Shown here piece after piece: positions 1 to 64,000 of a stretch of DNA of 64,000 nt. The notes beneath the pieces are model-generated. The model was not told where the DNA came from. It was given only the letters and a program-made list of their open reading frames with translations, and did not search any database. Position numbers and translations under genes: made by a program. The stretch is from NCBI GenBank assembly GCA_011176685.1, contig DUED01000050.1:1-64000 (forward strand), given 5' to 3'. The DNA comes from Anaerolineae bacterium. GTDB taxonomy: Bacteria > Chloroflexota > Anaerolineae > Anaerolineales > Anaerolineaceae. The stretch's first letter is position 1. Each line of letters begins with the position of its first letter.

Positions 1-1
1 A

Positions 2-91
2 ATGCAGCTTATGAACATTCGTATTTGGTGGAATGACAAAATGGTTCACTCAGTATCTCTTCCACTTCATGAATTCCGAGTCCACTTTTGA
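2..91 (+). CDS. possible 3' end of a gene cut by the window edge
   Basis: The frame is open from the first bases to a TGA at 89-91 and reads as a short, plausible C-terminus ending in LPLHEFRVHF. It could be the tail of a transposase or integrase-like protein, but only about 29 residues are visible. It has an internal ATG, so it could also be a chance short ORF. No function is assigned. Confidence 0.2.
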   Translation: MQLMNIRIWWNDKMVHSVSLPLHEFRVHF

Positions 92-683
92 AGTTTATAG
101 GTGTCCAGTTTTCAAGTTTTGCTAACAGGTTGCAAACACCAATAAGCTACGCGCACATACCTTAGGCACAAATAATTGAATAAAAAATCTCTCGACTTTT
201 TAAATCCCTGTTTGCAGGCAGTTCAGCAATCAACCATATTCCTCTTTTGGAAAATCACTTTAACAAAGGGAAAAAACTCATTCATGTCTGTGAGAATAAT
301 ACCTGTCAGCAACCAGTATCCAATATTAATATGCACATCACACAAATCAAAAAGTTTAGAATATTTACACAGAAATCTGCAATTTTTCCCATTCCAAAAA
401 TGTTGCTTAACTCCCTTTTAAATTTGCATTTAATCGTCAATATTGCATACAAATAGATAAAAATAAAACCTTTACTAGCCCACCGCATGAATATTAATAA
501 ACCACCTCTATTTTCCTCTCAAGTATGGAAAAAACTCTAAGAGGTATTTTCTTTGGGCTGTTTTTCCCAATCGTTTCTTGCTCTGTACTTTTTTTCAAGG
601 TAATCTGCCGAATAATTTGATATCATTATTACAAACCCGAGAAGAAAATGTAGCTTCGAGAAAAATAATTTAAGGTCTATTCC
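92..683. other. intergenic stretch, no gene seen
   Basis: This is AT-rich sequence between the cut frame at the left edge and the thioesterase gene. Short ORFs on both strands have low-complexity or implausible protein sequence and no ribosome binding site. The right end presumably carries the promoter of the thioesterase gene, but no clear -35/-10 pair stands out. Confidence 0.4.
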
Positions 684-1100
684 ATGAATATTCAACCCCA
701 GTGCACAAACCACCTAGTTAAAAGCGAGGACTTAAACCACCACGGAACACTTTATGCCGGCAGGACTGCCGAATGGTTTGTAGAAGCAGGATTCATCGCT
801 GCTGCAAAGCTGACCAATCCTGAGAATATCGTTTGCCTGAAGATCCACGGCATGCAGTTCTCCGAGCCAGTCCGTCGCGGTGAAATTCTTCACATGGAAA
901 GTAAAATTGTATTGACGGGGAAAACTAGTTTAGTGGCATATATACAGGCACTGCGACATGACAAACTTCTGCTCTATGGCTTCATTACTTTTGTGCATGT
1001 TAATAAAAGCGGCCAGCCCACTCCGCACGGTATAACCATTAAGGCGACATCTGCTGAAGATAAAACCCTGCAAGAACAAGCCCGCAACCTGAGTAGATGA
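684..1100 (+). CDS. acyl-CoA thioesterase, hotdog fold
   Basis: A 138-residue protein of the hotdog-fold acyl-CoA thioesterase family (COG1607 type), expected to hydrolyse acyl-CoA to free acid and CoA in the cytoplasm. The N-terminal third carries the family pattern of an HHGTLYAG stretch leading into the long hotdog helix (residues 18-45), followed by a beta strand ending in a basic FSEPVRRGE turn. The length is normal for a single-hotdog enzyme. An AAGG eight bases before the ATG supports the start. It stands alone, with a hairpin just after the stop. Substrate chain length cannot be read from the sequence. Confidence 0.8.
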   Translation: MNIQPQCTNHLVKSEDLNHHGTLYAGRTAEWFVEAGFIAAAKLTNPENIVCLKIHGMQFSEPVRRGEILHMESKIVLTGKTSLVAYIQALRHDKLLLYGFITFVHVNKSGQPTPHGITIKATSAEDKTLQEQARNLSR

Positions 1101-1105
1101 AAAGA

Positions 1106-1124
1106 GCCGGAGCCAAGCTCCGGC
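1106..1124 (+). terminator. hairpin after thioesterase gene
   Basis: A perfect 8-base-pair GC-rich stem, GCCGGAGC/GCTCCGGC with a three-base loop, lies just after the stop codon. There is no clean T-run, so termination is plausible but not certain. It lies between convergent genes and could serve both strands. Confidence 0.5.
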
Positions 1125-1151
1125 CCCTATCTAGCAAACGACCATAACCTT

Positions 1152-1988
1152 TTATTCTATAAGCAACGATTGCATAAGTGCATCCAGCAAACCTAAATCA
1201 GGGATAAAGCTGTTCGATGGTTGGGCATTGAGCATTTCCACTTGATCAACAACATAATCCGATGCCATCTCTGACCAGGTCGCATGATCTACTCCATCCG
1301 GCAGTGAATCATCATCTGGCAGGTTCGAATGCGAGACTGGGAAAATAGCAACAACATAATATTCACCATCATTAGTAATTCCCTGGAATGTGTACACAAT
1401 CTCATGATTATTAACCGGTGGGATCCATTGGCCGTGCAAGGTTAAGAACCGCACGCCTTCCCCGTTCTGGAATTCCATCTGCTGCACATTGGAATTCATT
1501 ATCTGCGCTGCATTATAGGGCGGCAAGAAGAGCATATGCTCATTCGTGCTGCCGTAAACTAAATACTGTTGCAAATCATCAATGGTCTGTCCAGCCGGCT
1601 CGCTCATCTGTCTGTATTCATTTACTGGATAAATGATAATATGGGGATCAAAGAACCTGTTGCTTAAAGGATAACCATTGAAATGGAATTTTATGTGCGC
1701 TGGGCATACCTCCCATGACGCCGTATTCATCTCGTCTGGGGGATTGGCGGGCACATTCTCCACTACCACCTCGCTAGCCAGGGCATCATCATAAGAAAAA
1801 CTAACGCCTTCATAGCTGACATCCGGTACTGATGTGAGTTCATCTTCCGACTGGTGCACTTCCTGGATTGGCTCCGGCTGTTGGGAAAGCTGGTCAGTTT
1901 GTTCTTCTTTTCCAAGAGAAATGCTGCAGGCAACCACAGAAATCAGAATCAAAACAATATACATGGTAACCACTAAACGCTTTTGCAT
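1152..1988 (-). CDS. secreted lipoprotein of unknown function
   Basis: A 278-residue protein with a lipoprotein signal peptide: a basic start, a hydrophobic core and the lipobox VVAC at about residues 18-21, so it should be anchored outside the membrane. A Glu/Gln/Ser-rich linker follows, then a globular domain of about 200 residues rich in Asn, Tyr and Pro that I do not recognise. A strong GGAGG sits five to six bases before the ATG. It is transcribed away from the PspC gene after a terminator, so it is probably its own unit. Confidence 0.7.
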   Translation of the reverse strand: MQKRLVVTMYIVLILISVVACSISLGKEEQTDQLSQQPEPIQEVHQSEDELTSVPDVSYEGVSFSYDDALASEVVVENVPANPPDEMNTASWEVCPAHIKFHFNGYPLSNRFFDPHIIIYPVNEYRQMSEPAGQTIDDLQQYLVYGSTNEHMLFLPPYNAAQIMNSNVQQMEFQNGEGVRFLTLHGQWIPPVNNHEIVYTFQGITNDGEYYVVAIFPVSHSNLPDDDSLPDGVDHATWSEMASDYVVDQVEMLNAQPSNSFIPDLGLLDALMQSLLIE

Positions 1989-2052
1989 CTTTACCTCCAG
2001 GAGGATTTTCTTAATGATATATCAAATTTTCAAAAAAATATCAATTTATCTT

Positions 2053-2080
2053 AAAAAAAACCCGCAATGTGGGTTTTTTC
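2053..2080. terminator. bidirectional rho-independent terminator
   Basis: A-run, then CCCGC, ATG loop, GTGGG and a T-run: AAAAAACCC pairs with GGGTTTTTT around a short loop. The symmetrical A and T runs let it work in either direction. It lies downstream of the minus-strand PspC gene and upstream of the lipoprotein gene. Confidence 0.75.
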
Positions 2081-2133
2081 TTTTGTCGATTCCAACTCTA
2101 CACCTTTTAGGAAATGCTATTGATGGAAGCCCG

Positions 2134-2418
2134 TTATTTAACTGTGGGTTTAGTTTTTTTCGACTCCTCTTTTTTATTTGATAATTCCTTGGGGGGTCCA
2201 ACATTCACATCAACCACCGATTCATTAGCACGTGGTTCCAGGGGTACGATAATCCATAATACAATATAAATAATCAGCCCACCAAACCCGGCAAAAAACA
2301 AGATTGCAAAAATTACGCGCATAATGGTTGGGTCAACATTTAAATTATCTGCCAGACCGCTGCACACACCCCCAATCATGACATTATCTCTGCTTCTATA
2401 CAACCGTTTCATTTCCAT
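2134..2418 (-). CDS. PspC-domain membrane protein
   Basis: A 94-residue protein. Residues 3-60 are a PspC domain: a short RLYRSRDN start, a GGVCSGLADNLNVDPTIMR segment and one hydrophobic helix (about residues 33-56) ending in IVPLEP. The tail is charged and Lys-rich. PspC-domain proteins are linked to membrane-stress (phage-shock) responses. No pspA is nearby, so this is one of the stand-alone copies common in many phyla. The length and start fit the family. Confidence 0.85.
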   Translation of the reverse strand: MEMKRLYRSRDNVMIGGVCSGLADNLNVDPTIMRVIFAILFFAGFGGLIIYIVLWIIVPLEPRANESVVDVNVGPPKELSNKKEESKKTKPTVK

Positions 2419-2886
2419 GATTCTACCTCTACATACTTATACGGCATTTGCATCATTTAGTTGCTGCAAAAGTAAGCCAGCCACTTCATTGGAATCATTG
2501 GTAACGCGCCAAAGCACTGGCACGGTATTATTCATTCTGTGAACCGCAAGTGAACCCCTGTGGTGCATTTGATTGATCGAAGTTGAATACATCAATATAT
2601 AGAATAATCGGCTCTTCTTGTCCCTCATAACTGACTTCAAGACAATATCCATGAATATGCGCTACCTTATGCTAATACTGACAACATTCACATAGAAGCC
2701 ATTCATCTTTACACCGGCTTCGTAAAAATTCCTATGTCTGGATGACGCTCTCCGAACTGTTCCACCAGCACCTGCCGAAAGCGCTCATGGTCAGATAAGT
2801 GTATCTGTAGAAAAGTGGCTATTTAATCTCTATCCTAGTAAACGCAGTAATGATGAAAATGTCACATTACCGATGTTAATCTCCCA
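2419..2886. other. gene-poor stretch with possible gene remnants
   Basis: No intact recognisable gene. On the minus strand a 71-codon ORF (2652..2437) contains fairly protein-like sequence (QMHHRGSLAVHRMNN), but it has no ribosome binding site and no family I recognise. A second frame (2822..2709) also looks like a coding remnant. The stretch lies between the PspC gene and a methyltransferase-like gene next to an insertion sequence, so decay of former genes is plausible. Confidence 0.35.
2709..2822 (-). pseudogene. possible gene remnant, C-terminal fragment only
   Basis: A minus-strand frame that is open between two stops and has no start codon reads as a plausible protein tail (RFRQVLVEQFGERHPDIGIF). 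An in-frame TAA lies immediately upstream. The pattern FGER..DIGIF loosely recalls the C-terminal FGDEY..YK..VGMFFP stretch of the neighbouring ICMT-like protein, so it may be a decayed relative. This is weak evidence based on about 36 residues. Confidence 0.25.
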
Positions 2887-3516
2887 TCAAAATAATTTTG
2901 GAAAGAACATACCAACTTTATTCTTATACTTGATATATTCATCCCCAAATCGCTCGATTAACATACCTTCTTCTGTTCTTGCCGTTGGATATATCCCAAT
3001 CAATACACATAGAGCGGGAATTAATGGCCAGTACGTCAGCAGCACTAAACTTAACCCGACGAGAATGAAGATATAAGATACGTAGTATGGATGCCTCACG
3101 ATTGATAATGGTCCTTTTTGAATTAATTTATGTTCCTTGTATACACCCGCGATCGATGGACGTAAGTACTTACCAGCAACATTGATTGCCCAGCTCAACG
3201 TCATTGTTCCAATATAAAATACCAAGAATCCGATGACTTGTATGACAAGACCATAAGAGGTTGAAAAAAACATAAAATCGAAAACAGTACAATACTCATT
3301 CAGAAACAGGAAGAGTAAACCTATAATCCAGAACGGCCAGATACAGAAATAGCCTAAACCTATTAAATATAAAAAGAATTTGTTGTATAGAATATTCTGC
3401 TTTACTTTTCTGCCGTTGCTAATATCTTTGTAATCTATCCAGTAGCGGCCACTGATGATAACTATTATCAACAGTGGTATAGCTAACAAGATTGAGGTGC
3501 TCGTTTGATGGATCAC
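2887..3516 (-). CDS. isoprenylcysteine carboxyl methyltransferase-like membrane protein
   Basis: A 209-residue protein with about five hydrophobic helices and the ICMT/PEMT-family C-terminus: GPLSIVRHPYYVSY around residues 135-150, then an EEGMLIERFGDEYIKY segment that forms the SAM and substrate pocket in relatives. Bacterial members methylate membrane-embedded or lipid substrates using S-adenosylmethionine, but the substrate here is unknown. The length is normal. The next element downstream in transcription is a possible decayed fragment of similar flavour. An IS element lies just upstream of its start. Confidence 0.75.
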   Translation of the reverse strand: MIHQTSTSILLAIPLLIIVIISGRYWIDYKDISNGRKVKQNILYNKFFLYLIGLGYFCIWPFWIIGLLFLFLNEYCTVFDFMFFSTSYGLVIQVIGFLVFYIGTMTLSWAINVAGKYLRPSIAGVYKEHKLIQKGPLSIVRHPYYVSYIFILVGLSLVLLTYWPLIPALCVLIGIYPTARTEEGMLIERFGDEYIKYKNKVGMFFPKLF

Positions 3517-3630
3517 TTTTTCTCCTTATAGTCTACCCATAATAACGGATGCAGCCAGTGCTTTGTGTCATAATCCTCAGCTTAAGTGGACATCGATAAA
3601 AGTCCACCTGGCTTAAGAGGCAATTTTGGT

Positions 3631-3669
3631 GTCAAGCCCCCAAATTTAGTACCACTCATAAGTAGACAC
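3631..3669 (+). repeat. left inverted repeat of the IS3-family element
   Basis: Reads in to ATAAGTAGACAC at the inner end. It matches the reverse complement of 4773-4811 with a perfect 12-base inner block (ATAAGTAGACAC), a shared TAGTACCA block and a C-rich outer block. Confidence 0.8.
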
Positions 3670-4462
3670 TTTCGAGATTAGAAGAAAATTCATAAGGGGT
3701 TTTATTCCCTAAAGCAGCATAGGGACGAATGGAATTGTATTCCTGCAACCACTCAAATGTGATCCTCCTGGCTTCATCCAACGAATTGAATAAATACGCG
3801 TCTAACACATCTTCGCGATACGTGCGATTGAAGCGCTCAACAAACCCGTTTTGAGCGGGTTTGCCAGGTTGAATAAAATGAATCTGAATTGCATGTCTCC
3901 TTGCCCATGCAGCCATATGATGGGAGATGAATTCTGGCCCATTATCCACCCGGATCTGGGCAGGATATCCCCGCCATACTGCCAGCATGTCCAATACCCT
4001 GGTCACCCTGGCTGCCGGTAAGGACAGGTCAATCTCAATCCATAATGCCTCACGATTGAAATCATCCAGCACATTGAATGTGCGAAATGCCCGTCCATTA
4101 TCCAGACTATCACTCATGAAATCCAATGACCAGCACGCATTGGCCCTTTCAGGTTGGATCAATGGCTGAGGATCCCGGGTTGGAAGCCGCTTTTTGGGTT
4201 TCACTCGTATATTCAGTCCCATTTCACAGTAGATGCGATACACTTTCTTGTGATTCCATTGATTTCCCTGTTTTCTCAGGTAAGCCGCCATCTTCCTGAA
4301 CCCCCAGCGATGATGATCTTTAGCTATCTGGGCAAGCTTGCCCTTGATCTCATCGTCATTGGGTTTCTTTCTCACATACCGGTAACCACTTCGGCTGAGA
4401 GCAGCCAAGCGGCAAGCCCGACGCTCACTGGTTTGGTGTGCTTCGATGGCATAGTTGGCCAT
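3656..4462 (-). CDS. IS3-family transposase orfB, DDE integrase core
   Basis: The catalytic half of the transposase: an HTH_21-like N-terminus (RSGYRYVRKKP, HHRWGFRKMAAYLR) and an integrase core with the three acidic residues in LDFMSD, VDNGPEF and FVERFNRTYRED. It cuts and joins element ends during transposition. The 268-residue frame from the first ATG is a minimum. By -1 frameshifting at 4495-4489 it would be made as an OrfAB fusion, reading AVKPDARRK before this Met. It appears complete, running into the left inverted repeat. Confidence 0.92.
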   Translation of the reverse strand: MANYAIEAHQTSERRACRLAALSRSGYRYVRKKPNDDEIKGKLAQIAKDHHRWGFRKMAAYLRKQGNQWNHKKVYRIYCEMGLNIRVKPKKRLPTRDPQPLIQPERANACWSLDFMSDSLDNGRAFRTFNVLDDFNREALWIEIDLSLPAARVTRVLDMLAVWRGYPAQIRVDNGPEFISHHMAAWARRHAIQIHFIQPGKPAQNGFVERFNRTYREDVLDAYLFNSLDEARRITFEWLQEYNSIRPYAALGNKTPYEFSSNLESVYL

Positions 4463-4482
4463 CTTGCGCCGTGCGTCGGGCT

Positions 4483-4749
4483 TTACAGCTTTTTTGCTAC
4501 TATGTCCTTCAATATCTTGTGATCTAAACTCAATTCCGCATACATTTGTTTCAACCTTCGGTTTTCTGTCTCTAATTCCCGCAAATGCTTCAGCTCATGC
4601 ACGTCCATACCCCCATATTTTGATTTCCACTTGTAGTAGGCGGATCGACTAATTCCATGTTCCCGGCATATATCCGTGATCGGTACCCCGGATTCTCCTT
4701 CATTGAGGATTTTGATGATTTGGCTTTCGCTGTACCTGCTCCTTTTCAT
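4483..4749 (-). CDS. IS3-family transposase orfA, helix-turn-helix
   Basis: An 88-residue protein with a helix-turn-helix (residues 8-48, SQIIKILNEGESGVPITDIC then GISRSAYYKWKSKY) that binds the element ends, and a C-terminal Leu/Glu/Arg coiled coil (about residues 52-85) used for multimerisation in this family. It ends at TAA just after the slippery sequence, as expected for an orfA with programmed frameshifting into orfB. Confidence 0.9.
   Translation of the reverse strand: MKRSRYSESQIIKILNEGESGVPITDICREHGISRSAYYKWKSKYGGMDVHELKHLRELETENRRLKQMYAELSLDHKILKDIVAKKL
4489..4495 (-). other. programmed -1 frameshift site A-AAA-AAG
   Basis: In the orfA frame the codons are GCA AAA AAG CTG TAA. The heptamer A AAA AAG allows tandem -1 slippage into the orfB frame, giving GCA AAA AAA GCT GTA. 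This is the standard arrangement in IS3-family elements. Confidence 0.8.
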
Positions 4750-4772
4750 ATTTGGCTCCTTTTTTACCAGTT

Positions 4773-4811
4773 GTGTCTACTTATCGTTGGTACTATTTTA
4801 GGGGAGCCTTA
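4773..4811 (-). repeat. right inverted repeat of the IS3-family element
   Basis: Read from the minus strand it ends in TAGTACCAACGATAAGTAGACAC-like sequence, matching the left repeat in its inner and middle blocks. It marks the 5' end of the element relative to its transcription. Confidence 0.8.
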
Positions 4812-4903
4812 CCTTGGCATGTCATTCTTTCTCTCTTACCTAAATATATATGTCCTTAATTTTATGCACAAATAGCTATGAGTTTCTATCCGGTTCAGGT
4901 GAA

Positions 4904-5950
4904 CTACGGAGGTACCGTGGGCGCATGGATTTCTTCCAACATGAATTCCACCTGCGGTGACCAACGCGGGTAAAAATCGCCCAATGGTGAATCGGTTAAA
5001 CTCTGTAACCCGATGCCATTTACGTCGATTATATAAATCCCCCGATCACCCTCAAAATTTGAGGCAAATGCTAGATGACGGCCATCCGGGGACCAGGTGG
5101 GGATTTCGCTGGTGGCATCAAGTTTGGTAAGCTGTGTGACTGTATCACTGCCTAAATCCACAACGAATACTTCTGCAAAACCGCTTCGGTTTGACACAAA
5201 GGCAATACGGCTGCCGTCTGGCGACCAGGCTGGGTAGGTATCATCCGCGGAACCATCTGTTAACCTCTGAAGTTCACGCCCATCTTTTGTCATCATATAA
5301 AGTTCAAAGTTGACATCCCGGTTAGAGGCAAAAGCGATCCATTCACCATCCGGCGACCAGTCGGGGAATAAATCGGTTGATGTGTTATCAGTCAACTGCT
5401 TCTGGTTTTTGCCATCAGCACCCATCACGTATATCTCATCGTCTCCATCTCGGTCTGATACAAAGGCGATCCTTTTTCCATCCGGTGACCAAGCTGGCAA
5501 TGCATCATTCCCCGGGTTGTCAGTTATTCTTTTGATATTGGAGCCATTAGTATTGATAACATATATCTCTGGATCGCCATCTCTATCAGAAGCAAAAACA
5601 AGTTGCTCGCCATCTGGCGACCAGGCAGGAAATACATCCACAGCTGGATTATTGGTCAAACGGCTTAAAAAGGAACCATCTGCATTGATTACGTAGACCT
5701 CCAGATTGCCATCTCTTTCCGATTGGAACGCAATGCATCCTTGAGGATTAAATTGCAGCGGTGGTGCAGTCGGTGTTGGTGCTACAGTGGGAAGATCGTC
5801 CGGAGCGATAGTGACCCAGATGGTTGCAGTGGGTGGCGAAGTCGGGCTTTGCTCAACAACGACCTGCGTATTACCGGTCGGTACAAATGGCTGGCAAGCC
5901 GCTAATATGATAATGGGGAATATGCACGTGTGAAATTTTATCTTTACCAT
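4904..5950 (-). CDS. TolB-like beta-propeller lipoprotein (PD40 repeats)
   Basis: A 348-residue exported lipoprotein (signal peptide with lipobox LAAC at residues 16-19). After a Thr/Pro-rich linker it consists of six PD40/WD40-like blades, each with the pattern WSPDG..IAF.S.RDG..EIYV....G....LT. This forms a six-bladed propeller like the C-terminal domain of TolB, used for protein or glycan contacts at the cell surface. It is the last gene of a three-lipoprotein set with short gaps. No Tol or Pal genes are near, so a TolB role should not be assumed. Confidence 0.85.
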   Translation of the reverse strand: MVKIKFHTCIFPIIILAACQPFVPTGNTQVVVEQSPTSPPTATIWVTIAPDDLPTVAPTPTAPPLQFNPQGCIAFQSERDGNLEVYVINADGSFLSRLTNNPAVDVFPAWSPDGEQLVFASDRDGDPEIYVINTNGSNIKRITDNPGNDALPAWSPDGKRIAFVSDRDGDDEIYVMGADGKNQKQLTDNTSTDLFPDWSPDGEWIAFASNRDVNFELYMMTKDGRELQRLTDGSADDTYPAWSPDGSRIAFVSNRSGFAEVFVVDLGSDTVTQLTKLDATSEIPTWSPDGRHLAFASNFEGDRGIYIIDVNGIGLQSLTDSPLGDFYPRWSPQVEFMLEEIHAPTVPP

Positions 5951-5974
5951 ATTTGATCCAAACTTTAACCTACT

Positions 5975-6670
5975 TTACGGCTGATATACTCCAAAATTGT
6001 CAAACGCAATGTGTACTCCGGACGTTCGAAATGCCCCTGCCAGCAACCCCACATCACCAGCGCTGAACTCGGCATCCTGGACTAGTATAAGTTGGGTACC
6101 GTTGATTGTTAATCCTAAGTTTTGCTCCACACAATCTAATTGCAAATGATTGGTCGCATCGCCCTGATTAATCAAATCTGATGTCTGCATCATATCTGCA
6201 CCCAGCTGGATATATTCTCCATCCTTAACTTTAAAAATCCCGAAAAATCCATCGCTTTTGATTTGTCCAAGATAAAAATTTTGCTCGTCTCGATAGCGGC
6301 AGATGATGCCGAAATTGTTATCATCAGTCCCGCTGATCTTTGTAGCGTCCACCTCAATGCGCACATTTGAGAAGCTCTTATAGGGTGTGGCAAAATAATC
6401 TGTATTGATTTCATTCACTACTATGTGATAAGCCCCATCCTCATAATCAGTTGATCCGGCTTCACTCTGCATGTGATCCCAGCCACTGTTTGAATCCGAA
6501 AAATTGTCCCAAAAGAGGGTTTGAGTGTCTTGGACAGCGTCTGACTTTTCTTCTGTAAAAAGTATCTCCCCAAAAGGTAATTTATCACATGCTGACAATA
6601 TTGATATCACCAAGATCAATAACAGGAAATCCCTGACCAACTTCGATAATCGGGTCACATCTGCTGCCAT
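5975..6670 (-). CDS. lipoprotein with LamG/DUF1080-like domain
   Basis: A 231-residue exported lipoprotein (lipobox LSAC at residues 25-28). The mature part (about residues 52-231) has the layout of a concanavalin-like jelly roll: F.DNFSDSNSGWDH near the start, YRDEQNFYLGQI and KVKDGEY..L in the middle and IAFDNFGVYQP at the end. Such domains often bind carbohydrate, but no catalytic residues can be assigned. Its ATG directly follows the TAA of the upstream gene, so the two are co-transcribed. A protein at 28594..29580 carries a similar domain. Confidence 0.7.
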   Translation of the reverse strand: MAADVTRLSKLVRDFLLLILVISILSACDKLPFGEILFTEEKSDAVQDTQTLFWDNFSDSNSGWDHMQSEAGSTDYEDGAYHIVVNEINTDYFATPYKSFSNVRIEVDATKISGTDDNNFGIICRYRDEQNFYLGQIKSDGFFGIFKVKDGEYIQLGADMMQTSDLINQGDATNHLQLDCVEQNLGLTINGTQLILVQDAEFSAGDVGLLAGAFRTSGVHIAFDNFGVYQP

Positions 6671-7162
6671 TTATTCATCGCCCGTTGTCATTAATGCATT
6701 ATCGACATCAAAAGTGAAATCTGCACTTTTTCCATAAGCATCAATATAATAAGTACCTGCTGGCAGGCCGTACACATCAAGGGGCACATACTCTTCAAAA
6801 GGAACCAGCGCTTGAGTGCACATTACATCTTTTTGACGTATTGTTACTATCCTTATTGTAAATTCATTTCCTGCAAGCAAAGATTCAGATTGATAAATCT
6901 GTGTACATCCGTCGGGCAGGTAGCCATGCACCGCCACGCTCACCTGCAGCGGCCATGATTCTAAAAAATAGACGTCGATTTTCTCAACAATAGCATTTTC
7001 GCCTTGTGTGTATTTTTCTTCATCAAAGACAAAAAGCGTAGGGGTGGGGTCCTGCGAACTAACCGGCTTTTCAAACTCGTCATCAACCCCATTTTGGACT
7101 ATACATGACTGACAAAGACCTATCAGCGCGATTAATATGAATAAATATTGGATTTCTTTCAT
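6671..7162 (-). CDS. small secreted lipoprotein of unknown function
   Basis: A 163-residue protein with a signal peptide and lipobox CQSC (about residues 17-20). The mature domain has a beta-rich pattern with an LPDGCTQIYQSESLLAG motif resembling bacterial lipoproteins that carry an inhibitor-like or Ig-like fold, but I cannot name the family. AAGGAG lies seven bases before the ATG. It is the first gene of the operon running to 4904. Confidence 0.65.
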   Translation of the reverse strand: MKEIQYLFILIALIGLCQSCIVQNGVDDEFEKPVSSQDPTPTLFVFDEEKYTQGENAIVEKIDVYFLESWPLQVSVAVHGYLPDGCTQIYQSESLLAGNEFTIRIVTIRQKDVMCTQALVPFEEYVPLDVYGLPAGTYYIDAYGKSADFTFDVDNALMTTGDE

Positions 7163-7562
7163 ATATTTACTCTCCTTTGCTCACGCTCCAGCTTATTCTG
7201 CACCAAATGGCAGCACTTGAGCTATGGTCACTCACATCCTCCATAGAATATTGCTTTCAATAGGAACTCGCCATACTGCGATTTTACCCTGATATTCTAT
7301 GAAAGCACTCTTGCCGACAGAATAGCTTTATCCTGAAAACATTTAAAGTTCATGATTAATAAAAAGCCAGACCAATACCAAAAAACATCATTTTATATAC
7401 AGAAAATCCCATACTAGTAAAGAGAATTATGTGTTTGTCTTCTTTTTATTAGTCTTATTCTAGGGAACCCTTACCAAAGGTGTCCTTAAAACCCCTTATA
7501 AGATATCAATTTATTACAATTATGTAATTTTAAGCAATAGAGAGTTGCAGGCTGGTGCTGAT
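7163..7562. other. intergenic stretch, no gene seen
   Basis: About 400 bases between two minus-strand units. It should hold the promoter of the lipoprotein operon and the 3' end of the acyl-cluster transcript. I see no hairpin with a T-run, no tRNA and no plausible ORF. Confidence 0.4.
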
Positions 7563-9743
7563 TCATTTAATCGGCAAAGCATCAATGAGGTCCTTTGTCT
7601 TAAATTTTTCAATATATTCGCGGATTTCCCAATAGTCTAAATCCAATTCCTCCGCAATCTCAAAGATGGAACGATCCCCCTCAAACCTGAGAAATATTTT
7701 CTCTAAAGCCAAATTCAATGGTTTATTAACCCTCCAGTCAACCCATAAACCATAACCCGAGAGAAAGATTGGGCCTTTGAACTTTCGCTTTGGCACATAG
7801 TTTGTTGCAAAAATACGAATAATCTCTTCAACAATATCGGCCATTTCAACTAATTTTTTCTCGCGAATAATATCCAAATTGTCATCACTTGTATGGTACT
7901 CATCATATGGCCAGCGGCTTATGGATATACACGGGATATTCACTCCAGGCCCATTAATGACCATTTCATCATTGCCAACTACATTACGGAATCCATCCTC
8001 AAAGTATTTTTTATCCCGCTCTTTGATCACCTTTCTCGCTATACGATCAATCAGGTGACTATCCTGCCGGGAGCGCTGCAATGCTATTCGGTTATTATTG
8101 CCCGCCATCTCGATAAAAATCCCTCCCCTTATTTTCGGAATTATTTCCTCATGCTGGCTAAAATAGCTAATACTCCCTATCGTTTCCGGGCAGAAAAGAA
8201 AACGAATGTCCATTGAACCAGCAGGCAAAGGGGTTTCTTTCAATCTTTTTGCTACTTCCATAGCTACAGCTACACCTGAAGCATCATCATTGGCAAGATT
8301 TGGATGACATACATGCGTGCAGATGAGTATTTCTCCGTTATCTGGTTGTCGATCCCCTTCAGGATTAACCATCAACGTAGCAGTTTTCAATCCTTTTTCC
8401 GGGACAGTCGAAAATACTGACCGAATCACAACATGGTATTCCACATCACGTGGTAATTTCTCAAATAAGTCTTTACTGAGACAAAAACCCCAACCACGCT
8501 CATAATATTTAAATTCCCAGGGAATAGCCCCCGGGCGCTTCTCTGAGTAGTGCAGGTGCGGCTCAAGTTCTGCCCAAGATATGCTTTTATCTATTGCTAT
8601 CGAATATGAGACCAAATGAAGAGGATTATTTTTTACATCTATCACCCTTTCCCCATTTGGTGTCTCTAAATAAGCTTCATTTACAACATAGCGCTCAGGG
8701 ATACGCCATGTCCATACTGGATATGTCGAGCGATACGTCTCAAGGCAAAATTCTCCAATTCCTTCAAGATCCTCCTTGATGAACTCAAATGCTCGATTTA
8801 TACCTTCAGAAACCAATGCACGGTTCAGAGGGAATATTTCTGCGACAGTATCCTTGATTTTCCTTTTTTCTTTCTTCAACCTGCCATTTCTAAATATTTG
8901 CTTTAAATCATCTTTTTTCTCTATTGAACCTGAACGCTCTTGATGAACAATAACTTTCAGTTCCTTAGGTGGTTTCTCAATTAAAAAATAGGGGTCTTCA
9001 CATAACACCTTGGCTGTTTCACGATAAACATCTTGACACTTGACCTGCAAGATAACCCCACCATCCACTTCAACCTGTTTCATGCAACCTGATTGCAGCA
9101 ATCTCTGTGACATTGGCTGCAGTGCAACGGTGACGTTTCTATCAAGATAACGCACAAAAAAATCAAACGTATCGATATATTTTTTAATCCCATCGAACAC
9201 TTCACCGGTAAAATATTTTTTATAGCGGTAGTCAACATTCATCTGCTGCTCTACATAATGAATGAAAGTACAATAATCAAAGGTTGTATTAAAAAATAAT
9301 AGCTTGGAATCTGAATGAAAAAGACGATCGAAGACTGAATCTTTCCCGAAAGATGATTTGCTGACTTTATCGCAAATCGTATGCGCCTGGCCGCCTATCG
9401 CTGCAAATGAAAATATCGGGTGAAAAGAACGAACGGCATGCGGATTACGGCGAATGTGGTTAGTAAAAAACCCTACTGTAGAAGGAGTAGACAGATGATT
9501 ATAGGGTTTCCCTTTACAAAAATCATAGGTGAATGTGGGCACTATCAATGTGCCGCTTTCCCCTAACACGGCTTCAAAACATGACTGAAGAAACTGCAAA
9601 GCTTCCGCCCAACTCTCAGCACCGCTCAGTTTCATTGCTAAAGTGGAATCACTATGTACTAATACAATATCGCCGGAATTCACTCCGGCTTGTTTTAATA
9701 AGTCGATGACCTTTGCCTTCTTCTCCTGCATACCCTCAATCAA
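7563..9743 (-). CDS. AAC(3)-family acyltransferase fused to DUF4910/DUF2172 aminopeptidase-like protein
   Basis: A 726-residue fusion. Residues ~10-265 match the AAC(3)-type N-acyltransferase family (VLVHSDSTLAMKL, PTFTYDFCKG, VRSFHPIFSFAAIG). Residues ~310-640 match DUF4910/DUF2172, an M28-like zinc aminopeptidase fold, with putative metal ligands in THVCHPNLANDDASG, FCPETIGS and DEYHTSDDN. The last ~75 residues look like a winged helix (FEGDRSIFEIAEELDLDYWEI), as is usual in that family. The TTG start is supported by GGAGG seven bases upstream. It is the last gene of the ACP/ketosynthase operon, so it may acylate an amine with the operon's acyl-ACP and trim or release the product. That role is inference, and this is not evidence of aminoglycoside resistance. 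Confidence 0.8.
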   Translation of the reverse strand: MIEGMQEKKAKVIDLLKQAGVNSGDIVLVHSDSTLAMKLSGAESWAEALQFLQSCFEAVLGESGTLIVPTFTYDFCKGKPYNHLSTPSTVGFFTNHIRRNPHAVRSFHPIFSFAAIGGQAHTICDKVSKSSFGKDSVFDRLFHSDSKLLFFNTTFDYCTFIHYVEQQMNVDYRYKKYFTGEVFDGIKKYIDTFDFFVRYLDRNVTVALQPMSQRLLQSGCMKQVEVDGGVILQVKCQDVYRETAKVLCEDPYFLIEKPPKELKVIVHQERSGSIEKKDDLKQIFRNGRLKKEKRKIKDTVAEIFPLNRALVSEGINRAFEFIKEDLEGIGEFCLETYRSTYPVWTWRIPERYVVNEAYLETPNGERVIDVKNNPLHLVSYSIAIDKSISWAELEPHLHYSEKRPGAIPWEFKYYERGWGFCLSKDLFEKLPRDVEYHVVIRSVFSTVPEKGLKTATLMVNPEGDRQPDNGEILICTHVCHPNLANDDASGVAVAMEVAKRLKETPLPAGSMDIRFLFCPETIGSISYFSQHEEIIPKIRGGIFIEMAGNNNRIALQRSRQDSHLIDRIARKVIKERDKKYFEDGFRNVVGNDEMVINGPGVNIPCISISRWPYDEYHTSDDNLDIIREKKLVEMADIVEEIIRIFATNYVPKRKFKGPIFLSGYGLWVDWRVNKPLNLALEKIFLRFEGDRSIFEIAEELDLDYWEIREYIEKFKTKDLIDALPIK

Positions 9744-9808
9744 TTATTAACCTCCATCATTTATAACAGTGGAAATGAAAACCTGTCGATTGCAGTAAAA
9801 ACAAACTA

Positions 9809-10762
9809 TTACTGTCCACATATGATTTCACAGACCTTTTCTAATTCCTCACATTTACCAAAATTAATACCATTACTCCCAGGAATAATTCTCCTGCCCA
9901 AACCACTTAATACTTTTCCCGGTCCCACTTCAATATAGTAATCCACTCCTTCATTATGCATATTCTGGATTGACTGCCGCCACTTAATAGGTCCACACAG
10001 CTGCTGCCGTAATTCAGATTTGATATCCTCTGGTGATGTAATTGGCTTTGCAGTTGTATTTGCATAAACGGGAACCTCGGCTCGTTCTAATGAGACCTCT
10101 TCTAGAAAGATATCAAATTCTTCCTGGGCAGGCCCCATTAAAGTCGTGTGACACGCAACGCTAATTGCCAAACGTTTAATCATTTTCCCGCCGATTTCTT
10201 TATAATTGTTTTCAAACTCTTCCAATGCTTTAATGTGCCCGGATATTACAACCTGCCCTGGACAATTGTCATTTGCTATTGAAAGAACTAATCCCGAGCT
10301 CTTCGCGATCTCTTGACAACGTTTATCAACTCGCTCACTTGTTGCGCCTATCACTGCCAGCATACCCCCTTGGGCTTGTTCGCCTGCTTCCTTCATCAAC
10401 CGCCCACGTTCACGCACCAACTTGATTGCATCCTGAAATTTTAAAGCACCTGAAACCACAAGCGCAGTATATTCTCCAAGGCTGTGCCCTGCCAATACCT
10501 GTGGCTGAAATGTGCAGTCGCAATTCTCTTTTATTACTTGGTATGCTGCATAGCTGGCGGTCAGGATTGCTGGCTGGGCATTATGCGTTTCATTAAGAAC
10601 TTCCCTGGGCCCTTTAAAACATTTTTTCTTAAGGTCAATTCCCATAATATCATTTACTTCATTGAAAACCTCTCTTGCAACAGGATAGCTCTCAAATAAA
10701 TTTAATCCCATGCCAACATATTGAGAACCCTGACCAGGAAATAATAAAGCAAATTCAATCAT
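9809..10762 (-). CDS. fabD: malonyl-CoA:ACP transacylase
   Basis: A 317-residue malonyltransferase that moves malonyl groups from CoA to acyl carrier protein. FPGQGSQYVGMG lies at residues 8-19, the active-site serine is Ser94 in GHSLGEYTAL, and the partner His is in VACHTTLMGPA (about residue 201). The length is normal for FabD. It lies between ketosynthase III and the AAC(3) fusion, so it may be a pathway-specific copy rather than the housekeeping one. The window holds no other fab gene set to compare with. Confidence 0.9.
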   Translation of the reverse strand: MIEFALLFPGQGSQYVGMGLNLFESYPVAREVFNEVNDIMGIDLKKKCFKGPREVLNETHNAQPAILTASYAAYQVIKENCDCTFQPQVLAGHSLGEYTALVVSGALKFQDAIKLVRERGRLMKEAGEQAQGGMLAVIGATSERVDKRCQEIAKSSGLVLSIANDNCPGQVVISGHIKALEEFENNYKEIGGKMIKRLAISVACHTTLMGPAQEEFDIFLEEVSLERAEVPVYANTTAKPITSPEDIKSELRQQLCGPIKWRQSIQNMHNEGVDYYIEVGPGKVLSGLGRRIIPGSNGINFGKCEELEKVCEIICGQ

Positions 10763-10774
10763 TTTCGATACTTA

Positions 10775-11809
10775 TTACACCCAGGAAACTTTTACCAGAC
10801 CGGCAGCCCAGGATAAACCCACTCCAAAGCTGACAGTTGCAATACGCATAGATGGCTTAAGTAATCTTTTTAAGCCAGAACGCGCCAGGGCGATTGGAAT
10901 AGTACAGCTAACTGTGTTTCCGATATCCTCTAAATCAATGATAAATTTTTCCGGATCTATTTTCGACTGTCTGCGTAGATAATCCAACATAAATTTATTC
11001 GCCTGGTGGAACACAAACATATCAATATCATCCTTGGAGAAACCTGTCTTTTCAAGAAGCGACTTGATCATCTTTGGCACTACTTTAAGGGTAAAAGAAA
11101 ATATGGACGGCCCATCCATGAACAAATAGTTTGGGGAAAATCCTCCTTTTGAGTCGTTACCATTCTCTATCTCTGCTTTCTCTATAGACGGATGACGAGC
11201 ACCACCAGCCTTTACAATTAAGCTCTCCGCACCAGCCCCATCTGTACCGTATACAAAAGGTCCAATGAATTCAATATCTGCTTGATTTATATCCACTGCT
11301 TTGATCAGAGTGGCTGTTCCTGCGTCACCAAAAATCGTACGCACATTCTTGTCCATCGGATGCATGTGCTTGCTGTATGTGTTTCCATTCATTAATAGAA
11401 CATTTTTCGCAGAGCCTGTTTCAATTAATCCCTTCACCAGAGAAAGGCCATACACAAATCCCGAGCACCCAAGATTGAAATCAAACGCGCCTGCTGATTG
11501 AGGAATACCTAAACGCTCCTGGATTAAACAGGCAGAAGTAGGCAAAGGGTAATCGGGGCTTTGTGTGCAAAAAATGACCATATCAATCTCATCAGCACTA
11601 AACTTTCCTTCCTTAATGAGCTTCTCTGCCGCTTTCACCGCCAAATCCGCAGCCGTTTCGTTCTCCGCAGCAATATGTCTCTTTCGAATACCAGTCTTTT
11701 CAAATATTTTTTTCGGTGACCATTCTGGGAATAACTTTGACAGTTCTTCATTATCAACAACTTTTTCAGGTAAATAATAATCAATTGCAGCTATCTGCGC
11801 CTTCCTCAT
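10775..11809 (-). CDS. 3-oxoacyl-ACP synthase III-like ketosynthase
   Basis: A 344-residue thiolase-fold ketosynthase of the FabH family, which condenses an acyl-CoA starter with malonyl-ACP. The catalytic Cys115 is in FNLGCSGFVYG, the His in VFHQANKFM and the Asn in EDIGNTVSCTIP. The GIRKRHIA region also fits the family. The longer start at 11821 is unlikely: its first codons contain the GGAGG that sits five bases before the ATG at 11809. It directly follows the reductase gene and is probably translationally coupled. The starter unit is unknown. Confidence 0.88.
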   Translation of the reverse strand: MRKAQIAAIDYYLPEKVVDNEELSKLFPEWSPKKIFEKTGIRKRHIAAENETAADLAVKAAEKLIKEGKFSADEIDMVIFCTQSPDYPLPTSACLIQERLGIPQSAGAFDFNLGCSGFVYGLSLVKGLIETGSAKNVLLMNGNTYSKHMHPMDKNVRTIFGDAGTATLIKAVDINQADIEFIGPFVYGTDGAGAESLIVKAGGARHPSIEKAEIENGNDSKGGFSPNYLFMDGPSIFSFTLKVVPKMIKSLLEKTGFSKDDIDMFVFHQANKFMLDYLRRQSKIDPEKFIIDLEDIGNTVSCTIPIALARSGLKRLLKPSMRIATVSFGVGLSWAAGLVKVSWV

Positions 11810-11821
11810 ATAAACCTCCAT

Positions 11822-12583
11822 TTACTGCGCGGTATATCCACCATCCACAACCAGGGTTATTCCTGTAATCCACCTGGCTGCATCCGAAAGAAGAAAAGCC
11901 ACTGAATTAGCAACATCTTCCATCTCCCCCAAACCCAAAGGATGCCTGTCAATCAACTGCCTAATCTGGGTCTCATTCCATTTTTTCATTAACTTATCCA
12001 GCATCGGCGTTCTTATATAAGCTGGAGCAACGCAACTCACGCGGATATTACGAGGAGCAAGCTCCAGCGCTAATGAACGAGCTAAGCCCTCTAATGCTGA
12101 TTTGCTGAGCGAATACACACTAATGCCCGGCAAACTCACCCGTCCCATTACCGAGGAAATAAACACAATGGAACCACCTTTTTTATCTTTCATCGAATTT
12201 TTTTGAAACGCTCTCGCTAAAAAAAGCGCCGATTCCGTATTCGTCTTTATTAGTTCTTCGAATTTCTGTGGTTTTTGTAATTGAAGTGGAAGAGTGTACT
12301 GCACACCTGCAGAATGCACTAAGCCATGTAATCTGCCATGTTCTTCTACAAGCGAATTAAACCACTTGCCTATTTCTTCTGTTTCTTGCAAATCAAATGG
12401 CGCAATTACGTGCTGATTGCCTTCTAATTGTGAGCAAGTCTCATTCAAACGATCTACATTTCTTCCAGAACAAATAACTTGGGCTCCTAACCTGCTCAAA
12501 AAGATCGCTATGGCACGTCCAATACCAGAAGACGCTCCCGTTATGATTACACGCTTCCCTTCAAGAGACATCGGATTAATCAT
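11822..12583 (-). CDS. short-chain dehydrogenase, probable 3-oxoacyl-ACP reductase
   Basis: A classical SDR of about 253 residues: a TGASSGIG nucleotide-binding loop, a basic residue after the second strand (ICSGRN) that suggests NADP(H), NAG in HSAGVQ form, and the catalytic set Ser-Tyr-Lys in ISSVMG and YSLSK. It ends in VVDGGYTAQ. The operon context (ACP, ketosynthase III, malonyltransferase) suggests reduction of a 3-oxoacyl-ACP to a 3-hydroxyacyl-ACP. The ATG at 12583 has GAGGGA upstream and is preferred to the TTG at 12607. Confidence 0.82.
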   Translation of the reverse strand: MINPMSLEGKRVIITGASSGIGRAIAIFLSRLGAQVICSGRNVDRLNETCSQLEGNQHVIAPFDLQETEEIGKWFNSLVEEHGRLHGLVHSAGVQYTLPLQLQKPQKFEELIKTNTESALFLARAFQKNSMKDKKGGSIVFISSVMGRVSLPGISVYSLSKSALEGLARSLALELAPRNIRVSCVAPAYIRTPMLDKLMKKWNETQIRQLIDRHPLGLGEMEDVANSVAFLLSDAARWITGITLVVDGGYTAQ

Positions 12584-12678
12584 GATTATTCCCTCTTTAT
12601 CAATCAAAAATATTTAGGCCAATTTGCTTGGTCAAGTTGTTAACTTTCTTACCCAAATTTCATATTTAGGTTCTTAAG

Positions 12679-12909
12679 CTATTCAAGTTTGTCCCCTATC
12701 AAATCAAACAATTCTCCAAATGTTTTTGCTTCCTGAACCTGATCACCCTCCACAACAATGCTAAAATTTTCCTCGGCAAAAGCAATGAAACTCATAATCG
12801 CCATTGAATCCCATTCTTCAACATCCTTAATTGGCTTGCTATTACTCAACAATCCTTTTTCGATGCCGATCAACTCCTCCAATTCTCGATAAGCTTCAGT
12901 CCTTTTCAT
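12679..12909 (-). CDS. acyl carrier protein
   Basis: A 76-residue acidic acyl carrier protein. The phosphopantetheine attachment serine is Ser35 in EEWDSMAIMSF, where the usual LDSL has become WDSM, a form common in specialised ACPs of secondary or cell-surface pathways. Three to four helices are predicted, as usual. It is the first gene of the minus-strand acyl operon, with the SDR following after about 95 bases, and it probably carries the acyl intermediate for the whole cluster. Confidence 0.88.
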   Translation of the reverse strand: MKRTEAYRELEELIGIEKGLLSNSKPIKDVEEWDSMAIMSFIAFAEENFSIVVEGDQVQEAKTFGELFDLIGDKLE

Positions 12910-13105
12910 ATTTCTCCTTAGTTTATTAGTATCAACAGAGTTTCATATCCGCTATTCAAAAATAAGTTGTGCCTATTTTACCTTGAAATTAAATTTGCTG
13001 GCTTTTATTACAGAATAAAAGATCAATACAGCAATCCTGGAATAGCGAGAATAGCATTACCATGCTATAAAAGACCATGCCCTCATACCGGAAACAAGGT
13101 CCTAA

Positions 13106-13771
13106 ATGCGCAAAAACCTACAGAAGCTAGTTTACCGTCAACAAATCAATAAAATGGTCGCATATATCCAGCACCACCTTAGTAAACCAATCCGGCTTGA
13201 GAAACTGGCAGACATCGCTGGTTTCTCCCGTTTTCACTTCCACCGCATATTCACAGCTTTTGTAGGCGAGACGCTGGGTGAATATACACGCCGTCTGCGC
13301 CTGGAGAAAGGCTGTTTAGAGCTGCTCTACACTCAACGTCCCGTAACCGAGATCGCACTTTTGATCGGCTATGAGACTCCCGCGGCTTTTGATGTCCTAT
13401 GCAGCTACCTCACCAAAAATAATTTATGGAGCAAAGTGGGAGTTTGTTTGAGCATCTACCCAGATGATCTCAACCTGACACCTCCTGAAGAATGCCGCTA
13501 TGATGGCGGATTTGTGTTGAAAGAAGGTGTTGACATTCAACCAGAAGGCGAGGTACAAATACAAACTATCCTGGGAGGTAAGTACGCCATTTTTCTGCAT
13601 AAAGGACCATACGAAACTCTCTGGCAAACCTGGAATGCCATCTATCGTGACTGGCTGTCCGCCAGCGGCTTGAAGCTGCGCGATGTGATTCCCTATGAGG
13701 TTTATTTGAAGGACAAGCAAAAGACCAAGCCTGAAGACCTGCTTACGGAAATACACCTGGCAATCGAATAA
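13106..13771 (+). CDS. AraC-type regulator with GyrI-like domain, internally deleted
   Basis: A 221-residue protein with an AraC first helix-turn-helix (residues 15-60, LEKLADIAGFSRFHFHRIFTAF) and the start of the second (VTEIALLIGYETPAAF). It then jumps to the C-terminal part of a GyrI-like ligand-binding domain (TPPEECRYDGG, FLHKGPYETLWQTW, DVIPYEVYL). Full AraC-GyrI proteins are roughly 60-80 residues longer. The end of the second helix-turn-helix, the linker and the first GyrI strand are missing in frame. DNA binding is probably impaired, though it remains an intact frame. Convergent with degV. Confidence 0.75.
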   Translation: MRKNLQKLVYRQQINKMVAYIQHHLSKPIRLEKLADIAGFSRFHFHRIFTAFVGETLGEYTRRLRLEKGCLELLYTQRPVTEIALLIGYETPAAFDVLCSYLTKNNLWSKVGVCLSIYPDDLNLTPPEECRYDGGFVLKEGVDIQPEGEVQIQTILGGKYAIFLHKGPYETLWQTWNAIYRDWLSASGLKLRDVIPYEVYLKDKQKTKPEDLLTEIHLAIE

Positions 13772-13790
13772 GCCGCTCTTCCCAACAAAC

Positions 13791-13817
13791 AAGCCCTGGA
13801 CTAAAACCCCAGGGCTT
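13791..13817. terminator. hairpin terminator between convergent genes
   Basis: A 9-base-pair stem AAGCCCTGG/CCAGGGCTT with a 9-base loop lies just after the regulator stop. The following sequence is moderately T-rich. It is positioned to serve both the plus-strand regulator and the minus-strand degV. Confidence 0.6.
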
Positions 13818-13845
13818 GTATCTCATTTCTGGTAACTAAATGGTC

Positions 13846-14685
13846 TTATTTCGCTTTTATACAAGCCAGTCCAATTGCTCCCGGGCCGGTATGCACACCT
13901 ATGATAGGCGTAGCTTCAACAATCCAGGGATCATAATCTAGAAAAAGAGTCTTTTGAAGAAAACGGGTAAATTGTTGAGCTTTCTGTTCTGCATTGGTGT
14001 GTATCACTCCAAGCTCCTCTAAAGGCCCTAATTTTTTAATGTGTGTAATGATGCGTTCAATTGCCTTTTTTGCTGTCCTCACTTTTTCTATCTTAATAAT
14101 TCCCTTATGAAGGTGTAGTATCGGACGGATGTGCAGCAGGTCAGCAATCCCTGCAACCAATCCGGGCACGCGCCCACTCCGCTTCAAGAATTCCAGAGTA
14201 TCTATTGCTGCATAAACATGGGTCCGGGAATCTTGTTCCTTCAAGACCTCTAAAATTTTTTCTACACTGCATCCCTCCAGAGCAGCCCGAGCTGCGGCTA
14301 CCACGAGAAATCCTAGCCCCATTGATAGGGACCCAATCTCCATTACAATTACTTTTATATTCTTTGCTATTTCTCCCGCCAATCGGGCAACATTTGCCAG
14401 ATTGCTTAATTTGTTAGTTATATGAACAGAAACGATATGTGTGGCACCTTCCAGCGCAAGCTTATGATAAACATTTTCAAATATGCCCACTCCTGGCGCT
14501 GATGTCTTCGGATAGGTGCTGAATTTGGGTAACCTTTTATAAAATTCCTCCCTGGTGATTTCAACTTCATCCAAAAAAGATTGCTCGCCCACATTGATAT
14601 AATCGGGCACAATGGAGATGCCAAGTTTGCGGATGATATCCTTCGGAAGGTCACAGGTGCTGTCAGTAACAATGCGTATGTTCAT
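13846..14685 (-). CDS. DegV family fatty-acid-binding protein
   Basis: A DegV protein of about 279 residues: an N-terminal IVTDSTCDLP motif, the PKTSAPG segment and a C-terminal VEATPIIGVHTGPGAIGL stretch. Homologues bind one fatty acid between two alpha/beta domains and act with fatty-acid kinase in exogenous fatty-acid use. No FakA gene is nearby. The upstream start at 14733 is rejected because AAGGA sits six bases before the ATG at 14685, where the family's conserved N-terminus begins. Confidence 0.9.
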   Translation of the reverse strand: MNIRIVTDSTCDLPKDIIRKLGISIVPDYINVGEQSFLDEVEITREEFYKRLPKFSTYPKTSAPGVGIFENVYHKLALEGATHIVSVHITNKLSNLANVARLAGEIAKNIKVIVMEIGSLSMGLGFLVVAAARAALEGCSVEKILEVLKEQDSRTHVYAAIDTLEFLKRSGRVPGLVAGIADLLHIRPILHLHKGIIKIEKVRTAKKAIERIITHIKKLGPLEELGVIHTNAEQKAQQFTRFLQKTLFLDYDPWIVEATPIIGVHTGPGAIGLACIKAK

Positions 14686-14934
14686 GGTGTTCCTTCTACC
14701 CTTCTTTCTGAAATGGTTTTCTATATATAACACCGAGAGGTAGAATCAGTATCTCTCTTTCAAAGCATTAAATAATTTTCATCCCGGTTTTTACGACAGA
14801 CCTCACCCATCCAAATTTTATATCAAACCCCATAACACTTCTACGATTTTACAACTTTTTTACAATCAATTAATTTCGTAAGAACAAGCCCCTGCTAAGA
14901 TTCACAATAAAATAACCACAAATGAGGTGCAAAA

Positions 14935-15072
14935 ATGTTCAGAAGGCGTCCGGTCGTCATCGTTCGTCCGTTAAGGCCAAGATTTCGTCCCCAGTTCAGA
15001 CCCGTCTGGGTTTTATTCTTCCTGTTAGTCTTTGGCCTGGCGGCAGTCATTATCTTCACATCATGGCTGTAG
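14935..15072 (+). CDS. 45-residue basic single-pass membrane peptide
   Basis: A short ORF: the first ~24 residues are Arg/Pro/Val-rich (MFRRRPVVIVRPLRPRF), followed by one hydrophobic helix (about residues 25-43) and TSWL at the end. GAGGTG lies five bases before the ATG, which supports translation. It is followed 22 bases later by another small membrane protein with its own ribosome binding site, so the two are probably co-transcribed. Function unknown; a cationic membrane peptide or a small subunit of a membrane complex are possibilities only. Confidence 0.55.
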   Translation: MFRRRPVVIVRPLRPRFRPQFRPVWVLFFLLVFGLAAVIIFTSWL

Positions 15073-15094
15073 AATAAAAAAAAGGAATACTATT

Positions 15095-15379
15095 ATGAAA
15101 ACCATTTCTCGAATCACTGGTTGGGTACTGATCGTGCTCGGAATCATTATGATGTGCAGCGCAGTTGTATTCACCATTGCTAGCATGGTACATACCGGCA
15201 GCGCTCAAATTATTCCCCGCTTCATGACCCCGCGCATTACAGCAGGGGTTTCACTAGCAATGGGTGCGGGCATCTTCATCCATGGGGTTGTTATCACTGC
15301 TCTTGGAGAAGGATTGCATCTGCTCATTGAGATTACTGAGAAAAAAACATCTTCTAAGGCATCTGTCAAAACAAAGTAG
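15095..15379 (+). CDS. small two-helix membrane protein
   Basis: A 94-residue protein with two hydrophobic segments (about residues 6-32 and 44-70) separated by a short polar loop (HTGSAQIIPRFMTPRI), and a Lys/Ser-rich tail (KKTSSKASVKTK). AAAGGAAT precedes the ATG at 15095. An in-frame start farther upstream would overlap the preceding small gene and is less likely. I do not recognise the family. Confidence 0.6.
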   Translation: MKTISRITGWVLIVLGIIMMCSAVVFTIASMVHTGSAQIIPRFMTPRITAGVSLAMGAGIFIHGVVITALGEGLHLLIEITEKKTSSKASVKTK

Positions 15380-15465
15380 AAACCTCAGTTAGTTTGCGAT
15401 TACTCATACGAGCTCTCAACGCATTACTGCAATAGAAAATATATCTTTGCTTTATTTCCTTGGCT

Positions 15466-18060
15466 TTACTCTGACACAACCACACGGTTGCGCCCCTGCT
15501 GCTTGGCTTTATATAGAGCTTTATCTGCTGCGTCCAGCAGGGAGTCAAGGTCACTCCGTGTTTCCTTTAGCTCCGCAACCCCCAGACTAAGCGTGATGGA
15601 AACGCCCCCTCTCCTACCTTTAACGCGCATTTCCTCAATCGTCTCACACAATCGTTCGGCAACATTTTGCGCCATGTGCACATCCGTTTCCGGCAACAGG
15701 ACAATGAACTCCTCACCGCCGTAACGCCCAAAGATATCAATGTCGCGCAATAACTTACTGCAGTTCAATGCCAGCGCTTTCAGCACCCTGTCCCCTACAA
15801 TGTGTCCATAGGTATCATTGACTAGTTTAAAATGATCAATATCCATCATAATCATAGAGAAGTCTTTACTATAGCGCAGTGAACGGGCGATTTCCATCTC
15901 GGCAATTTGCAAGATATAACGGCGGTTGTATAATCCGGTAAGAGTATCGGTGATAGCCATATCCTCCATACGGGCATATAAGCGCGCATTTTCAATCGCA
16001 ATGCTTGCCTGCGCAGCGATAGTCTCCAGCAGGCGAATTTGTTCATCCGTATAAGCATTAACTGCACTAGACTGGATCGATAAAACCCCAATTACTTTAC
16101 CGCTGATTATCAACGGCACCCCCAGATATGTATGCCCTATATATCCTGATATGCTGATAAATTGTTCTGCTGGAAATTCAGATTCTGGATCAAGGATATC
16201 TGCAATATGAACTGTCTTCCCTTTCGTTATCACATATCCCGTAACGCCTGGATTTTTCTTAATGCTGCGCTTATCAATTGGATATTGTTTCCCTTTTAAT
16301 TCTACTAAGGGAAATTCAATCGTCTTGTTTTTCTCATTGGATAGTGCCAGGTAAAACAAATCCACTTTAGCAAAGCGTTTGCATTGCTCGTTCAGCTTTT
16401 TCAGAACCTGATCCAAGTCCAGCCCGGAGGTGATCGCCAGCCCAATTTCATACAAGGTAGCCATCTGGTCAGCCAATTGCGCTTGTTCATTGAACAACTG
16501 GGCGTTCTCTATTGCAATAGCTGCCTGGTCTGCAAAAGCTTGCAGGCGCTCAGCGTGTTCCTCGATGAAGAAGTTGGGGGTACTGCCTTCTAAATTAAAG
16601 AAACCTAATAATTTTCCCTTGGCTTTTATCGGAGCTCCCAAATAGGACCTGATCCATTCCATACCTTTGTAAGGAATCCAATTAAGATCTGTATTCGTAT
16701 CATGGATAATTGCTGGCTTGCCATCAACAGTAATTCTTACAAAATCTGGGAAATCTTTGACGTTGAAGTGAAGGCGCTTGATAAGGTCTTCAGCCCCAAA
16801 CTTTTCATAACCGTGTGTATGTACAAAACTGACTATTCCATCCTTGCCTACCAGCGCTATATTGGCAGCATCATGCGGAACTACACGTTCCAAATTCTCC
16901 AGTATATCCCCAAACACTTCATCGACATCTAACGAGCTGTTTATAGCCGCCGCGGTATCGCTGAGCGCTTCAGCAAAAATGCGCTGTTCATGCTCAATGT
17001 TTTCAAGGCGCTTCCTTTCAGTAATATCCCGCAGGATTATCAGTCGCCCAATCTGATCATTTCTTCGATTAAAAATCTGTGAAACCCGTATATCAACATA
17101 CCTTGATTTATCCAAGCGGATTTCTGACTTTACGTTCGCGATACTGTCTAATCTTTTTACAATTTTGGGATAATCTGAAAGCACTTGCACTGCTTGTTTG
17201 CCCACCACGCTACGTTCACTCACATTTATCAACTTGCATGCTCTCTGATTAATATCCACAATATTACCGCGCTCGTCCAGAACAATTGTTCCTCCTGGCA
17301 AATTCTCAATTATTAAATCACGAGCAATTGGCATGATTGTAAAAAGCTGGTTTCGAAAGATAGAAAATGCCAGCACAACACCAGTAACTGTAAAAGAAAG
17401 CGGTGTAATATCTAACCCTTCTATTGGGAAAAGATCGGATATATAAATAAAATTCCCTATCCAGGGAACCATTGTTCCTACAATTAAAACAATCACCTGC
17501 CTCCGCTGTGATTTGGAAAAGCTGAGAAATGCACGCATGAGCAGAAAAGTGGCTGCCACCAGCAACACATAACTATGAATGATTACTAACCAGAATAATG
17601 GACCGTGACTATAAATCAAATACTGGCCCACACTTTCGGCAGCCGGGACAATATCGCTCCAAATCAAACCATGCAATTCATTAGTCGCAACCAGGATTAT
17701 TGCAATTGCCGGGATAACAAATAATAATGCGATGTTGCGGGGTTTCAGCCACTTGTTACGCCGGCTGTACTCGCTGGCAAAAATCAATAAAAATGGTGTC
17801 ACAGTTGTGATACCCGGATATTGAACTTTTGACCACAATATCTTTGTTTGCAAGTCCAAAGCGCCGATTTCCAGCACACTAAAAAACTGCCATTCTGCTG
17901 CCGCCAACATCGCCAATGCAAATGGGAGACCCCAGGTTGACACACGCTTCCAAAGCACAACAATCGCCAGCAGGATAGAAATGATGGCTGCAGCGAACAT
18001 AATGATTGTCTCTGGCGGAAATTGGTATGCTGTTTTCATGTTATTTTTCTGCAGATTCAC
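15466..18060 (-). CDS. diguanylate cyclase with 7TM, PAS, two GAF and GGDEF domains
   Basis: An 864-residue membrane sensor that should make cyclic di-GMP from two GTP. In order: an N-terminal 7-helix sensor (about 15-240, HisKA_7TM type), a PAS domain (about 250-350), two GAF domains (about 370-520 and 540-690) and a GGDEF domain (about 700-864). The active site is GGEEF in FGRYGGEEFIVLLP, a competent variant. RDID five residues upstream is a canonical RxxD product-inhibition site. There is no EAL domain. It is transcribed alone, and the ligands of the sensor domains are unknown. Confidence 0.9.
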   Translation of the reverse strand: MNLQKNNMKTAYQFPPETIIMFAAAIISILLAIVVLWKRVSTWGLPFALAMLAAAEWQFFSVLEIGALDLQTKILWSKVQYPGITTVTPFLLIFASEYSRRNKWLKPRNIALLFVIPAIAIILVATNELHGLIWSDIVPAAESVGQYLIYSHGPLFWLVIIHSYVLLVAATFLLMRAFLSFSKSQRRQVIVLIVGTMVPWIGNFIYISDLFPIEGLDITPLSFTVTGVVLAFSIFRNQLFTIMPIARDLIIENLPGGTIVLDERGNIVDINQRACKLINVSERSVVGKQAVQVLSDYPKIVKRLDSIANVKSEIRLDKSRYVDIRVSQIFNRRNDQIGRLIILRDITERKRLENIEHEQRIFAEALSDTAAAINSSLDVDEVFGDILENLERVVPHDAANIALVGKDGIVSFVHTHGYEKFGAEDLIKRLHFNVKDFPDFVRITVDGKPAIIHDTNTDLNWIPYKGMEWIRSYLGAPIKAKGKLLGFFNLEGSTPNFFIEEHAERLQAFADQAAIAIENAQLFNEQAQLADQMATLYEIGLAITSGLDLDQVLKKLNEQCKRFAKVDLFYLALSNEKNKTIEFPLVELKGKQYPIDKRSIKKNPGVTGYVITKGKTVHIADILDPESEFPAEQFISISGYIGHTYLGVPLIISGKVIGVLSIQSSAVNAYTDEQIRLLETIAAQASIAIENARLYARMEDMAITDTLTGLYNRRYILQIAEMEIARSLRYSKDFSMIMMDIDHFKLVNDTYGHIVGDRVLKALALNCSKLLRDIDIFGRYGGEEFIVLLPETDVHMAQNVAERLCETIEEMRVKGRRGGVSITLSLGVAELKETRSDLDSLLDAADKALYKAKQQGRNRVVVSE

Positions 18061-18203
18061 AAAATTTTATCATTAAAAATATCCCCGCAACTTAACCCCA
18101 CATCAAAAGAGTATAAATATTTATCTGTTGCCCGGTTTGAGAATATGCAGGGGAAATCCTTTAAACCTGCCCTTAATGAATAGATTGTTATTACTTTCTT
18201 ATT

Positions 18204-18240
18204 AAACAAAAAATCCGAAGCACCATAAGGTGTTTCGGAC
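18204..18240 (-). terminator. rho-independent terminator of the DUF35 gene
   Basis: On the minus strand, TCCGAAACACC, TTAT loop, GGTGCTTCGGA, then TTTTTTG. The stem is 11 pairs with one mismatch and is followed by a six-T run. It lies just after the stop of the DUF35 gene and ends that transcript. Confidence 0.8.
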
Positions 18241-18263
18241 TTCGCAATGCACGAATTTAGTGT

Positions 18264-18665
18264 TTATTCTGCCATTACTGGCCGGAATTTATAGCTGTAG
18301 ATCAACATTCCCCGCTCGTCGCCGTCCTCGCGGATGCGCCGAGTTACCATTTCTACCGGCGTGCCAATCTTCACTCCCTTTTCATCTAAATCTGTTAGTT
18401 GGGCTGTAACCACAGGCCCTTCCTCTAGCTTGACAAGTGCAACTGTATAGGGAGCGTTGCGTTCAAAACCAGCCGGAACGCTGTGCATCCTTGTAAATGA
18501 AAAGACTTTACCCTTGCCGCTGAACTTAAATGACTCTTTCGCTTCACCGCCGCATTGTGGGCACACATCGCGTGCTGGAAATATCCTCGCTCCACAGTGC
18601 GGACACGTTTCCCCTACTAGCGCATAACGCTGCTTCCTCAAACGCCAATGTCTCGGAACTTCCAT
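18264..18665 (-). CDS. DUF35 zinc-ribbon/OB-fold protein, thiolase-HMG-CoA synthase partner
   Basis: A 133-residue protein with a rubredoxin-like zinc ribbon (CPHCG at about 21-25 and CPQCG at about 35-39) and an OB fold (KGKVFSFTRMHSVPAGF, APYTVALVKLEEGPVV). In archaea such a protein bridges acetoacetyl-CoA thiolase and HMG-CoA synthase so that the intermediate is channelled. Here it follows those two genes, supporting the same role. A gap of ~190 bases separates it from the thiolase gene, so it may have its own promoter. AAGGAG lies ten bases before the ATG. Confidence 0.85.
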   Translation of the reverse strand: MEVPRHWRLRKQRYALVGETCPHCGARIFPARDVCPQCGGEAKESFKFSGKGKVFSFTRMHSVPAGFERNAPYTVALVKLEEGPVVTAQLTDLDEKGVKIGTPVEMVTRRIREDGDERGMLIYSYKFRPVMAE

Positions 18666-18852
18666 AAACTAGTAATTCTCCTTTACAAATAAGCTTTTAC
18701 TAAGCGCTACCTAGTTTAGGCAAGTAAAGCTATCAGAAGCTATCAAATTAATAAATTGATAGGTATTGGCAGTCAATGTTATTAGATTAGGAAAACCTTC
18801 AGGTAAAATGTTCTTTGGGCAATTTTTAGATAGCGCGATCATAAATCGCTCT

Positions 18853-20010
18853 TTATAAACGCTTTAATACATATGTAACAGAGCTAGCAGCGGAGCCACC
18901 TAGCGCCTGCACCAACGCCATTTGTGCGCCTTTTATCTGATTCTTACCTGCCTGTCCACGCAGCTGCATAACGGCATCCACCACCTGATACACACCTGCT
19001 GCGCCTAAGGGAAAACCGCGCGCTTTCAATCCGCCCATAGTAGCAATCGGCAGCTCCCCTTCCAGACTCAGCATGCTATTTTTCAACAGTTTCCATCCCT
19101 CTCCGCGCCTGGCAAAACCAGCCGCTTCCAGAGAAAGAACAACGTATATCGAGAACGCATCCCAGGTCTCAAAGAAATCCATTTGCTGAATACCCACACC
19201 CGCTTTTTCTAAAGCCGCTTGCGTGGAAATACGCACAGCATCAAATGCCAGGAGGTCAGCACGGTCATGCAACGCCAGAGCATCAGTGTTAAAACCAATC
19301 CCGGCAACCTCCACCATAGGATGAGAGCCATTGGTTGGTGCTAGTTCTCGCCTGGTGAGGATTACAGCCGCTGCTCCATCTGCATAAGGGGCAATATCCA
19401 GAAGGTTGAGCGGCTCGCAAACCACCGGCGCTTTTCGATATGCCTCGCGGCTGATAGCACGCTGATACATTGCTTTGGGATTGTTGATGGCGTTTTCGTG
19501 AGCAATAATCGCAAGATCAGCAAAAACATCTCGTTCAACGTTATATTGATGTATATAGCTGTTCATCAGCAATGCCGCCTGACCAGTAGGCGTCAAACCC
19601 TCTACAGCTTCAAAATCGTAGTCACTGGATTGTGCCAGTAGTGTTTCCATTTCCTGACCGACCACATCGGTGACCTTTTCTACTCCCACCACCAGCGCCA
19701 CATTCACAAAACCCGAGCTCACAGCCAGATAGCCCATACACAGGGCCGCCGCACCAGATGCTTCTCCGGCTTCTGCTGAAATTGCTTCAATGCCATCCAA
19801 ACCAACATTACCCGCCAGCAAAGCCCCCAGGTTTGCTTGATGGGAAGCGACAGAAGCCAGGAAATTGCCTACGTACATTGCCTGTGGTTTCAATCCGCCT
19901 GAATCTGCTATTGCTTCACGTATAGCCAGTGCGGAAAGGTTTCTCAAGGAAAGCTGCCAGTGTTCGCCTACCGGTGTTTGTCCAATGCCAGCAATAACCA
20001 CTTCTTGCAT
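18853..20010 (-). CDS. acetyl-CoA C-acetyltransferase, archaeal-type thiolase
   Basis: A 385-residue thiolase-fold protein of the SCP2/archaeal subfamily. It should condense two acetyl-CoA into acetoacetyl-CoA for the mevalonate pathway. Family features include VIAGIGQTPVGEHW at the start, EAGEASGAAALCMG near the nucleophile region (about residues 80-95), a mid-protein AAAVILTRRE and the C-terminal MGGLKARGFPLGAAGVYQ loop with conserved Gly and His/Lys positions. It follows the HMG-CoA synthase gene by 9 bases, as in archaeal operons. Confidence 0.85.
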   Translation of the reverse strand: MQEVVIAGIGQTPVGEHWQLSLRNLSALAIREAIADSGGLKPQAMYVGNFLASVASHQANLGALLAGNVGLDGIEAISAEAGEASGAAALCMGYLAVSSGFVNVALVVGVEKVTDVVGQEMETLLAQSSDYDFEAVEGLTPTGQAALLMNSYIHQYNVERDVFADLAIIAHENAINNPKAMYQRAISREAYRKAPVVCEPLNLLDIAPYADGAAAVILTRRELAPTNGSHPMVEVAGIGFNTDALALHDRADLLAFDAVRISTQAALEKAGVGIQQMDFFETWDAFSIYVVLSLEAAGFARRGEGWKLLKNSMLSLEGELPIATMGGLKARGFPLGAAGVYQVVDAVMQLRGQAGKNQIKGAQMALVQALGGSAASSVTYVLKRL

Positions 20011-20019
20011 GCGCTTTCC

Positions 20020-21114
20020 TTATTTCATTACAATCTTACCGCGGAATCGGGCATAAGTAGCGTAATCAATTTCTATCCTGCGTGCAATATACGCCGCTGT
20101 AGAAAGCGCTTTGTCCTTGCGCTCATCGACCAATTCAGTCACACGGATGTCCATGGCGTCTGAACCTGCACCAGAGCCAAACGAGACTGCCAGAATGCGG
20201 TCGCCGGGTTTGGCAATATCCAATACAGCGGTTAAGCCAATCAGCATTGCAGCCGCATAGGTATTACCTATCACGGGTGAAAGCAGTCCGGGCTTAATCT
20301 GCTCGTCCTTAAAGCCAAGCTGCCGCGCTACCCGCTGTGGAAATTTCATATTGGGTTGATGAAATACTACATAACTGTAATCCGCTGCATTCGTGCCTCT
20401 GGCTTCCATCAGCGTCTTAGCTGCATTTGTAATATGCTTGAAGTACGCTGGTTCGCCTGTAAAGCGCTGTCCATGTTCGGGGTATTTCTGATACGCCCTG
20501 CGCCAAAAATCTGGCGTGTCGGATACATACGAATAAACTGCCTGAATCTCTGCCAGTGAGTTTTCGGCTGGTCCAATGATAAAAGCCGCTCCCCCTGCGC
20601 CAGCTGTATATTCCAGTGCATCACCCGGCTTTGCCTGTGCAGTGTCAGCTCCAATTGCCAGCGCATAATTCGCCATCTGCGAGCCGACCAGCCCCATAGC
20701 AGCTACAACGGTTTCTGTGCCGGCTTTGCAGGCAAACTCGAAATCTGCCGCCTGGATATGCGGTACTGCCCCAATGGCTTCAGCCACGATAGTGGAACTG
20801 GGTTTGACAGCATAGGGATGTGATTCTGAGCCAATCCAAACAGCTCTCAGTTCAGCAGGATCAACTTCAGCGCGCGCCAATGCATTACGTGCTGCCTCGA
20901 TCGAGATCGTAACAACATCCTCATCTAACCCCGCTACGGCTTTTTCTTTAATCGGCAATCCACCCACTGAATCTTTCCACACCCGCGCTACTTCCTTTGC
21001 AGGCAAACGGTACTGCGGAATATACGACCCATACCCGATAATACCCACCGGGCGCAATGGTTTCAATAATAGGGAACTTTTGCTCTCTGCTTCTGGCTTC
21101 ACTTTCGGTTCCAA
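20020..21114 (-). CDS. hydroxymethylglutaryl-CoA synthase, archaeal type
   Basis: A 364-residue thiolase-superfamily enzyme that joins acetyl-CoA and acetoacetyl-CoA into HMG-CoA. The [15 protein letters not shown] start after a short basic leader, [10 protein letters not shown], the catalytic cysteine in [12 protein letters not shown] (about residue 130) and [12 protein letters not shown] with the catalytic His are all of archaeal type. Its first bases overlap the end of the HMG-CoA reductase gene, indicating translational coupling. Length is normal for the archaeal form and shorter than eukaryotic or Gram-positive MvaS. Confidence 0.9.
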
Positions 21115-22376
21115 TCCTTCAATATTTCAATTGCACGATAAATTTGGATATTTCTTTCTTTGATCATCTGCTCTGCTATTGGAGCGACTAACTCGGACGG
21201 CGCTCCGGCTGATACTGCCACCTGGCGCGCATGTAAAGCCATATGCCCGCGCTGAATGCCCTCCGTTGCAAGCGCGCGCAATGCTCCCAGGTTTTGCGCC
21301 AGCCCAACTGAGACAATGATTTCTGCCAGCTCGCCAGCCGTTTTGACACCCATCAACTTCAGCGCAGCTTGCGCTCCCGGATGCACCTTGGTCGCGCCCC
21401 CAACAATACCGACTGCCATAGGCATTTCCAGCTCACCCACCACATCACCATTTTCATCCTTTGTCCACCTGCTCAGACTGGTATAGCGCCCACCACGAGC
21501 AGCATAGGCATGTGCACCCGCTTCTACAGCCCGCCAGTCATTACCTGTGGCTATCACAACTGCGTCCACTCCGTTCATAATACCTTTATTATTGGTAGCC
21601 GCGCGGTAAGGGTCGGCACTTGCAAAAGCCCAGGCTGCAATAATGCCATCGCGCACCTGCTCTCCCCTGAAATCCTTAAAAGCCAGTGCCGCCACAGGAA
21701 TAGTGCAGCGTACTTTCGCCAGCCGTCTATCTGCCAGGTTAGAAAGGATGCGCAGCAGCGCCTTGCCGCCAGTGATCTGCTCCACAAAGGGTGCCAATTC
21801 TTCCAGCGCGCTGTTGACGGCATTAGCGCCCATAGCATCACGCACGTCATAAATCAGATGCATGACCAGAAAACTACCAATGGGAGAATCAGCAATAATG
21901 CGCACCTCGATATCACGCGCTCCGCCACCTAACCGCTGCAAAACGGGATCAACCCGTGTGGCTCTTTGCAACAGCTCCTCTTTGTGCTCAAGGATATGCG
22001 CCTTCGCTTTTGGCAGGTCAGCCACCTCTAATATCTGTATCTGCCCAATCATCTCTGGTGCAGAGGATTCAGCCATGAAGCCCCCGCCAGCTTGGGCAAG
22101 CTTGGCCATGTAAGAAGCCGCCGCTACAACCGATGGTTCTTCTACCACCATAGGCACTGGCACTTCACGACTATTTATCACAAAATGCTGTGCAATGCCC
22201 AGCGGCAGCGCATAGGTGCCGACCACATTCTCAATCATGAAGTTTGCCTGCTCAGCAGTGAGCCCGGCAGCACCGCCCAATGCCTGCATGTCTTGCAAGG
22301 AGATGCCAGCAGTCTTCTGCAGCACCTGCAGGCGTTCTTTAATACTCAATTGATGAAATTTACGTTTCTTTACCAT
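21099..22376 (-). CDS. mvaA: hydroxymethylglutaryl-CoA reductase, class II
   Basis: About 425 residues, reducing HMG-CoA to mevalonate (or the reverse). Class II signatures are the [17 protein letters not shown] start, the substrate-binding [14 protein letters not shown], the dinucleotide-binding [12 protein letters not shown], the catalytic Lys in NNKGIMNGV and a C-terminal His in GHMALHAR. The ATG at 22376 starts the conserved [11 protein letters not shown] sequence; the upstream frame to 22439 is hydrophobic noise with no ribosome binding site. It is first in the mevalonate operon. Cofactor preference cannot be told by eye. Confidence 0.9.
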
Positions 22377-22465
22377 TATCCAATATACTCTGTCAGTCCA
22401 GCTAAAAGCGGGATTGATAATAACAAATAAAACTGGCAAAAGCTCTCAAACCATAGCTGTCTGCT

Positions 22466-23161
22466 TCAGTTGTCTTTCTGAAGCTGAAAGCTGCCGCCTG
22501 GCTTAAGCACGACAACTTTAGCCGCTGTCTCTCTTTCTACCTTGTCTTTCCAGGCTTGCGCATCCTGTTCAATGAGCTCAAAGGTATCATAATGTATAGG
22601 AATTACATAACCGGGCATAAGCAATTTGACTGCACGCAAGGCATCAGCCGGTCCCATAGTATAGTTGTCGCCAATCGGCAGCACAGCAATGTCAATGCCC
22701 TCTTCGCCGATCAGTTTCATGTCGCCGAACAAGCCGGTGTCACCAGCCAGGTAAATCCTTTCACCCGCTTTATTTGTCAGCAGGAAACCGGCGGGGTTGC
22801 CTCCATAGCTCCCATCTGGCAACGCTGACCCATGCAGGGCAAGAGTTAATTTTAGATAGCCAAATGGAAAAGTATGTCCACCTCCCAGGTGTTGAGCATG
22901 CGTCTTCACGCCGCGCGCTTCCAGCCAGTTGGCAATCTCAAAGACTGTAATAACCACCGCGCCTGTACGCTTGGCGATTGCAACAATATCACCTAAATGA
23001 TCGCCGTGGGCATGCGTTACCAGAATATAATCCGCCGCGACCTCGGATGACTTGATGCTGGCACAAGGATTATCATCTAGGAATGGGTCAACCAACAGTT
23101 GATAACTATCTACTTCCAACCCCAGAGCTGCATGTCCGTAAAAATTCAATTTCAAAAACAT
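22466..23161 (-). CDS. metal-dependent hydrolase, UPF0173 (metallo-beta-lactamase fold)
   Basis: About 231 residues, of the UPF0173/YtkL-like MBL-fold hydrolases. The metal motif is VTHAHGDHLGD (about residues 50-60), with further ligands in YLAGDTGLFGD and VIPIHYDTF. Physiological substrate unknown. GGAGG is embedded in the first codons of the longer frame, so translation should start at the ATG at 23161 (or the adjacent ATG at 23164), not 23173. It is upstream of and divergent from the M29 aminopeptidase gene. Confidence 0.85.
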   Translation of the reverse strand: MFLKLNFYGHAALGLEVDSYQLLVDPFLDDNPCASIKSSEVAADYILVTHAHGDHLGDIVAIAKRTGAVVITVFEIANWLEARGVKTHAQHLGGGHTFPFGYLKLTLALHGSALPDGSYGGNPAGFLLTNKAGERIYLAGDTGLFGDMKLIGEEGIDIAVLPIGDNYTMGPADALRAVKLLMPGYVIPIHYDTFELIEQDAQAWKDKVERETAAKVVVLKPGGSFQLQKDN

Positions 23162-23296
23162 CATGACCTCCATCTATTACAAATCTACTATAACGCATTT
23201 CAATCAATCAAGTAAGGTTTCGGAAAAGCCGCTCGCAGAGGTCAAAAATGTAGATACAATTAGAATGGCGAACAATCTATAAGAAAGGAATCTTTT

Positions 23297-24406
23297 ATGA
23301 AAGATCCACGTATAGAAAAATTAGCTGATTTACTGGTGAATTACTCAGTAGAGGTCCAGCCCAAGCAGAAGGTATTAATTCACGGGGAGGGTGGCGGCGA
23401 ACCATTGATGATGGCTGTCTTTGATAAATGCCTGCAAAAAGGCGCTTATCCGTTTATCTTGCGTTATCCATATAATTGGTATGACAGCATCTTCCGCTAC
23501 GGCTCACCTGATATGTACGAAAAGCTGCTTGAACAGCTCAAGCAGATGGTTGCAACTTACGATGTTCGCATCAGGATTTTAGGAGAGGAAAATACCAAAG
23601 AGCTTTCAAAATTTAATCCTGAGCACGTGGCAAAATTCTACGCAGTATCAGGCAAGATTTCTAGAATTATGCTGGAGCGCGAAGCCAAGGGAGAAATGAA
23701 ATGGGTACTCTCACTATTCCCCACCCAGGCATATGCCCAGGACGCCAACATGAGCTTAATTGATTACGAAGATTTTGTTTACAACGCCTGCATGCCTGAT
23801 CCCAAGCATCCCATCGACTATTGGAAAAAAGTCGCAGTACGCCAGGCCAAGATCATTGACTGGCTTAAGGGCAAAGAAAAAGTGCACATTACTGCTCAAG
23901 AAACAGACCTGACGCTGAGCATTAAAGGGCGCCCTTTCGCAAACTGCGCTTGCACGGCGAATGTGCCGGATGGTGAGATATTCACCTCGCCGGTTGAGGA
24001 CAGCGCTGAAGGGCATGTGTTTTTTTCCTATCCAACCCTATATGAGGGCTTCGAGGTCACGGGCGTACGCCTGTGGTTTGAAAAAGGCAGGGTGATCAAA
24101 GCCACCGCACAAAAGAACGAGGAATTCCTGCACAAGAAATTAGATACAGACGCCGGCTCACGCTCTTTGGGCGAGTTTGCCATCGGCACCAATGCAGGCA
24201 TCCAGCAGTTCACAGGTCAAATCTTATTCGATGAGAAGATTGGCGGCAGTTTTCATATGGCATTGGGTCACGGCTATCCCGAAACAAAAAGCCAGAATGA
24301 GTCTGTCATCCATTGGGACATGATCTGCGATTTGCGCCAGGGCGGAAAGATTCTTGTGGACGATGAGCTGTTTTACCAGAATGGCAGGTTCATGATTGAT
24401 TATTAA
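23297..24406 (+). CDS. aminopeptidase, M29 (thermophilic AmpT/AmpS) family
   Basis: A 369-residue metallo-aminopeptidase of family M29. The N-terminal domain (1-200) starts with IEKLADLLVNYSVEVQPKQKV. The C-terminal catalytic domain has the metal ligands in PDGEIFTSPVEDSAEGH (Glu), LGEFAIGTNAGI (Glu) and FHMALGHGYPET, with a late HWDMICDL (His, Asp). It cleaves N-terminal residues from peptides in the cytoplasm. AAGGAA precedes the ATG by about eight bases. It is probably a single-gene transcript. Confidence 0.9.
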   Translation: MKDPRIEKLADLLVNYSVEVQPKQKVLIHGEGGGEPLMMAVFDKCLQKGAYPFILRYPYNWYDSIFRYGSPDMYEKLLEQLKQMVATYDVRIRILGEENTKELSKFNPEHVAKFYAVSGKISRIMLEREAKGEMKWVLSLFPTQAYAQDANMSLIDYEDFVYNACMPDPKHPIDYWKKVAVRQAKIIDWLKGKEKVHITAQETDLTLSIKGRPFANCACTANVPDGEIFTSPVEDSAEGHVFFSYPTLYEGFEVTGVRLWFEKGRVIKATAQKNEEFLHKKLDTDAGSRSLGEFAIGTNAGIQQFTGQILFDEKIGGSFHMALGHGYPETKSQNESVIHWDMICDLRQGGKILVDDELFYQNGRFMIDY

Positions 24407-24519
24407 GAACTCGCTTTTACAAAGAAACAAGCATTCATCTATGCCCGTTTCTTGATAAAAAATGCCTATGGTAATATTAATTTCACAATTAATTCAGACA
24501 TCCAATTCGGAATAGAAAA

Positions 24520-25308
24520 ATGAAAAACCTTGAAATCAATACTGATCTGGTACGCAAAACCATTACCAGCTTCATCCGCAGCGAAACCAAGCAGGCTGGT
24601 TTTGAACGCGCCTTACTGGGTGTATCCGGGGGAGTGGACTCTTCACTCGCCTGCTTCCTGGCGGCGGAAGCGCTGGGACCGAAAAACGTGCTGGCTGTAC
24701 GCATGCCCTATAAGACCTCTTCTGCGGATTCCCTGGAGCATGCCCGGCTGGTGATTGATAAAACCGGCGTGCAGTCCACCACTATCCCCATCACCGCAAT
24801 GGCTGATGAGTTCATCAATGAATTTCCTGATATGAGCCGCGTGCGCAAAGGAAACATCATGGCGCGCTCACGTATGATCGTGCTCTATGACCAGTCCGCC
24901 GCTTTCAAGGGTTTGGTGGTCGGCACCGGTAACAAGACCGAAATCTTGCTGGGGTACACCACTCTTTACGGCGACTCTGCTTGCGACTTTAACCCCATCG
25001 GTGACCTGTACAAAACCCAGGTCCGCCAGCTTGCCCACGCCATAGGCATTCCGCAAGTGATCATTCAAAAACCGCCCAGTGCTGGTCTGTGGGTTGGACA
25101 GACGGACGAAGGCGAGCTGGGCTTCACCTATGCTGAAGTGGATAAACTGCTGTACCTGTTGGTGAACGAGCGTCGCACCCCGCAGGAATGCGTCAAAGCC
25201 GGCTTTGCCAGAGATTTTGTGGAAAAAGCAGTCGAGCGTATGCGCCGCTACCATTTCAAGAGCAGCATGCCGCCCATCGCCAAACTCAGCAACCGCACCG
25301 TAGATTAA
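24520..25308 (+). CDS. nadE: NAD+ synthase, ammonia-dependent
   Basis: A 262-residue NAD synthetase, the last step of NAD+ synthesis, which adenylates and amidates nicotinate adenine dinucleotide. The PP-loop is LGVSGGVDSSLA (about residues 36-47), with GTGNKTEILLGY and DFNPIGDLYKTQV in the synthetase core. It lacks the glutaminase domain, so it should use ammonia directly. It is followed 12 bases later by a GerMN lipoprotein gene. A second NAD enzyme, NAD kinase, lies 20 kb away. Confidence 0.93.
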   Translation: MKNLEINTDLVRKTITSFIRSETKQAGFERALLGVSGGVDSSLACFLAAEALGPKNVLAVRMPYKTSSADSLEHARLVIDKTGVQSTTIPITAMADEFINEFPDMSRVRKGNIMARSRMIVLYDQSAAFKGLVVGTGNKTEILLGYTTLYGDSACDFNPIGDLYKTQVRQLAHAIGIPQVIIQKPPSAGLWVGQTDEGELGFTYAEVDKLLYLLVNERRTPQECVKAGFARDFVEKAVERMRRYHFKSSMPPIAKLSNRTVD

Positions 25309-25320
25309 ACCAAGGTAATT

Positions 25321-25941
25321 GTGAACTCATCAAAATCAATCATTACTGCACTCTTCATCCTGTTGCTTGGCTCCCTGGCTTGTTCATTAAGCGCCATTCC
25401 CGCGGCACAACCCACCGGCACGCCCCTCCCCACCAGCTATTCCTCACCTACGCCAACAGCCACCGCGCCGCCACCCACAGCCACTGACTCCCCTGCGTTG
25501 CTGCCCACAGCCACAGACTCCCCATCCAAACCGCAGACCGTGAAAATTTTTCTGGTTGCACCCGGCGATAATGGCCAATCCGGGAAACTCATCGGCTGTG
25601 GCGACAGTCTGGTTGCAGTTGAAATCGCCATCGAGCCAACTGTGGCTGTCCTGCGAGCTGCATTAATTGAACTGCTCAACCTCGCACCCGATATGTATTT
25701 TGGGCAGTCAGGTCTCTACAACGCTCTCTACCTCTCCAACCTCACCATCCAGAAGCTGGAAATCGTCAATAGACAAGCCCTTATTCATCTCAATGGTACC
25801 CTGATCTTCGGCGGTGATTGCGACATTCCCCTCATACAAGCGCAACTGACCGAAATTGCGCTGCAGTTTTCCACTGTTGACAGCGTGTCCGTATTCATCA
25901 ACGATATCCCCCTGGAAGAAGTGCTTTCGCTCAAGGATTGA
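25321..25941 (+). CDS. lipoprotein with GerMN domain
   Basis: A 206-residue exported lipoprotein (lipobox LACS, Cys at about residue 22) with a Thr/Pro-rich spacer (about 30-75) and a C-terminal GerMN domain (about 80-200): VKIFLV, VAVLRAALIELLN, then VSVFINDIPLEEVL. GerMN domains occur in spore germination and cell-wall proteins, and in non-sporulating bacteria as cell-surface lipoproteins of unknown role. The start is GTG, with AAGG nine bases upstream. Probably co-transcribed with nadE. Confidence 0.75.
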   Translation: MNSSKSIITALFILLLGSLACSLSAIPAAQPTGTPLPTSYSSPTPTATAPPPTATDSPALLPTATDSPSKPQTVKIFLVAPGDNGQSGKLIGCGDSLVAVEIAIEPTVAVLRAALIELLNLAPDMYFGQSGLYNALYLSNLTIQKLEIVNRQALIHLNGTLIFGGDCDIPLIQAQLTEIALQFSTVDSVSVFINDIPLEEVLSLKD

Positions 25942-25984
25942 GCCATAGGACACAGTTTCACTTAATCAACAAAGAATCCTTTGC

Positions 25985-26797
25985 TTATACCTGTGATCCC
26001 GCGGCTTTCGGACTGCAAACAACCTCCACTTTTTCGCCCACATCTGCGCCCAGCAACTGAGCCGCGCTTCCATTTACCACCCCAATCATCAGATAGCCAA
26101 AGCTGTCAATCACCGCCACCAGCTCACCCGGCTTTTGCTCCCCAAAGGTTAGCTTTACTGGCAGGTCGTGCTTGCCCTTGATATGCACCCTGATATCAGC
26201 GTCCCCAGGTAGGTCCTCTTCACGGATATTGGTGGCAAGATTGCCAAAGGCGTCCCTGTGGATGACTTCTCCCTGCCACCCGCTTTGGGTGCACTCCGCT
26301 GAAGGAATTGGAAGTAATACCGGGTCTGTCACTGTCTTGCCCAATGAATCAAGCTCAACACCATTCGCCAGGTGAGCTGCCACAGGTGCGAAAATATCCC
26401 TGCCGTGGAAAGTTCGGCTCACTTGCGTCAGCCAATATTTGGGCTGATCGAGATGGACAACCTTGACTTCATTATGTTGTGAGCTTGCGTTTCGATATAA
26501 AAGCGTCATCAATCCATTATCAGGGCCAACGAAATACTGCTCCCCCAACCGGGCGGCAATCCCGCGCCTGTGCGTGCCCACGCCGGGGTCCACCACAGCC
26601 ACATGAATAGTCCCATCCGGGAAATAGGCTGCACTGCGACCCAGCAGAAGTGCAGCTTCAAGTACATTTTGCGGGGAAATATCGTGGCTCAAATCCACAA
26701 TGCGCGCATGTGGGGCAATGCTGAGCATGACCCCCTTCATGATGCCCGCATAGCCATCCTTCTCGCTGAAATCCGTCAACAAAGTTATCAATCGCAT
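25985..26797 (-). CDS. SAM hydroxide adenosyltransferase (DUF62)
   Basis: A 270-residue DUF62-family enzyme, known to hydrolyse S-adenosylmethionine to adenosine and methionine (relatives include the fluorinase and chlorinase SalL). TLLTDFSEKDGYAGIMKG, VDLSHDISPQNV, VVDPGVGTHRRGIA and VGPDNGLMTLL form the SAM pocket. The Asp-Arg-His set typical of the hydroxide-adding subgroup is compatible with the FHGRDIFAPVAA and VHRDAFGNL segments. Monocistronic, just outside the left repeat of the accessory island. Confidence 0.88.
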   Translation of the reverse strand: MRLITLLTDFSEKDGYAGIMKGVMLSIAPHARIVDLSHDISPQNVLEAALLLGRSAAYFPDGTIHVAVVDPGVGTHRRGIAARLGEQYFVGPDNGLMTLLYRNASSQHNEVKVVHLDQPKYWLTQVSRTFHGRDIFAPVAAHLANGVELDSLGKTVTDPVLLPIPSAECTQSGWQGEVIHRDAFGNLATNIREEDLPGDADIRVHIKGKHDLPVKLTFGEQKPGELVAVIDSFGYLMIGVVNGSAAQLLGADVGEKVEVVCSPKAAGSQV

Positions 26798-26889
26798 ATT
26801 CTTAATTCATCTCCCAATTCAGTATCATTTTAACAGAACCGCGTTCTTCTTATACCGTTAGAATCAGAATTTCCTCTCCCCCGCGCAGC

Positions 26890-27174
26890 GTAGGGCGGAG
26901 TATACCACGCTAGGCTCTGTACACGTCTCCGCCCTTTGAAAACGACTTCCGCGCCTCATCTTACAGCGATATTACCCCACCCAGCGATAACCTTACCCCA
27001 CCTTGCGATGACTGGATGCCATCGCAGGTGGAGTATCTCCGCCCTTTGCTCTTGCAAAGGGCTCCGACTTGACAAAAGTTGACAAAAGTTGACACTTTTT
27101 TAATAAAAAGGATTCGTTCCTAAAGAACGAATGAATCATTCAGGGCGTGAATATGCGCAGCACCCCTTGGGTGA
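26890..27174 (+). repeat. left copy of composite repeat flanking the accessory island
   Basis: The same string of blocks, in the same order, occurs in reverse complement at 36591-36795. They are CTCTGTACACGT (26915-26926), TCTCCGCCCTTTG (26926-26938 and again at 27036-27048), a GACAAAAG double direct repeat (27070-27092), a hairpin ATTCGTTC/GAACGAAT (27112-27132) and GCGCAGC (27155-27161). The left copy has an extra ~110 bases lying between two direct copies of TCTCCGCCCTTTG. There is no gene in this stretch. Confidence 0.75.
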
Positions 27175-27193
27175 TGACGATAACTTAACAACT

Positions 27194-27224
27194 AAAAAAA
27201 CCTCGCTCCCTGGGAGAGGCGAGG
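27194..27224 (-). terminator. rho-independent terminator of higA
   Basis: On the minus strand the stem CCTCGCCTCTCCC pairs with GGGAGCGAGG around a short loop and is followed by TTTTTTT. It lies about 27 bases after the higA stop, between the gene and the left flanking repeat. Confidence 0.75.
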
Positions 27225-27250
27225 ATAGGTGAAAACTTCTTATTTAAATC

Positions 27251-27559
27251 TTATGCGTGAATTGATAATACTTCGTTATCTATTTGTGTACCAAATTTAT
27301 TCTTTGTCTTTTGTAAATCGTAGTCCATTTGAAGTGATAGCCAGAACTCAGGGGTCGTACCAATTACTTTTGCCAGACGAATTGCAGTATCAGCCGTAAT
27401 AGAACGTTTCCCATTAATTATTTCGCTTATTCGCTGAGCCGGTACGCGCATACTGAGGGCAAGTCTATTTTGGCTAATGCCCAAGGGTTTTAGATATTCT
27501 TCTAGCAATACTTCTCCTGGTTGTAGCGGTTCAAATGAACGCTGCTCCACTGCTGTCAT
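27251..27559 (-). CDS. higA: HigA-family antitoxin, XRE helix-turn-helix
   Basis: About 102 residues: FEPLQPGEVLLEEYLKPLGISQNRLALSMRVP (helix-turn-helix at about 20-55), then RISEIINGKRSITADTAIRLAKVIGTTPEFWLSLQ, the diagnostic HigA/VapI sequence. It would neutralise a HigB ribonuclease and repress the operon. The start at 27559 has a perfect AAAGGAGG five bases upstream; the longer frame to 27598 is not needed. Its partner toxin immediately upstream is truncated. Confidence 0.9.
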   Translation of the reverse strand: MTAVEQRSFEPLQPGEVLLEEYLKPLGISQNRLALSMRVPAQRISEIINGKRSITADTAIRLAKVIGTTPEFWLSLQMDYDLQKTKNKFGTQIDNEVLSIHA

Positions 27560-27584
27560 TTCTTCCTCCTTTGCATTTTTCGAA

Positions 27585-27800
27585 TTAATGATAGTCAACT
27601 ATTTCAACGCTAGATGCATCTCCTTGTGACCATATAAAACAAACACGGTATTGATCATTTATTCTGATACTGTACTGCCCCTTTCGATCCTTGTCTAATT
27701 TCTCAAAATAATTCCCCGGAAGAGCGGAAATGTCTCGCAGTTCCTTGGCATTGTGAATTATGCGCAGCTTGCGGTATGCAGTTTCTCGGAACTTGGTGAT
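27585..27800 (-). pseudogene. higB: truncated HigB/RelE-type toxin
   Basis: A minus-strand frame reads the C-terminal ~70 residues of a HigB toxin (RKLRIIHNAKELRDI, GQYSIRINDQYRVCF, VEIVDYH) and ends at TAA 27587-27585, about 25 bases before the higA start, the normal higBA layout. Upstream the frame meets a TAA at 27803-27801 with no ATG, GTG or TTG between. The first ~20-25 residues of the family are absent, so the toxin is probably inactive. Catalytic C-terminal residues are retained. Confidence 0.75.
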
Positions 27801-27990
27801 TTATTATTATGATGCATTGTACATATTTTTTTTCTGATTAGGTTTCAGTGAAGTCTTTTTTATTTCTCGCTTTTTTATCAGGTAATTGAAATAATTTAAC
27901 AGGATTTTTAATCATAAAACCTACTTAGAAAAATAATTTTTATCAATATTCCATTTTTAAACATTTAATATATTAGATATGATCTTGATT

Positions 27991-28524
27991 CTAACGATTG
28001 ATATAATCTTGATACTTATTTATATCGCCCTCATTAAAAATCTTTTTCCAATTTTCCTTGACATAATTCCATACCCAAGGTTGGATATTATATGCAAAAT
28101 AGTCAATACTACCTATATTAGAAGAACGATAAATTATTCCAAAACTCTCCAATTCTCTTACTGTTCCATCACCAATCAATAATTGTTGTGATCTTGAATC
28201 TTCTAAAAAATATCCTAGCAAAATTAATTTTTCTCCTTGTGTTAAGTGGCACAACCTATCAGTAATATTTTTATGTTCATTCTTACTAGCTATCTTTCTT
28301 TTTCCCCAATTTATAATACAAACAATAACACTAGTAATAATTAAAGCGGTCGATGTAAAAAAGATTATGCTAATATATGGAAGAGTTTTTTCAACAAAAT
28401 TGGATAGTCCAAATAAGCTTAATAAAGGTTTATCTAGAATAATTAATGTTCCAGTTACAACACTAATTGGAATTAAATATCTAGGAGGTAGTTTAATCCA
28501 TTCAGTAATTTTTGACAAATTCAT
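27991..28524 (-). CDS. superinfection exclusion B (SieB)-like membrane protein
   Basis: About 177 residues with two hydrophobic helices (about 20-40 and 50-75, in IPISVVTGTLIIL and IIFFTSTALIITSVIVCII) and a cytoplasmic domain starting LTQGEKLILLGYF. Layout and motifs fit the SieB family, prophage or island proteins that block growth of related phages. AAGGAGG lies four to five bases before the ATG at 28524. It sits in the accessory island with restriction genes, which fits an anti-phage role, but family membership is judged by eye. Confidence 0.6.
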   Translation of the reverse strand: MNLSKITEWIKLPPRYLIPISVVTGTLIILDKPLLSLFGLSNFVEKTLPYISIIFFTSTALIITSVIVCIINWGKRKIASKNEHKNITDRLCHLTQGEKLILLGYFLEDSRSQQLLIGDGTVRELESFGIIYRSSNIGSIDYFAYNIQPWVWNYVKENWKKIFNEGDINKYQDYINR

Positions 28525-28593
28525 TTTTCCTCCTTCCCCCATACCTCCCCGATCTACTCTCTAATTCTTTCTTCGTGATTTTCAAGGGGCTTT

Positions 28594-29580
28594 TTACTCA
28601 GCTGCATTACCACTTTCTGTAATTTCATATAAATAGAAGTTGTCAAACACAATCTCAAATGCACTATTTGGCCCTCCAAATATCCCAACGCCAATGTCCC
28701 CTTCTGCAAAGATCTCAATTATTTCATCCTTACAGACGCGATTTTCATTTACGAAAAGAGAATATTTGTCGTTAAACGCTTCTATCCGATATTTATTAGT
28801 CCTTTCGAGTAATGGTTCATGTTCCGTACATTCATAAATAACTGAGGGGGAAGAACAGCCTTCATCTAAGCAAGCATATTTCACTATTTCTATATCTCCG
28901 TTTTGTTTAAACCTAGCGGCGTAATAGTTAACCCCTGGAGTTCTTGGAAACATATATGCGATGTAATAAGAATTTGCTGATTGTGCACCTTCAATAGTCG
29001 CATCAAATTCAAAGGCATAGTTCTCGGGTATTTCATAGGGGGCATCCCGCCATACTGTGTAAAAACTGCTTTTTATCTGTGCGTCAAGCCATAACGCGTT
29101 TTCATTTATAGATAATTGTGATTGGTAATATTCATTCTCTGATTTTGACAAATACCATAGGTTGGGATTCTGATTGATATCAAATCCATCAAAATACTCT
29201 AAGTTATAAAAACGGGTGGAAACACCCTCGGAGGATTCGCCATTATCTTCCCAATTTATCCACGTAGTTATTTCAGGCCCATAGATGCCAAGTGTAATAA
29301 TAATAGGAATTGGTAGCAGAAGAATGAGCGCCAGCAGAATTACAGGGAATTTCCTTTTGGGGTTATTTAGAATAAAAAATGCAATTAGATACAAAATCAG
29401 GAACAGAATCCAAAAGTGCCATATTGGATTAAATATAAAAGTTACCATCCGCGCTATCAACTTGTCCCCCAGTGGCTCAACAACTCTTTCAAGTTTTGGG
29501 CCATACCAAAATGAGGCCAAGATATTAAGGCCAAACCACAAAATGTTCGAACGCAAAAATTTCTTGAGCTTATTCCACAT
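28594..29580 (-). CDS. membrane protein with extracellular LamG-like domain
   Basis: A 328-residue protein. An N-terminal part with two or three hydrophobic helices (about 10-25, 48-70 and 78-103) is followed by a linker and a ~190-residue domain (about 130-320) with the sequence feel of a concanavalin/LamG jelly roll: F.ATIEGAQSANSYYIAYMF, YYAARFKQNGD, IGVGIFGGPNSAFEIVFDNFYLY. This resembles the domain of the lipoprotein at 5975..6670. The domain probably faces outside and may bind glycan. No known defence link. AT-rich like its island neighbours. Confidence 0.6.
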   Translation of the reverse strand: MWNKLKKFLRSNILWFGLNILASFWYGPKLERVVEPLGDKLIARMVTFIFNPIWHFWILFLILYLIAFFILNNPKRKFPVILLALILLLPIPIIITLGIYGPEITTWINWEDNGESSEGVSTRFYNLEYFDGFDINQNPNLWYLSKSENEYYQSQLSINENALWLDAQIKSSFYTVWRDAPYEIPENYAFEFDATIEGAQSANSYYIAYMFPRTPGVNYYAARFKQNGDIEIVKYACLDEGCSSPSVIYECTEHEPLLERTNKYRIEAFNDKYSLFVNENRVCKDEIIEIFAEGDIGVGIFGGPNSAFEIVFDNFYLYEITESGNAAE

Positions 29581-29714
29581 TCTAATCCCGTTTTATTCGT
29601 GCAATAATAACTTTCTTCATTCCCCCCATTGTACACTTAAGTACTTGGTGATAGGGTTTACTCGCTTAATTATTTATTGTTACTTTGCATCGAGAAAAAA
29701 ACTCATTTTTTCGA

Positions 29715-30314
29715 TTAGCTTTTAATCATTATTGATGTAACACCCTCTTGTCTATTGAAACGCTTTTCAAAATTTTTTATAAGGTCTTGATTTTCAGATT
29801 TTTTCATCACCAAATCATATAAATACATCACCATAGCCCTTCGTGAATCTTCTAAGAAATGATAGATAGAAAACACAACTAAGGAATTCTCTTTTTTTAA
29901 GTGTGATTTAGAATTAGTTTCTATCTTAAATTTATTTTCAGAAGGTTTCCATGGATTCTGCAAACTTAGGTTATGAACTAATCCGCACCTTAATTGTTCA
30001 TATATATCATCAATGAATTTTGAATATACTTCCGGAAAATAAGCATTAATAAAAGATATAAAACCATCACTTTTTGTGCGCCGCCCAGTATAATAACCAG
30101 CGAGATATTCAATAATTGAAAATCCCATCAACAACGCAGATAATTCCGCACCACATTTTAAAGCCTTAAAAGCATCAGAAAATATTGAATCATGTAGAAA
30201 ACCTAATACTTTACCAGTTTTAAATATTAAAGGAGCATCAACCAATCGACCAGTATATTGAATCGGTTCGAATTCAAATAAATAATCCTCTACGTTCCAA
30301 TTAGGCAAAGTCAT
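29715..30314 (-). CDS. uncharacterised protein with HEPN-like R-x4-H motif
   Basis: A 199-residue, mostly helical, soluble protein. The notable segment is YEQLRCGLVHNLSLQNP (about residues 107-123), which holds an R-x4-H motif of the kind seen in HEPN ribonuclease-like domains. It is preceded by a helix-rich region (GAELSALLMGFSIIEYLAGYY). GAGGA precedes the ATG by four bases. No nucleotidyltransferase partner is adjacent. It lies between a membrane protein and a nuclease-like gene in the island. The HEPN assignment is an inference from one motif. Confidence 0.55.
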   Translation of the reverse strand: MTLPNWNVEDYLFEFEPIQYTGRLVDAPLIFKTGKVLGFLHDSIFSDAFKALKCGAELSALLMGFSIIEYLAGYYTGRRTKSDGFISFINAYFPEVYSKFIDDIYEQLRCGLVHNLSLQNPWKPSENKFKIETNSKSHLKKENSLVVFSIYHFLEDSRRAMVMYLYDLVMKKSENQDLIKNFEKRFNRQEGVTSIMIKS

Positions 30315-30331
30315 TCATTCCTCAATTCTTT

Positions 30332-31093
30332 TTAATACCGTCCCATTTGCTCAATAATCTTATTCGCAAGGTCGCGCTTATCGATTAAATATTCATCCCA
30401 TTTATTATCTTCATTCCTTCTTCTTCCCGCAACAAAACCCAAATTTGTATTATTTTGCAATCTATTAGCTTTTTTCAAAAAATCTGGCGCTGGTACAAAC
30501 CACAAATAATCCCATAGATCGCCTTGTTCTGTATCAAAAAAGCAAAACACAATGGCCATTTGATAATTATCAGTTATACTGCTAGTTTTCGTTGTAGCAG
30601 TAAAAACCTTATCCGGTTTATCACCAAATCTGCTTTTTACCTGAATATACATTGTTTTCTGACTGCCTTTTTCCTTCACGATCAAGTCAATTCCCTCATC
30701 ATCAGAAATTGGTTTGTAGCAGGCAAGTGTGGTGTCCCCGTAGAGTGTTATTAGCTCAGCTATTCTTGCTTCAGCAATACCACCTTTTTGTCTGGGGGAA
30801 ATGCCCTTTGAAATCTTATAGACTCTTTCGGGTTCTTCATAAACCTCTTTTTCAGGAACAGCAACCTTTTTATTCAATCCAAACGTAGATGGCCCCACTT
30901 TTATAAAGCGTGATTTTTCTTTTTTCTTATTAATATCAACAATGAGTAAAGAGTTCATTGTTGCTTCAGGTGTTTTCCCGGCAGTGATAAGCCACTCGCG
31001 CTCAAGAGCGATCTTTGTAATCTCTTTACTGTGAAGTGGCTTGCCCGCTTCTTTGAGAATTCTGTATGCAATATCTTTAAATCCACTGCTCAT
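30332..31093 (-). CDS. HARE-HTH domain plus PD-(D/E)XK nuclease-like protein
   Basis: About 253 residues. Residues 1-75 match the HARE-HTH domain (FKDIAYRILKEAGKPLHSKEITKIA, then FIKVGPSTFGL), often fused to restriction enzymes. The C-terminal half has a restriction-like fold: GGIAEARIAEL, the acidic residue in DDEGIDLIV and QVK in MYIQVKSR, the D...(Q/E)xK signature. The ATG at 31093 has GGAGG five bases upstream, so the longer frame to 31207 is rejected. It may cut modified or foreign DNA, but the target is unknown. Confidence 0.7.
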   Translation of the reverse strand: MSSGFKDIAYRILKEAGKPLHSKEITKIALEREWLITAGKTPEATMNSLLIVDINKKKEKSRFIKVGPSTFGLNKKVAVPEKEVYEEPERVYKISKGISPRQKGGIAEARIAELITLYGDTTLACYKPISDDEGIDLIVKEKGSQKTMYIQVKSRFGDKPDKVFTATTKTSSITDNYQMAIVFCFFDTEQGDLWDYLWFVPAPDFLKKANRLQNNTNLGFVAGRRRNEDNKWDEYLIDKRDLANKIIEQMGRY

Positions 31094-31232
31094 TTTTCCT
31101 CCTCCTCCCATACCTCCCCTATCTTCTCCTAAATATACATCTCGGTATCTGGAACGGAGTCTTCTATTGTTAGCTGTCTGCCGGGCACATTTCGGGTGAT
31201 TGTCCAAAATGGTACATTATCAATAAGAATTA

Positions 31233-31463
31233 CTATTTTTTTATTCTGTGCCCATTTAATCTCTTATGTTCAATTTCCAATTCTTTTTTATAGTGTTTAA
31301 TATCTTCATCGATAAAATGCTCTTGAACCTCCAAGTAATAAATACGGACTTTATATTCACATAATGGACATTTTACAGATACTACTTTTTTGATTTCTTT
31401 TAGTGGATGATCTAATTCATCAGGTTTACCATCGGTTGGTCTTACAACATATGCATCTGCCAT
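31233..31463 (-). CDS. small protein with one CxxC motif
   Basis: A 76-residue protein with VVSVKCPLCEYKVRIYYLE in the middle and a Lys/Glu/His-rich helix after it (HFIDEDIKHYKKELEIEHK). One CPLC pair followed by His residues could make a small zinc site, but no family is recognised. A perfect AGGAGG lies five bases before the ATG, so translation is likely. It sits ten bases after the stop of the hsdM-S frame and is probably part of the same transcript. Confidence 0.55.
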   Translation of the reverse strand: MADAYVVRPTDGKPDELDHPLKEIKKVVSVKCPLCEYKVRIYYLEVQEHFIDEDIKHYKKELEIEHKRLNGHRIKK

Positions 31464-31472
31464 CTTATCCTC

Positions 31473-33080
31473 CTATATCTTCCCCTCCCCCCACACATCC
31501 GCGATCTTTTCTTTGATCTTCCCATCATATATTTCTATCAGCTTCTTACTCCCTTCCACTACATTTCGCTCTGCTTCAATTTGATCAATAATTTCTTTTT
31601 GAGTTTGAATGGGTGGGTGAGGGATTTTTAATTCTGAAATTTGTTTAAGAGAAAGATTATATTGAGCAACCCCTACTTTTAAATTAATCAAAGATTTTTG
31701 AATTAAATCGGATTTTAATACGTAAAATAAATATTTCTCGGAAATTTTTGAATTTTCTTCCAATCTTATAATAGATAAGGCTTGATTCGTATTTGCTGGC
31801 AGAATATCTGCTGTAACTAAAGCTACTCTTCCCAACGCACCAGCAATTGAAAATAATACATCTCCTTCTTTAATTCTTGATCTATTTAATGATTCATCAC
31901 ATTCTTGATTAATATAAGCAAACTTGTTTTTTAGAAAATTTCCTGAATTTGTAATTGATTCTATTTTAATAAAATTTATGCCTTCTTCCTCAAATTTGAA
32001 ACCTTTTGTTGTTGGCGTTGTTCCTTTAGTTATTTTTTCACACACCTCTCCCAACTTCACCATCTCCCACTCCGGATCAATCTTTATCCTCGGCTTCCAG
32101 TTCTCCACCACCTGCCGCGCCCCGTCAATCACCTTCTGATACTGCTCAATCTCCGCTACGATTTGCTCCTGAACCTCAAGTGGTGGAAGAGAAATTGTTA
32201 TGTTTGCCAAGAAATCTCTTCTTATTCCTTTAACTCCCAATCCCTGTGCGTTTTGCATTAAATAATCAATTTTGTAATTTATAAGATGATATAGAAATGG
32301 AGAAATAATCTTCTTAGGATCACTACATAATCCAGTTAAGTCCTGATTAATTGCATACTCATTATCTGTAAGAGCTATTTTTCCAACAGAGACACGAGTT
32401 ACAACTATTACTTCATTATCTGGAATTATATTTGTTGATGATTTTTTTACAGCTTCTTTTGTTATTAACTCGTAACCAACAATCTTTTGTTCTTGAATAT
32501 GTTTTGCTGAAATCCACCTTATTGACCCATTTTCCCAATAGGTCTTATTCGCCCTAGAGGGTGTTCCTCCACCAATTAATTCACAAATATCCCCCAACTT
32601 CACCATTGGCCATTTTTGATGTAGGTAAATAGAGGTTTGCTTATAGCGATCAATATTAAGGTTGAAATCACCGCTCTCTGCAATCTTGGCTTTAGGTACT
32701 AATAATTCAAGTTTGTTTTCTTTTTTCTTTTGTGCTGATTCATTTTTGGCTAGCCCAATTTTGTACTGCCTAATGATTTCCAGTACTTCTGGCAGGTCAC
32801 TTTTATCAATGGGATTTCTCTGTGCGCCCAGGTCAAATCCATCATTTTCTATTTTCAAAAATAGAATATCTTTGGCTCTTTGCGCCAGGCGGCGGTCAAT
32901 TAACAAAATGCTGGTCTTTACCCCGCTGTAGGGATGGAACACACCTGCTGGCAGCGATACAACCGCATAAAGATATCCATCCTCAATCAATGTCTTGCGC
33001 AGCTGCTTATAAGCATTCGATGATTGAAAGATGATACCTTCCGGCACTATCACGCCCGCCTTTCCGCCCGGCGTCAGGTG
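31473..33080 (-). CDS. HsdM C-terminus fused to type I specificity subunit HsdS (after an amber codon)
   Basis: The frame continues that of the gene upstream past a TAG at 33083-33081. Its first ~150 codons are the end of a type I N6-adenine methylase (GVIVPEGIIFQSSNAYKQLR, GVKTSILLI). It then carries two target-recognition domains, each opening with a paired motif, WPMVKLGDICELI and WEMVKLGEVCEKI. So hsdM and hsdS appear to be one fused gene, here split by the amber. If made alone, translation would need an internal GTG near 33053, giving specificity domains with a useless methylase stub. Confidence 0.8.
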   Translation of the reverse strand, partial: HLTPGGKAGVIVPEGIIFQSSNAYKQLRKTLIEDGYLYAVVSLPAGVFHPYSGVKTSILLIDRRLAQRAKDILFLKIENDGFDLGAQRNPIDKSDLPEVLEIIRQYKIGLAKNESAQKKKENKLELLVPKAKIAESGDFNLNIDRYKQTSIYLHQKWPMVKLGDICELIGGGTPSRANKTYWENGSIRWISAKHIQEQKIVGYELITKEAVKKSSTNIIPDNEVIVVTRVSVGKIALTDNEYAINQDLTGLCSDPKKIISPFLYHLINYKIDYLMQNAQGLGVKGIRRDFLANITISLPPLEVQEQIVAEIEQYQKVIDGARQVVENWKPRIKIDPEWEMVKLGEVCEKITKGTTPTTKGFKFEEEGINFIKIESITNSGNFLKNKFAYINQECDESLNRSRIKEGDVLFSIAGALGRVALVTADILPANTNQALSIIRLEENSKISEKYLFYVLKSDLIQKSLINLKVGVAQYNLSLKQISELKIPHPPIQTQKEIIDQIEAERNVVEGSKKLIEIYDGKIKEKIADVWGEGKI

Positions 33081-33992
33081 CTACAGGATGTAATCCACAA
33101 ACAGCACCTCTGAGCGCTTGGAGCGTATCCCAAAGCGCTTGTGCGGCTGGATGCCGCCTTTGGGCGACATGAAGGGCGGATTGGTCAGGATGCAGTCAAA
33201 AACATCATTCCAGCGCTCCAGACTCGTCAACGTGTCATATTCATATATCTGCGGGTCGGGGAATTGGTGCAGGTACATGTTCACCAGCGACATGCGCACC
33301 AGGTCCTGTGAGATGTCATAGCCCATAAAATTCTTGGTCAACTGCTTACGCTCGTTGATAGTTAATGCGCTGCCGGCATGCTCCGAACCCGCTTCGGTGT
33401 TTTCTCTCAGGATATGCTTGTAGGCGGAAATCAAAAATCCGGCTGTGCCGCAGGCTGGGTCCAAAATCCTATCCGTTTTCAATGGTGCCACCGCCTCTAC
33501 GATGAAATCAATGATATGGCGCGGTGTGCGGAACTGCCCTGCGTCGCCCTGTGCACCCATCACTGACAGTAGATACTCATAGGCGTCCCCCAGGTCCTCG
33601 CTGTGTTCATACTCAAATTCATTGATGCCCTTCAGGAACTGGTCAACTGTGGCTGCATCGCGGAAGGGCAAAAATGCACCTTTGAATATGTCCCGAAATA
33701 ACTGCGGGATGCCCGCGTTCAGGCTCATTTTCTCCAGCCCTTGCGAATAGAGTTTCACCCGTTCAAAAGCGGATATGCTGTGGTCCATGATGCGCTTCCA
33801 GGCATACTGCTCGTATTCGTCTCTGAAGAATGATTTCCCGCCCCATTCCTTGTTCTGCTCATCAATGTCTGACATGAACTTATAAATAAGTGCCAGCGTG
33901 ATTTGTTTAACCTGTTCAGTTGGCACAGGAATCTTGCCAACCAGCAGGTCACGCAGGTTGTCAATTCTTCGTTTAATTTCTCCGTTCATCAT
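33081..33992 (-). CDS. hsdM: type I restriction-modification methylase HsdM, N-terminal part (amber-truncated)
   Basis: 303 residues ending at a TAG: an HsdM N-terminal helical domain (1-130) and most of the N6-adenine methylase domain. Motif I is LDPACGTAGF (177-186) and the catalytic motif IV is NPPF (271-274). The protein stops at DYIL, just before the conserved HLTPGGKAGVIVPEG segment, which is present in the same frame after the amber codon. Loss of the C-terminal part should abolish methylation unless the codon is read through or is a sequencing error. It starts 12 bases after hsdR. Confidence 0.85.
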   Translation of the reverse strand: MMNGEIKRRIDNLRDLLVGKIPVPTEQVKQITLALIYKFMSDIDEQNKEWGGKSFFRDEYEQYAWKRIMDHSISAFERVKLYSQGLEKMSLNAGIPQLFRDIFKGAFLPFRDAATVDQFLKGINEFEYEHSEDLGDAYEYLLSVMGAQGDAGQFRTPRHIIDFIVEAVAPLKTDRILDPACGTAGFLISAYKHILRENTEAGSEHAGSALTINERKQLTKNFMGYDISQDLVRMSLVNMYLHQFPDPQIYEYDTLTSLERWNDVFDCILTNPPFMSPKGGIQPHKRFGIRSKRSEVLFVDYIL

Positions 33993-34004
33993 GCTAGTTG
34001 TATT

Positions 34005-36521
34005 CTATGTGAATGCATTCAAATAAACATTGTCTTTGATGTAACCGGATATCACTTCCATTTTCTTTTTACCGAGAGCTTGCATTATCTCTGTCATTAC
34101 CGGATTGCTCGCCAGATTTTTAAAAGCTTTTTGGTTTATCCACAATCGGAACTGTTCATCAGTTAAATAATAGCGGAAAAACTCCCTCACCTCATAGAAT
34201 AAGCCGGGTTGTATGTCTGTATCCACCACAAATTTATCAAATTCCTCATCTGCCAGTTCGCTTTTGGTTTTAAAGCGGCTGATCCTGCCGAAGACCTTGT
34301 CCAGGATTTCCCACAGCGATAGGCGCCTGTCCGCCTGATAGCCCCTGCGTATTGTATCCAGGGTAAAGAACTCCTCCGGTTTGTTGAATAAATTCTCTCT
34401 GACAGTCTGCTCCATACCTTCACGGTCACCACTGTCCACCGCTTCTTTAAATGCCGGAATTTCTGCATAAATATCCCGGGCTTTTGTTTCAAACTTGCTT
34501 ATGTACAGCTCACGGTCCACCCGCATGACGTCGCCCGCAAAGTTCAACACTTTCAGCGTTTTCAACGGATCAGGAATGTGAATTACAACTTGTTCCTTTT
34601 TTACCGGTGTAGTCACATACGGGGGACCGCCTTCAGCGATTTTTTTTCTCGCTGGCAGTTCAATCACCTGATCATAGGGGAATTTTTCCTCAAAGTATTC
34701 ACAATTGGCGAAGAAGTCGAATAATTTGTAGTGTTCTTTTTTCTTGTATATCCTTTCCTGCCTGCCATCATCGCGGAAGGTGTGCTCAAAAGTGTACTTT
34801 CGGGTACCTCTGCCCTTTATCTGCACAAAATCAGTGGGAGAAAAGATCGGTCTCATCAGGCACAAATTCAGGATATCTTCGCAATCATAGCCGGTGGTCA
34901 TCATGCCAACAGTCACACACACCCTGCTCTTGCTGGATTTGTAGCCCTCCAGAAAACGTGTATTTCCAGATAGATTATTGTAAGCAAAATACATTGTCAT
35001 TTCCTGCGCGCCGGGCACATTAGAAGTGATCTGCATGGCAAAGTCGGAGTTGTATTTGCCCGGGTATATAGCATGCGCCATTTCATTTAATATCTGTGCG
35101 ATTTTGGCGGCGTGTCGCTGGCTAACGCAGAACACGATGCTCTTACCGATTTCATTGGTGATTGGGTCGCATATGGCATTTTTTAAAAATGTGCTACACA
35201 ATTCCTGGTTGGTACGTTTTGAGAAAAATTTTCTTTCGAAATCTCTTTGTTTATAGATGACCTCCTCATCTTGCTCATCTGCATGTTTCACCATTATGGC
35301 ATATCCCTCATCCGATAAGAGCTGAGTGGTGATTTCTGTCCGGCAGTCAATAGCTAGAGCATTTATCAGATAGCCATCCTGCACACCATCCGGCAGTGTA
35401 TATCTGAAAGTTGGTTCTGCGCTTTCACAGCCGAATGTTTTGTATGTAGAAAGCAAAATGCGCTTTTCAATTTCGCGTGGATCAGTTTCGTCAAATTTTA
35501 CGTTCTTTAGGTAATCCTTGGGTGTCGCTGTTAATCCCAGTTTTGTGCCGATAAAATATTCAAAGATCAATCTGCTGTTGCCAGAAATTGAGCGGTGCGC
35601 TTCATCCGATATGATCAAGTCAAAATCGGTTGGAGAGAAGAGCCGCAGATATTTGTTCTCATAGGAAATGCTTTGCACTGTCGTAATTACAATTTCAGCA
35701 CTCTGCCAGTCACCGCGGTTGTCCTTGAAAATAACTGTGCGGTAATCTGGCAGCAGGTAGCGGTCAAAGGACCTCTTGGCTTGGTTCTCCAACTCCAGGC
35801 GGTCAACCAAAAATAGCACCCGCCGTGCATTGCCAGTACGCAAATACAGCTTGATGATACCTGCGGCTACCAGCGTTTTACCTGTACCGGTTGCCATCTC
35901 CAGCAAGAAACGGTTTTTGCCCTCTGACACAGCTTTTTGAACTGCATGAATCGCATCCAGCTGATATGGTCTGAAGAATTTAAAGCTGTATTGTTTGCAA
36001 AAGTCCGCCTGCTTGGTTTCATCCTGCCAGCGTGGGTCTTTTTGATAATTTGGGTTTTGTGTTTGGACAATGTAATCCGACTTGACTTCTTCCTCTAAGA
36101 TTTGTTGAGGGTCAGGAGAAAATTCTGTGTGGGACTTTAAAGTATCCAGAGATGGGAAGCGTGATACTCTGGTTGGATTGCCCCATTCCTTATCCCATAA
36201 ATAATGGATATTGCCGTTAGAAAGAATGATATAGCGCACATTCTGGGAGTTGGCATATTGCCTGGCTTGTTCTTTGCCAACTAAGGGGTCTTTTTCCTCA
36301 GATTTTGCTTCAAGAACGCAAACCGGAAAACCCCGCTCATCTTGCAGAAGATAATCAACATAACCCTGGGTTATACTCTCAAAATCATCCCCCAAATCTT
36401 GCATAATTACATGTGCTTCTAAAGAAACATTAGCTTTTCCGCTGGATGAATCAACCAGGCGCCACCCAGCATTTTCAAGAAGTTTATTAATTTTTATTCT
36501 TGCTTTTGCTTCTTTTTGCAT
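34005..36521 (-). CDS. hsdR: type I restriction enzyme HsdR, motor and nuclease subunit
   Basis: 838 residues, intact. The N-terminal nuclease domain has the PD-(D/E)XK set Asp56, Glu71, Lys73 (GYVDYLL, VLEAKS). The SF2 helicase core has Walker A MATGTGKT (209-216), DEAH at 306-309 and LGLTATP, followed by the second RecA domain (VTVGMMTTGYDCED, IKGRGTRKY) and an EcoEI-type C-terminal domain. It translocates DNA and cuts unmethylated DNA with HsdM and HsdS. AAGGGG lies six bases before the ATG. It is first in the R-M-S operon. Confidence 0.92.
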   Translation of the reverse strand: MQKEAKARIKINKLLENAGWRLVDSSSGKANVSLEAHVIMQDLGDDFESITQGYVDYLLQDERGFPVCVLEAKSEEKDPLVGKEQARQYANSQNVRYIILSNGNIHYLWDKEWGNPTRVSRFPSLDTLKSHTEFSPDPQQILEEEVKSDYIVQTQNPNYQKDPRWQDETKQADFCKQYSFKFFRPYQLDAIHAVQKAVSEGKNRFLLEMATGTGKTLVAAGIIKLYLRTGNARRVLFLVDRLELENQAKRSFDRYLLPDYRTVIFKDNRGDWQSAEIVITTVQSISYENKYLRLFSPTDFDLIISDEAHRSISGNSRLIFEYFIGTKLGLTATPKDYLKNVKFDETDPREIEKRILLSTYKTFGCESAEPTFRYTLPDGVQDGYLINALAIDCRTEITTQLLSDEGYAIMVKHADEQDEEVIYKQRDFERKFFSKRTNQELCSTFLKNAICDPITNEIGKSIVFCVSQRHAAKIAQILNEMAHAIYPGKYNSDFAMQITSNVPGAQEMTMYFAYNNLSGNTRFLEGYKSSKSRVCVTVGMMTTGYDCEDILNLCLMRPIFSPTDFVQIKGRGTRKYTFEHTFRDDGRQERIYKKKEHYKLFDFFANCEYFEEKFPYDQVIELPARKKIAEGGPPYVTTPVKKEQVVIHIPDPLKTLKVLNFAGDVMRVDRELYISKFETKARDIYAEIPAFKEAVDSGDREGMEQTVRENLFNKPEEFFTLDTIRRGYQADRRLSLWEILDKVFGRISRFKTKSELADEEFDKFVVDTDIQPGLFYEVREFFRYYLTDEQFRLWINQKAFKNLASNPVMTEIMQALGKKKMEVISGYIKDNVYLNAFT

Positions 36522-36590
36522 GCTGTCCCCTTATGATACATCATCGATTAAATTGTTTGCTTAATATTATAAGACCCTTTTGGCGGGCAA

Positions 36591-36795
36591 GGCACCCTTC
36601 GGGTATGCTGCGCGAATGCCCACCCTGCTTTTCTAGTGTTCGTTCCTTAGAAACGAATAATGAAATTTATTAAAACTGTCGGCTTTTGTCGGGTTTTGTC
36701 GCCTTTCTCCGCCTTTTGTAAGAACAAAGGGCGGAAACGTGTACAGAGCGTAGCGTGGTGTACCCCACCCTCGACCGTAGGAATTCCCGCCCTAT
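36591..36795 (-). repeat. right copy of composite repeat flanking the accessory island
   Basis: In inverted orientation this has the same ordered blocks as 26890-27174: GCTGCGC (36606-36612), hairpin TTCGTT/AACGAA (36638-36656), CTTTTGTCG repeats (36675-36702), CAAAGGGCGG (36724-36733) and ACGTGTACAGAG (36736-36747), with CGTAGCGTGGT after it. It lacks the ~110-base insertion of the left copy. It occupies most of the gene-free stretch between hsdR and the next plus-strand gene. Confidence 0.75.
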
Positions 36796-36866
36796 AGCGA
36801 CTTTAAATGGGAATCTCTTCCCCCTCAAATTCACTTATAATCAATGACTGACAAGGAAAAACCGTA

Positions 36867-37757
36867 ATGGACAAACCCCCTATCTGCGACTATGAGGGCT
36901 CTGATTACCAGGAGAGTTTCTGGGAGAACGGCGAGCGGGCTTACGAGGATGCTGTGGAAGCCATTGCCCTGCAGCGGCTGCTGCCTCCTTCTGGCAAACA
37001 TTTGCTGGAACTGGGCGCCGGAGCCGGACGCAACACGCTGCGCTACAAGAATTTCGATTGCATCACCTTGCTGGACTACTCCAGATCGCAGCTATTGCAA
37101 GCCAAAGAAAAATTGGGCAATTCTCGCAAATACCGTTACGTTGCAGCCAGCGTCCACCGGCTGCCCTTCACCGCCGGCATCTTCGACACCGCCACTATGA
37201 TCCGCACGCTGCATCACCTGGCTGACGCCCCTGCAGCTTTGGAGCAAGTGCGAGAGGTATTGTGCACTGGAGGGGTTTTTATCCTCGAATTCGCCAACAA
37301 GCGAAACCTTAAAGCCATCCTGCGCTATTTACTGCGCTTGCAAGATTGGAGCCCGTTCACCCGCGAGCCGGTCGAGTTCGTGAAGCTCAACTTCAACTTT
37401 CACCCGGCGGAAGTGCGTAAATGGCTGCGAAGTGCTGACTTTGACATTCAGCGCCAGCTGACTGTTTCCCACTTCCGCGTTGGCTTTCTCAAACGCACTC
37501 TGCCGTTGAAGTGGCTGACATCTATGGACGCACTGCTGCAGTACAGCGGAAATATCGTACAGCTCAGCCCAAGCATATTTGTGCGCGCCTCGGCACATGG
37601 AAAAAATACAAGCGGAATTAAAGAGTTCAGTTTCCGCTGCCCGTCCTGCGGTTATTCCCCACTGGCAGACACGCCGCCTGAGGTCCGCTGCCCACAATGC
37701 GGACACGTATACAAAGTCCGGGATGGGATTTACGATTTTCGATTAAAAGACAAATGA
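36867..37757 (+). CDS. SAM-dependent methyltransferase with C-terminal zinc ribbon
   Basis: A 296-residue protein with a class I methyltransferase domain (about 40-170): motif I LLELGAGAGRNTLRY (about 50-64) and the UbiE-like VHRLPFTAGIFDTATMIRTLHHL. After a linker, a zinc ribbon (FRCPSCGYSPLAD...VRCPQCGHVYKV, about 255-285) resembles the Trm112/YbaR type. This architecture occurs in enzymes acting on rRNA, quinones or small molecules; the substrate is unknown. It is the first plus-strand gene after the island and leads a three-gene run. Confidence 0.8.
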   Translation: MDKPPICDYEGSDYQESFWENGERAYEDAVEAIALQRLLPPSGKHLLELGAGAGRNTLRYKNFDCITLLDYSRSQLLQAKEKLGNSRKYRYVAASVHRLPFTAGIFDTATMIRTLHHLADAPAALEQVREVLCTGGVFILEFANKRNLKAILRYLLRLQDWSPFTREPVEFVKLNFNFHPAEVRKWLRSADFDIQRQLTVSHFRVGFLKRTLPLKWLTSMDALLQYSGNIVQLSPSIFVRASAHGKNTSGIKEFSFRCPSCGYSPLADTPPEVRCPQCGHVYKVRDGIYDFRLKDK

Positions 37758-37785
37758 CTTGCTTTATCCATGAAAGGGAGAAAAT

Positions 37786-38454
37786 ATGCGAAACCTAAGC
37801 CCCTCTGACCTGACCTTCCTGTGGAATGGGTGCCAACGATGCTTCTATCTCAAAGTAATGCACGACTTTCGAAGACCGCGCACACCGATGCCAAGGATAT
37901 TTACAGATATTGACCTGAAGATGAAAGATTTCTTCTTCGGAAAGCAACTCTCTGAGATCAGCGCGGCATTGCCTGAAGGCGAAGTTTATTTGGCAGGCAA
38001 ATGGGTGCAGTCACAGCCGATTACGCTCCCGGGTCATTCCCTGCAATGTTATATCAGGGGTATCTTCGACACAGTCATCCGCCTCAGCGATGGCTCTTAT
38101 GGCGTGATTGATTTCAAGACATCTGAAGTTAAAGAGAAAAATGTGGCATTTTACAGCCGGCAACTGCGCGCCTATGCATACTCTTTGGAACATCCAGCAG
38201 CGGGTAAACTGGGCCTTAGCCCGATAACCAAACTGGGGCTACTGGTCTTCGAGCCATCCGAGTTCCTGCAGAAAGGTGACCAACTGCAATATATCGGCAG
38301 GATGGCATGGCAGGAATGCCCCATGGATGAGGGCGCTTTTTTGGCTTTCCTGGATAAGGTCTATACGGTTCTGGAAAGACCAGAAGCACCTGAAGCAAAT
38401 GAGGATTGTCAATTCTGCAGTTATCGTGACAAGGCACGCAATACAGGTCTGTAA
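37786..38454 (+). CDS. PD-(D/E)XK nuclease-fold protein, Cas4/RecB-like
   Basis: A 222-residue protein with an N-terminal LSPSDLTFLWNGCQRCFYLKV, a RecB/Cas4-type nuclease core (RGIFDTVIRLSDGSYGVIDFKTS, the D...D-x-K set at about residues 103-121, then a QLRAYAYSLE helix) and a C-terminal CQFCSYRDKAR. Two Cys at each end suggest a Cas4-like iron-sulfur or zinc site that ties the ends together. No CRISPR array or cas genes are present, so it is a stand-alone member, perhaps acting in repair. Gene spacing suggests an operon with the methyltransferase. Confidence 0.75.
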   Translation: MRNLSPSDLTFLWNGCQRCFYLKVMHDFRRPRTPMPRIFTDIDLKMKDFFFGKQLSEISAALPEGEVYLAGKWVQSQPITLPGHSLQCYIRGIFDTVIRLSDGSYGVIDFKTSEVKEKNVAFYSRQLRAYAYSLEHPAAGKLGLSPITKLGLLVFEPSEFLQKGDQLQYIGRMAWQECPMDEGAFLAFLDKVYTVLERPEAPEANEDCQFCSYRDKARNTGL

Positions 38455-38476
38455 ACCTAAGCCACCAATTTAATCC

Positions 38477-39613
38477 ATGCAGAATTCACCCAATTGGTCA
38501 ACAATAACGGTTTTTTATGCTGTCTTCTTCATCCTGCTTGCTCTGAGCGCTTGCAGCGGGTATGATGATGCTCCACCAATCCAGGCAGAAATCAACACCC
38601 CGGCAATTCAATCCGAGCAATTTCCAGATGAAAACGCGGCGGCACGTAAAGAAAGACTGGACGCAGTCAGCCACTGGTTCTATTACCTGGGATTTAATCC
38701 AGATGAGGAGATTCTCCAACAGCTTGCAGAATCAACCTATGACCTGGTTGTGCTGGAACCCATATTCACAGAACAGGAAAATTTTGATTTTCCGATTGAG
38801 AAATGGATTGAACAACTACATCAGGCGCCGCACCCCAAGCTAGTGCTGGTATATATTGATATCGGAGAGGCGGAAGAATGGCGCTCTTACTGGCAGTCAG
38901 ACTGGCGCATTGGCTATCCGGACTGGATTCTGGGGGAAGACCCCGATGGCAGGGAGGGCAATTATCCGGTTGCATACTGGCGAGAGGAGTGGCAGGAAAT
39001 CTGGCTGAATGAGGATGGCATCCTGGACCTGTTGATTGAAGCCGGATTTGATGGTGTCTACCTGGACTGGGTTGAGGCGTATTCTGATGAGAGCGTCATG
39101 GCAGCAGCGCAAGAGGAGCAGATAAACGCAGAGGGTGAAATGATCAACTGGGTCAAAGACATCGCTGCCCACTGCCGTCAGATAGACCCCCTATTAGTGG
39201 TCATCGCACAAAACGCCGCAGAGCTTGCCATCCACGATGACTACCTGGCTGTCATTGATGCCATCTCTCAGGAGCAGGTCTGGTTTGATGGTGGTGCCGA
39301 TAACCACCCCGCCGGCGATTGTCCACTGCCACGTACGCAGGCGGAAATCGAAAGTGATGATTATGTATCCTCTCTTTCTCCTGCATGCCACCAGGTTTAC
39401 TACCAATTCCCTGAGAGCACGCTGCATACCTCCAGTGAGGATTATTTAATATATCTCAAGATAGCTCAGGAAAAAGGCGTGCCGATTTTCACTGTTGACT
39501 ATGCTCTTGAACCGCAGAACGTTGCCTGGGTTTATCAAACCTCCAGAAACCTGGGGTTCGTGCCCTTCGTGAGCGAGCGCAACCTAAACACATATTTTCC
39601 CCCCTACCCCTAG
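38477..39613 (+). CDS. GH114-like lipoprotein (endo-alpha-1,4-polygalactosaminidase family)
   Basis: A 378-residue exported lipoprotein (lipobox LSAC at about residues 23-26) with a TIM-barrel domain of the GH114/TM1410 type: SHWFYYLGF, YDLVVLEPIF, LVLVYIDIGEAEEWRSYW, GFDGVYLDWVEAY and VVIAQNAAEL. The conserved acidic residues in YIDIGEAE and YLDWVE are the likely catalytic pair. Family members act on galactosamine-containing exopolysaccharide. It starts 23 bases after the nuclease-like gene. The exact substrate is unknown. Confidence 0.8.
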   Translation: MQNSPNWSTITVFYAVFFILLALSACSGYDDAPPIQAEINTPAIQSEQFPDENAAARKERLDAVSHWFYYLGFNPDEEILQQLAESTYDLVVLEPIFTEQENFDFPIEKWIEQLHQAPHPKLVLVYIDIGEAEEWRSYWQSDWRIGYPDWILGEDPDGREGNYPVAYWREEWQEIWLNEDGILDLLIEAGFDGVYLDWVEAYSDESVMAAAQEEQINAEGEMINWVKDIAAHCRQIDPLLVVIAQNAAELAIHDDYLAVIDAISQEQVWFDGGADNHPAGDCPLPRTQAEIESDDYVSSLSPACHQVYYQFPESTLHTSSEDYLIYLKIAQEKGVPIFTVDYALEPQNVAWVYQTSRNLGFVPFVSERNLNTYFPPYP

Positions 39614-39619
39614 CAACCC

Positions 39620-40372
39620 CTAGAGTTTTTTCTCAATTACCCAGAAATGGGATAAGCCCAGAACCCTCAGGGGAGTTCTCTCCAGCCATTGTAAAAAACA
39701 GCGCAGCAGTTTTCCAAAGACCGGCCAGCGAGCAATCAGACTATCATAAGCACCAAAAATCACCGTGCGTTTAATGAAACGGGCATCTAAACCAGTAAAA
39801 AGCTTGTGCAAATCCCTTTTTGTAAATGCACGCACATGCGGCACGAGCTTATCCCGCCAGCCGCGCGGCAGATAGTTCACCAGTGGAATATTGCCGAATT
39901 TATATTTGCCACACCAATATATCCCATGCGTCTCAAATGGATACCAGCGGTTCGGGCAGAAAAGCAACAACCTTCCGCCTTTTTTTAGCACCCTGAAAAT
40001 TTCCTGCACGGCGCGGCGATCGTCCTGCACATGTTCAAGCACTTCATGGCTGACCACCACATCAAAATAACCATCCGGAACAGGTAAATCTTCCCCAGCA
40101 CCGCAGACCACATGGGCGGCTTTTTGCCTGGCTGCAGCCGCATATGCGCGTTCAAACTCAATATCCAGTCCGAGCGCTATCTGCGAACGTTCCGCCAGAC
40201 GCATTAGATACACCCCGACGCCGCAACCGTCCACAAACACCCTGCCTCTTATTAAATCCCCAGCAGCAGATAGCATCATTGCCAGGCGGCGTTCCTGCCC
40301 CGCTCTCCAAATATAAGAGGGCTCACCCCGCAAGGCAGCCCTGTCTGAATAGCTATTTTTTTCCTTGGGCAT
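39620..40372 (-). CDS. SAM-dependent methyltransferase
   Basis: About 250 residues with a class I methyltransferase domain: RVFVDGCGVGVYLMRLAE (motif I, slightly unusual as DGCGVG), LGLDIEFERAY, VVCGAGEDLPVPDGYFDVVVSHEVLEHV and VLKKGGRLLLFCPNRWYPFETHG. The C-terminal part is basic and aromatic. A role in surface-lipid or sugar methylation is possible but unproven. The TTG at 40426 would overlap the kinase gene; the ATG at 40372 with GAGG just upstream is preferred. It follows the sensor kinase gene closely on the same strand. Confidence 0.75.
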   Translation of the reverse strand: MPKEKNSYSDRAALRGEPSYIWRAGQERRLAMMLSAAGDLIRGRVFVDGCGVGVYLMRLAERSQIALGLDIEFERAYAAAARQKAAHVVCGAGEDLPVPDGYFDVVVSHEVLEHVQDDRRAVQEIFRVLKKGGRLLLFCPNRWYPFETHGIYWCGKYKFGNIPLVNYLPRGWRDKLVPHVRAFTKRDLHKLFTGLDARFIKRTVIFGAYDSLIARWPVFGKLLRCFLQWLERTPLRVLGLSHFWVIEKKL

Positions 40373-40403
40373 CTTCCTCACTGATAATGTGGGACAACCA
40401 TTT

Positions 40404-41564
40404 TCACTCAGTCGGAACCCAGGCAAGAATAGTAGTGCCCTGGCGGCGGATAGAGATTATTTCGATGCCTCCGCCTACTTCTTGCGCGCGAGTGTTCATG
40501 TTAGATAAGCCATGCCCCGAGTGTTGATTTATTTTTGCCAAATCAAACCCGCAACCATCATCACTAATTTTCAACATCACACGATCCGCTGTCCTCCAGA
40601 TGCGTACAGCTACTTTATTTGTGTTGGCATGCCTGGCAATATTCGCCAGAGCTTCCTGAAATATGTGAAATAAAGCTTCGGTATATTCTGCTGGCAGGTC
40701 TACAACTGCATCCGCATCACCTTGCAACTCCACTTCCACAAAAGTATTCGCCCTGAATTCACGTATAAGACCCTGCATGCCTGTGAGCAAGTTGCCGTCT
40801 CGCAACTGATGGGGGCGCAGGTCAAGAATGTAAGCACGCATATCGCGAATAGCTTTATCCAGGGTATTAACCGCAATGTCAATCTGCTTTTTGCTCTCTT
40901 TTGCATCCTTTTGCATCAAAATATCCACATTCTGCAGGGTTAAACCCACAGCATACAACGACTGAACAATGCCGTCATGCAAATCCATGCCGATACGTTT
41001 CCTTTCTTCAGTCACAATATATTGTTCGGCTTCCAGTGCCTGCCATACGAGGGTGCCCAACCAAGAAACCATTTGGGCTACCAAGACATTCTCGGCTTTT
41101 TTCAAGGGCTTCTCTTGGCAGGATGCCAAGCAGAGTAATCCCAAAGAGTTCCCATTTGATCGCATTGGATAACAGATAATTGATTTGCAATCACTGCTTA
41201 CTAAATCATCGGCTATTCCCTGCATTCCGCGCGTTGGTACAGACAAACACTGGGGGTCCAACTTCAGGGCTGTCTGACCGACAAAGCCCTCACCCAACTC
41301 ATAGCAATCTTTTTTCCATATCCTGGAAACTGTTTCGCCATAATACGCAACACGCACCAGATCGGTTGATTTGTTATTCTTTAAATACACTTCACCAACC
41401 TCAAAAGGGAAATTGTCGATGATTTGAGACAGGCACTTTATCAGCAAATTCTCAACGGCAGGCATCACTGTCTTACCTACATAAACAGGTGAATGTTGCG
41501 AAAAATTCTTTTCTCCTGAATTATTTTCTTTTTTAATTAGGGTTCTGTCTTCTTTAATTATCAT
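40404..41564 (-). CDS. GAF-domain sensor histidine kinase, NarL/DesK type
   Basis: A 386-residue soluble kinase: a GAF domain (about 30-175), a HisKA_3 dimerisation helix with the phospho-acceptor His in RIGMDLHDGIVQSLYAVG (about residue 195), and a HATPase_c domain (EALANIARHANTNKVAVRI as N-box, DDGCGFD and GHGLSNMNTRA). It should phosphorylate a LuxR-type response regulator, but none is encoded nearby, so it is an orphan. It has no transmembrane helix. The C-terminus ends in ILAWVPTE. Confidence 0.88.
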   Translation of the reverse strand: MIIKEDRTLIKKENNSGEKNFSQHSPVYVGKTVMPAVENLLIKCLSQIIDNFPFEVGEVYLKNNKSTDLVRVAYYGETVSRIWKKDCYELGEGFVGQTALKLDPQCLSVPTRGMQGIADDLVSSDCKSIICYPMRSNGNSLGLLCLASCQEKPLKKAENVLVAQMVSWLGTLVWQALEAEQYIVTEERKRIGMDLHDGIVQSLYAVGLTLQNVDILMQKDAKESKKQIDIAVNTLDKAIRDMRAYILDLRPHQLRDGNLLTGMQGLIREFRANTFVEVELQGDADAVVDLPAEYTEALFHIFQEALANIARHANTNKVAVRIWRTADRVMLKISDDGCGFDLAKINQHSGHGLSNMNTRAQEVGGGIEIISIRRQGTTILAWVPTE

Positions 41565-41695
41565 TTCAATACCGCTATAATCATATCAGCAAAAAATTGT
41601 ACTGGAGTTATCGTAATTTATTAAATCCCATGCGTATATCTATCAAACCACAACAAAAACCAACTTGATTGGTATAATTTCGCCGGAGTGAAAAA

Positions 41696-42334
41696 ATGAC
41701 AAGCAGCCAATTCTCCCGTAAAGAATTAGAAAATCATATGCGCCAGAAAGGCCGCCTGCCTCCTGGACAAATTTTAACGAAACGACTTCCCATACTGCAT
41801 TATGGATCTGTACCCACTTTCGATCCTGCAAGCTGGGATTTTAGAGTCTGGGGCGAGGTAGAAGAAACGTTAACCTTCACCTGGGAGGAATTCAGCCGTC
41901 TGCCACGCATAAAAATCACCCTTGACCTGCACTGTGTAACAGGCTGGAGTAAATTCAACACTGCCTGGGAAGGTATTTCTATGTCCACACTGGTGGAAAA
42001 CGGACTGATAAAGCCCAAGCCCAGAGCAAATTATGTCATGCAGTATGCTGAATATGACTTCAGTGCCAATTTGCCAATTGATGTGGTCCTTTCGAATAAT
42101 TTCCTGCTCGCTACTCATTATGAAGGCGCACCAATAACACCAGATCATGGCTATCCACTACGCGGTTTAGTCGGTGCTATTCCGGGGCAGAAAGGTCATA
42201 AAGATGTCTACCTATGGAAGGGTGCTAAATGGCTGCGCGGCTTGGAATTCATGAAACAGGATCGGCCGGGTTTTTGGGAACGGGCTGGGTATCATAACGA
42301 AGCGGATATCTGGAAAGAACAACGTTTAGCTTAA
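41696..42334 (+). CDS. sulfite oxidase/YedY-like molybdopterin oxidoreductase
   Basis: A 212-residue molybdopterin-binding domain protein. The molybdenum-ligating cysteine is Cys80 in LDLHCVTGWSKF. Other family features are FRVWGEVEETLTFTWEEF, HYEGAPITPDHGYPLRGLVGAIPGQKGHKDV and WLRGLEFM. It has no signal peptide, no twin-arginine motif and no heme domain, and it is shorter than periplasmic MsrP/YedY, so it should be a cytoplasmic member. Substrate and electron partner are unknown. Monocistronic, ending at a hairpin. Confidence 0.85.
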   Translation: MTSSQFSRKELENHMRQKGRLPPGQILTKRLPILHYGSVPTFDPASWDFRVWGEVEETLTFTWEEFSRLPRIKITLDLHCVTGWSKFNTAWEGISMSTLVENGLIKPKPRANYVMQYAEYDFSANLPIDVVLSNNFLLATHYEGAPITPDHGYPLRGLVGAIPGQKGHKDVYLWKGAKWLRGLEFMKQDRPGFWERAGYHNEADIWKEQRLA

Positions 42335-42340
42335 AGAAAA

Positions 42341-42363
42341 AACCTGCGCTAATCGCAGAGGTT
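42341..42363. terminator. bidirectional hairpin terminator
   Basis: The stem AACCTGCG/CGCAGAGGTT, with one bulge and a five-base loop, is preceded by an A-run and followed by TCTTAAA. It lies between convergent genes 41696..42334 and 42382..43152. Confidence 0.65.
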
Positions 42364-42381
42364 CTTAAACACAACTTATTA

Positions 42382-43152
42382 TTAAACTATCTTACGGGCA
42401 TAGAACCAAAATCCAATACCGGCGCCAATAAAAAACAACCCCAACACTGCCAGCCATGGTGAAGTTTTCTCCTCGCCAAATATTGGCAAGGCGCTTGAGC
42501 CGGGCTGAGCACCAAAATCTATAACTGATATTTCCCCGGCAGATAAAAATAAAGCATAATTCATGGTTGTGGTTGGATTGTAGCCCTCGGGAATCGCCAC
42601 GCTGAGGTTATATTCCCCTTCTGGAATATCCTCAAAACAAATCGGTTCGCCACTAGCGTCAGTGGTGCCGATTAAATTAACAGTGCTGAGCCGGTCAGTC
42701 ACACTTACCTCTCCGCCTGCTATTGGCAGTTCATTCTCCTCCGCCATTGCATTGCCATTCTCATCATTAAACAAGTAAATACAAATAGTGCCATTACCCT
42801 TGAATGGAGTCGGCGTCGGTTCTGCAGGGGTCTCGACATCCTCCGGAGTGGGTGTTAATTCTTGCTTCTCGAGAATCAGCAGCTCCCGGCCAGGTATCAG
42901 ATAAAGACAGTCGTCACCTTCCAGGTTGTTCAGACTGCGCAATTCCTGTTCAGTGATGCCGTTAAGCAAGGCAATGCTGATACAGGTATCATTTTCCTTG
43001 ACGATATAGATAACGCGGCCATCTGGCTGTGGTGTAGGCGTGTAATAGAATGCTTGCGCTATCCTTGAACTGCCTGTAGTGGAAATGACAGCCAGAATGA
43101 CTAAAAAAGCAACAAAGAACAAGCCCAATGCTTGAATTTGTCGTTTGATCAT
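42382..43152 (-). CDS. secreted LysM protein with Cna-B/SdrD-like domain and C-terminal anchor
   Basis: A 256-residue protein with an N-terminal signal or anchor helix (about 8-30), a LysM-like module (VIYIVKENDTCISIALLNGITEQELRSLN, about 48-95), a Thr/Pro linker, an SdrD/Cna-B-like beta domain (GTICIYLFNDENGNAMAEENELPIAGGEVSV to EGEYNLSVAIPEGY, about 120-210) and a C-terminal hydrophobic helix with a basic end (YARKIV). LysM suggests peptidoglycan or glycan binding. Exact partners are unknown. Confidence 0.75.
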   Translation of the reverse strand: MIKRQIQALGLFFVAFLVILAVISTTGSSRIAQAFYYTPTPQPDGRVIYIVKENDTCISIALLNGITEQELRSLNNLEGDDCLYLIPGRELLILEKQELTPTPEDVETPAEPTPTPFKGNGTICIYLFNDENGNAMAEENELPIAGGEVSVTDRLSTVNLIGTTDASGEPICFEDIPEGEYNLSVAIPEGYNPTTTMNYALFLSAGEISVIDFGAQPGSSALPIFGEEKTSPWLAVLGLFFIGAGIGFWFYARKIV

Positions 43153-43309
43153 TGGTTCACCTAGTAAAAAATTATAACATTCTTTATTTTCAGGTTCTTT
43201 CCAGTTGAATACATCTGGCTATCATCGTGTAAAATAAAGATACGGTGATATGATATTGATGACGATTTAATGCATATGACCTTAATTCAAACATTGAGAG
43301 GAAAAAATC

Positions 43310-43729
43310 ATGAGCTTTCATACTGTAATTATTGTTGGTAATCTTGGTCGTGATCCTGAAATGCGCTACACGCCCAATGGACAAGCCGTCACCACGCTAA
43401 CGGTTGCTAGCAACCGCAATTATACAGACGCGAATGGACAAAAAATTAAAGAAACTACCTGGTTCAGAGTCTCCGTATGGGGAAAACAAGCAGAGAACTG
43501 CAATACCTATCTAAAAAAGGGGTCTATGGTACTAATCGAAGGTCAGCTCAAGCCAGATCGCGAAACCGGACGTCCTCGAATTTGGACACGAGCAGATGGC
43601 TCCACCGGCGCTTCCTATGATATATTTGCCAGAACTGTACGCTTTCTCTCAACCAGAGGAACCTCCCAAGAATCTTACGTGGCTGAAACAGAGAAACAAG
43701 AGATCAGCGAGGATGAAATCCCCTTCTAG
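43310..43729 (+). CDS. ssb: single-stranded DNA-binding protein
   Basis: A 139-residue OB-fold SSB (VIIVGNLGRDPEMRYTPNGQAVTTLTVASN, TTWFRVSVWGKQAENCNTYLKKGSMVLIEGQL) with a short linker and the acidic tip EDEIPF that recruits repair and replication proteins. It binds and protects single-stranded DNA. GAGAGG lies about nine bases before the ATG. The next gene, translin-like, follows after 38 bases on the same strand. Confidence 0.95.
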   Translation: MSFHTVIIVGNLGRDPEMRYTPNGQAVTTLTVASNRNYTDANGQKIKETTWFRVSVWGKQAENCNTYLKKGSMVLIEGQLKPDRETGRPRIWTRADGSTGASYDIFARTVRFLSTRGTSQESYVAETEKQEISEDEIPF

Positions 43730-43767
43730 CTCTTTCATTTTCCTACCACTAAAGATATTTCTATCTT

Positions 43768-44409
43768 ATGAATGATACCTTTACAGAAATAGCGGATAAA
43801 TGCCACCAGTGTTTTGAAGCGCTCCATAACGCTCGAGAAAACGCGCTCAAACAAGCCAGGTTGCTCACGCGCCTCTCTGCCCACGCTATCCGTGCTGTTC
43901 ACCGTAAAGAAAATAAATTAGTGCAGAAACTTCTCAAGGAAGCACGTGAAATCACAGAGCAGCTAAAGAAGGACCTTAAGCTGTATCCATCCCTGTATTA
44001 TTCAGGCTATACACAGGACGCAATCAAGGAATACGCCGAGGCACAACTGACTTACCATTTAATTGAAGACCTGCCGCTACCCATGCCAGAGCAATTGGGG
44101 ATTGAACATGCCACTTACCTCAGGGGGCTGGCAGAGACCATCGGGGAATTACGCCGTAAGTGCCTCGATATTTTACGGCATGGGTATTCGCAAGATGCTG
44201 AACGATTACTATCACTCATGGATGAAATCTACTCCCTGTTAGTAACCATGGATTTCCCGGACGCGATCACTCGCGGATTGCGTCGGCAGACGGATTTAGT
44301 ACGAGGAATGATCGAGCGCACACGCGCTGACCTGACCCTTAGTTTACGAGAGGAGCGTTTACAAAAATCCCTGCGTTCCTTAGAGGAGCAGCTGCCGCCT
44401 AAGAGCTAA
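43768..44409 (+). CDS. translin-like nucleic-acid-binding protein
   Basis: A 213-residue, all-helical protein with translin-family features: an N-terminal helix bundle (ARENALKQARLLTRLSAHAIRAVHR), the central EYAEAQLTYHLIEDLPLPMPEQLGIEHATYLRGLAETIGELRR and DEIYSLLVTMDFPDAITRGLRRQTDLVRGMIERTRADLTLS. Eukaryotic translin, with TRAX, forms the C3PO endoribonuclease, and prokaryotic members bind RNA or ssDNA. It is probably co-transcribed with ssb. Confidence 0.85.
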   Translation: MNDTFTEIADKCHQCFEALHNARENALKQARLLTRLSAHAIRAVHRKENKLVQKLLKEAREITEQLKKDLKLYPSLYYSGYTQDAIKEYAEAQLTYHLIEDLPLPMPEQLGIEHATYLRGLAETIGELRRKCLDILRHGYSQDAERLLSLMDEIYSLLVTMDFPDAITRGLRRQTDLVRGMIERTRADLTLSLREERLQKSLRSLEEQLPPKS

Positions 44410-44625
44410 GATAAATTGCGATTTTGTATAAAATCACAGCCATCCTCTGCGTTAAGCCCCTCTCAACTTACGAAATCAGATTCGCACAAAGCATATGCAG
44501 AAACAGTTCGGCTGGTTACGTGAAGAGGTCAACTATTGTTTGCTCTTTTCGTTAAGTCATTGCCATCAAAACCACGAAGCGCGCCTACTACTATAAGTAA
44601 CTAAAACTACTATAATTAAAGCACG

Positions 44626-45498
44626 ATGCAAAAAAAACCATTCCTAAAACATATTGCTATTGTTTTTAACCCCAAGCTTGAAGAGTCCATCCAGACTAGT
44701 GAGAAAATTGCTGCCTATTTAGAACAACACGGGGCTGAAACCACTGAGCGTGGGTCGTTGTATGATGCTGCCTTGCGTGATAAAGTGCAGAATGGCGCAT
44801 TTGATGTGCTGATCGCGCTGGGTGGTGATGGCACTATTTTACGAGCCAGTCATTTGTGCGCACCTTTCAATGTCCCTATTGTGGGAATCAACCTTGGCAC
44901 ATTTGGTTTCTTGATTGAACTGCAGAAGAATGACTGGCAGAAATATCTCAAGCGAATATTGAGCGGCGATTACCGCCTAGAAGAGCGCATGATGCTACGA
45001 GCGGAACACTACCGAGGTGAAAAACGGTTGGATACATGGAAAGTTGTTAATGAGGTTGTCGTTTGCCGTGGGCAGTATGTGCGCCCAATCCGCATTGATG
45101 CTGCAGTGGATGGTTTCCCTATGGCAAGTTACGTGGCGGATGGCTTGATTGCCTCAACACCGACGGGCTCTACTGCTTATGCTCTGGCTGCTGGCGGTGC
45201 AATTATGCCGCCGGAGTTACGCAATATCATCATCGTGCCAGTCGCTCCGCATCTATCCTTTGATCGCTCCATCATCCTTTCAGAGGGTGTCTGTGTCACT
45301 ATTTCCGTGAATACCAGCCATCAGGCAGTACTAAGCGTAGATGGTCACCCATCAGTTTCTATGCAAGACAGAGACTGTGTGCGCGTAAGCGCCAGCGAAG
45401 GCAATGTGCACTTCATACGCTTCCAAGATCCGGGCTTCTTCTATCGCAACCTCAACCGCTATATGGAACAAAACCCGTCCATAAAAAGGGGACAATAG
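44626..45498 (+). CDS. nadK: NAD kinase
   Basis: A 290-residue ATP-NAD kinase producing NADP+. The diagnostic GGDGT motif is in LIALGGDGTILRASH (about residues 62-75), followed by GINLGTFGFL, NEVVVCRG and GLIASTPTGSTAYALAAGG. A -10-like TATAAT at 44611-44616 lies very close to the ATG, so the transcript may be nearly leaderless. Upstream of the B-box protein and recN, as in many bacteria where nadK and recN are neighbours. Confidence 0.93.
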   Translation: MQKKPFLKHIAIVFNPKLEESIQTSEKIAAYLEQHGAETTERGSLYDAALRDKVQNGAFDVLIALGGDGTILRASHLCAPFNVPIVGINLGTFGFLIELQKNDWQKYLKRILSGDYRLEERMMLRAEHYRGEKRLDTWKVVNEVVVCRGQYVRPIRIDAAVDGFPMASYVADGLIASTPTGSTAYALAAGGAIMPPELRNIIIVPVAPHLSFDRSIILSEGVCVTISVNTSHQAVLSVDGHPSVSMQDRDCVRVSASEGNVHFIRFQDPGFFYRNLNRYMEQNPSIKRGQ

Positions 45499-45566
45499 TC
45501 TACCGCTATCCTAATATGCGTCAACTATCATTAATACGATCCGCTTATCGAGAACAGGTAAATATT

Positions 45567-45594
45567 TTGTGCGTTCATAACCAAAGGTTATAAT
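45567..45594 (+). promoter_or_regulatory. sigma70-like promoter upstream of the B-box gene
   Basis: TTGTGC at 45567-45572, a 16-base spacer and TATAAT at 45589-45594, about 38 bases before the ATG of the B-box protein gene. It would separate that gene and recN from nadK. Confidence 0.45.
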
Positions 45595-45632
45595 TAATTG
45601 GTTGTTGGACATCACTAGCTATCAAAGGTATT

Positions 45633-46157
45633 ATGGGCCCAAAAGCCGAAACACTGTATTGCTATGTTCACCCAGATCGGGAAACCTTACTGCGCTGCAA
45701 CAAGTGCGAAAGGCCTATATGCATTGACTGCGCAGTACATACGCCTACCGGTTATCGCTGCAGAGAATGTATCCGCGGTCAGCAAAAGACCTTTAACACC
45801 GCTCAGGTACAGGACTACTTATTTACTGCCACGATTGTTGCTTTGCTCTCCTTTTTGGGTAGCTACCTGCCAGCATTTATTAGCTTCTTCACGATATTCC
45901 TCGCTCCGGCTGTCAGTTGGATTATTCTAGAAATTGTGCGGATGATCACCAAGGGGCGTCGGTCCAAATTGCTGGCACAGGTTGTTCTTACGTCAGCAAT
46001 TATTGGCAGCTCGCCTTTACTGGCTTTAAATTCATGGGTTTTTATAATGAGCCCATTTAATATCGTCCATATGCTTCCTCTAATCTGGCAAGCAGGCTAT
46101 ACCATCTTATTAGTGATAACAATCTATCATAGAACGCATGCATTTACCATCAGGTAA
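45633..46157 (+). CDS. B-box-type zinc-binding membrane protein
   Basis: A 174-residue protein. Residues 8-50 carry a B-box-like zinc motif (CYVHPDRETLLRCNKCERPICIDCAV then GYRCRECI). Three or four hydrophobic helices follow (about 63-95, 115-135 and 145-165). This architecture is common in Chloroflexota and Actinobacteria, where related rhomboid-like proteins also start with a B-box, but the rhomboid catalytic motif is absent here. It ends seven bases before recN and is probably co-transcribed with it. Confidence 0.75.
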   Translation: MGPKAETLYCYVHPDRETLLRCNKCERPICIDCAVHTPTGYRCRECIRGQQKTFNTAQVQDYLFTATIVALLSFLGSYLPAFISFFTIFLAPAVSWIILEIVRMITKGRRSKLLAQVVLTSAIIGSSPLLALNSWVFIMSPFNIVHMLPLIWQAGYTILLVITIYHRTHAFTIR

Positions 46158-46163
46158 CAAAAA

Positions 46164-47912
46164 ATGCTAAAAGAATTACGTATCGAGGATTTCGCCATTA
46201 TTCGGGATATTGAACTGAAGTTCAAACCTGGGTTGTCCACCTTTACTGGAGAGACCGGTGCCGGCAAATCAATTCTCCTGGATGCTATTGAAGCTCTGGT
46301 GGGGGGGCGGGTTGAAGATGCCATGATTCGCAGCGGCGCGAAGCGTGCGAACCTGGAAGCGGTTTTTGAAATTCCGCAAGTTAATCGGGAAGCCATAGTA
46401 AACTTGCTGGAGGAGGAGGATCTGCTGGAAGATAGCCAGGCAGTCGTGCTTAGTCGTGAAATCCGACGGAGAGGGCGCAACATCGCTCGTGTGAACGGGC
46501 GCAGTGTGAACATCAACCTTGCACGTAATTTAGGCACTTATTTAGTAGATATTCACGGACAATCAGAACACCTTTCATTACGCAAGGTGCACGAACATCT
46601 AGGGCTTTTAGACCGCTATGCAGATACAGAAGAATTCATTCGGGATTATCGAAAAACCTACGGGGAAATGCGCAGCATTCAAAGCGAACTGCACTCATTG
46701 CATGAGGCAGAAGAAGATGCTGCACGTCAGACAGACTTACTCAACTACCAAATCCAGGAAATTGAAGCTGCCAATCTTGAGCCCGGGGAGGAGGATGGGC
46801 TACATCAGGAGCTTACTAGACTGGCAAATGCCGAAAAATTAACATCACTCGCGCAAAAATCTTATACGCTGTTGGATGAAGCCAACGCTGATATGCCCTC
46901 CATCAATGCAATGCTGGGTGAAGTAGTTCAAGCAATAAATAGTTTGGCAGCCATTGATACCAGTCTTAAAGAACTAGCAGAGCAATGTGCATCTATCTCG
47001 GCAGTAGCAGGTGATGCCAGTCTCGAATTGCGTGATTACATAAACCAGCTTGAATATAATCCGCGCCGCCTTGAACAGACTGAAAACCGGTTAGCTTTAA
47101 TCAGCAACCTGAAACGCAAATATGGCGATTCGGAAGAGGCAATCCTGACCTTTGCCAAGAAAGCCAAGCAGCAGCTTGAAAAGATTACCCACGCTGAGGA
47201 ACGCATCGCGGAGCTAGAAATCCAGGAGCAAGAGGTGATGCAAACGCTTACTAAACAAGTGCTTATGCTTTCCGAAGCACGCAAACAGGCAGCCACATCT
47301 TTGAGTAAATCGGTAGAAAATGAATTGAATGATTTAAACATGACTGAAGCGCGTTTCAGTGTGGATATACAAAATGTATCCACTGAAAATGGGGTCCCAA
47401 TTAATGACTCGGAGCGGGTGAAGTTTGATGAAACCGGCATTGATCAGGTAGAGTTTCTGATTGAGCCCAATCCGGGCGAGGGTTTAAAGCCATTGGTGAA
47501 AATTGCTTCCGGCGGTGAAACTTCGCGCTTAATGCTGGCTTTAAAAAATGTTCTGGCACGTGCCGATACAATCCCAACTTTAATATTTGATGAGATCGAC
47601 CAGGGCATTGGCGGTAAGGTGGGAGCGTTGGTAGGGGAAAAACTCTGGCAGCTCGGACGCCAGCACCAGGTTTTCTGTGTCACACATTTGCCACAGCTTG
47701 CAGCCTTTGGAAACCAGCATTATGGCGTACATAAAGAGATACGAGAAGGCAGAACAATTACCCTTGTAAATACGCTTGACGGTGAAGTGCGCATTAACGA
47801 GCTGGCAAACATGTACGGCGGCATCAGCGAAGCAAATCGCGAAGCCGCTATCGAGGCACTTTGGAGCGCCAAACAAAAAACAGTAGAACTGCAGCAAAAA
47901 AGCTCTCAATAA
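46164..47912 (+). CDS. recN: DNA repair protein RecN
   Basis: A 582-residue SMC-like ATPase for double-strand break repair. Walker A is FTGETGAGKSILLDA (about residues 29-43), a long coiled coil lies between (about 150-370), and the ABC signature KIASGGETSRLMLALK (about 448) and Walker B PTLIFDEIDQGIGGKVG follow, ending with CVTHLPQLAAFG. Length and all motifs are normal. It lies in the nadK-recN neighbourhood. Confidence 0.95.
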   Translation: MLKELRIEDFAIIRDIELKFKPGLSTFTGETGAGKSILLDAIEALVGGRVEDAMIRSGAKRANLEAVFEIPQVNREAIVNLLEEEDLLEDSQAVVLSREIRRRGRNIARVNGRSVNINLARNLGTYLVDIHGQSEHLSLRKVHEHLGLLDRYADTEEFIRDYRKTYGEMRSIQSELHSLHEAEEDAARQTDLLNYQIQEIEAANLEPGEEDGLHQELTRLANAEKLTSLAQKSYTLLDEANADMPSINAMLGEVVQAINSLAAIDTSLKELAEQCASISAVAGDASLELRDYINQLEYNPRRLEQTENRLALISNLKRKYGDSEEAILTFAKKAKQQLEKITHAEERIAELEIQEQEVMQTLTKQVLMLSEARKQAATSLSKSVENELNDLNMTEARFSVDIQNVSTENGVPINDSERVKFDETGIDQVEFLIEPNPGEGLKPLVKIASGGETSRLMLALKNVLARADTIPTLIFDEIDQGIGGKVGALVGEKLWQLGRQHQVFCVTHLPQLAAFGNQHYGVHKEIREGRTITLVNTLDGEVRINELANMYGGISEANREAAIEALWSAKQKTVELQQKSSQ

Positions 47913-48004
47913 ATTGGATCCCTGTTCTTAAGTTCTGGCACATAAGAATAACCAAGCACCTTCCTAGCCCTTGCGGTAATTAAGGAATTGTGATATAAAA
48001 TCGA

Positions 48005-48045
48005 CCTCAAACGCTTGGGTGCCCCCCTCACCCAAGCGTTTGGGG
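48005..48045 (+). terminator. long hairpin terminator after recN
   Basis: A 17-base-pair stem (CAAACGCTTGGGTG paired with CACCCAAGCGTTTG, extended by four pairs with one mismatch) around a seven-base C-rich loop, followed by GGTTTAA. The T-run is short, but the stem is very stable. Confidence 0.6.
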
Positions 48046-48156
48046 TTTAACCAACTACCCTACCAATTCTACAAAACCTGGTTAATTATTATTGACACTA
48101 AGGATATAATAAGAATCACATTTTATCCATATCAAAGTTTCTTATAAGGAGTAAAA

Positions 48157-48477
48157 ATGAAAAAACGCTTTGGAGTTTTACAGACTATAGCCAATGTGCT
48201 CAAGGTTCTAGGTGTGGTGGTCGGCGCTCTGGCACTGCTGGGAGCTCTAGTTACTTTTGTGCTCGCCTTTGCAGGTGGACAGATATGGTCCACGTTTGGC
48301 TACGACGCTGACAGCGGCTTTTATGTGGGCATTGTGCTGGCATTGGCAGAAATAGTATTTGGCGCAATGTATGCCTTGTTTCTATACGGTTACGGTGAAC
48401 TAATCTTGCTGCTGCTCTCCCTTGAGGAAAACACAAATAAAACTGCTGTCCTTATGGACAAGATGGCTAAAAAATAA
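48157..48477 (+). CDS. small two-helix membrane protein
   Basis: A 106-residue protein with hydrophobic helices at about 15-40 and 58-88 and a polar, charged C-terminus (SLEENTNKTAVLMDKMAKK). AAGGAG lies six bases before the ATG. No family recognised. TATAAT about 50 bases upstream may be its -10 element. It stands alone between recN and tRNA-Arg. Confidence 0.6.
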   Translation: MKKRFGVLQTIANVLKVLGVVVGALALLGALVTFVLAFAGGQIWSTFGYDADSGFYVGIVLALAEIVFGAMYALFLYGYGELILLLLSLEENTNKTAVLMDKMAKK

Positions 48478-48577
48478 AAGGAATGGCTAAATTAGCAATA
48501 AAAACTGAATTTTACTTCTTCTGATTTCTAAAACATAGTAACAATATTAGAATGTTCATGCTACCACCTCAGCTTCC

Positions 48578-48606
48578 TTGACGGTTACAACAGGCTGCGG
48601 TATAGT
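48578..48606 (+). promoter_or_regulatory. promoter of tRNA-Arg
   Basis: TTGACG at 48578-48583, a 17-base spacer and TATAGT at 48601-48606, ending 20 bases before the tRNA 5' end. This is a near-consensus housekeeping promoter. Confidence 0.8.
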
Positions 48607-48626
48607 ATGTGCATTAGTCAACAATT

Positions 48627-48700
48627 GCCCTCGTAGTTCAATTGGATAGAGCGTTTGCTTGCGGAGCAAAAGGTTGCGTGTTCGAATCACGCCGGGGGCG
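48627..48700 (+). tRNA. tRNA-Arg (anticodon GCG)
   Basis: A full cloverleaf by eye: acceptor GCCCTCG pairs with CGGGGGC (one G-T pair), D-arm GTTC/GAGC, anticodon stem TTTGC/GCAAA with loop TTGCGGA, and T-arm GCGTG-TTCGAAT-CACGC. The anticodon is GCG, which reads CGC and CGT. Discriminator G; no CCA is encoded. Confidence 0.9.
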
Positions 48701-48744
48701 TCTCCACTGAGGAGCGGATTGCGACCCGCTCCTTACACTTTGAA

Positions 48745-49566
48745 ATGAAATTCATGTCCTCTAAACAAAAACAAATCTTGCTTACCAATGATGACGGAAT
48801 CGGCTCACCCGGGCTGTGGGCGGCAGCCGAGGTACTTTCCGAGCTGGGTTATGTTACCGTAGCAGCACCACGCGAGCATTCCTCAGCTACCGGGCGCAGC
48901 TTCCCGAAACATTCCGATGGCAAAATCACCTCCCAGAAAATGGAAGTGAATGGCCAAAGCTGGGAGGTTTACGCAGTGGGAGGCACACCTTCTCAGACCA
49001 CACTGCACGCCCTGCTGGAAATCCTGCCACAAAAACCGGACCTGGTCGTCGCTGGCATCAACTATGGTGAGAATCTCAGCTGCGATATTACCTTTTCGGG
49101 TACAGTTGGTGGCGCTATGGAAGCTGCTTCGCTGGGAATCCCCGCCATGGCTACTTCCCTGCAGATACTCAAGGAGGACTGGGATACCTATCACAAGGAC
49201 GTCGACTTCAGCACTGCGGCGTATTTCACCAAATACTTTGCCAAGTTATTACTTGAGAAACACATGCTCCCAGATGTGGATTTATTTAACCTCTGTATTC
49301 CGGTGAACGCCACTCCTCAGACTCCCTGGCGTTTAACGTGCCTAGCAAAAACCCGCTACTTTAATCCTTATGTGATACGCTCGGGCGCAGGCACCTGGCA
49401 AGACGAAGGATACATCACTTCCCACGCCAATGTTCCACCAGACTTGCCCTCCAATACGGACGTGCACACTTTGATTAATGAAACACTGGTATCCCTCACA
49501 CCCCTCAGTCTGGATTTGACCTCAAGAGTGGATTTTCAAGAACTGAATAAATTACTTAGAGAATAA
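48745..49566 (+). CDS. surE: 5'/3'-nucleotidase SurE
   Basis: About 273 residues, a SurE phosphatase acting on nucleoside monophosphates and related phosphates. Metal-site motifs are LLTNDDGIGSPG (Asp-Asp), REHSSATGRSF (Ser), VVAGINYGENL (Asn) and the GTVGGAMEAASLGIPAMA loop. The frame extends upstream to 48655, but that start lies inside tRNA-Arg and is rejected. The ATG at 48745 or 48754 begins the conserved core. Probably follows the tRNA in the same transcript. Confidence 0.9.
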   Translation: MKFMSSKQKQILLTNDDGIGSPGLWAAAEVLSELGYVTVAAPREHSSATGRSFPKHSDGKITSQKMEVNGQSWEVYAVGGTPSQTTLHALLEILPQKPDLVVAGINYGENLSCDITFSGTVGGAMEAASLGIPAMATSLQILKEDWDTYHKDVDFSTAAYFTKYFAKLLLEKHMLPDVDLFNLCIPVNATPQTPWRLTCLAKTRYFNPYVIRSGAGTWQDEGYITSHANVPPDLPSNTDVHTLINETLVSLTPLSLDLTSRVDFQELNKLLRE

Positions 49567-49654
49567 ATTTTTTCTCACTATAGCCCTCTCCCCAAAATGA
49601 GTCAGGAACTGTTTCATTTATTATCTAAATGAATGATTTTTGTACGATAAGAAT

Positions 49655-50716
49655 CTAAATATTAAAGCGGATATTGATTAAATCGCCGTCCTGAACAATG
49701 TAATTCTTACCTTCTAAACGTAGCTTACCTTGAGCACGTGCTTCTGCAAGATTCCCCAACGCCGCCAGATCCTCATAAGCCACCACCTCAGCACGAATGA
49801 AACCCCGCTGCATATCACTGTGCACCTCGCCAGCAGCTTCTAACACTGTAGCCCCGCGGTGTACCGTCCATGCATGCACTTCGTTCTCATTGCCTGTGAA
49901 AAAGGATTGCAAATTCATAAGATCATAGGACTCACGGATCACACGTCTCAAGCCGGGTTCACTAATACCAAATTCCTGCAAAAACATCGGCACCTCATCC
50001 GTTGGCAACTGGGCAATTTCCATTTCTAGCTTGCCCTGCAGAGCCACCACACGGCTGTGCTGGCGCTCAAGAGCAATTTGCGGTTCACTTTGCTCTTCAC
50101 CTAGGTTGAGCACAATCAGCATGGGCTTACATGTCAGGAAGCCGTACCCCGCTAACAGTTTTTCTTCCTCATCGGAAAACTCTATGTCGCACAGGGGCTT
50201 TTGCTCCTGCAAAGATGTATTCAAGCGTTTAAAGAGACTAATTTCACGCTCCACAACTGTTTTTTCACGGGTGCCCTTACGCCATTCATCCTGAAGGCGC
50301 TCCAGCTTGCCTTCCACCTTAATCTGGTCATTTAGCAGCAACTCCTCGTCCATAACCCGGACATCCCGCTCAGGGTCGACGCTTCCCAGCACATGCGGTA
50401 CATTAGCATTCTCAAAACAGCGCACCACATGCACAAAACCGTCCATTGGTGATAGCTTGTTGAGCAGCGCACCACTGATCTCTCCTTTGCCTTCCCCCAG
50501 CCCGGCGATATCACCGTAAGTCACTTTGGCATAGACCACCTTCTTGGGTTGAATTATCTGCGCTATTTTATCTACACGCGGATCGGGCACATCAACCACA
50601 GCGGTGTGTACCTCCACCCTGGCAGTTGCAATGCCGGTGGGATGTTGACCACGTGTTAGGGCATTGAAGATAGTAGTCTTTCCGGATTGTGGAAAACCAA
50701 TAATACCTAAGCGCAT
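49655..50716 (-). CDS. ychF: ribosome-associated ATPase/GTPase YchF (OBG family)
   Basis: A 353-residue protein: a P-loop GIIGFPQSGKTTIFNAL (about residues 4-20), VDVPDPRVDKIA, GDIAGLGEGKGE (G3-like), a helical coiled-coil insertion (about 130-200), and a C-terminal TGS domain ending VAYEDLAALGNLAEAR and YIVQDGDLINIRFN. YchF-family proteins prefer ATP and bind the ribosome. The NKxD-type G4 position appears as VLNLGEEQ, in line with relaxed nucleotide specificity. Monocistronic. Confidence 0.9.
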   Translation of the reverse strand: MRLGIIGFPQSGKTTIFNALTRGQHPTGIATARVEVHTAVVDVPDPRVDKIAQIIQPKKVVYAKVTYGDIAGLGEGKGEISGALLNKLSPMDGFVHVVRCFENANVPHVLGSVDPERDVRVMDEELLLNDQIKVEGKLERLQDEWRKGTREKTVVEREISLFKRLNTSLQEQKPLCDIEFSDEEEKLLAGYGFLTCKPMLIVLNLGEEQSEPQIALERQHSRVVALQGKLEMEIAQLPTDEVPMFLQEFGISEPGLRRVIRESYDLMNLQSFFTGNENEVHAWTVHRGATVLEAAGEVHSDMQRGFIRAEVVAYEDLAALGNLAEARAQGKLRLEGKNYIVQDGDLINIRFNI

Positions 50717-50848
50717 GATAGCTTTCCCTTTATATCATTATATACATAAATATATAAGTGTACAGCTATCCGCCCTTACAAACACGGAATGATTTAGAGA
50801 AAATATCCTGTTTGCATGGTTAAAATCCGAATATTGAAAGCGTTTATC

Positions 50849-50877
50849 TTGACCATGATGACAAATTTGGATATACT
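50849..50877 (+). promoter_or_regulatory. promoter of tRNA-Leu
   Basis: TTGACC at 50849-50854, a 17-base spacer and TATACT at 50872-50877, ending 14 bases before the tRNA 5' end. Confidence 0.8.
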
Positions 50878-50891
50878 TTGGCTACTAAACA

Positions 50892-50974
<83 letters not shown>

Positions 50975-50980
50975 TATATT

Positions 50981-51015
50981 AAAGCTGACAATATAGGTCA
51001 GCTTTGATTTTTCTT
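50981..51015 (+). terminator. rho-independent terminator after tRNA-Leu
   Basis: The stem AAAGCTGAC/GTCAGCTTT (9 pairs) around a seven-base loop is followed by GATTTTTCTT, just downstream of the tRNA. Confidence 0.75.
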
Positions 51016-51445
51016 AATAAAAAGGGATATTGGTTTTCCATTGAGTTGGTTAGGGGTTGTATGAATAATAATCAGGTGCGGCTTTCAAGCCTTGTTTACT
51101 ATCCCATTCTTAACCAGTCCATCGTTGAAAAACCCATTCTCTGACTAAGCACTAGCCAATATAAAAATCCTGGCAAAAATAATCCCTACCTGCAACCATA
51201 TCCTCATCGCGTACGCAAATTATAATCATCTAATGGGTAAACTAGAAATCGCTAATCGCATTAGCGCGCTGGTCTATAACAATCTCAATACCTGCTAGAT
51301 TCTGTAATTCCAATAAATTCATGAACCTCTAAGAAACACCATCCTCCCAAACCCACGGATATAATATTCTCATCCGAATGAGTTATGATTAAAAGACCAA
51401 ATTCTTATTGCAAGATCAAGAAACCAATAATAACTGGAGGACCTT
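51016..51445. other. intergenic stretch, no gene seen
   Basis: About 430 bases after the tRNA terminator. No ORF with a ribosome binding site and no RNA fold recognised. TATAAT near 51361 may be the -10 element of the downstream nucleotidyltransferase gene. Confidence 0.4.
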
Positions 51446-52459
51446 TTGAGTAAAAAGATAAAAATCGCTATTCCCATGGCCGGGTTGGGCACACGCATGC
51501 GCCCGCATACCTGGAGCAAGCCCAAACCACTTATTCACCTGGCAGGCAAGACTGTCCTTGACTATGTGCTGGGGCAGTTCAGCAGTCTACCAAGCGTGGA
51601 TAAAGCAGAATACGTGCTGATCATCGGCCCCAACCAAGGTGATCAGATCCAACCTTATATAAAAAAGCACCATCCAGATAAAACCGTACAATATGTTGTA
51701 CAGGAGCACATGCGCGGGCAGTCAGACGCACTCTATCTAGCGAAAGAATTTCTCTCAGGCCCCATGCTGATGACCTTCTCCGATACGCTGATTGAGACTG
51801 ACCTAAGTTTCCTGCCGTATGAAGAAACTGATGGCGTCGCCTGGGTGAAGCCGGTGCCGGACCCGCGCCGCTTTGGGGTAGCGGAGGTGGATGTCAATGG
51901 TAGAGTGATCCGCCTGATAGAAAAGCCGCAGGACATGAGCAATAACCTTGCCTTGGTCGGTTTCTACTACTTCCATAATAGTCAGGAACTAATGCACGCG
52001 ATTGAGGTTCAGATGCAACGTGACATCACCCTCAATGGAGAATTCTTTTTAGTGGACGCCATCAACATCATGCTGGAAAATGGCTCTCATTTCCGCACCC
52101 AACAAGTTGAAACCTGGTTGGACGCTGGCAAACCCGAAGCATTATTGCAAACTAACCGTTATTTACTGGAGCACGGACACGACAACAGCCAGGAAGCCAA
52201 ACAGCACAAGGGCGCTACTATCATTCCACCGGTGCATGTGGATGCCAGCGCCAAGATCAAGGCCTGTGTGATTGGTCCTTATACCTCCATCGGTCCAAAC
52301 TGTGATTTAAGTAATTCCATCGTGAGCAACTCAATCATCGAGAATGACGCAAATATCAGCCAGATGATCCTGGAAAATTCAATCATCGGGAGCAACGCAG
52401 GCGTGAAGGGCCGCGCTGAGCGCATGAACATTGGTGATAATTCCCGGATCGAGATATAA
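51446..52459 (+). CDS. sugar-phosphate nucleotidyltransferase (RmlA/GlmU-like)
   Basis: A 337-residue enzyme: an N-terminal nucleotidyltransferase domain with IPMAGLGTRMRPHTWSKPKPL (about 9-29), TFSDTLIETD and RFGVAEVD, and a C-terminal left-handed beta-helix (about 245-335, with repeats such as ASAKIKACVIGPYTSIG). It should couple a sugar-1-phosphate with an NTP to give an NDP-sugar; glucose is likely but unproven. The start is TTG with GGAGG five bases upstream. The next small gene begins right after its stop. Confidence 0.85.
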   Translation: MSKKIKIAIPMAGLGTRMRPHTWSKPKPLIHLAGKTVLDYVLGQFSSLPSVDKAEYVLIIGPNQGDQIQPYIKKHHPDKTVQYVVQEHMRGQSDALYLAKEFLSGPMLMTFSDTLIETDLSFLPYEETDGVAWVKPVPDPRRFGVAEVDVNGRVIRLIEKPQDMSNNLALVGFYYFHNSQELMHAIEVQMQRDITLNGEFFLVDAINIMLENGSHFRTQQVETWLDAGKPEALLQTNRYLLEHGHDNSQEAKQHKGATIIPPVHVDASAKIKACVIGPYTSIGPNCDLSNSIVSNSIIENDANISQMILENSIIGSNAGVKGRAERMNIGDNSRIEI

Positions 52460-52666
52460 ATGGATCGTGTTGAATGCCAAGCCGGATTCAGTTCCTGCGA
52501 TCATCCGATAGCACTCTGGTGGCAAGGCCAGCGCTTGGTAATTGAGATGATCGAAAAAGAATGGCGTAAGCCAAACGCCAAGTGCTATCGAGTCACTGTG
52601 ACAGGCAATCTGCACTTTGATATTGTTTTTATAGAAAATCATCACTGGCGCGTGCAGCCTCTTTAA
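52460..52666 (+). CDS. small DUF6504-like protein
   Basis: A 68-residue protein whose ATG directly follows the TAA of the nucleotidyltransferase gene, so translation is probably coupled. The pattern HPIALWWQGQRLVIEMIEKEW, then CYRVTVTGNLHFDIVF and HHWRVQPL, resembles DUF6504 (P..F.W.G....V....W....YYRV). Function unknown in that family. Confidence 0.6.
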   Translation: MDRVECQAGFSSCDHPIALWWQGQRLVIEMIEKEWRKPNAKCYRVTVTGNLHFDIVFIENHHWRVQPL

Positions 52667-52699
52667 GCGACAATCAAGTAAATCCTCTAAGGAGCCCAA

Positions 52700-53860
52700 A
52701 TGCGTAAACTGTATCTTTCCCGTAAAGTGGATGAATTGAAACCTTCAGGCATCCGCAAATTTTTCGACATTGCCGCTACAATGGACAATGTTGTCTCCCT
52801 GGGTATTGGCGAGCCAGATTTCACTACCCCGCCACCTATTCTGGAAGCCGGCGTGCAGTCTTTGTATCAAGGAGAAACCCACTACACTTCTAACCATGGT
52901 CTCATTAAGCTGCGGGAAGCATTGGCAGCACATCTGGAAAATCTCTACAACGTTCACTATAATCCGAATGATGAGATTGTCATCACTGTGGGTGGCTCAG
53001 AGGCATTGTACTTGAGCGCTAATGCTTTGCTCGAGCCAGGCGACGAGGTCATTATTCCAACACCCTGCTTTGTATCCTATCAGGCAGAGGTGACCCTGGC
53101 AGGGGGCGTGGCTGTGGAAGTTCCTTCTCGATTTGAAGATGATTTCGATCTAGATATTCAGGCAATCAGCGCAGCAATTACCCCAAGAACAAAAGCTGTT
53201 TTAATCAACTATCCCAATAATCCTACTGGCGCAGTGGCAAGCAGAGAAAAACTGCTTAAACTCAGCCAACTAGCAGAAAAGAACGACTTGATCGTGATCT
53301 CAGACGAAATCTATGACCGGCTGATATATGGCATGGAACATACCTGCTTCCCTGCCCTTCCCAACATGCGCGAGCGAACGGTTCTTATTGGCGGCTTTTC
53401 TAAAAGTTATGCCATGACTGGCTGGCGCATTGGTTTTGCTGCAGCCCCAGTGGAGATACTCAAGGGGTTAGTCAAGGTCCATCAATACACTGTCATGTCT
53501 GCACCTACCATTTCTCAATATGCCGCAATTACCGCATTAAAGCAATGTGATCAATTTGTGCAACAGATGCGCAAGGAATACAACAGCCGCCGAAATTTAA
53601 TTATCAGCGGTTTAAAATATATTGGCTTACCGATAGTGGAACCATTTGGTGCTTTTTATGCTTTCCCGAAGGTAAGTAATACTGGTTTAAACGATGAGGT
53701 ATTTGCCCAGCGGCTTTTAGATGAAAAGCGGGTCGCTGTTGTGCCGGGCTCGTCTTTTGGTAAGGGCGGAAAAGGTTTCGTACGCTGTTCATACGCCACT
53801 GCTCCCGATCAAATTGAAGAGGCATTGGATCGCATCCAGCAGTTCGTGAGCAGTCTATGA
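52700..53860 (+). CDS. PLP-dependent aminotransferase, class I
   Basis: A 386-residue fold-type I aminotransferase: LGIGEPDFTTP (about 34-44), NYPNNPTGA, the SDEIYDRLIY segment with the PLP-ring Asp, and the PLP lysine in GGFSKSYAMTGWRIGF (about residue 236), followed by RCSYATA with the carboxylate-binding Arg. It is close to aspartate aminotransferases of the AspC/PatA type. It follows the small DUF6504-like gene by 33 bases and AAGGAG precedes the ATG. Confidence 0.9.
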   Translation: MRKLYLSRKVDELKPSGIRKFFDIAATMDNVVSLGIGEPDFTTPPPILEAGVQSLYQGETHYTSNHGLIKLREALAAHLENLYNVHYNPNDEIVITVGGSEALYLSANALLEPGDEVIIPTPCFVSYQAEVTLAGGVAVEVPSRFEDDFDLDIQAISAAITPRTKAVLINYPNNPTGAVASREKLLKLSQLAEKNDLIVISDEIYDRLIYGMEHTCFPALPNMRERTVLIGGFSKSYAMTGWRIGFAAAPVEILKGLVKVHQYTVMSAPTISQYAAITALKQCDQFVQQMRKEYNSRRNLIISGLKYIGLPIVEPFGAFYAFPKVSNTGLNDEVFAQRLLDEKRVAVVPGSSFGKGGKGFVRCSYATAPDQIEEALDRIQQFVSSL

Positions 53861-54281
53861 CCTTAGATTATCAACAATTATTAAGACCAAACGTGCTATG
53901 AATAACACCTCGTTTATAGAGTTACGACTATTCTCATCCCGGTGCTTATTTCATTGCAATCAGATTATTCAGGACAAAGCCTTATCTTGATGCAATATTT
54001 GATGAATAAGTTCGTTGAAGCTAAATCGGTAAGATTTCAAAGCATAAAGAAAACAATATTATCGCGCTTATTCTACGTTCATTTAGACACTTCTATAATG
54101 ATACGCAACTACATATGTTGAATTCTGTTACTTATCTTTGAACTGTAACTGTAGGGATTATCTTGATTTACAAAACTGCCTGAAAGAAAATATGGCAACT
54201 AAGATATTTAGAATTCGTGGGTGTATTATATGCTTCAAAATAATATCGCCTTATAATTAATAATAAGAACTGTGTGTATCT
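53861..54281. other. intergenic stretch, no gene seen
   Basis: About 420 AT-rich bases between the aminotransferase and gatB. No convincing ORF, RNA or terminator was seen, though the promoter of gatB should lie here. Confidence 0.4.
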
Positions 54282-55745
54282 GTGGTTGATTATATAGTTG
54301 ACATTGGATTAGAAGTGCATGTTGAACTGGCGACGCGCACAAAGATGTTCTGCGGCTGCCCAGTTGTAGATCCAACACACTGCGAACCCAACATAGCAGT
54401 GTGCCCGGTCTGCACCGGCATGCCCGGCGTTCTGCCAGTTGTTAACAAGAAGGCTGTTGAATTTGGAATCAAGGCTGCCCTGGCATTGAACTGCAAGATA
54501 GCTGAACAGAGCATCTTCGCCCGTAAGAATTACTTCTACCCAGACCTGCCAAAAGGTTACCAGATTTCTCAGTATGAATATCCCCTGGCGAAGAATGGCT
54601 ACCTAAAAATTGTAACCTCACAGGGTGAACGTGATATCCGTATCCGTCGTGCACACTTGGAGGAAGATACCGGTAAGCTCACTCATTTTTCTGAAGAGGG
54701 TAACTCTTATTCATTAGTAGACCTCAACCGATCCGGTATACCCCTGCTGGAGATCGTCACAGAGCCAGATATACATAGTATAGAAGAAGCGCTCGCTTAC
54801 AGCCATGCATTGCACACTCTGCTGCGTTATTTGGAAGTCACTACAGGCGATATGGAAAAAGGCGCGATGCGCTTCGAAGCCAACGTCTCTTTGCGTCCAG
54901 CAAATAGCAACACTATGGGTAAACGAGTAGAAATCAAAAACCTGAACAGCTTCCGTGCTATGGAACGAGCTATTGCCTATCAAATAACACAACAAAGGAA
55001 ATTATTGGAAAAGGGCAGAACTGTTACACAGGAAACGCTTGGATGGGATGACGTCCACAGTGTTACTGTCGCGCAGCGCAGCAAAGAGGAAGCGCATGAT
55101 TACCGTTACTTCCCGGAGCCGGACCTGCCCCCTCTGATTGTGGAAAAAGATTGGCTCAAAAAAATCACCACCAGTATACCAGAACTACCTTATGCAAAAA
55201 AACAGCGCTATAAAAAAGAATATGGCCTGCAAAATGACGACATTGATCGGCTAATTAGCGAAAAACCTGTAGCTGAATATTTCGAAACCTGTTTACAGGA
55301 AGCAGCGCACATCTCTCCCAAGGTAGTGGCAAATTGGATCACTGGCGAACTGTTCTCCTGGATGAACCAAAGCGGTGAACATATACAGGACCTGAGAGTT
55401 CACCCTAAAGACCTGGTCGAACTACTGCGAAATGTCGAGAGAAAAACCATCAACCAAAACACTGCCAAGGACGTGCTACTGGAAATGCTCCACAGTGGTA
55501 AAAACTCTGCTAACATCATTCAGCAAAAGGATTTGCAACAAATATCTGACGGAACATTCATTGAGCGTCTAATCCAGAATGTGCTTGCGGAAAACCCACA
55601 AGAAGTTGATTATTATTTAAACGGGAAAGAAACTGTTGCTAACTGGTTCTTCGGACAGGTTATGAAAGCCGCGAAGGGAAAAGCCAATCCTAAAGTGGTT
55701 AAGGAGGAATTAGCGCGCCAGCTTGAACTGCTTAAAAGTGGGTAA
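54282..55745 (+). CDS. gatB: Asp/Glu-tRNA amidotransferase subunit B
   Basis: A 487-residue GatB: IGLEVHVELATRTKMFCGCPV (about 8-28), CPVCTGMPGVLPVVNKKAV, KNYFYPDLPKGYQISQYEYPL (kinase domain), EDTGKLTH, RSGIPLLEIVTEPD, and a C-terminal YqeY-like tail domain (about 340-487). With GatA and GatC it converts Glu-tRNA(Gln) or Asp-tRNA(Asn) to the amide form. GatA and GatC are not adjacent. The start is GTG with a weak ribosome binding site. Confidence 0.93.
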   Translation: MVDYIVDIGLEVHVELATRTKMFCGCPVVDPTHCEPNIAVCPVCTGMPGVLPVVNKKAVEFGIKAALALNCKIAEQSIFARKNYFYPDLPKGYQISQYEYPLAKNGYLKIVTSQGERDIRIRRAHLEEDTGKLTHFSEEGNSYSLVDLNRSGIPLLEIVTEPDIHSIEEALAYSHALHTLLRYLEVTTGDMEKGAMRFEANVSLRPANSNTMGKRVEIKNLNSFRAMERAIAYQITQQRKLLEKGRTVTQETLGWDDVHSVTVAQRSKEEAHDYRYFPEPDLPPLIVEKDWLKKITTSIPELPYAKKQRYKKEYGLQNDDIDRLISEKPVAEYFETCLQEAAHISPKVVANWITGELFSWMNQSGEHIQDLRVHPKDLVELLRNVERKTINQNTAKDVLLEMLHSGKNSANIIQQKDLQQISDGTFIERLIQNVLAENPQEVDYYLNGKETVANWFFGQVMKAAKGKANPKVVKEELARQLELLKSG

Positions 55746-55832
55746 TTTATTGCCTAAGTTCCTTGAAATATAAAAAATCTATCACTTTTTAGATACCGAA
55801 AGACATCTTAAGGAATGGCGAAGTTATACACC

Positions 55833-55860
55833 TTGACGTCGTAAAAAAATCCCGTAAACT
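55833..55860 (+). promoter_or_regulatory. probable promoter of glutamate dehydrogenase
   Basis: TTGACG at 55833-55838, a 16-base spacer and TAAACT at 55855-55860, about 94 bases upstream of the ATG. Confidence 0.5.
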
Positions 55861-55953
55861 AGAAAAGAAAAAGTATCAAATGGGTACTTTTAAAAGAATA
55901 TCTTTTGATTTTCAGAAAAAACCTACCAAATAGAATTGCCAGGAGCTTATCGC

Positions 55954-57240
55954 ATGAACACAACCACAAACGCATTTAAAATGGCGCAGCAGCAGTTCGA
56001 CCATGTTGCAGAACAGCTACAACTTGACCCGCACATAAGGGAATTTCTACGCTGGCCAATGCGCGAATTCCACTTCCGCATCCCAGTGCGCATGGATAGT
56101 GGCGATATTCGAATTTTTAATGGTTTCCGCGTGCAACACAACAATGCACGTGGTCCCTGTAAAGGCGGTATTCGCTTCCATCCTTCAGAAACAATAGATA
56201 CAGTACGCGCCCTGGCAACCTGGATGACCTGGAAATGCGCGGTTGCAAATATTCCCCTCGGCGGCAGTAAAGGAGGGATAATCGTAGACTCCGCCACGTT
56301 AACGCCCAGCGAGAAAGAAAGACTCTGCCGCGGTTTCATCAACCAGATTTGGCGTAATATTGGTCCGCGTCAAGATGTGCCTGCTCCTGATGTGGGTACC
56401 ACGCCACAGATGATGAGCTGGATGATGGACGAATATTCTAAATTAGCCGGTCAATATACTCCCGGTGTGATTACTGGCAAACCAGTGGGTGGCGGCGGTT
56501 CGCAGGGACGCACTGAAGCTACCGGTTACGGAGTTATTTATAACCTGCGTGAAGCTATGAAAACTCTTAAAATCGATTCGGCGAAATGCACTGCAGCAAT
56601 CCAGGGTTTTGGCAAGGTAGCCCAATACGCCGCGATTGGCTTTGCAGAGCTGCTAAAAGGTAAAGTAATGTGCGTTTCCTATTGGGATCGCAATGACCGC
56701 ACCTCATACACCATTGGGCATCCAAAAGGCATTGATGCCAATTTCCTGAAGGGTATCACTGATCAATATGGCTCCATTGATAAGGACAAAGCCAAAGAGG
56801 CCGGTTATACAATTAATGATGGCTCGGCCTGGATGCAAAAAGACGTGGATGTGCTCATCCCTGCAGCCATTGAAGGCCAAATCAACGCGGAGACGGTGCA
56901 CACGATTAGCAAGAAAGTCCGAATCATTGCCGAAGGTGCTAATGGCCCTACTACGCCAGAAGCCGATGAGGTGCTCAAGAGCCGTGGTATGTTCGTCATA
57001 CCAGATTTCTTATGCAATTGTGGTGGTGTTACCGTTTCATACTTCGAAAGTGTACAAAACGACATGAATTATTACTGGCCACGCAAAGAAGTATTGGAAC
57101 GTCTGGATACGAAAATCACCGCTGCTTTTAACAGTGTATATGAGACCAGCCAGCAAGAAAAAGTTTACATGCGCGACGCAGCTTACATGGTCGCCATTGA
57201 CCGCGTGGTGAAAGCCATGCAGTTGCGCGGCTGGATTTAA
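55954..57240 (+). CDS. gdhA: glutamate dehydrogenase
   Basis: A 428-residue Glu/Leu/Phe/Val dehydrogenase: RVQHNNARGPCKGGIRFHP (about 62-80), the catalytic Lys in MTWKCAVANIPLGGSKGGI, DVPAPDVGTTPQMMSWM and the Rossmann IQGFGKVAQYAA. It interconverts glutamate and 2-oxoglutarate plus ammonia. The ATG at 55954 has AGGAG eight bases upstream and is preferred to the TTG at 55936. Ends at a hairpin and is convergent with the acylating aldehyde dehydrogenase gene. Confidence 0.93.
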   Translation: MNTTTNAFKMAQQQFDHVAEQLQLDPHIREFLRWPMREFHFRIPVRMDSGDIRIFNGFRVQHNNARGPCKGGIRFHPSETIDTVRALATWMTWKCAVANIPLGGSKGGIIVDSATLTPSEKERLCRGFINQIWRNIGPRQDVPAPDVGTTPQMMSWMMDEYSKLAGQYTPGVITGKPVGGGGSQGRTEATGYGVIYNLREAMKTLKIDSAKCTAAIQGFGKVAQYAAIGFAELLKGKVMCVSYWDRNDRTSYTIGHPKGIDANFLKGITDQYGSIDKDKAKEAGYTINDGSAWMQKDVDVLIPAAIEGQINAETVHTISKKVRIIAEGANGPTTPEADEVLKSRGMFVIPDFLCNCGGVTVSYFESVQNDMNYYWPRKEVLERLDTKITAAFNSVYETSQQEKVYMRDAAYMVAIDRVVKAMQLRGWI

Positions 57241-57260
57241 ATATAATCCCCTGCATTCAA

Positions 57261-57294
57261 AAAGCCAGACGGCCATAAAACGGCTGCCTGGCTT
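57261..57294. terminator. hairpin after glutamate dehydrogenase
   Basis: AAGCCAG-A-CGGCC and GGCTG-CC-TGGCTT pair around an AT-rich loop, with an A-run before and TCTAAAA after. It sits between convergent genes. Confidence 0.55.
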
Positions 57295-57493
57295 CTAAAA
57301 TATCAAAAAATCCTCATATATACTTTATCACGAAGCACGCTGCTAAGGATTCATCACTGATTGATGTAGCCCTTACAAAAGAATTCCTAGCCAAAATTTG
57401 TTTCACTTCCCTTCAGTCCCCTTTACATCCCGTAAAACCGACTTATAGTTTTTTATCTTTTCATACATTTGACCTTATCAAATTAATATAAAA

Positions 57494-58879
57494 TCATTTT
57501 CCAAATTTTTCCCAATACGAGCCGAAAATTACTTCTTCATTAGGAACAATTGGATCAATAGGTTTTGATACCCAGGTAATATTAACAAAATGCTTCCAAG
57601 TGATGTTTTCTGTTGTAATATTGCCCCCCCATGTTCCGCAGCCTAATGTTAATGAGAATGGCATGCCATTATCATAATTTCCACTATTGGCATAACTTTG
57701 AGGTTGCCTAACCATCATACGACTAACATGTGCCTTTGTAGCTAATTCCAATATATGCTCATCATTATTTGAATGAATACCACATGAGTGTCCATACCCG
57801 CTGTATTTTATTATGGCCTGAAGTATATCGATAGCTCCAGAAAATTCTTTAAATTTCCAAAGTGTCAGCACCACAGAAAGTTTTTCGCCAGAGAACAGGT
57901 CAGACTCGCCAGGACTGTCTCCCAATACCATAAAGAACGTTATGCCTTCTGGAATCTCAACTCCCATTATTTTCGCAATTATTTGTGGGCTTTGTCCAAC
58001 AATTTTCTTGTTCAAATGCTTACCATCTGGCCAAAGTGCTTTCTTAAGCAGCTCCTTTTCCTCTTTAGTACAAAGATAGCCACCATAGGATTTAAAATTT
58101 TCCAGCATTTCTTCAAAAATATCCTCTTGAATTATGGCAGAATTCTCAGATGAGCAGGAAGTAGCATAATCAAAGGTCTTTCCTAGAAAAATTTTTTGCG
58201 CTGCACTTTTTAAATCTGCCGTGTCATCTACTATAGTTACAGCATTACCAGCGCCCACGCCAAAGGCAGGAGTTCCGCTCGAATAAGCAGCCTTTACCAT
58301 CCCTGCCCCACCAGTTGCGACAATCAAATCAACTTCACGCATTAACTCTTGAGTAAGCTCAATCGTTGGCTCTTTAATGCACTGAACTAAATCCTCAGGA
58401 GCACTGACCCTTTTTAAACCCTCTCGCATAAATTTGACTGTTAATGCACAATTTTTCTTCGCTCTAGGATGTGGGGCAAATATAACTGCATTTCTCGTTT
58501 TAATTATTGGCAGACCGTTTACACCAACTGATGAGGTCGGATTAGTAACTGGTGTTAAAGCTCCGATTACACCTACGGGTTTAACAATCTTGATTAAACC
58601 TTTTGCTTTATTCTCTTCAATGACACCGACGGTTTTTAGACCATGTAGATCACGCAGGGTACCTAAAATCTTCTTCTGGTGCTTTAATACTTTATCTTTG
58701 TAAATACCCATTCCTGTTTCTTCAAACGCCAGTTGCGCGCATGCCTCGGCATTATCTCGCTCATATATTTCCCAACCAACAGATGCGATCATTTCGTCAA
58801 CCTTCTCTTGAGGCCAAAATTCTACAACGGCTTGAGCTTTGCGGGCTTTCTCAACTAGTGTCTTTATTTTATCTGACAT
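57494..58879 (-). CDS. CoA-acylating aldehyde dehydrogenase, sulfoacetaldehyde dehydrogenase-like
   Basis: About 461 residues, of the EutE/AdhE-N/SauS class that makes acyl-CoA from aldehyde, CoA and NAD(P)+. The catalytic cysteine is Cys242 in DYATSCSSENSAI, and IGALTPVTNPTSS is the cofactor entry loop. The stretch QSYANSGNYDNGMPFSLTLGCGTWGGN recalls sulfoacetaldehyde dehydrogenases (SauS/SqwD) more than AdhE. It lacks an N-terminal microcompartment tag. ATG 58879 is preceded by GAGGTG. It is the last gene of the transketolase operon and would yield sulfoacetyl-CoA if the cluster handles a sulfosugar; acetyl-CoA is the alternative. Confidence 0.8.
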   Translation of the reverse strand: MSDKIKTLVEKARKAQAVVEFWPQEKVDEMIASVGWEIYERDNAEACAQLAFEETGMGIYKDKVLKHQKKILGTLRDLHGLKTVGVIEENKAKGLIKIVKPVGVIGALTPVTNPTSSVGVNGLPIIKTRNAVIFAPHPRAKKNCALTVKFMREGLKRVSAPEDLVQCIKEPTIELTQELMREVDLIVATGGAGMVKAAYSSGTPAFGVGAGNAVTIVDDTADLKSAAQKIFLGKTFDYATSCSSENSAIIQEDIFEEMLENFKSYGGYLCTKEEKELLKKALWPDGKHLNKKIVGQSPQIIAKIMGVEIPEGITFFMVLGDSPGESDLFSGEKLSVVLTLWKFKEFSGAIDILQAIIKYSGYGHSCGIHSNNDEHILELATKAHVSRMMVRQPQSYANSGNYDNGMPFSLTLGCGTWGGNITTENITWKHFVNITWVSKPIDPIVPNEEVIFGSYWEKFGK

Positions 58880-58917
58880 AATTTTCACCTCGATTCATCA
58901 TCCAAAACAACCTAAAA

Positions 58918-59547
58918 TCACCTGTAATACTTTTTCAAAGCTTCCTTCATCCCCTTGTCTTCAATTGAATCAATATCGATTATCTCTTCCACACCGGGAT
59001 ATTCGATCACGGGTTTTATAACACTTTCAGGTAAATCTGCAATAATTTCAGCAAATGATTTGTGTGTTCTTTTCGATATACCTTTTAAAGTATTCAGGGA
59101 CTCTCTTTGAGAAATTTGCCTGTGCGGAGGATAACCGCACCCTCTCTCGACACTAAATATTTTGTCGAAGATAAATTTTAATTTTTCATTAGATGCCCAA
59201 CCATAGCTCTGATTCAGCATAAGCGAAATGCAATTGCCACCATTTATCTGAATAAAAAGCCAGGCATCCAAAGGGGTTGCAATAAGTCCACATATTACCC
59301 CGGGGTACTGCATCACAGAATTCATAAAACCTTGACCTGTTCCACACCCGCCAATAACAAAATCAACACGATTGAGGTTTAATAACATTGCTGACAATAA
59401 ACCTGTATGAATATAAGTCAATTCTGGTTTATCAAAATTTTTTTTCATACCCACATTTATTACATTATGACCTCGTCCCTCAAGGGCTGCAATAATGTCG
59501 GTATTCTTATCCGCTGCGCTGGTTTCGTTTACAACAGCAATTTTCAT
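58918..59547 (-). CDS. RpiB/LacA/LacB-family sugar isomerase, long form
   Basis: About 209 residues, against roughly 150 for typical RpiB. The core has NET/SAADKN and GCGTGQGF, with the Cys-Gly-Thr that opens the ring and moves protons, plus YPGVICGLIATPLDAWLFIQINGGNCISL. The C-terminal ~65 residues (ISKRTHKSFAEII onward) are extra. In the sulfoglycolytic transketolase pathway a protein of this family isomerises 4-deoxy-4-sulfoerythrose; in other loci relatives act on tetrose or pentose phosphates. GAGGTGG precedes the ATG at 59547. Confidence 0.75.
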   Translation of the reverse strand: MKIAVVNETSAADKNTDIIAALEGRGHNVINVGMKKNFDKPELTYIHTGLLSAMLLNLNRVDFVIGGCGTGQGFMNSVMQYPGVICGLIATPLDAWLFIQINGGNCISLMLNQSYGWASNEKLKFIFDKIFSVERGCGYPPHRQISQRESLNTLKGISKRTHKSFAEIIADLPESVIKPVIEYPGVEEIIDIDSIEDKGMKEALKKYYR

Positions 59548-59638
59548 TCCTGCCACCTCTTCTTATTTAATGTATAAATTTTAGATACCATCATCTCCCT
59601 TGGAGTTCTTCTGCTTTTTAAAGGGTAAATCCACACAA

Positions 59639-60577
59639 TTATTTTTTAATAACGGCCTTGTTGACAGCAGAGACAATATCATTCACACCCATGCCGTATT
59701 CATGTAAGAGTGATTCAACGTCAAGAGCCGTTCTGGCGAATGTATCCCGAATGCCAACTCTAACCATTGGAGTGGGTATCTCTTCTGAAATCACTTCAGC
59801 AACAGCACCTCCAAGACCACCCAGAATCGAATGTTCCTCTACAGTAACAATAGCGCCAGTTTCTGATGCCAATTTTATTATTAAATCCCGATCAATAGGT
59901 TTAACCGTTGGCATTGCCACAACTCTGGCCGAAATTCCTTCTGCTTTTAATTTCTCGGCTGCCTTCAAACTACGACTGACCATTGAGCCAATAGCTATTA
60001 TGGTTACATCTTTACCTTGCTGCAATGTAATGCCTTTGCCCATTTCAAGTTTTAAGTCACCATTGTGAACTAATCCTGTTTCTGCCCTGCTTAATCGAAA
60101 ATATACTGGACCCTCATATTCAGCAATAATCGGCACCCATTTTTTTATTTCAATTTCATCAGATGGCACAATCACTGTCATGCCCGGCATCATTCGCATA
60201 ATTGCAATATCCATAATTGAATGATGCGTAGGTCCGTCTTTATAATCTGATAAACCCGCATAACTGGCTGCCATTTTTACATTAGTATGCGCATAAGCCA
60301 CACACGTTCGTATCTGTTCCATTGCACGTAAAGAAATCAAGGCAGCAAAAGCATTAAGAAATGGTATAAAACCTCCCAAAGCTAAACCTACTCCAACATC
60401 CACAAGGCATGGTTCAGCAATCCCGACATTAATAAATCGACCTGGAAATCTTTTAGCAAAATGATTTGACATTGTTGAGGAAGAAGTATCGGCATCTAAG
60501 ACAATTATCCTTTCGTTCTTTTGACCGTATTCCGCGAGTGCTTTACCAAAAGCTTCTCTCTGAGCTAGATTTCCCAT
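59639..60577 (-). CDS. transketolase, C-terminal subunit
   Basis: A 312-residue pyrimidine-binding and C-terminal domain half of transketolase: FINVGIAEPCLVDVGVGLALGG has the conserved Glu that activates thiamine diphosphate, then YAGLSDYKDGPTHHSIMD, and a C-terminal domain (LEMGKGITL onward, EEHSILGGLGGAVAE). It works as a heteromer with the next-upstream N-terminal subunit and is separated from it by two bases. Split transketolases are common in anaerobes and in dedicated catabolic loci. Confidence 0.88.
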   Translation of the reverse strand: MGNLAQREAFGKALAEYGQKNERIIVLDADTSSSTMSNHFAKRFPGRFINVGIAEPCLVDVGVGLALGGFIPFLNAFAALISLRAMEQIRTCVAYAHTNVKMAASYAGLSDYKDGPTHHSIMDIAIMRMMPGMTVIVPSDEIEIKKWVPIIAEYEGPVYFRLSRAETGLVHNGDLKLEMGKGITLQQGKDVTIIAIGSMVSRSLKAAEKLKAEGISARVVAMPTVKPIDRDLIIKLASETGAIVTVEEHSILGGLGGAVAEVISEEIPTPMVRVGIRDTFARTALDVESLLHEYGMGVNDIVSAVNKAVIKK

Positions 60578-60579
60578 TG

Positions 60580-61416
60580 TTAAGCTCTCTTTCCAAGTTC
60601 TGCAATTGCTTTTTCGTATTGCTCTTTGTCAGGGGCTTTCCCATGCCAGATAGACTCGCTTTCCATAAATGAAACTCCCTTCCCCTTTGTTGTATGAGCA
60701 ATTATTACCGTGGGTTTGTTATGGATTTCATTAGCGGTTTCAAACGCTTCCACAATTTCACGAACATTATGGCCATTAATCTCTAACACATGCCAATTAA
60801 AAGACTGCCATTTATCTAAAAGAGGATCAAGTGGCATAATTTCATGTACATAACCATCTAATTGCACATCGTTATAATCAACAACGGCGGTCAACTTAGC
60901 TAATCTATACTTTGAAGCCATCATGGCTCCCTCCCAAACAACTCCAGCTTGGCATTCTCCATCCCCCAATAAGACAAAAACTCGATACTTTTTCTTTAGA
61001 AAACGTGATGCTAAACATAAACCAGCACCAATAGCAATACCATGCCCAAGTAATCCGGTTGTCATATCCACACCAGGAGTTTTTAATATGTCTGGATGTC
61101 CTTGGAGATGACAATCGAGTTCCCCCCAGTGCTGCAGGTCTTCCAGCGGGAAATACCCTTTTCTTGCCAAAGCCGCATACAATAAGGCTGAAGCGTGACC
61201 CTTACTTAGAATAAATCTGTCCCGGTCTTCCCAATCTGGATTTTGCGGATTAATATTCAATGTGTGAAAAAATAGAACGGCAACAATTTCTGCTGATGAT
61301 AATGATCCACCAGGATGACCAGCCTTGCGCCGATATATCATCTCGAGCGCATCTTTTCTAAGTTGCTGTGTTTTCTTGTCTAATTCAATCATCAATGCTT
61401 CAGTTTTATATTTCAT
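60580..61416 (-). CDS. transketolase, N-terminal subunit
   Basis: About 278 residues, the thiamine-diphosphate domain: RKAGHPGGSLSSAEI, DRFILSKGHASALLYAALA and the TPP motif GDGECQAGVVWEGAMMASKY...VVDYND. It transfers two-carbon units from a ketose to an aldose with its C-terminal partner. AGGAG eight bases before the ATG at 61416 and the position of the conserved N-terminus favour this start over 61473. Located within the presumed sugar operon. Confidence 0.88.
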   Translation of the reverse strand: MKYKTEALMIELDKKTQQLRKDALEMIYRRKAGHPGGSLSSAEIVAVLFFHTLNINPQNPDWEDRDRFILSKGHASALLYAALARKGYFPLEDLQHWGELDCHLQGHPDILKTPGVDMTTGLLGHGIAIGAGLCLASRFLKKKYRVFVLLGDGECQAGVVWEGAMMASKYRLAKLTAVVDYNDVQLDGYVHEIMPLDPLLDKWQSFNWHVLEINGHNVREIVEAFETANEIHNKPTVIIAHTTKGKGVSFMESESIWHGKAPDKEQYEKAIAELGKRA

Positions 61417-61662
61417 ATATTGTTCTCCTAATGCACTTCCAAAAACTGAGCGGAAGACCTGTTGAGAAAGCAAATTGATTTACTGGTTTCTATTCAGGTA
61501 ATCTCGAATCTTCGCAAGATTACTAATAGCATTTTCTAACTAAAGAATAGATCTGATCTTTTTAAAATAATTTTTTCAGGCCATTCCTTACTGCCTCTTA
61601 CAAAACACAATATATTTTTCCTCCTTGGTGATTGGGGGCGATTTGAGAAAATTAATTACTTT

Positions 61663-62430
61663 CTAATGCATGATTATTCCACCGCTACAATTGAATGCCG
61701 AACCTGTGCAAAAATCACAATCATCAGAAGCCACAAACACCGCCATCTTTGCAACCTGCTCGGGTTTTCCCTGCACTCCAAATGGGGTCCGCGATATAAA
61801 CCAATCACGAAATTCGTCTGGGTCTTGCCCGCGAAGTTTCGCATCTTCGCGAATTCCATACTCACCAAGCGCTGTTGGAATTGGACCGGGGCATATCGCA
61901 TTTACGATAATATTATTTTTGGCTACTTCTAAAGCCAGTGCCTGTGTGAAACCGATCTGACCAAATTTTGAGGAGCAATAAGCACTCCCCGCAGCTTCAC
62001 CTTGCTTACCAGCAATTGAAGAAATCGTAATTATACGGCCGTAATTGTTCTTTATCATCTCGGACAAGACTGCCTTTGAACATAGGAAGGTGCCTTTTAG
62101 GTTCGTAGTAATCACTTCATCCCACACCTCTTCTGGTAAGTCTTTTACCCACCCTTTTCGAACAATGCCTGCATTATTTACTAAAATGTCTACTCGACCA
62201 AAGGTCTCAACAGACTTCTTTATCATATTGGTTACCTGGTCCCATTTTGTCACATCAACTTTTACAGGAAAAGCCGAATCACCAATTTCATTAGCCGTTT
62301 TTCTGGCTTTATCGAAATTAATGTCTGCGATGACAACCTTAGCACCTTCCGAGGCAAAAGCAACAGCTATTGCTTTCCCAATGCCTTCTGCAGAACCAGT
62401 AACAATAGCAACTCTATTCTTCAGTTTCAT
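61663..62430 (-). CDS. short-chain dehydrogenase/reductase, NAD-type
   Basis: 255 residues, classical SDR: TGSAEGIG (11-18), an Asp at position 36 in VVIADIN favouring NAD(H), NNAG (85-88), and a catalytic Ser138, Tyr151, Lys155 (TISSIAG, AYCSSKFG), ending in FNCSGGIIMH. It resembles sugar or polyol dehydrogenases and FabG-like proteins. In this locus it may oxidise or reduce a sugar, polyol or sulfonate intermediate, but the substrate is not evident. About 190 bases separate it from the transketolase N gene. GGAGG lies about eleven bases before the ATG. Confidence 0.8.
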   Translation of the reverse strand: MKLKNRVAIVTGSAEGIGKAIAVAFASEGAKVVIADINFDKARKTANEIGDSAFPVKVDVTKWDQVTNMIKKSVETFGRVDILVNNAGIVRKGWVKDLPEEVWDEVITTNLKGTFLCSKAVLSEMIKNNYGRIITISSIAGKQGEAAGSAYCSSKFGQIGFTQALALEVAKNNIIVNAICPGPIPTALGEYGIREDAKLRGQDPDEFRDWFISRTPFGVQGKPEQVAKMAVFVASDDCDFCTGSAFNCSGGIIMH

Positions 62431-62453
62431 CTATTCTATTACCTCCAATATAT

Positions 62454-63446
62454 TTAAAATATATACGTGGTTCCAACAACACCCAGAACAAATTCCTCTG
62501 GCATCTGGATGGCAAATTGAACAATTGCCGGGAAGCCCGTACAGTGAGTGGGCACTATTATGACTGGTTTCAATTTCTTTACCTCATCGACCGTTTTTTG
62601 GATTTCCTCAGGAGTGGATGAAATTAAATGAAACCCGCCAATTATCGCAAATACTTTATCAACCACGCTTATTTCCTTAGCGTGATTAATCGTATTCAAA
62701 ATGCCGGCGTGAGCACAGCCAGAAACAATCACAAGCCCCTTTCCCTTGACATTAATAATGATGGCTTGATCATCGTCAACAAAGTCGCGATTGAACTTTT
62801 CTCCTTCACGAAACGCAAATATTTTGGGAGTGCCCGCTTTTTCAAAGGTCTTCCTGGGAACAGCTCCAGTTGTCCAGCAGCCATCAGCCAATTTATATGG
62901 TCCATCAGAGATAATTACCTCGGCGCCAGCTGCTTTCCATTCTGCTTTTGGTGTAACCATTGGTCCATACTTAGAACCATCTGGAAAAACCTTCCACCTT
63001 TCCCTAAAAGCTGCTGAATGACAAATCAGTGGGACTCTTTGGCTTGTCATCCAATCTTCAATTTCATCAACAGTAGCATCTTTAGACCAGTTACGGGCTT
63101 TTGGAGGCCCTGCAATTGCTTTGATAATGTCCGTCATTGCCATTATATGGTCAGGATGGCCATGACTTAGTATGATTTTATTTATTGTTTTGGGGTCAAT
63201 TTTCATCCTGTGGATGTTTTCCATTAAAGTTATTTTCGTAATACCAGCATCCATCAGAATTTTTACGCCTATATCCTTTAGATCCACCAATAAAGAAAGC
63301 CCATGCTCGGCTAAAAGAGGTGGTCCACTTTCCTGGGTATACCGCTTTACCGATTCAGTAGACTTTAAAAGCATATCGGTCATGTTATCTACCAACGCCG
63401 TTACTAAGACACTTTTTTGTTCACCAAACTTATTCATCGTATTCAT
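62454..63446 (-). CDS. metallo-beta-lactamase-fold hydrolase, COG1237-like
   Basis: A 330-residue MBL-fold protein with the metal motif ILSHGHPDHIMA (HxHxDH at about 94-99), VIVSGCAHAGILNTI and a later IVPTHCTG. The KLADGCWTTGAVPRKT stretch is typical of the COG1237 subfamily, which includes archaeal dihydropterin-linked enzymes of uncertain role. It starts 23 bases upstream of the SDR gene in the same orientation, with AAGGAG seven bases before the ATG. Its link to the sugar cluster is positional only. Confidence 0.8.
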   Translation of the reverse strand: MNTMNKFGEQKSVLVTALVDNMTDMLLKSTESVKRYTQESGPPLLAEHGLSLLVDLKDIGVKILMDAGITKITLMENIHRMKIDPKTINKIILSHGHPDHIMAMTDIIKAIAGPPKARNWSKDATVDEIEDWMTSQRVPLICHSAAFRERWKVFPDGSKYGPMVTPKAEWKAAGAEVIISDGPYKLADGCWTTGAVPRKTFEKAGTPKIFAFREGEKFNRDFVDDDQAIIINVKGKGLVIVSGCAHAGILNTINHAKEISVVDKVFAIIGGFHLISSTPEEIQKTVDEVKKLKPVIIVPTHCTGFPAIVQFAIQMPEEFVLGVVGTTYIF

Positions 63447-63501
63447 GATTTAACTCCTTTTTATTTTTATTTAAATATAACGCCTTGCTATATTCCTGAC
63501 C

Positions 63502-64000
63502 TCATTTCAATTCAATATATGCAACCCCAGTGCACCAACCCGGTTGCCATATTAAATTAATTTCATCATCACCAGTTGGTACAAAATACGCGATTTTACC
63601 TGAGGCCTCATCACCAGGATTTAAACGATGGCTCGCAATGGGATTATCAGTTTCACTGAATGCAACATCTGTATGGGTTTTTCCGCTTCCGTCAACAATA
63701 GTAAAGTCAAATGAATTCAATGGAATTTGATCACCTGATTCATTCACAATATGAATATCAATAACAAGTAAATCCGACTCCTTTTTTTCATCAGAAAAAA
63801 TTTCAATCCCTAATAATGTCAAAACTGTGTCACAAACTGAAACGCTCTCCTGCTTGCCAAATACTTTCTCGGGATTAATTTGAACTGGCATAGTCGTTGG
63901 CGCTATTACACCGATTTCCTCAAACTCAATCTCTTTCCTTCTAAAAAGACCAGATCTAATAGCAATGAAAACAATCGCGATTAATCCCAAAAACAGGATC
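63502..64000 (-). CDS. membrane-anchored DUF4352-like protein, cut by the window end
   Basis: The frame runs open through the right edge of the window, so the N-terminus is missing. The visible part starts in a hydrophobic helix (ILFLGLIAIVFIAI) with a basic end (RSGLFRRKE), then an outside beta-rich domain of the DUF4352/telomere-repeat-like immunoglobulin type (DLLVIDIHIVNESGDQIPLNSFDFTIVDGSGKTH, then LNPGDEASGKIAYFVP). Such domains are extracellular and of unknown function. It lies upstream of the MBL gene. Confidence 0.7.
   Translation of the reverse strand, partial: ILFLGLIAIVFIAIRSGLFRRKEIEFEEIGVIAPTTMPVQINPEKVFGKQESVSVCDTVLTLLGIEIFSDEKKESDLLVIDIHIVNESGDQIPLNSFDFTIVDGSGKTHTDVAFSETDNPIASHRLNPGDEASGKIAYFVPTGDDEINLIWQPGWCTGVAYIELK

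Follow-up and report, generated by a model that had tools for sequence, protein, structure and literature searches.

The window, a stretch of 64,000 nucleotides, represents contig 46 of a 2.08-Mb Anaerolineaceae-type MAG that is 88% complete. It harbors five minus-strand ORFs, running from position 12909 down to 7563, which encode an ACP, an SDR, a KAS III, a FabD and a fusion protein in this order (Table 1). Together with the Pfam and NCBIfam families, these ORFs confirmed the gene order, strand and coordinates claimed in an earlier note on this DNA. The intergenic gaps are about 70-95 bp between ACP and SDR, 12 bp between KAS III and FabD, and 65 bp between FabD and the fusion, in addition to no gap between SDR and KAS III. 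As read from the sequence, the likely true starts of the SDR and KAS III genes lie slightly inside their ORFs. Shine-Dalgarno-like motifs precede the genes of the ACP (AAGGAG), the KAS III (GGAGG) and the fusion (GGAGG), and scans for promoters and terminators gave matches at chance level only. An AraC/GyrI-like regulator adjoins the five-gene set in the window.

Table 1. The five genes of the set, in the order from ACP to fusion
Feature	Position	Strand	Motifs and remarks
ACP, 76 aa, dedicated, divergent	12679..12909	-	EWDSM phosphopantetheine site; RBS AAGGAG upstream; Pelolinea counterpart
SDR, predicted 3-oxoacyl-ACP reductase	11822..12607	-	TGASSGIG and SYK motifs; likely start ATG ~12583
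KAS III ketosynthase	10775..11821	-	catalytic C119/H272/N302; likely start ATG ~11809
FabD, malonyl-CoA:ACP transacylase	9809..10762	-	GHSLGE and catalytic His205
AAC(3)-DUF4910/DUF2172 fusion, 726 aa	7563..9743	-	Pfam; likely start TTG 9743 after GGAGG

Family profiles support the assignment of the four acyl-supply genes to different degrees. The FabD scores 335 bits against TIGR00128 (cut-off 261) and the KAS III scores 273 bits against PRK09352 (cut-off 249), whereas the latter stays below the cut-off of the fabH model TIGR00747 (242 versus 292.1 bits). The SDR matches Pfam adh_short_C2 at 7e-57, and shares 59% identity with its Pelolinea counterpart, 39% with the flagellin-island SDR of Burkholderia glumae and 36% with E. 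coli FabG. The ACP is weak by profile, with 23 bits to the NCBIfam ACP model and no Pfam match; its EWDSM site is also present in the Pelolinea ACP, the two proteins being 51-53% identical. The operon of the KAS III includes a dedicated ACP and an SDR ketoreductase, and FabZ and FabI are absent from the five-gene cluster. The catalytic motifs are intact throughout the set, except in the “peptidase” half of the fusion, which retains the zinc ligands only.

The fusion consists of an AAC(3)-type acyltransferase domain (about residues 1-260) and an M28-like DUF4910/DUF2172 domain (about residues 295-726). In Pfam, residues 40-247 match Antibiotic_NAT with 111 bits against a cut-off of 25, and residues 299-647 match DUF4910 with 195 bits, into which a DUF2172 of 96 bits is inserted, both above their cut-offs. 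The nearest solved structures are AAC(3)-IVa for the N-half and Clostridium acetobutylicum CA_C2195 (PDB 3k9t) for the C-half. Sequence alignment revealed that the N-half keeps the invariant His and Glu of the TxxHxxE region (H162 and E165), and that the zinc ligands H480/D486/H617 of the C-half are invariant across 17 fused homologues. According to its structure report, 3k9t binds one zinc via His189, Asp195 and His324, and has its M28 catalytic residues replaced by Ser191 and Pro225 (PMC4000134). These three ligands align with H480, D486 and H617 of the fusion, whereas Ser191 and Pro225 align with N482 and P519, which occupy the positions of the M28 catalytic Asp and Glu. Because both catalytic residues are replaced, the C-half very probably lacks peptidase activity, and a functional M28 peptidase was rejected. 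The description of the protein as an AAC(3)-peptidase fusion in the earlier note accordingly holds for the AAC(3)-like half, whereas the DUF4910 half is peptidase-like in fold only. An aminoglycoside resistance enzyme was ruled out as well, given a best AAC(3) NCBIfam score of 61 bits against a cut-off of 270 and the carbohydrate-locus context of the family.

The relatives of the KAS III point to surface carbohydrates. Its best match in plasmid records, which is also its nearest relative found outside the phylum, is encoded on B. glumae pBGF3 (51% identity), between vioA and an ACP gene in a flagellin-glycosylation island downstream of the flagellin genes; a second KAS III-like ORF, an SDR and an acetyltransferase follow this ACP. 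Besides Pelolinea, the nearest KAS IIIs of the Chloroflexota (49-50%) adjoin a WbmS-like polysaccharide deacetylase and a hexapeptide transferase, and a further homologue (45%) adjoins a CMP-sugar transferase. In a maximum-likelihood tree, the window and Pelolinea KAS IIIs pair at 100/99, the B. glumae protein joins them at 92/96, and all three belong to a clade of 12 rows (100/99), with E. coli FabH and two KAS IIIs from Anaerolineae fab regions lying outside it, in a small sample of 20 rows of which several inner forks are open. By sequence, the window KAS III groups with the vio-type and polysaccharide KAS IIIs, outside the housekeeping FabH group.

The whole five-gene set, gene order included, was also found in the Pelolinea sp. 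E21 MAG, with identities of 49-68%. Pelolinea belongs to the Anaerolineaceae of the Chloroflexota, the same family as the window genome but another genus. No third copy was present in the stretches read, which covered 28 loci from 84,980 species genomes and 151 relatives. The earlier statement that this exact set was not recognized as a described system is therefore fair, given that one other genome was found, though the general scheme is known. In Pelolinea, the set immediately follows a pel-like exopolysaccharide operon in the same orientation, being preceded by genes of a PelD-like protein with an epimerase domain, an unassigned 299-aa protein, DUF2194, PelF (340 bits versus a cut-off of 100) and PelG. 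Gram-positive pel loci are likewise known to encode PelD proteins extended by an epimerase domain, and to have accessory genes immediately after the operon (PMC7112168). As PelG was not found in the 88%-complete genome of the window, the Pel neighborhood rests on one genome, and a Pel-tied role in this host is not supported. The AraC/GyrI-like regulator does not lie beside the set in Pelolinea.

Compared to the complete set, the pairing of AAC(3) with DUF4910, either fused or adjacent, is common among the relatives: at 27 of the 33 DUF4910 places, an AAC(3) is fused or encoded on the same strand no more than 3 kb away. The neighbors include NeuB, CTP_transf_3/CMP-sugar genes and glycosyltransferases, and in Tritonibacter and Agrobacterium the pair sits beside the pseudaminic-acid genes pseB, pseC, pseI and pseF. 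The 2014 structure paper describes DUF4910 as widespread in surface-sugar loci (PMC4000134). In the literature, we found nothing direct on AAC(3) in nonulosonic loci, and no demonstrated reaction of DUF4910 despite its crystal structure. The five-gene set further suggests a role of AAC(3)-like genes near sugar loci in glycan building, as acyltransferases, rather than in resistance. Most pairs in Anaerolineae lack ACP, KAS III, SDR and FabD genes, so the pair does not need the acyl-supply genes.

Altogether, we propose with moderate confidence that the five genes constitute a self-contained N-hydroxyacyl amino-sugar cassette, in which AAC(3)-DUF4910 takes the place of VioB and which brings its own FabD. 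FabD would load malonyl onto the dedicated ACP, and a single KAS III condensation with a short acyl-CoA, in the simplest case acetyl-CoA, would produce a 3-oxoacyl-ACP. Reduction by the SDR would then yield a 3-hydroxyacyl-ACP, most simply 3-hydroxybutyryl-ACP, from which the AAC(3) domain would transfer the acyl group to the amine of an amino sugar. The acceptor is probably a nucleotide sugar from which a surface polysaccharide or glycoconjugate is built; as the donor would be borne by ACP rather than CoA, the transfer is expected in the cytoplasm, and a nucleotide sugar is a likelier acceptor than a finished, exported polymer. The zinc-binding, non-peptidase DUF4910 domain may prepare or edit the N-acyl state of the sugar, or hold the substrate; deacylation, transacylation and holding would all fit. 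The scheme of one elongation, one ketoreduction and N-acyl transfer suggested in the earlier note is thus the best-supported reading, as indicated by the KAS III relatives, the company of AAC(3) and DUF4910, and published parallels with structures or mutants, from which we infer the product and acceptor.

Against the cassette, AAC(3) enzymes whose mechanism is known take acetyl-CoA as their donor. A rather unlikely elaboration of the cassette is that the fusion works as a two-site acyl-exchange enzyme, in which the zinc-binding DUF4910 would remove or transfer an existing acyl group of an amino sugar and AAC(3) would install the 3-hydroxyacyl group from the cognate ACP. If true, DUF4910 would gain a function, and the AAC(3) fold would be seen to work in dependence on an ACP. 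In either case, DUF4910 is here fused to its usual partner and accompanied by a complete acyl-supply route within five genes, so that the donor, the transferase and the DUF4910 step could be assayed together.

Alternatively, the locus might combine two independent modules, in one of which AAC(3)-DUF4910 would stand in for PseH or WbpD and use acetyl-CoA to N-acetylate an amino sugar, while the ACP, KAS III, SDR and FabD of the other would make a hydroxyacyl group for a different acceptor. This arrangement, which we regard as improbable, has in its favor that characterized AAC(3) enzymes use acyl-CoA, that most AAC(3)-DUF4910 pairs in Anaerolineae and Pseudomonadota occur without ketosynthase or ACP genes, and that Tritonibacter has no pseH annotated beside its pair. 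However, in both genomes, which belong to different genera, the five genes run in one direction and are separated by small gaps, and the ACP genes have no other acyltransferase alongside. A small secondary-metabolite or signal cluster, which would attach the hydroxyacyl group to an amine that is not a sugar, for example an amino acid or a polyamine, appears less likely still. Plasmid clusters such as that of Deinococcus do combine KAS III and ACP genes with aminotransferases, and the window set has an adjoining regulator and no sugar genes alongside; yet this regulator is not conserved beside the Pelolinea set, and the nearest KAS III relatives, as well as nearly all AAC(3)-DUF4910 neighbors with readable context, belong to carbohydrate loci.

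The gene content of the host bears on the question of housekeeping fatty-acid synthesis. The FabD of the set has the sole Acyl_transf_1 domain, and its KAS III is the sole true KAS III, of the 88%-complete assembly. A second KAS III-like match is the HMG-CoA synthase of a mevalonate cluster (18264-22439), and no evidence links these mevalonate genes to the set. The set holds neither the sole ACP, as a second, lone one is encoded elsewhere, nor the sole SDR of its family. The earlier note had held that the genes would form a housekeeping operon if they were the only fabD, fabH, fabG and acpP copies of the genome; this is the case for FabD and KAS III, but not for ACP and SDR. A search of the 88%-complete assembly for FabF-type synthases gave none, its sole PF00109 match being a thiolase of 27-29 bits. 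A strong FabF-type match is also missing in 40 of the 91 genomes of the same family (counted by hand), some of which are 99-100% complete, which makes the absence credible as a lineage trait. Given a sole KAS III and FabD without any FabF-type synthase found, the set is predicted to extend the acyl chain once. We thus rejected a reduced housekeeping operon, of which FabF, FabZ and FabI would lie in the missing 12% of the assembly, as very improbable: despite the sole FabD and KAS III, and the grouping of the fabH-fabD-fabG-acpP gene types in E. coli, many near-complete relatives lack FabF as well, the KAS III lies below the fabH cut-off and outside the FabH group, and the fifth gene encodes an AAC(3)-DUF4910 fusion.

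For the preferred N-hydroxyacyl amino-sugar cassette, the host further encodes one PPTase, one carboxyltransferase and sugar aminotransferases, with DegT enzymes on the other contigs C3, C7 and C9. A run on contig C3 comprises a UDP-GlcNAc 2-epimerase, a hexapeptide transferase, a DegT, a Gfo-Idh and a 6-dehydrogenase; because of this run, amino-sugar precursors are probably present in the cell, and its predicted enzymes could supply a diamino sugar. However, an acyltransferase is already part of this run, and nothing was found to link the run to the cassette. Also against the cassette reading, the window contains no glycosyltransferase or other sugar gene beside the five genes, including a sugar aminotransferase (VioA).

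Comparison with known systems places the set next to several carbohydrate loci. The AAC(3)-IVa, FrbF and YokD enzymes share the fold family and the TxxHxxE region with the N-half of the fusion, whereas AAC(3) resistance enzymes differ in that the fusion falls far below their cut-offs and its family lies in a carbohydrate-locus context. CA_C2195 resembles the C-half in having the same domains, three zinc ligands and the loss of both M28 catalytic residues. Its locus also has an ACP, N-acetyltransferases and a NeuB-type gene, whereas CA_C2195 is not fused to AAC(3), and KAS III, SDR and FabD do not appear in the passages of the locus table considered (PMC4000134). The Gram-positive-type pel operon (pelDEADAFG) has its counterpart directly upstream of the Pelolinea set; in the 88%-complete genome of the window, PelG was not found.

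The O-PS of Flavobacterium psychrophilum carries a 3,5-dihydroxyhexanoyl group on Qui4N, seen by NMR, which is attributed to wfpC-wfpG; these genes encode two ketosynthases, a reductase, an ACP and a PglD-like transferase (PMC6519341). As proposed here, an amino sugar receives a short hydroxyacyl group in amide linkage through a ketosynthase, a reductase and an ACP, but the chain is longer owing to the two ketosynthases, the transferase is of the PglD type, and AAC(3) or DUF4910 is not mentioned (PMC6519341). The viosamine island of Pseudomonas syringae comprises vioA, vioM, vioT, vioS, vioB, vioR and acp; N-(3-hydroxy-1-oxobutyl)viosamine is attributed to vioS, vioR, acp and vioB, and is lost upon deletion of vioR or vioB (PMC3927599). 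Similar to this island and the like one of B. glumae pBGF3, the window set combines a dedicated KAS III, a ketoreductase, an ACP and an N-acyltransferase. By contrast, it has no VioA, VioT or VioM alongside and no flagellin gene near, AAC(3)-DUF4910 replaces the VioB-type hexapeptide transferase, and FabD is its own. As two defining vio features, the VioB-type transferase and the in-locus aminotransferase, fail here, the set is best read as a variant, rather than a member, of the vio-type N-hydroxyacyl amino-sugar cassette.

A strong FabF-type ketosynthase is missing from about 40 of the 91 Anaerolineaceae-type family genomes, comprising the window's own genome and its relatives, and some of the genomes lacking it are 99-100% complete. 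Many of the remaining family genomes carry a FabF-type ketosynthase together with an acyltransferase domain within a single giant ORF of ~2,700-2,900 aa, which is a type I synthase.

The five-gene cluster is flanked by a divergent regulator-like gene and, beyond its downstream end, by a transposase pair. In Pelolinea, the AraC-type HTH/GyrI-like gene does not adjoin the five-gene set. Elsewhere in the window, the run encoding HMG-CoA synthase and HMG-CoA reductase is a mevalonate-pathway cluster within a Chloroflexota genome, and the run containing transketolase, which is split over two ORFs, looks like a pentose/sugar catabolic operon. Among the Hsd-like ORFs, those at 33081-33992 and 31473-33053 suggest an HsdM split across two frames.

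Features of the window and of two further loci
Locus	Positions	Feature	Remark
Window	3656-4749	two ORFs forming an IS3-type transposase pair	few kb beyond the cluster's downstream end
Window	13106-13771	protein combining an AraC-type HTH and a GyrI-like domain	oriented divergently to the ACP gene
Window	18264-22439	DUF35-like protein, thiolase-like protein, archaeal-type HMG-CoA synthase, HMG-CoA reductase	one run
Window	31473-36521	HsdS-, HsdM-, HsdR-like ORFs	
Window	57494-63446	aldehyde dehydrogenase-like, RpiB/LacAB-like, transketolase, SDR, metallo-hydrolase genes	one run, minus strand
L099 (B. glumae flagellin island)	13266-14096	second KAS III-like ORF, 276 aa	unannotated; N-terminal part only
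L121 (contig C3 of the window's genome)	7379-13328	UDP-GlcNAc 2-epimerase, hexapeptide transferase, DegT aminotransferase, Gfo/Idh oxidoreductase, UDP-sugar 6-dehydrogenase	consecutive

In the flagellin-glycosylation island of B. glumae, the second KAS III-like ORF sits between the ACP and SDR genes. The row of sugar genes on another contig of the window's genome resembles the UDP-2,3-diacetamido-uronic acid pathway.
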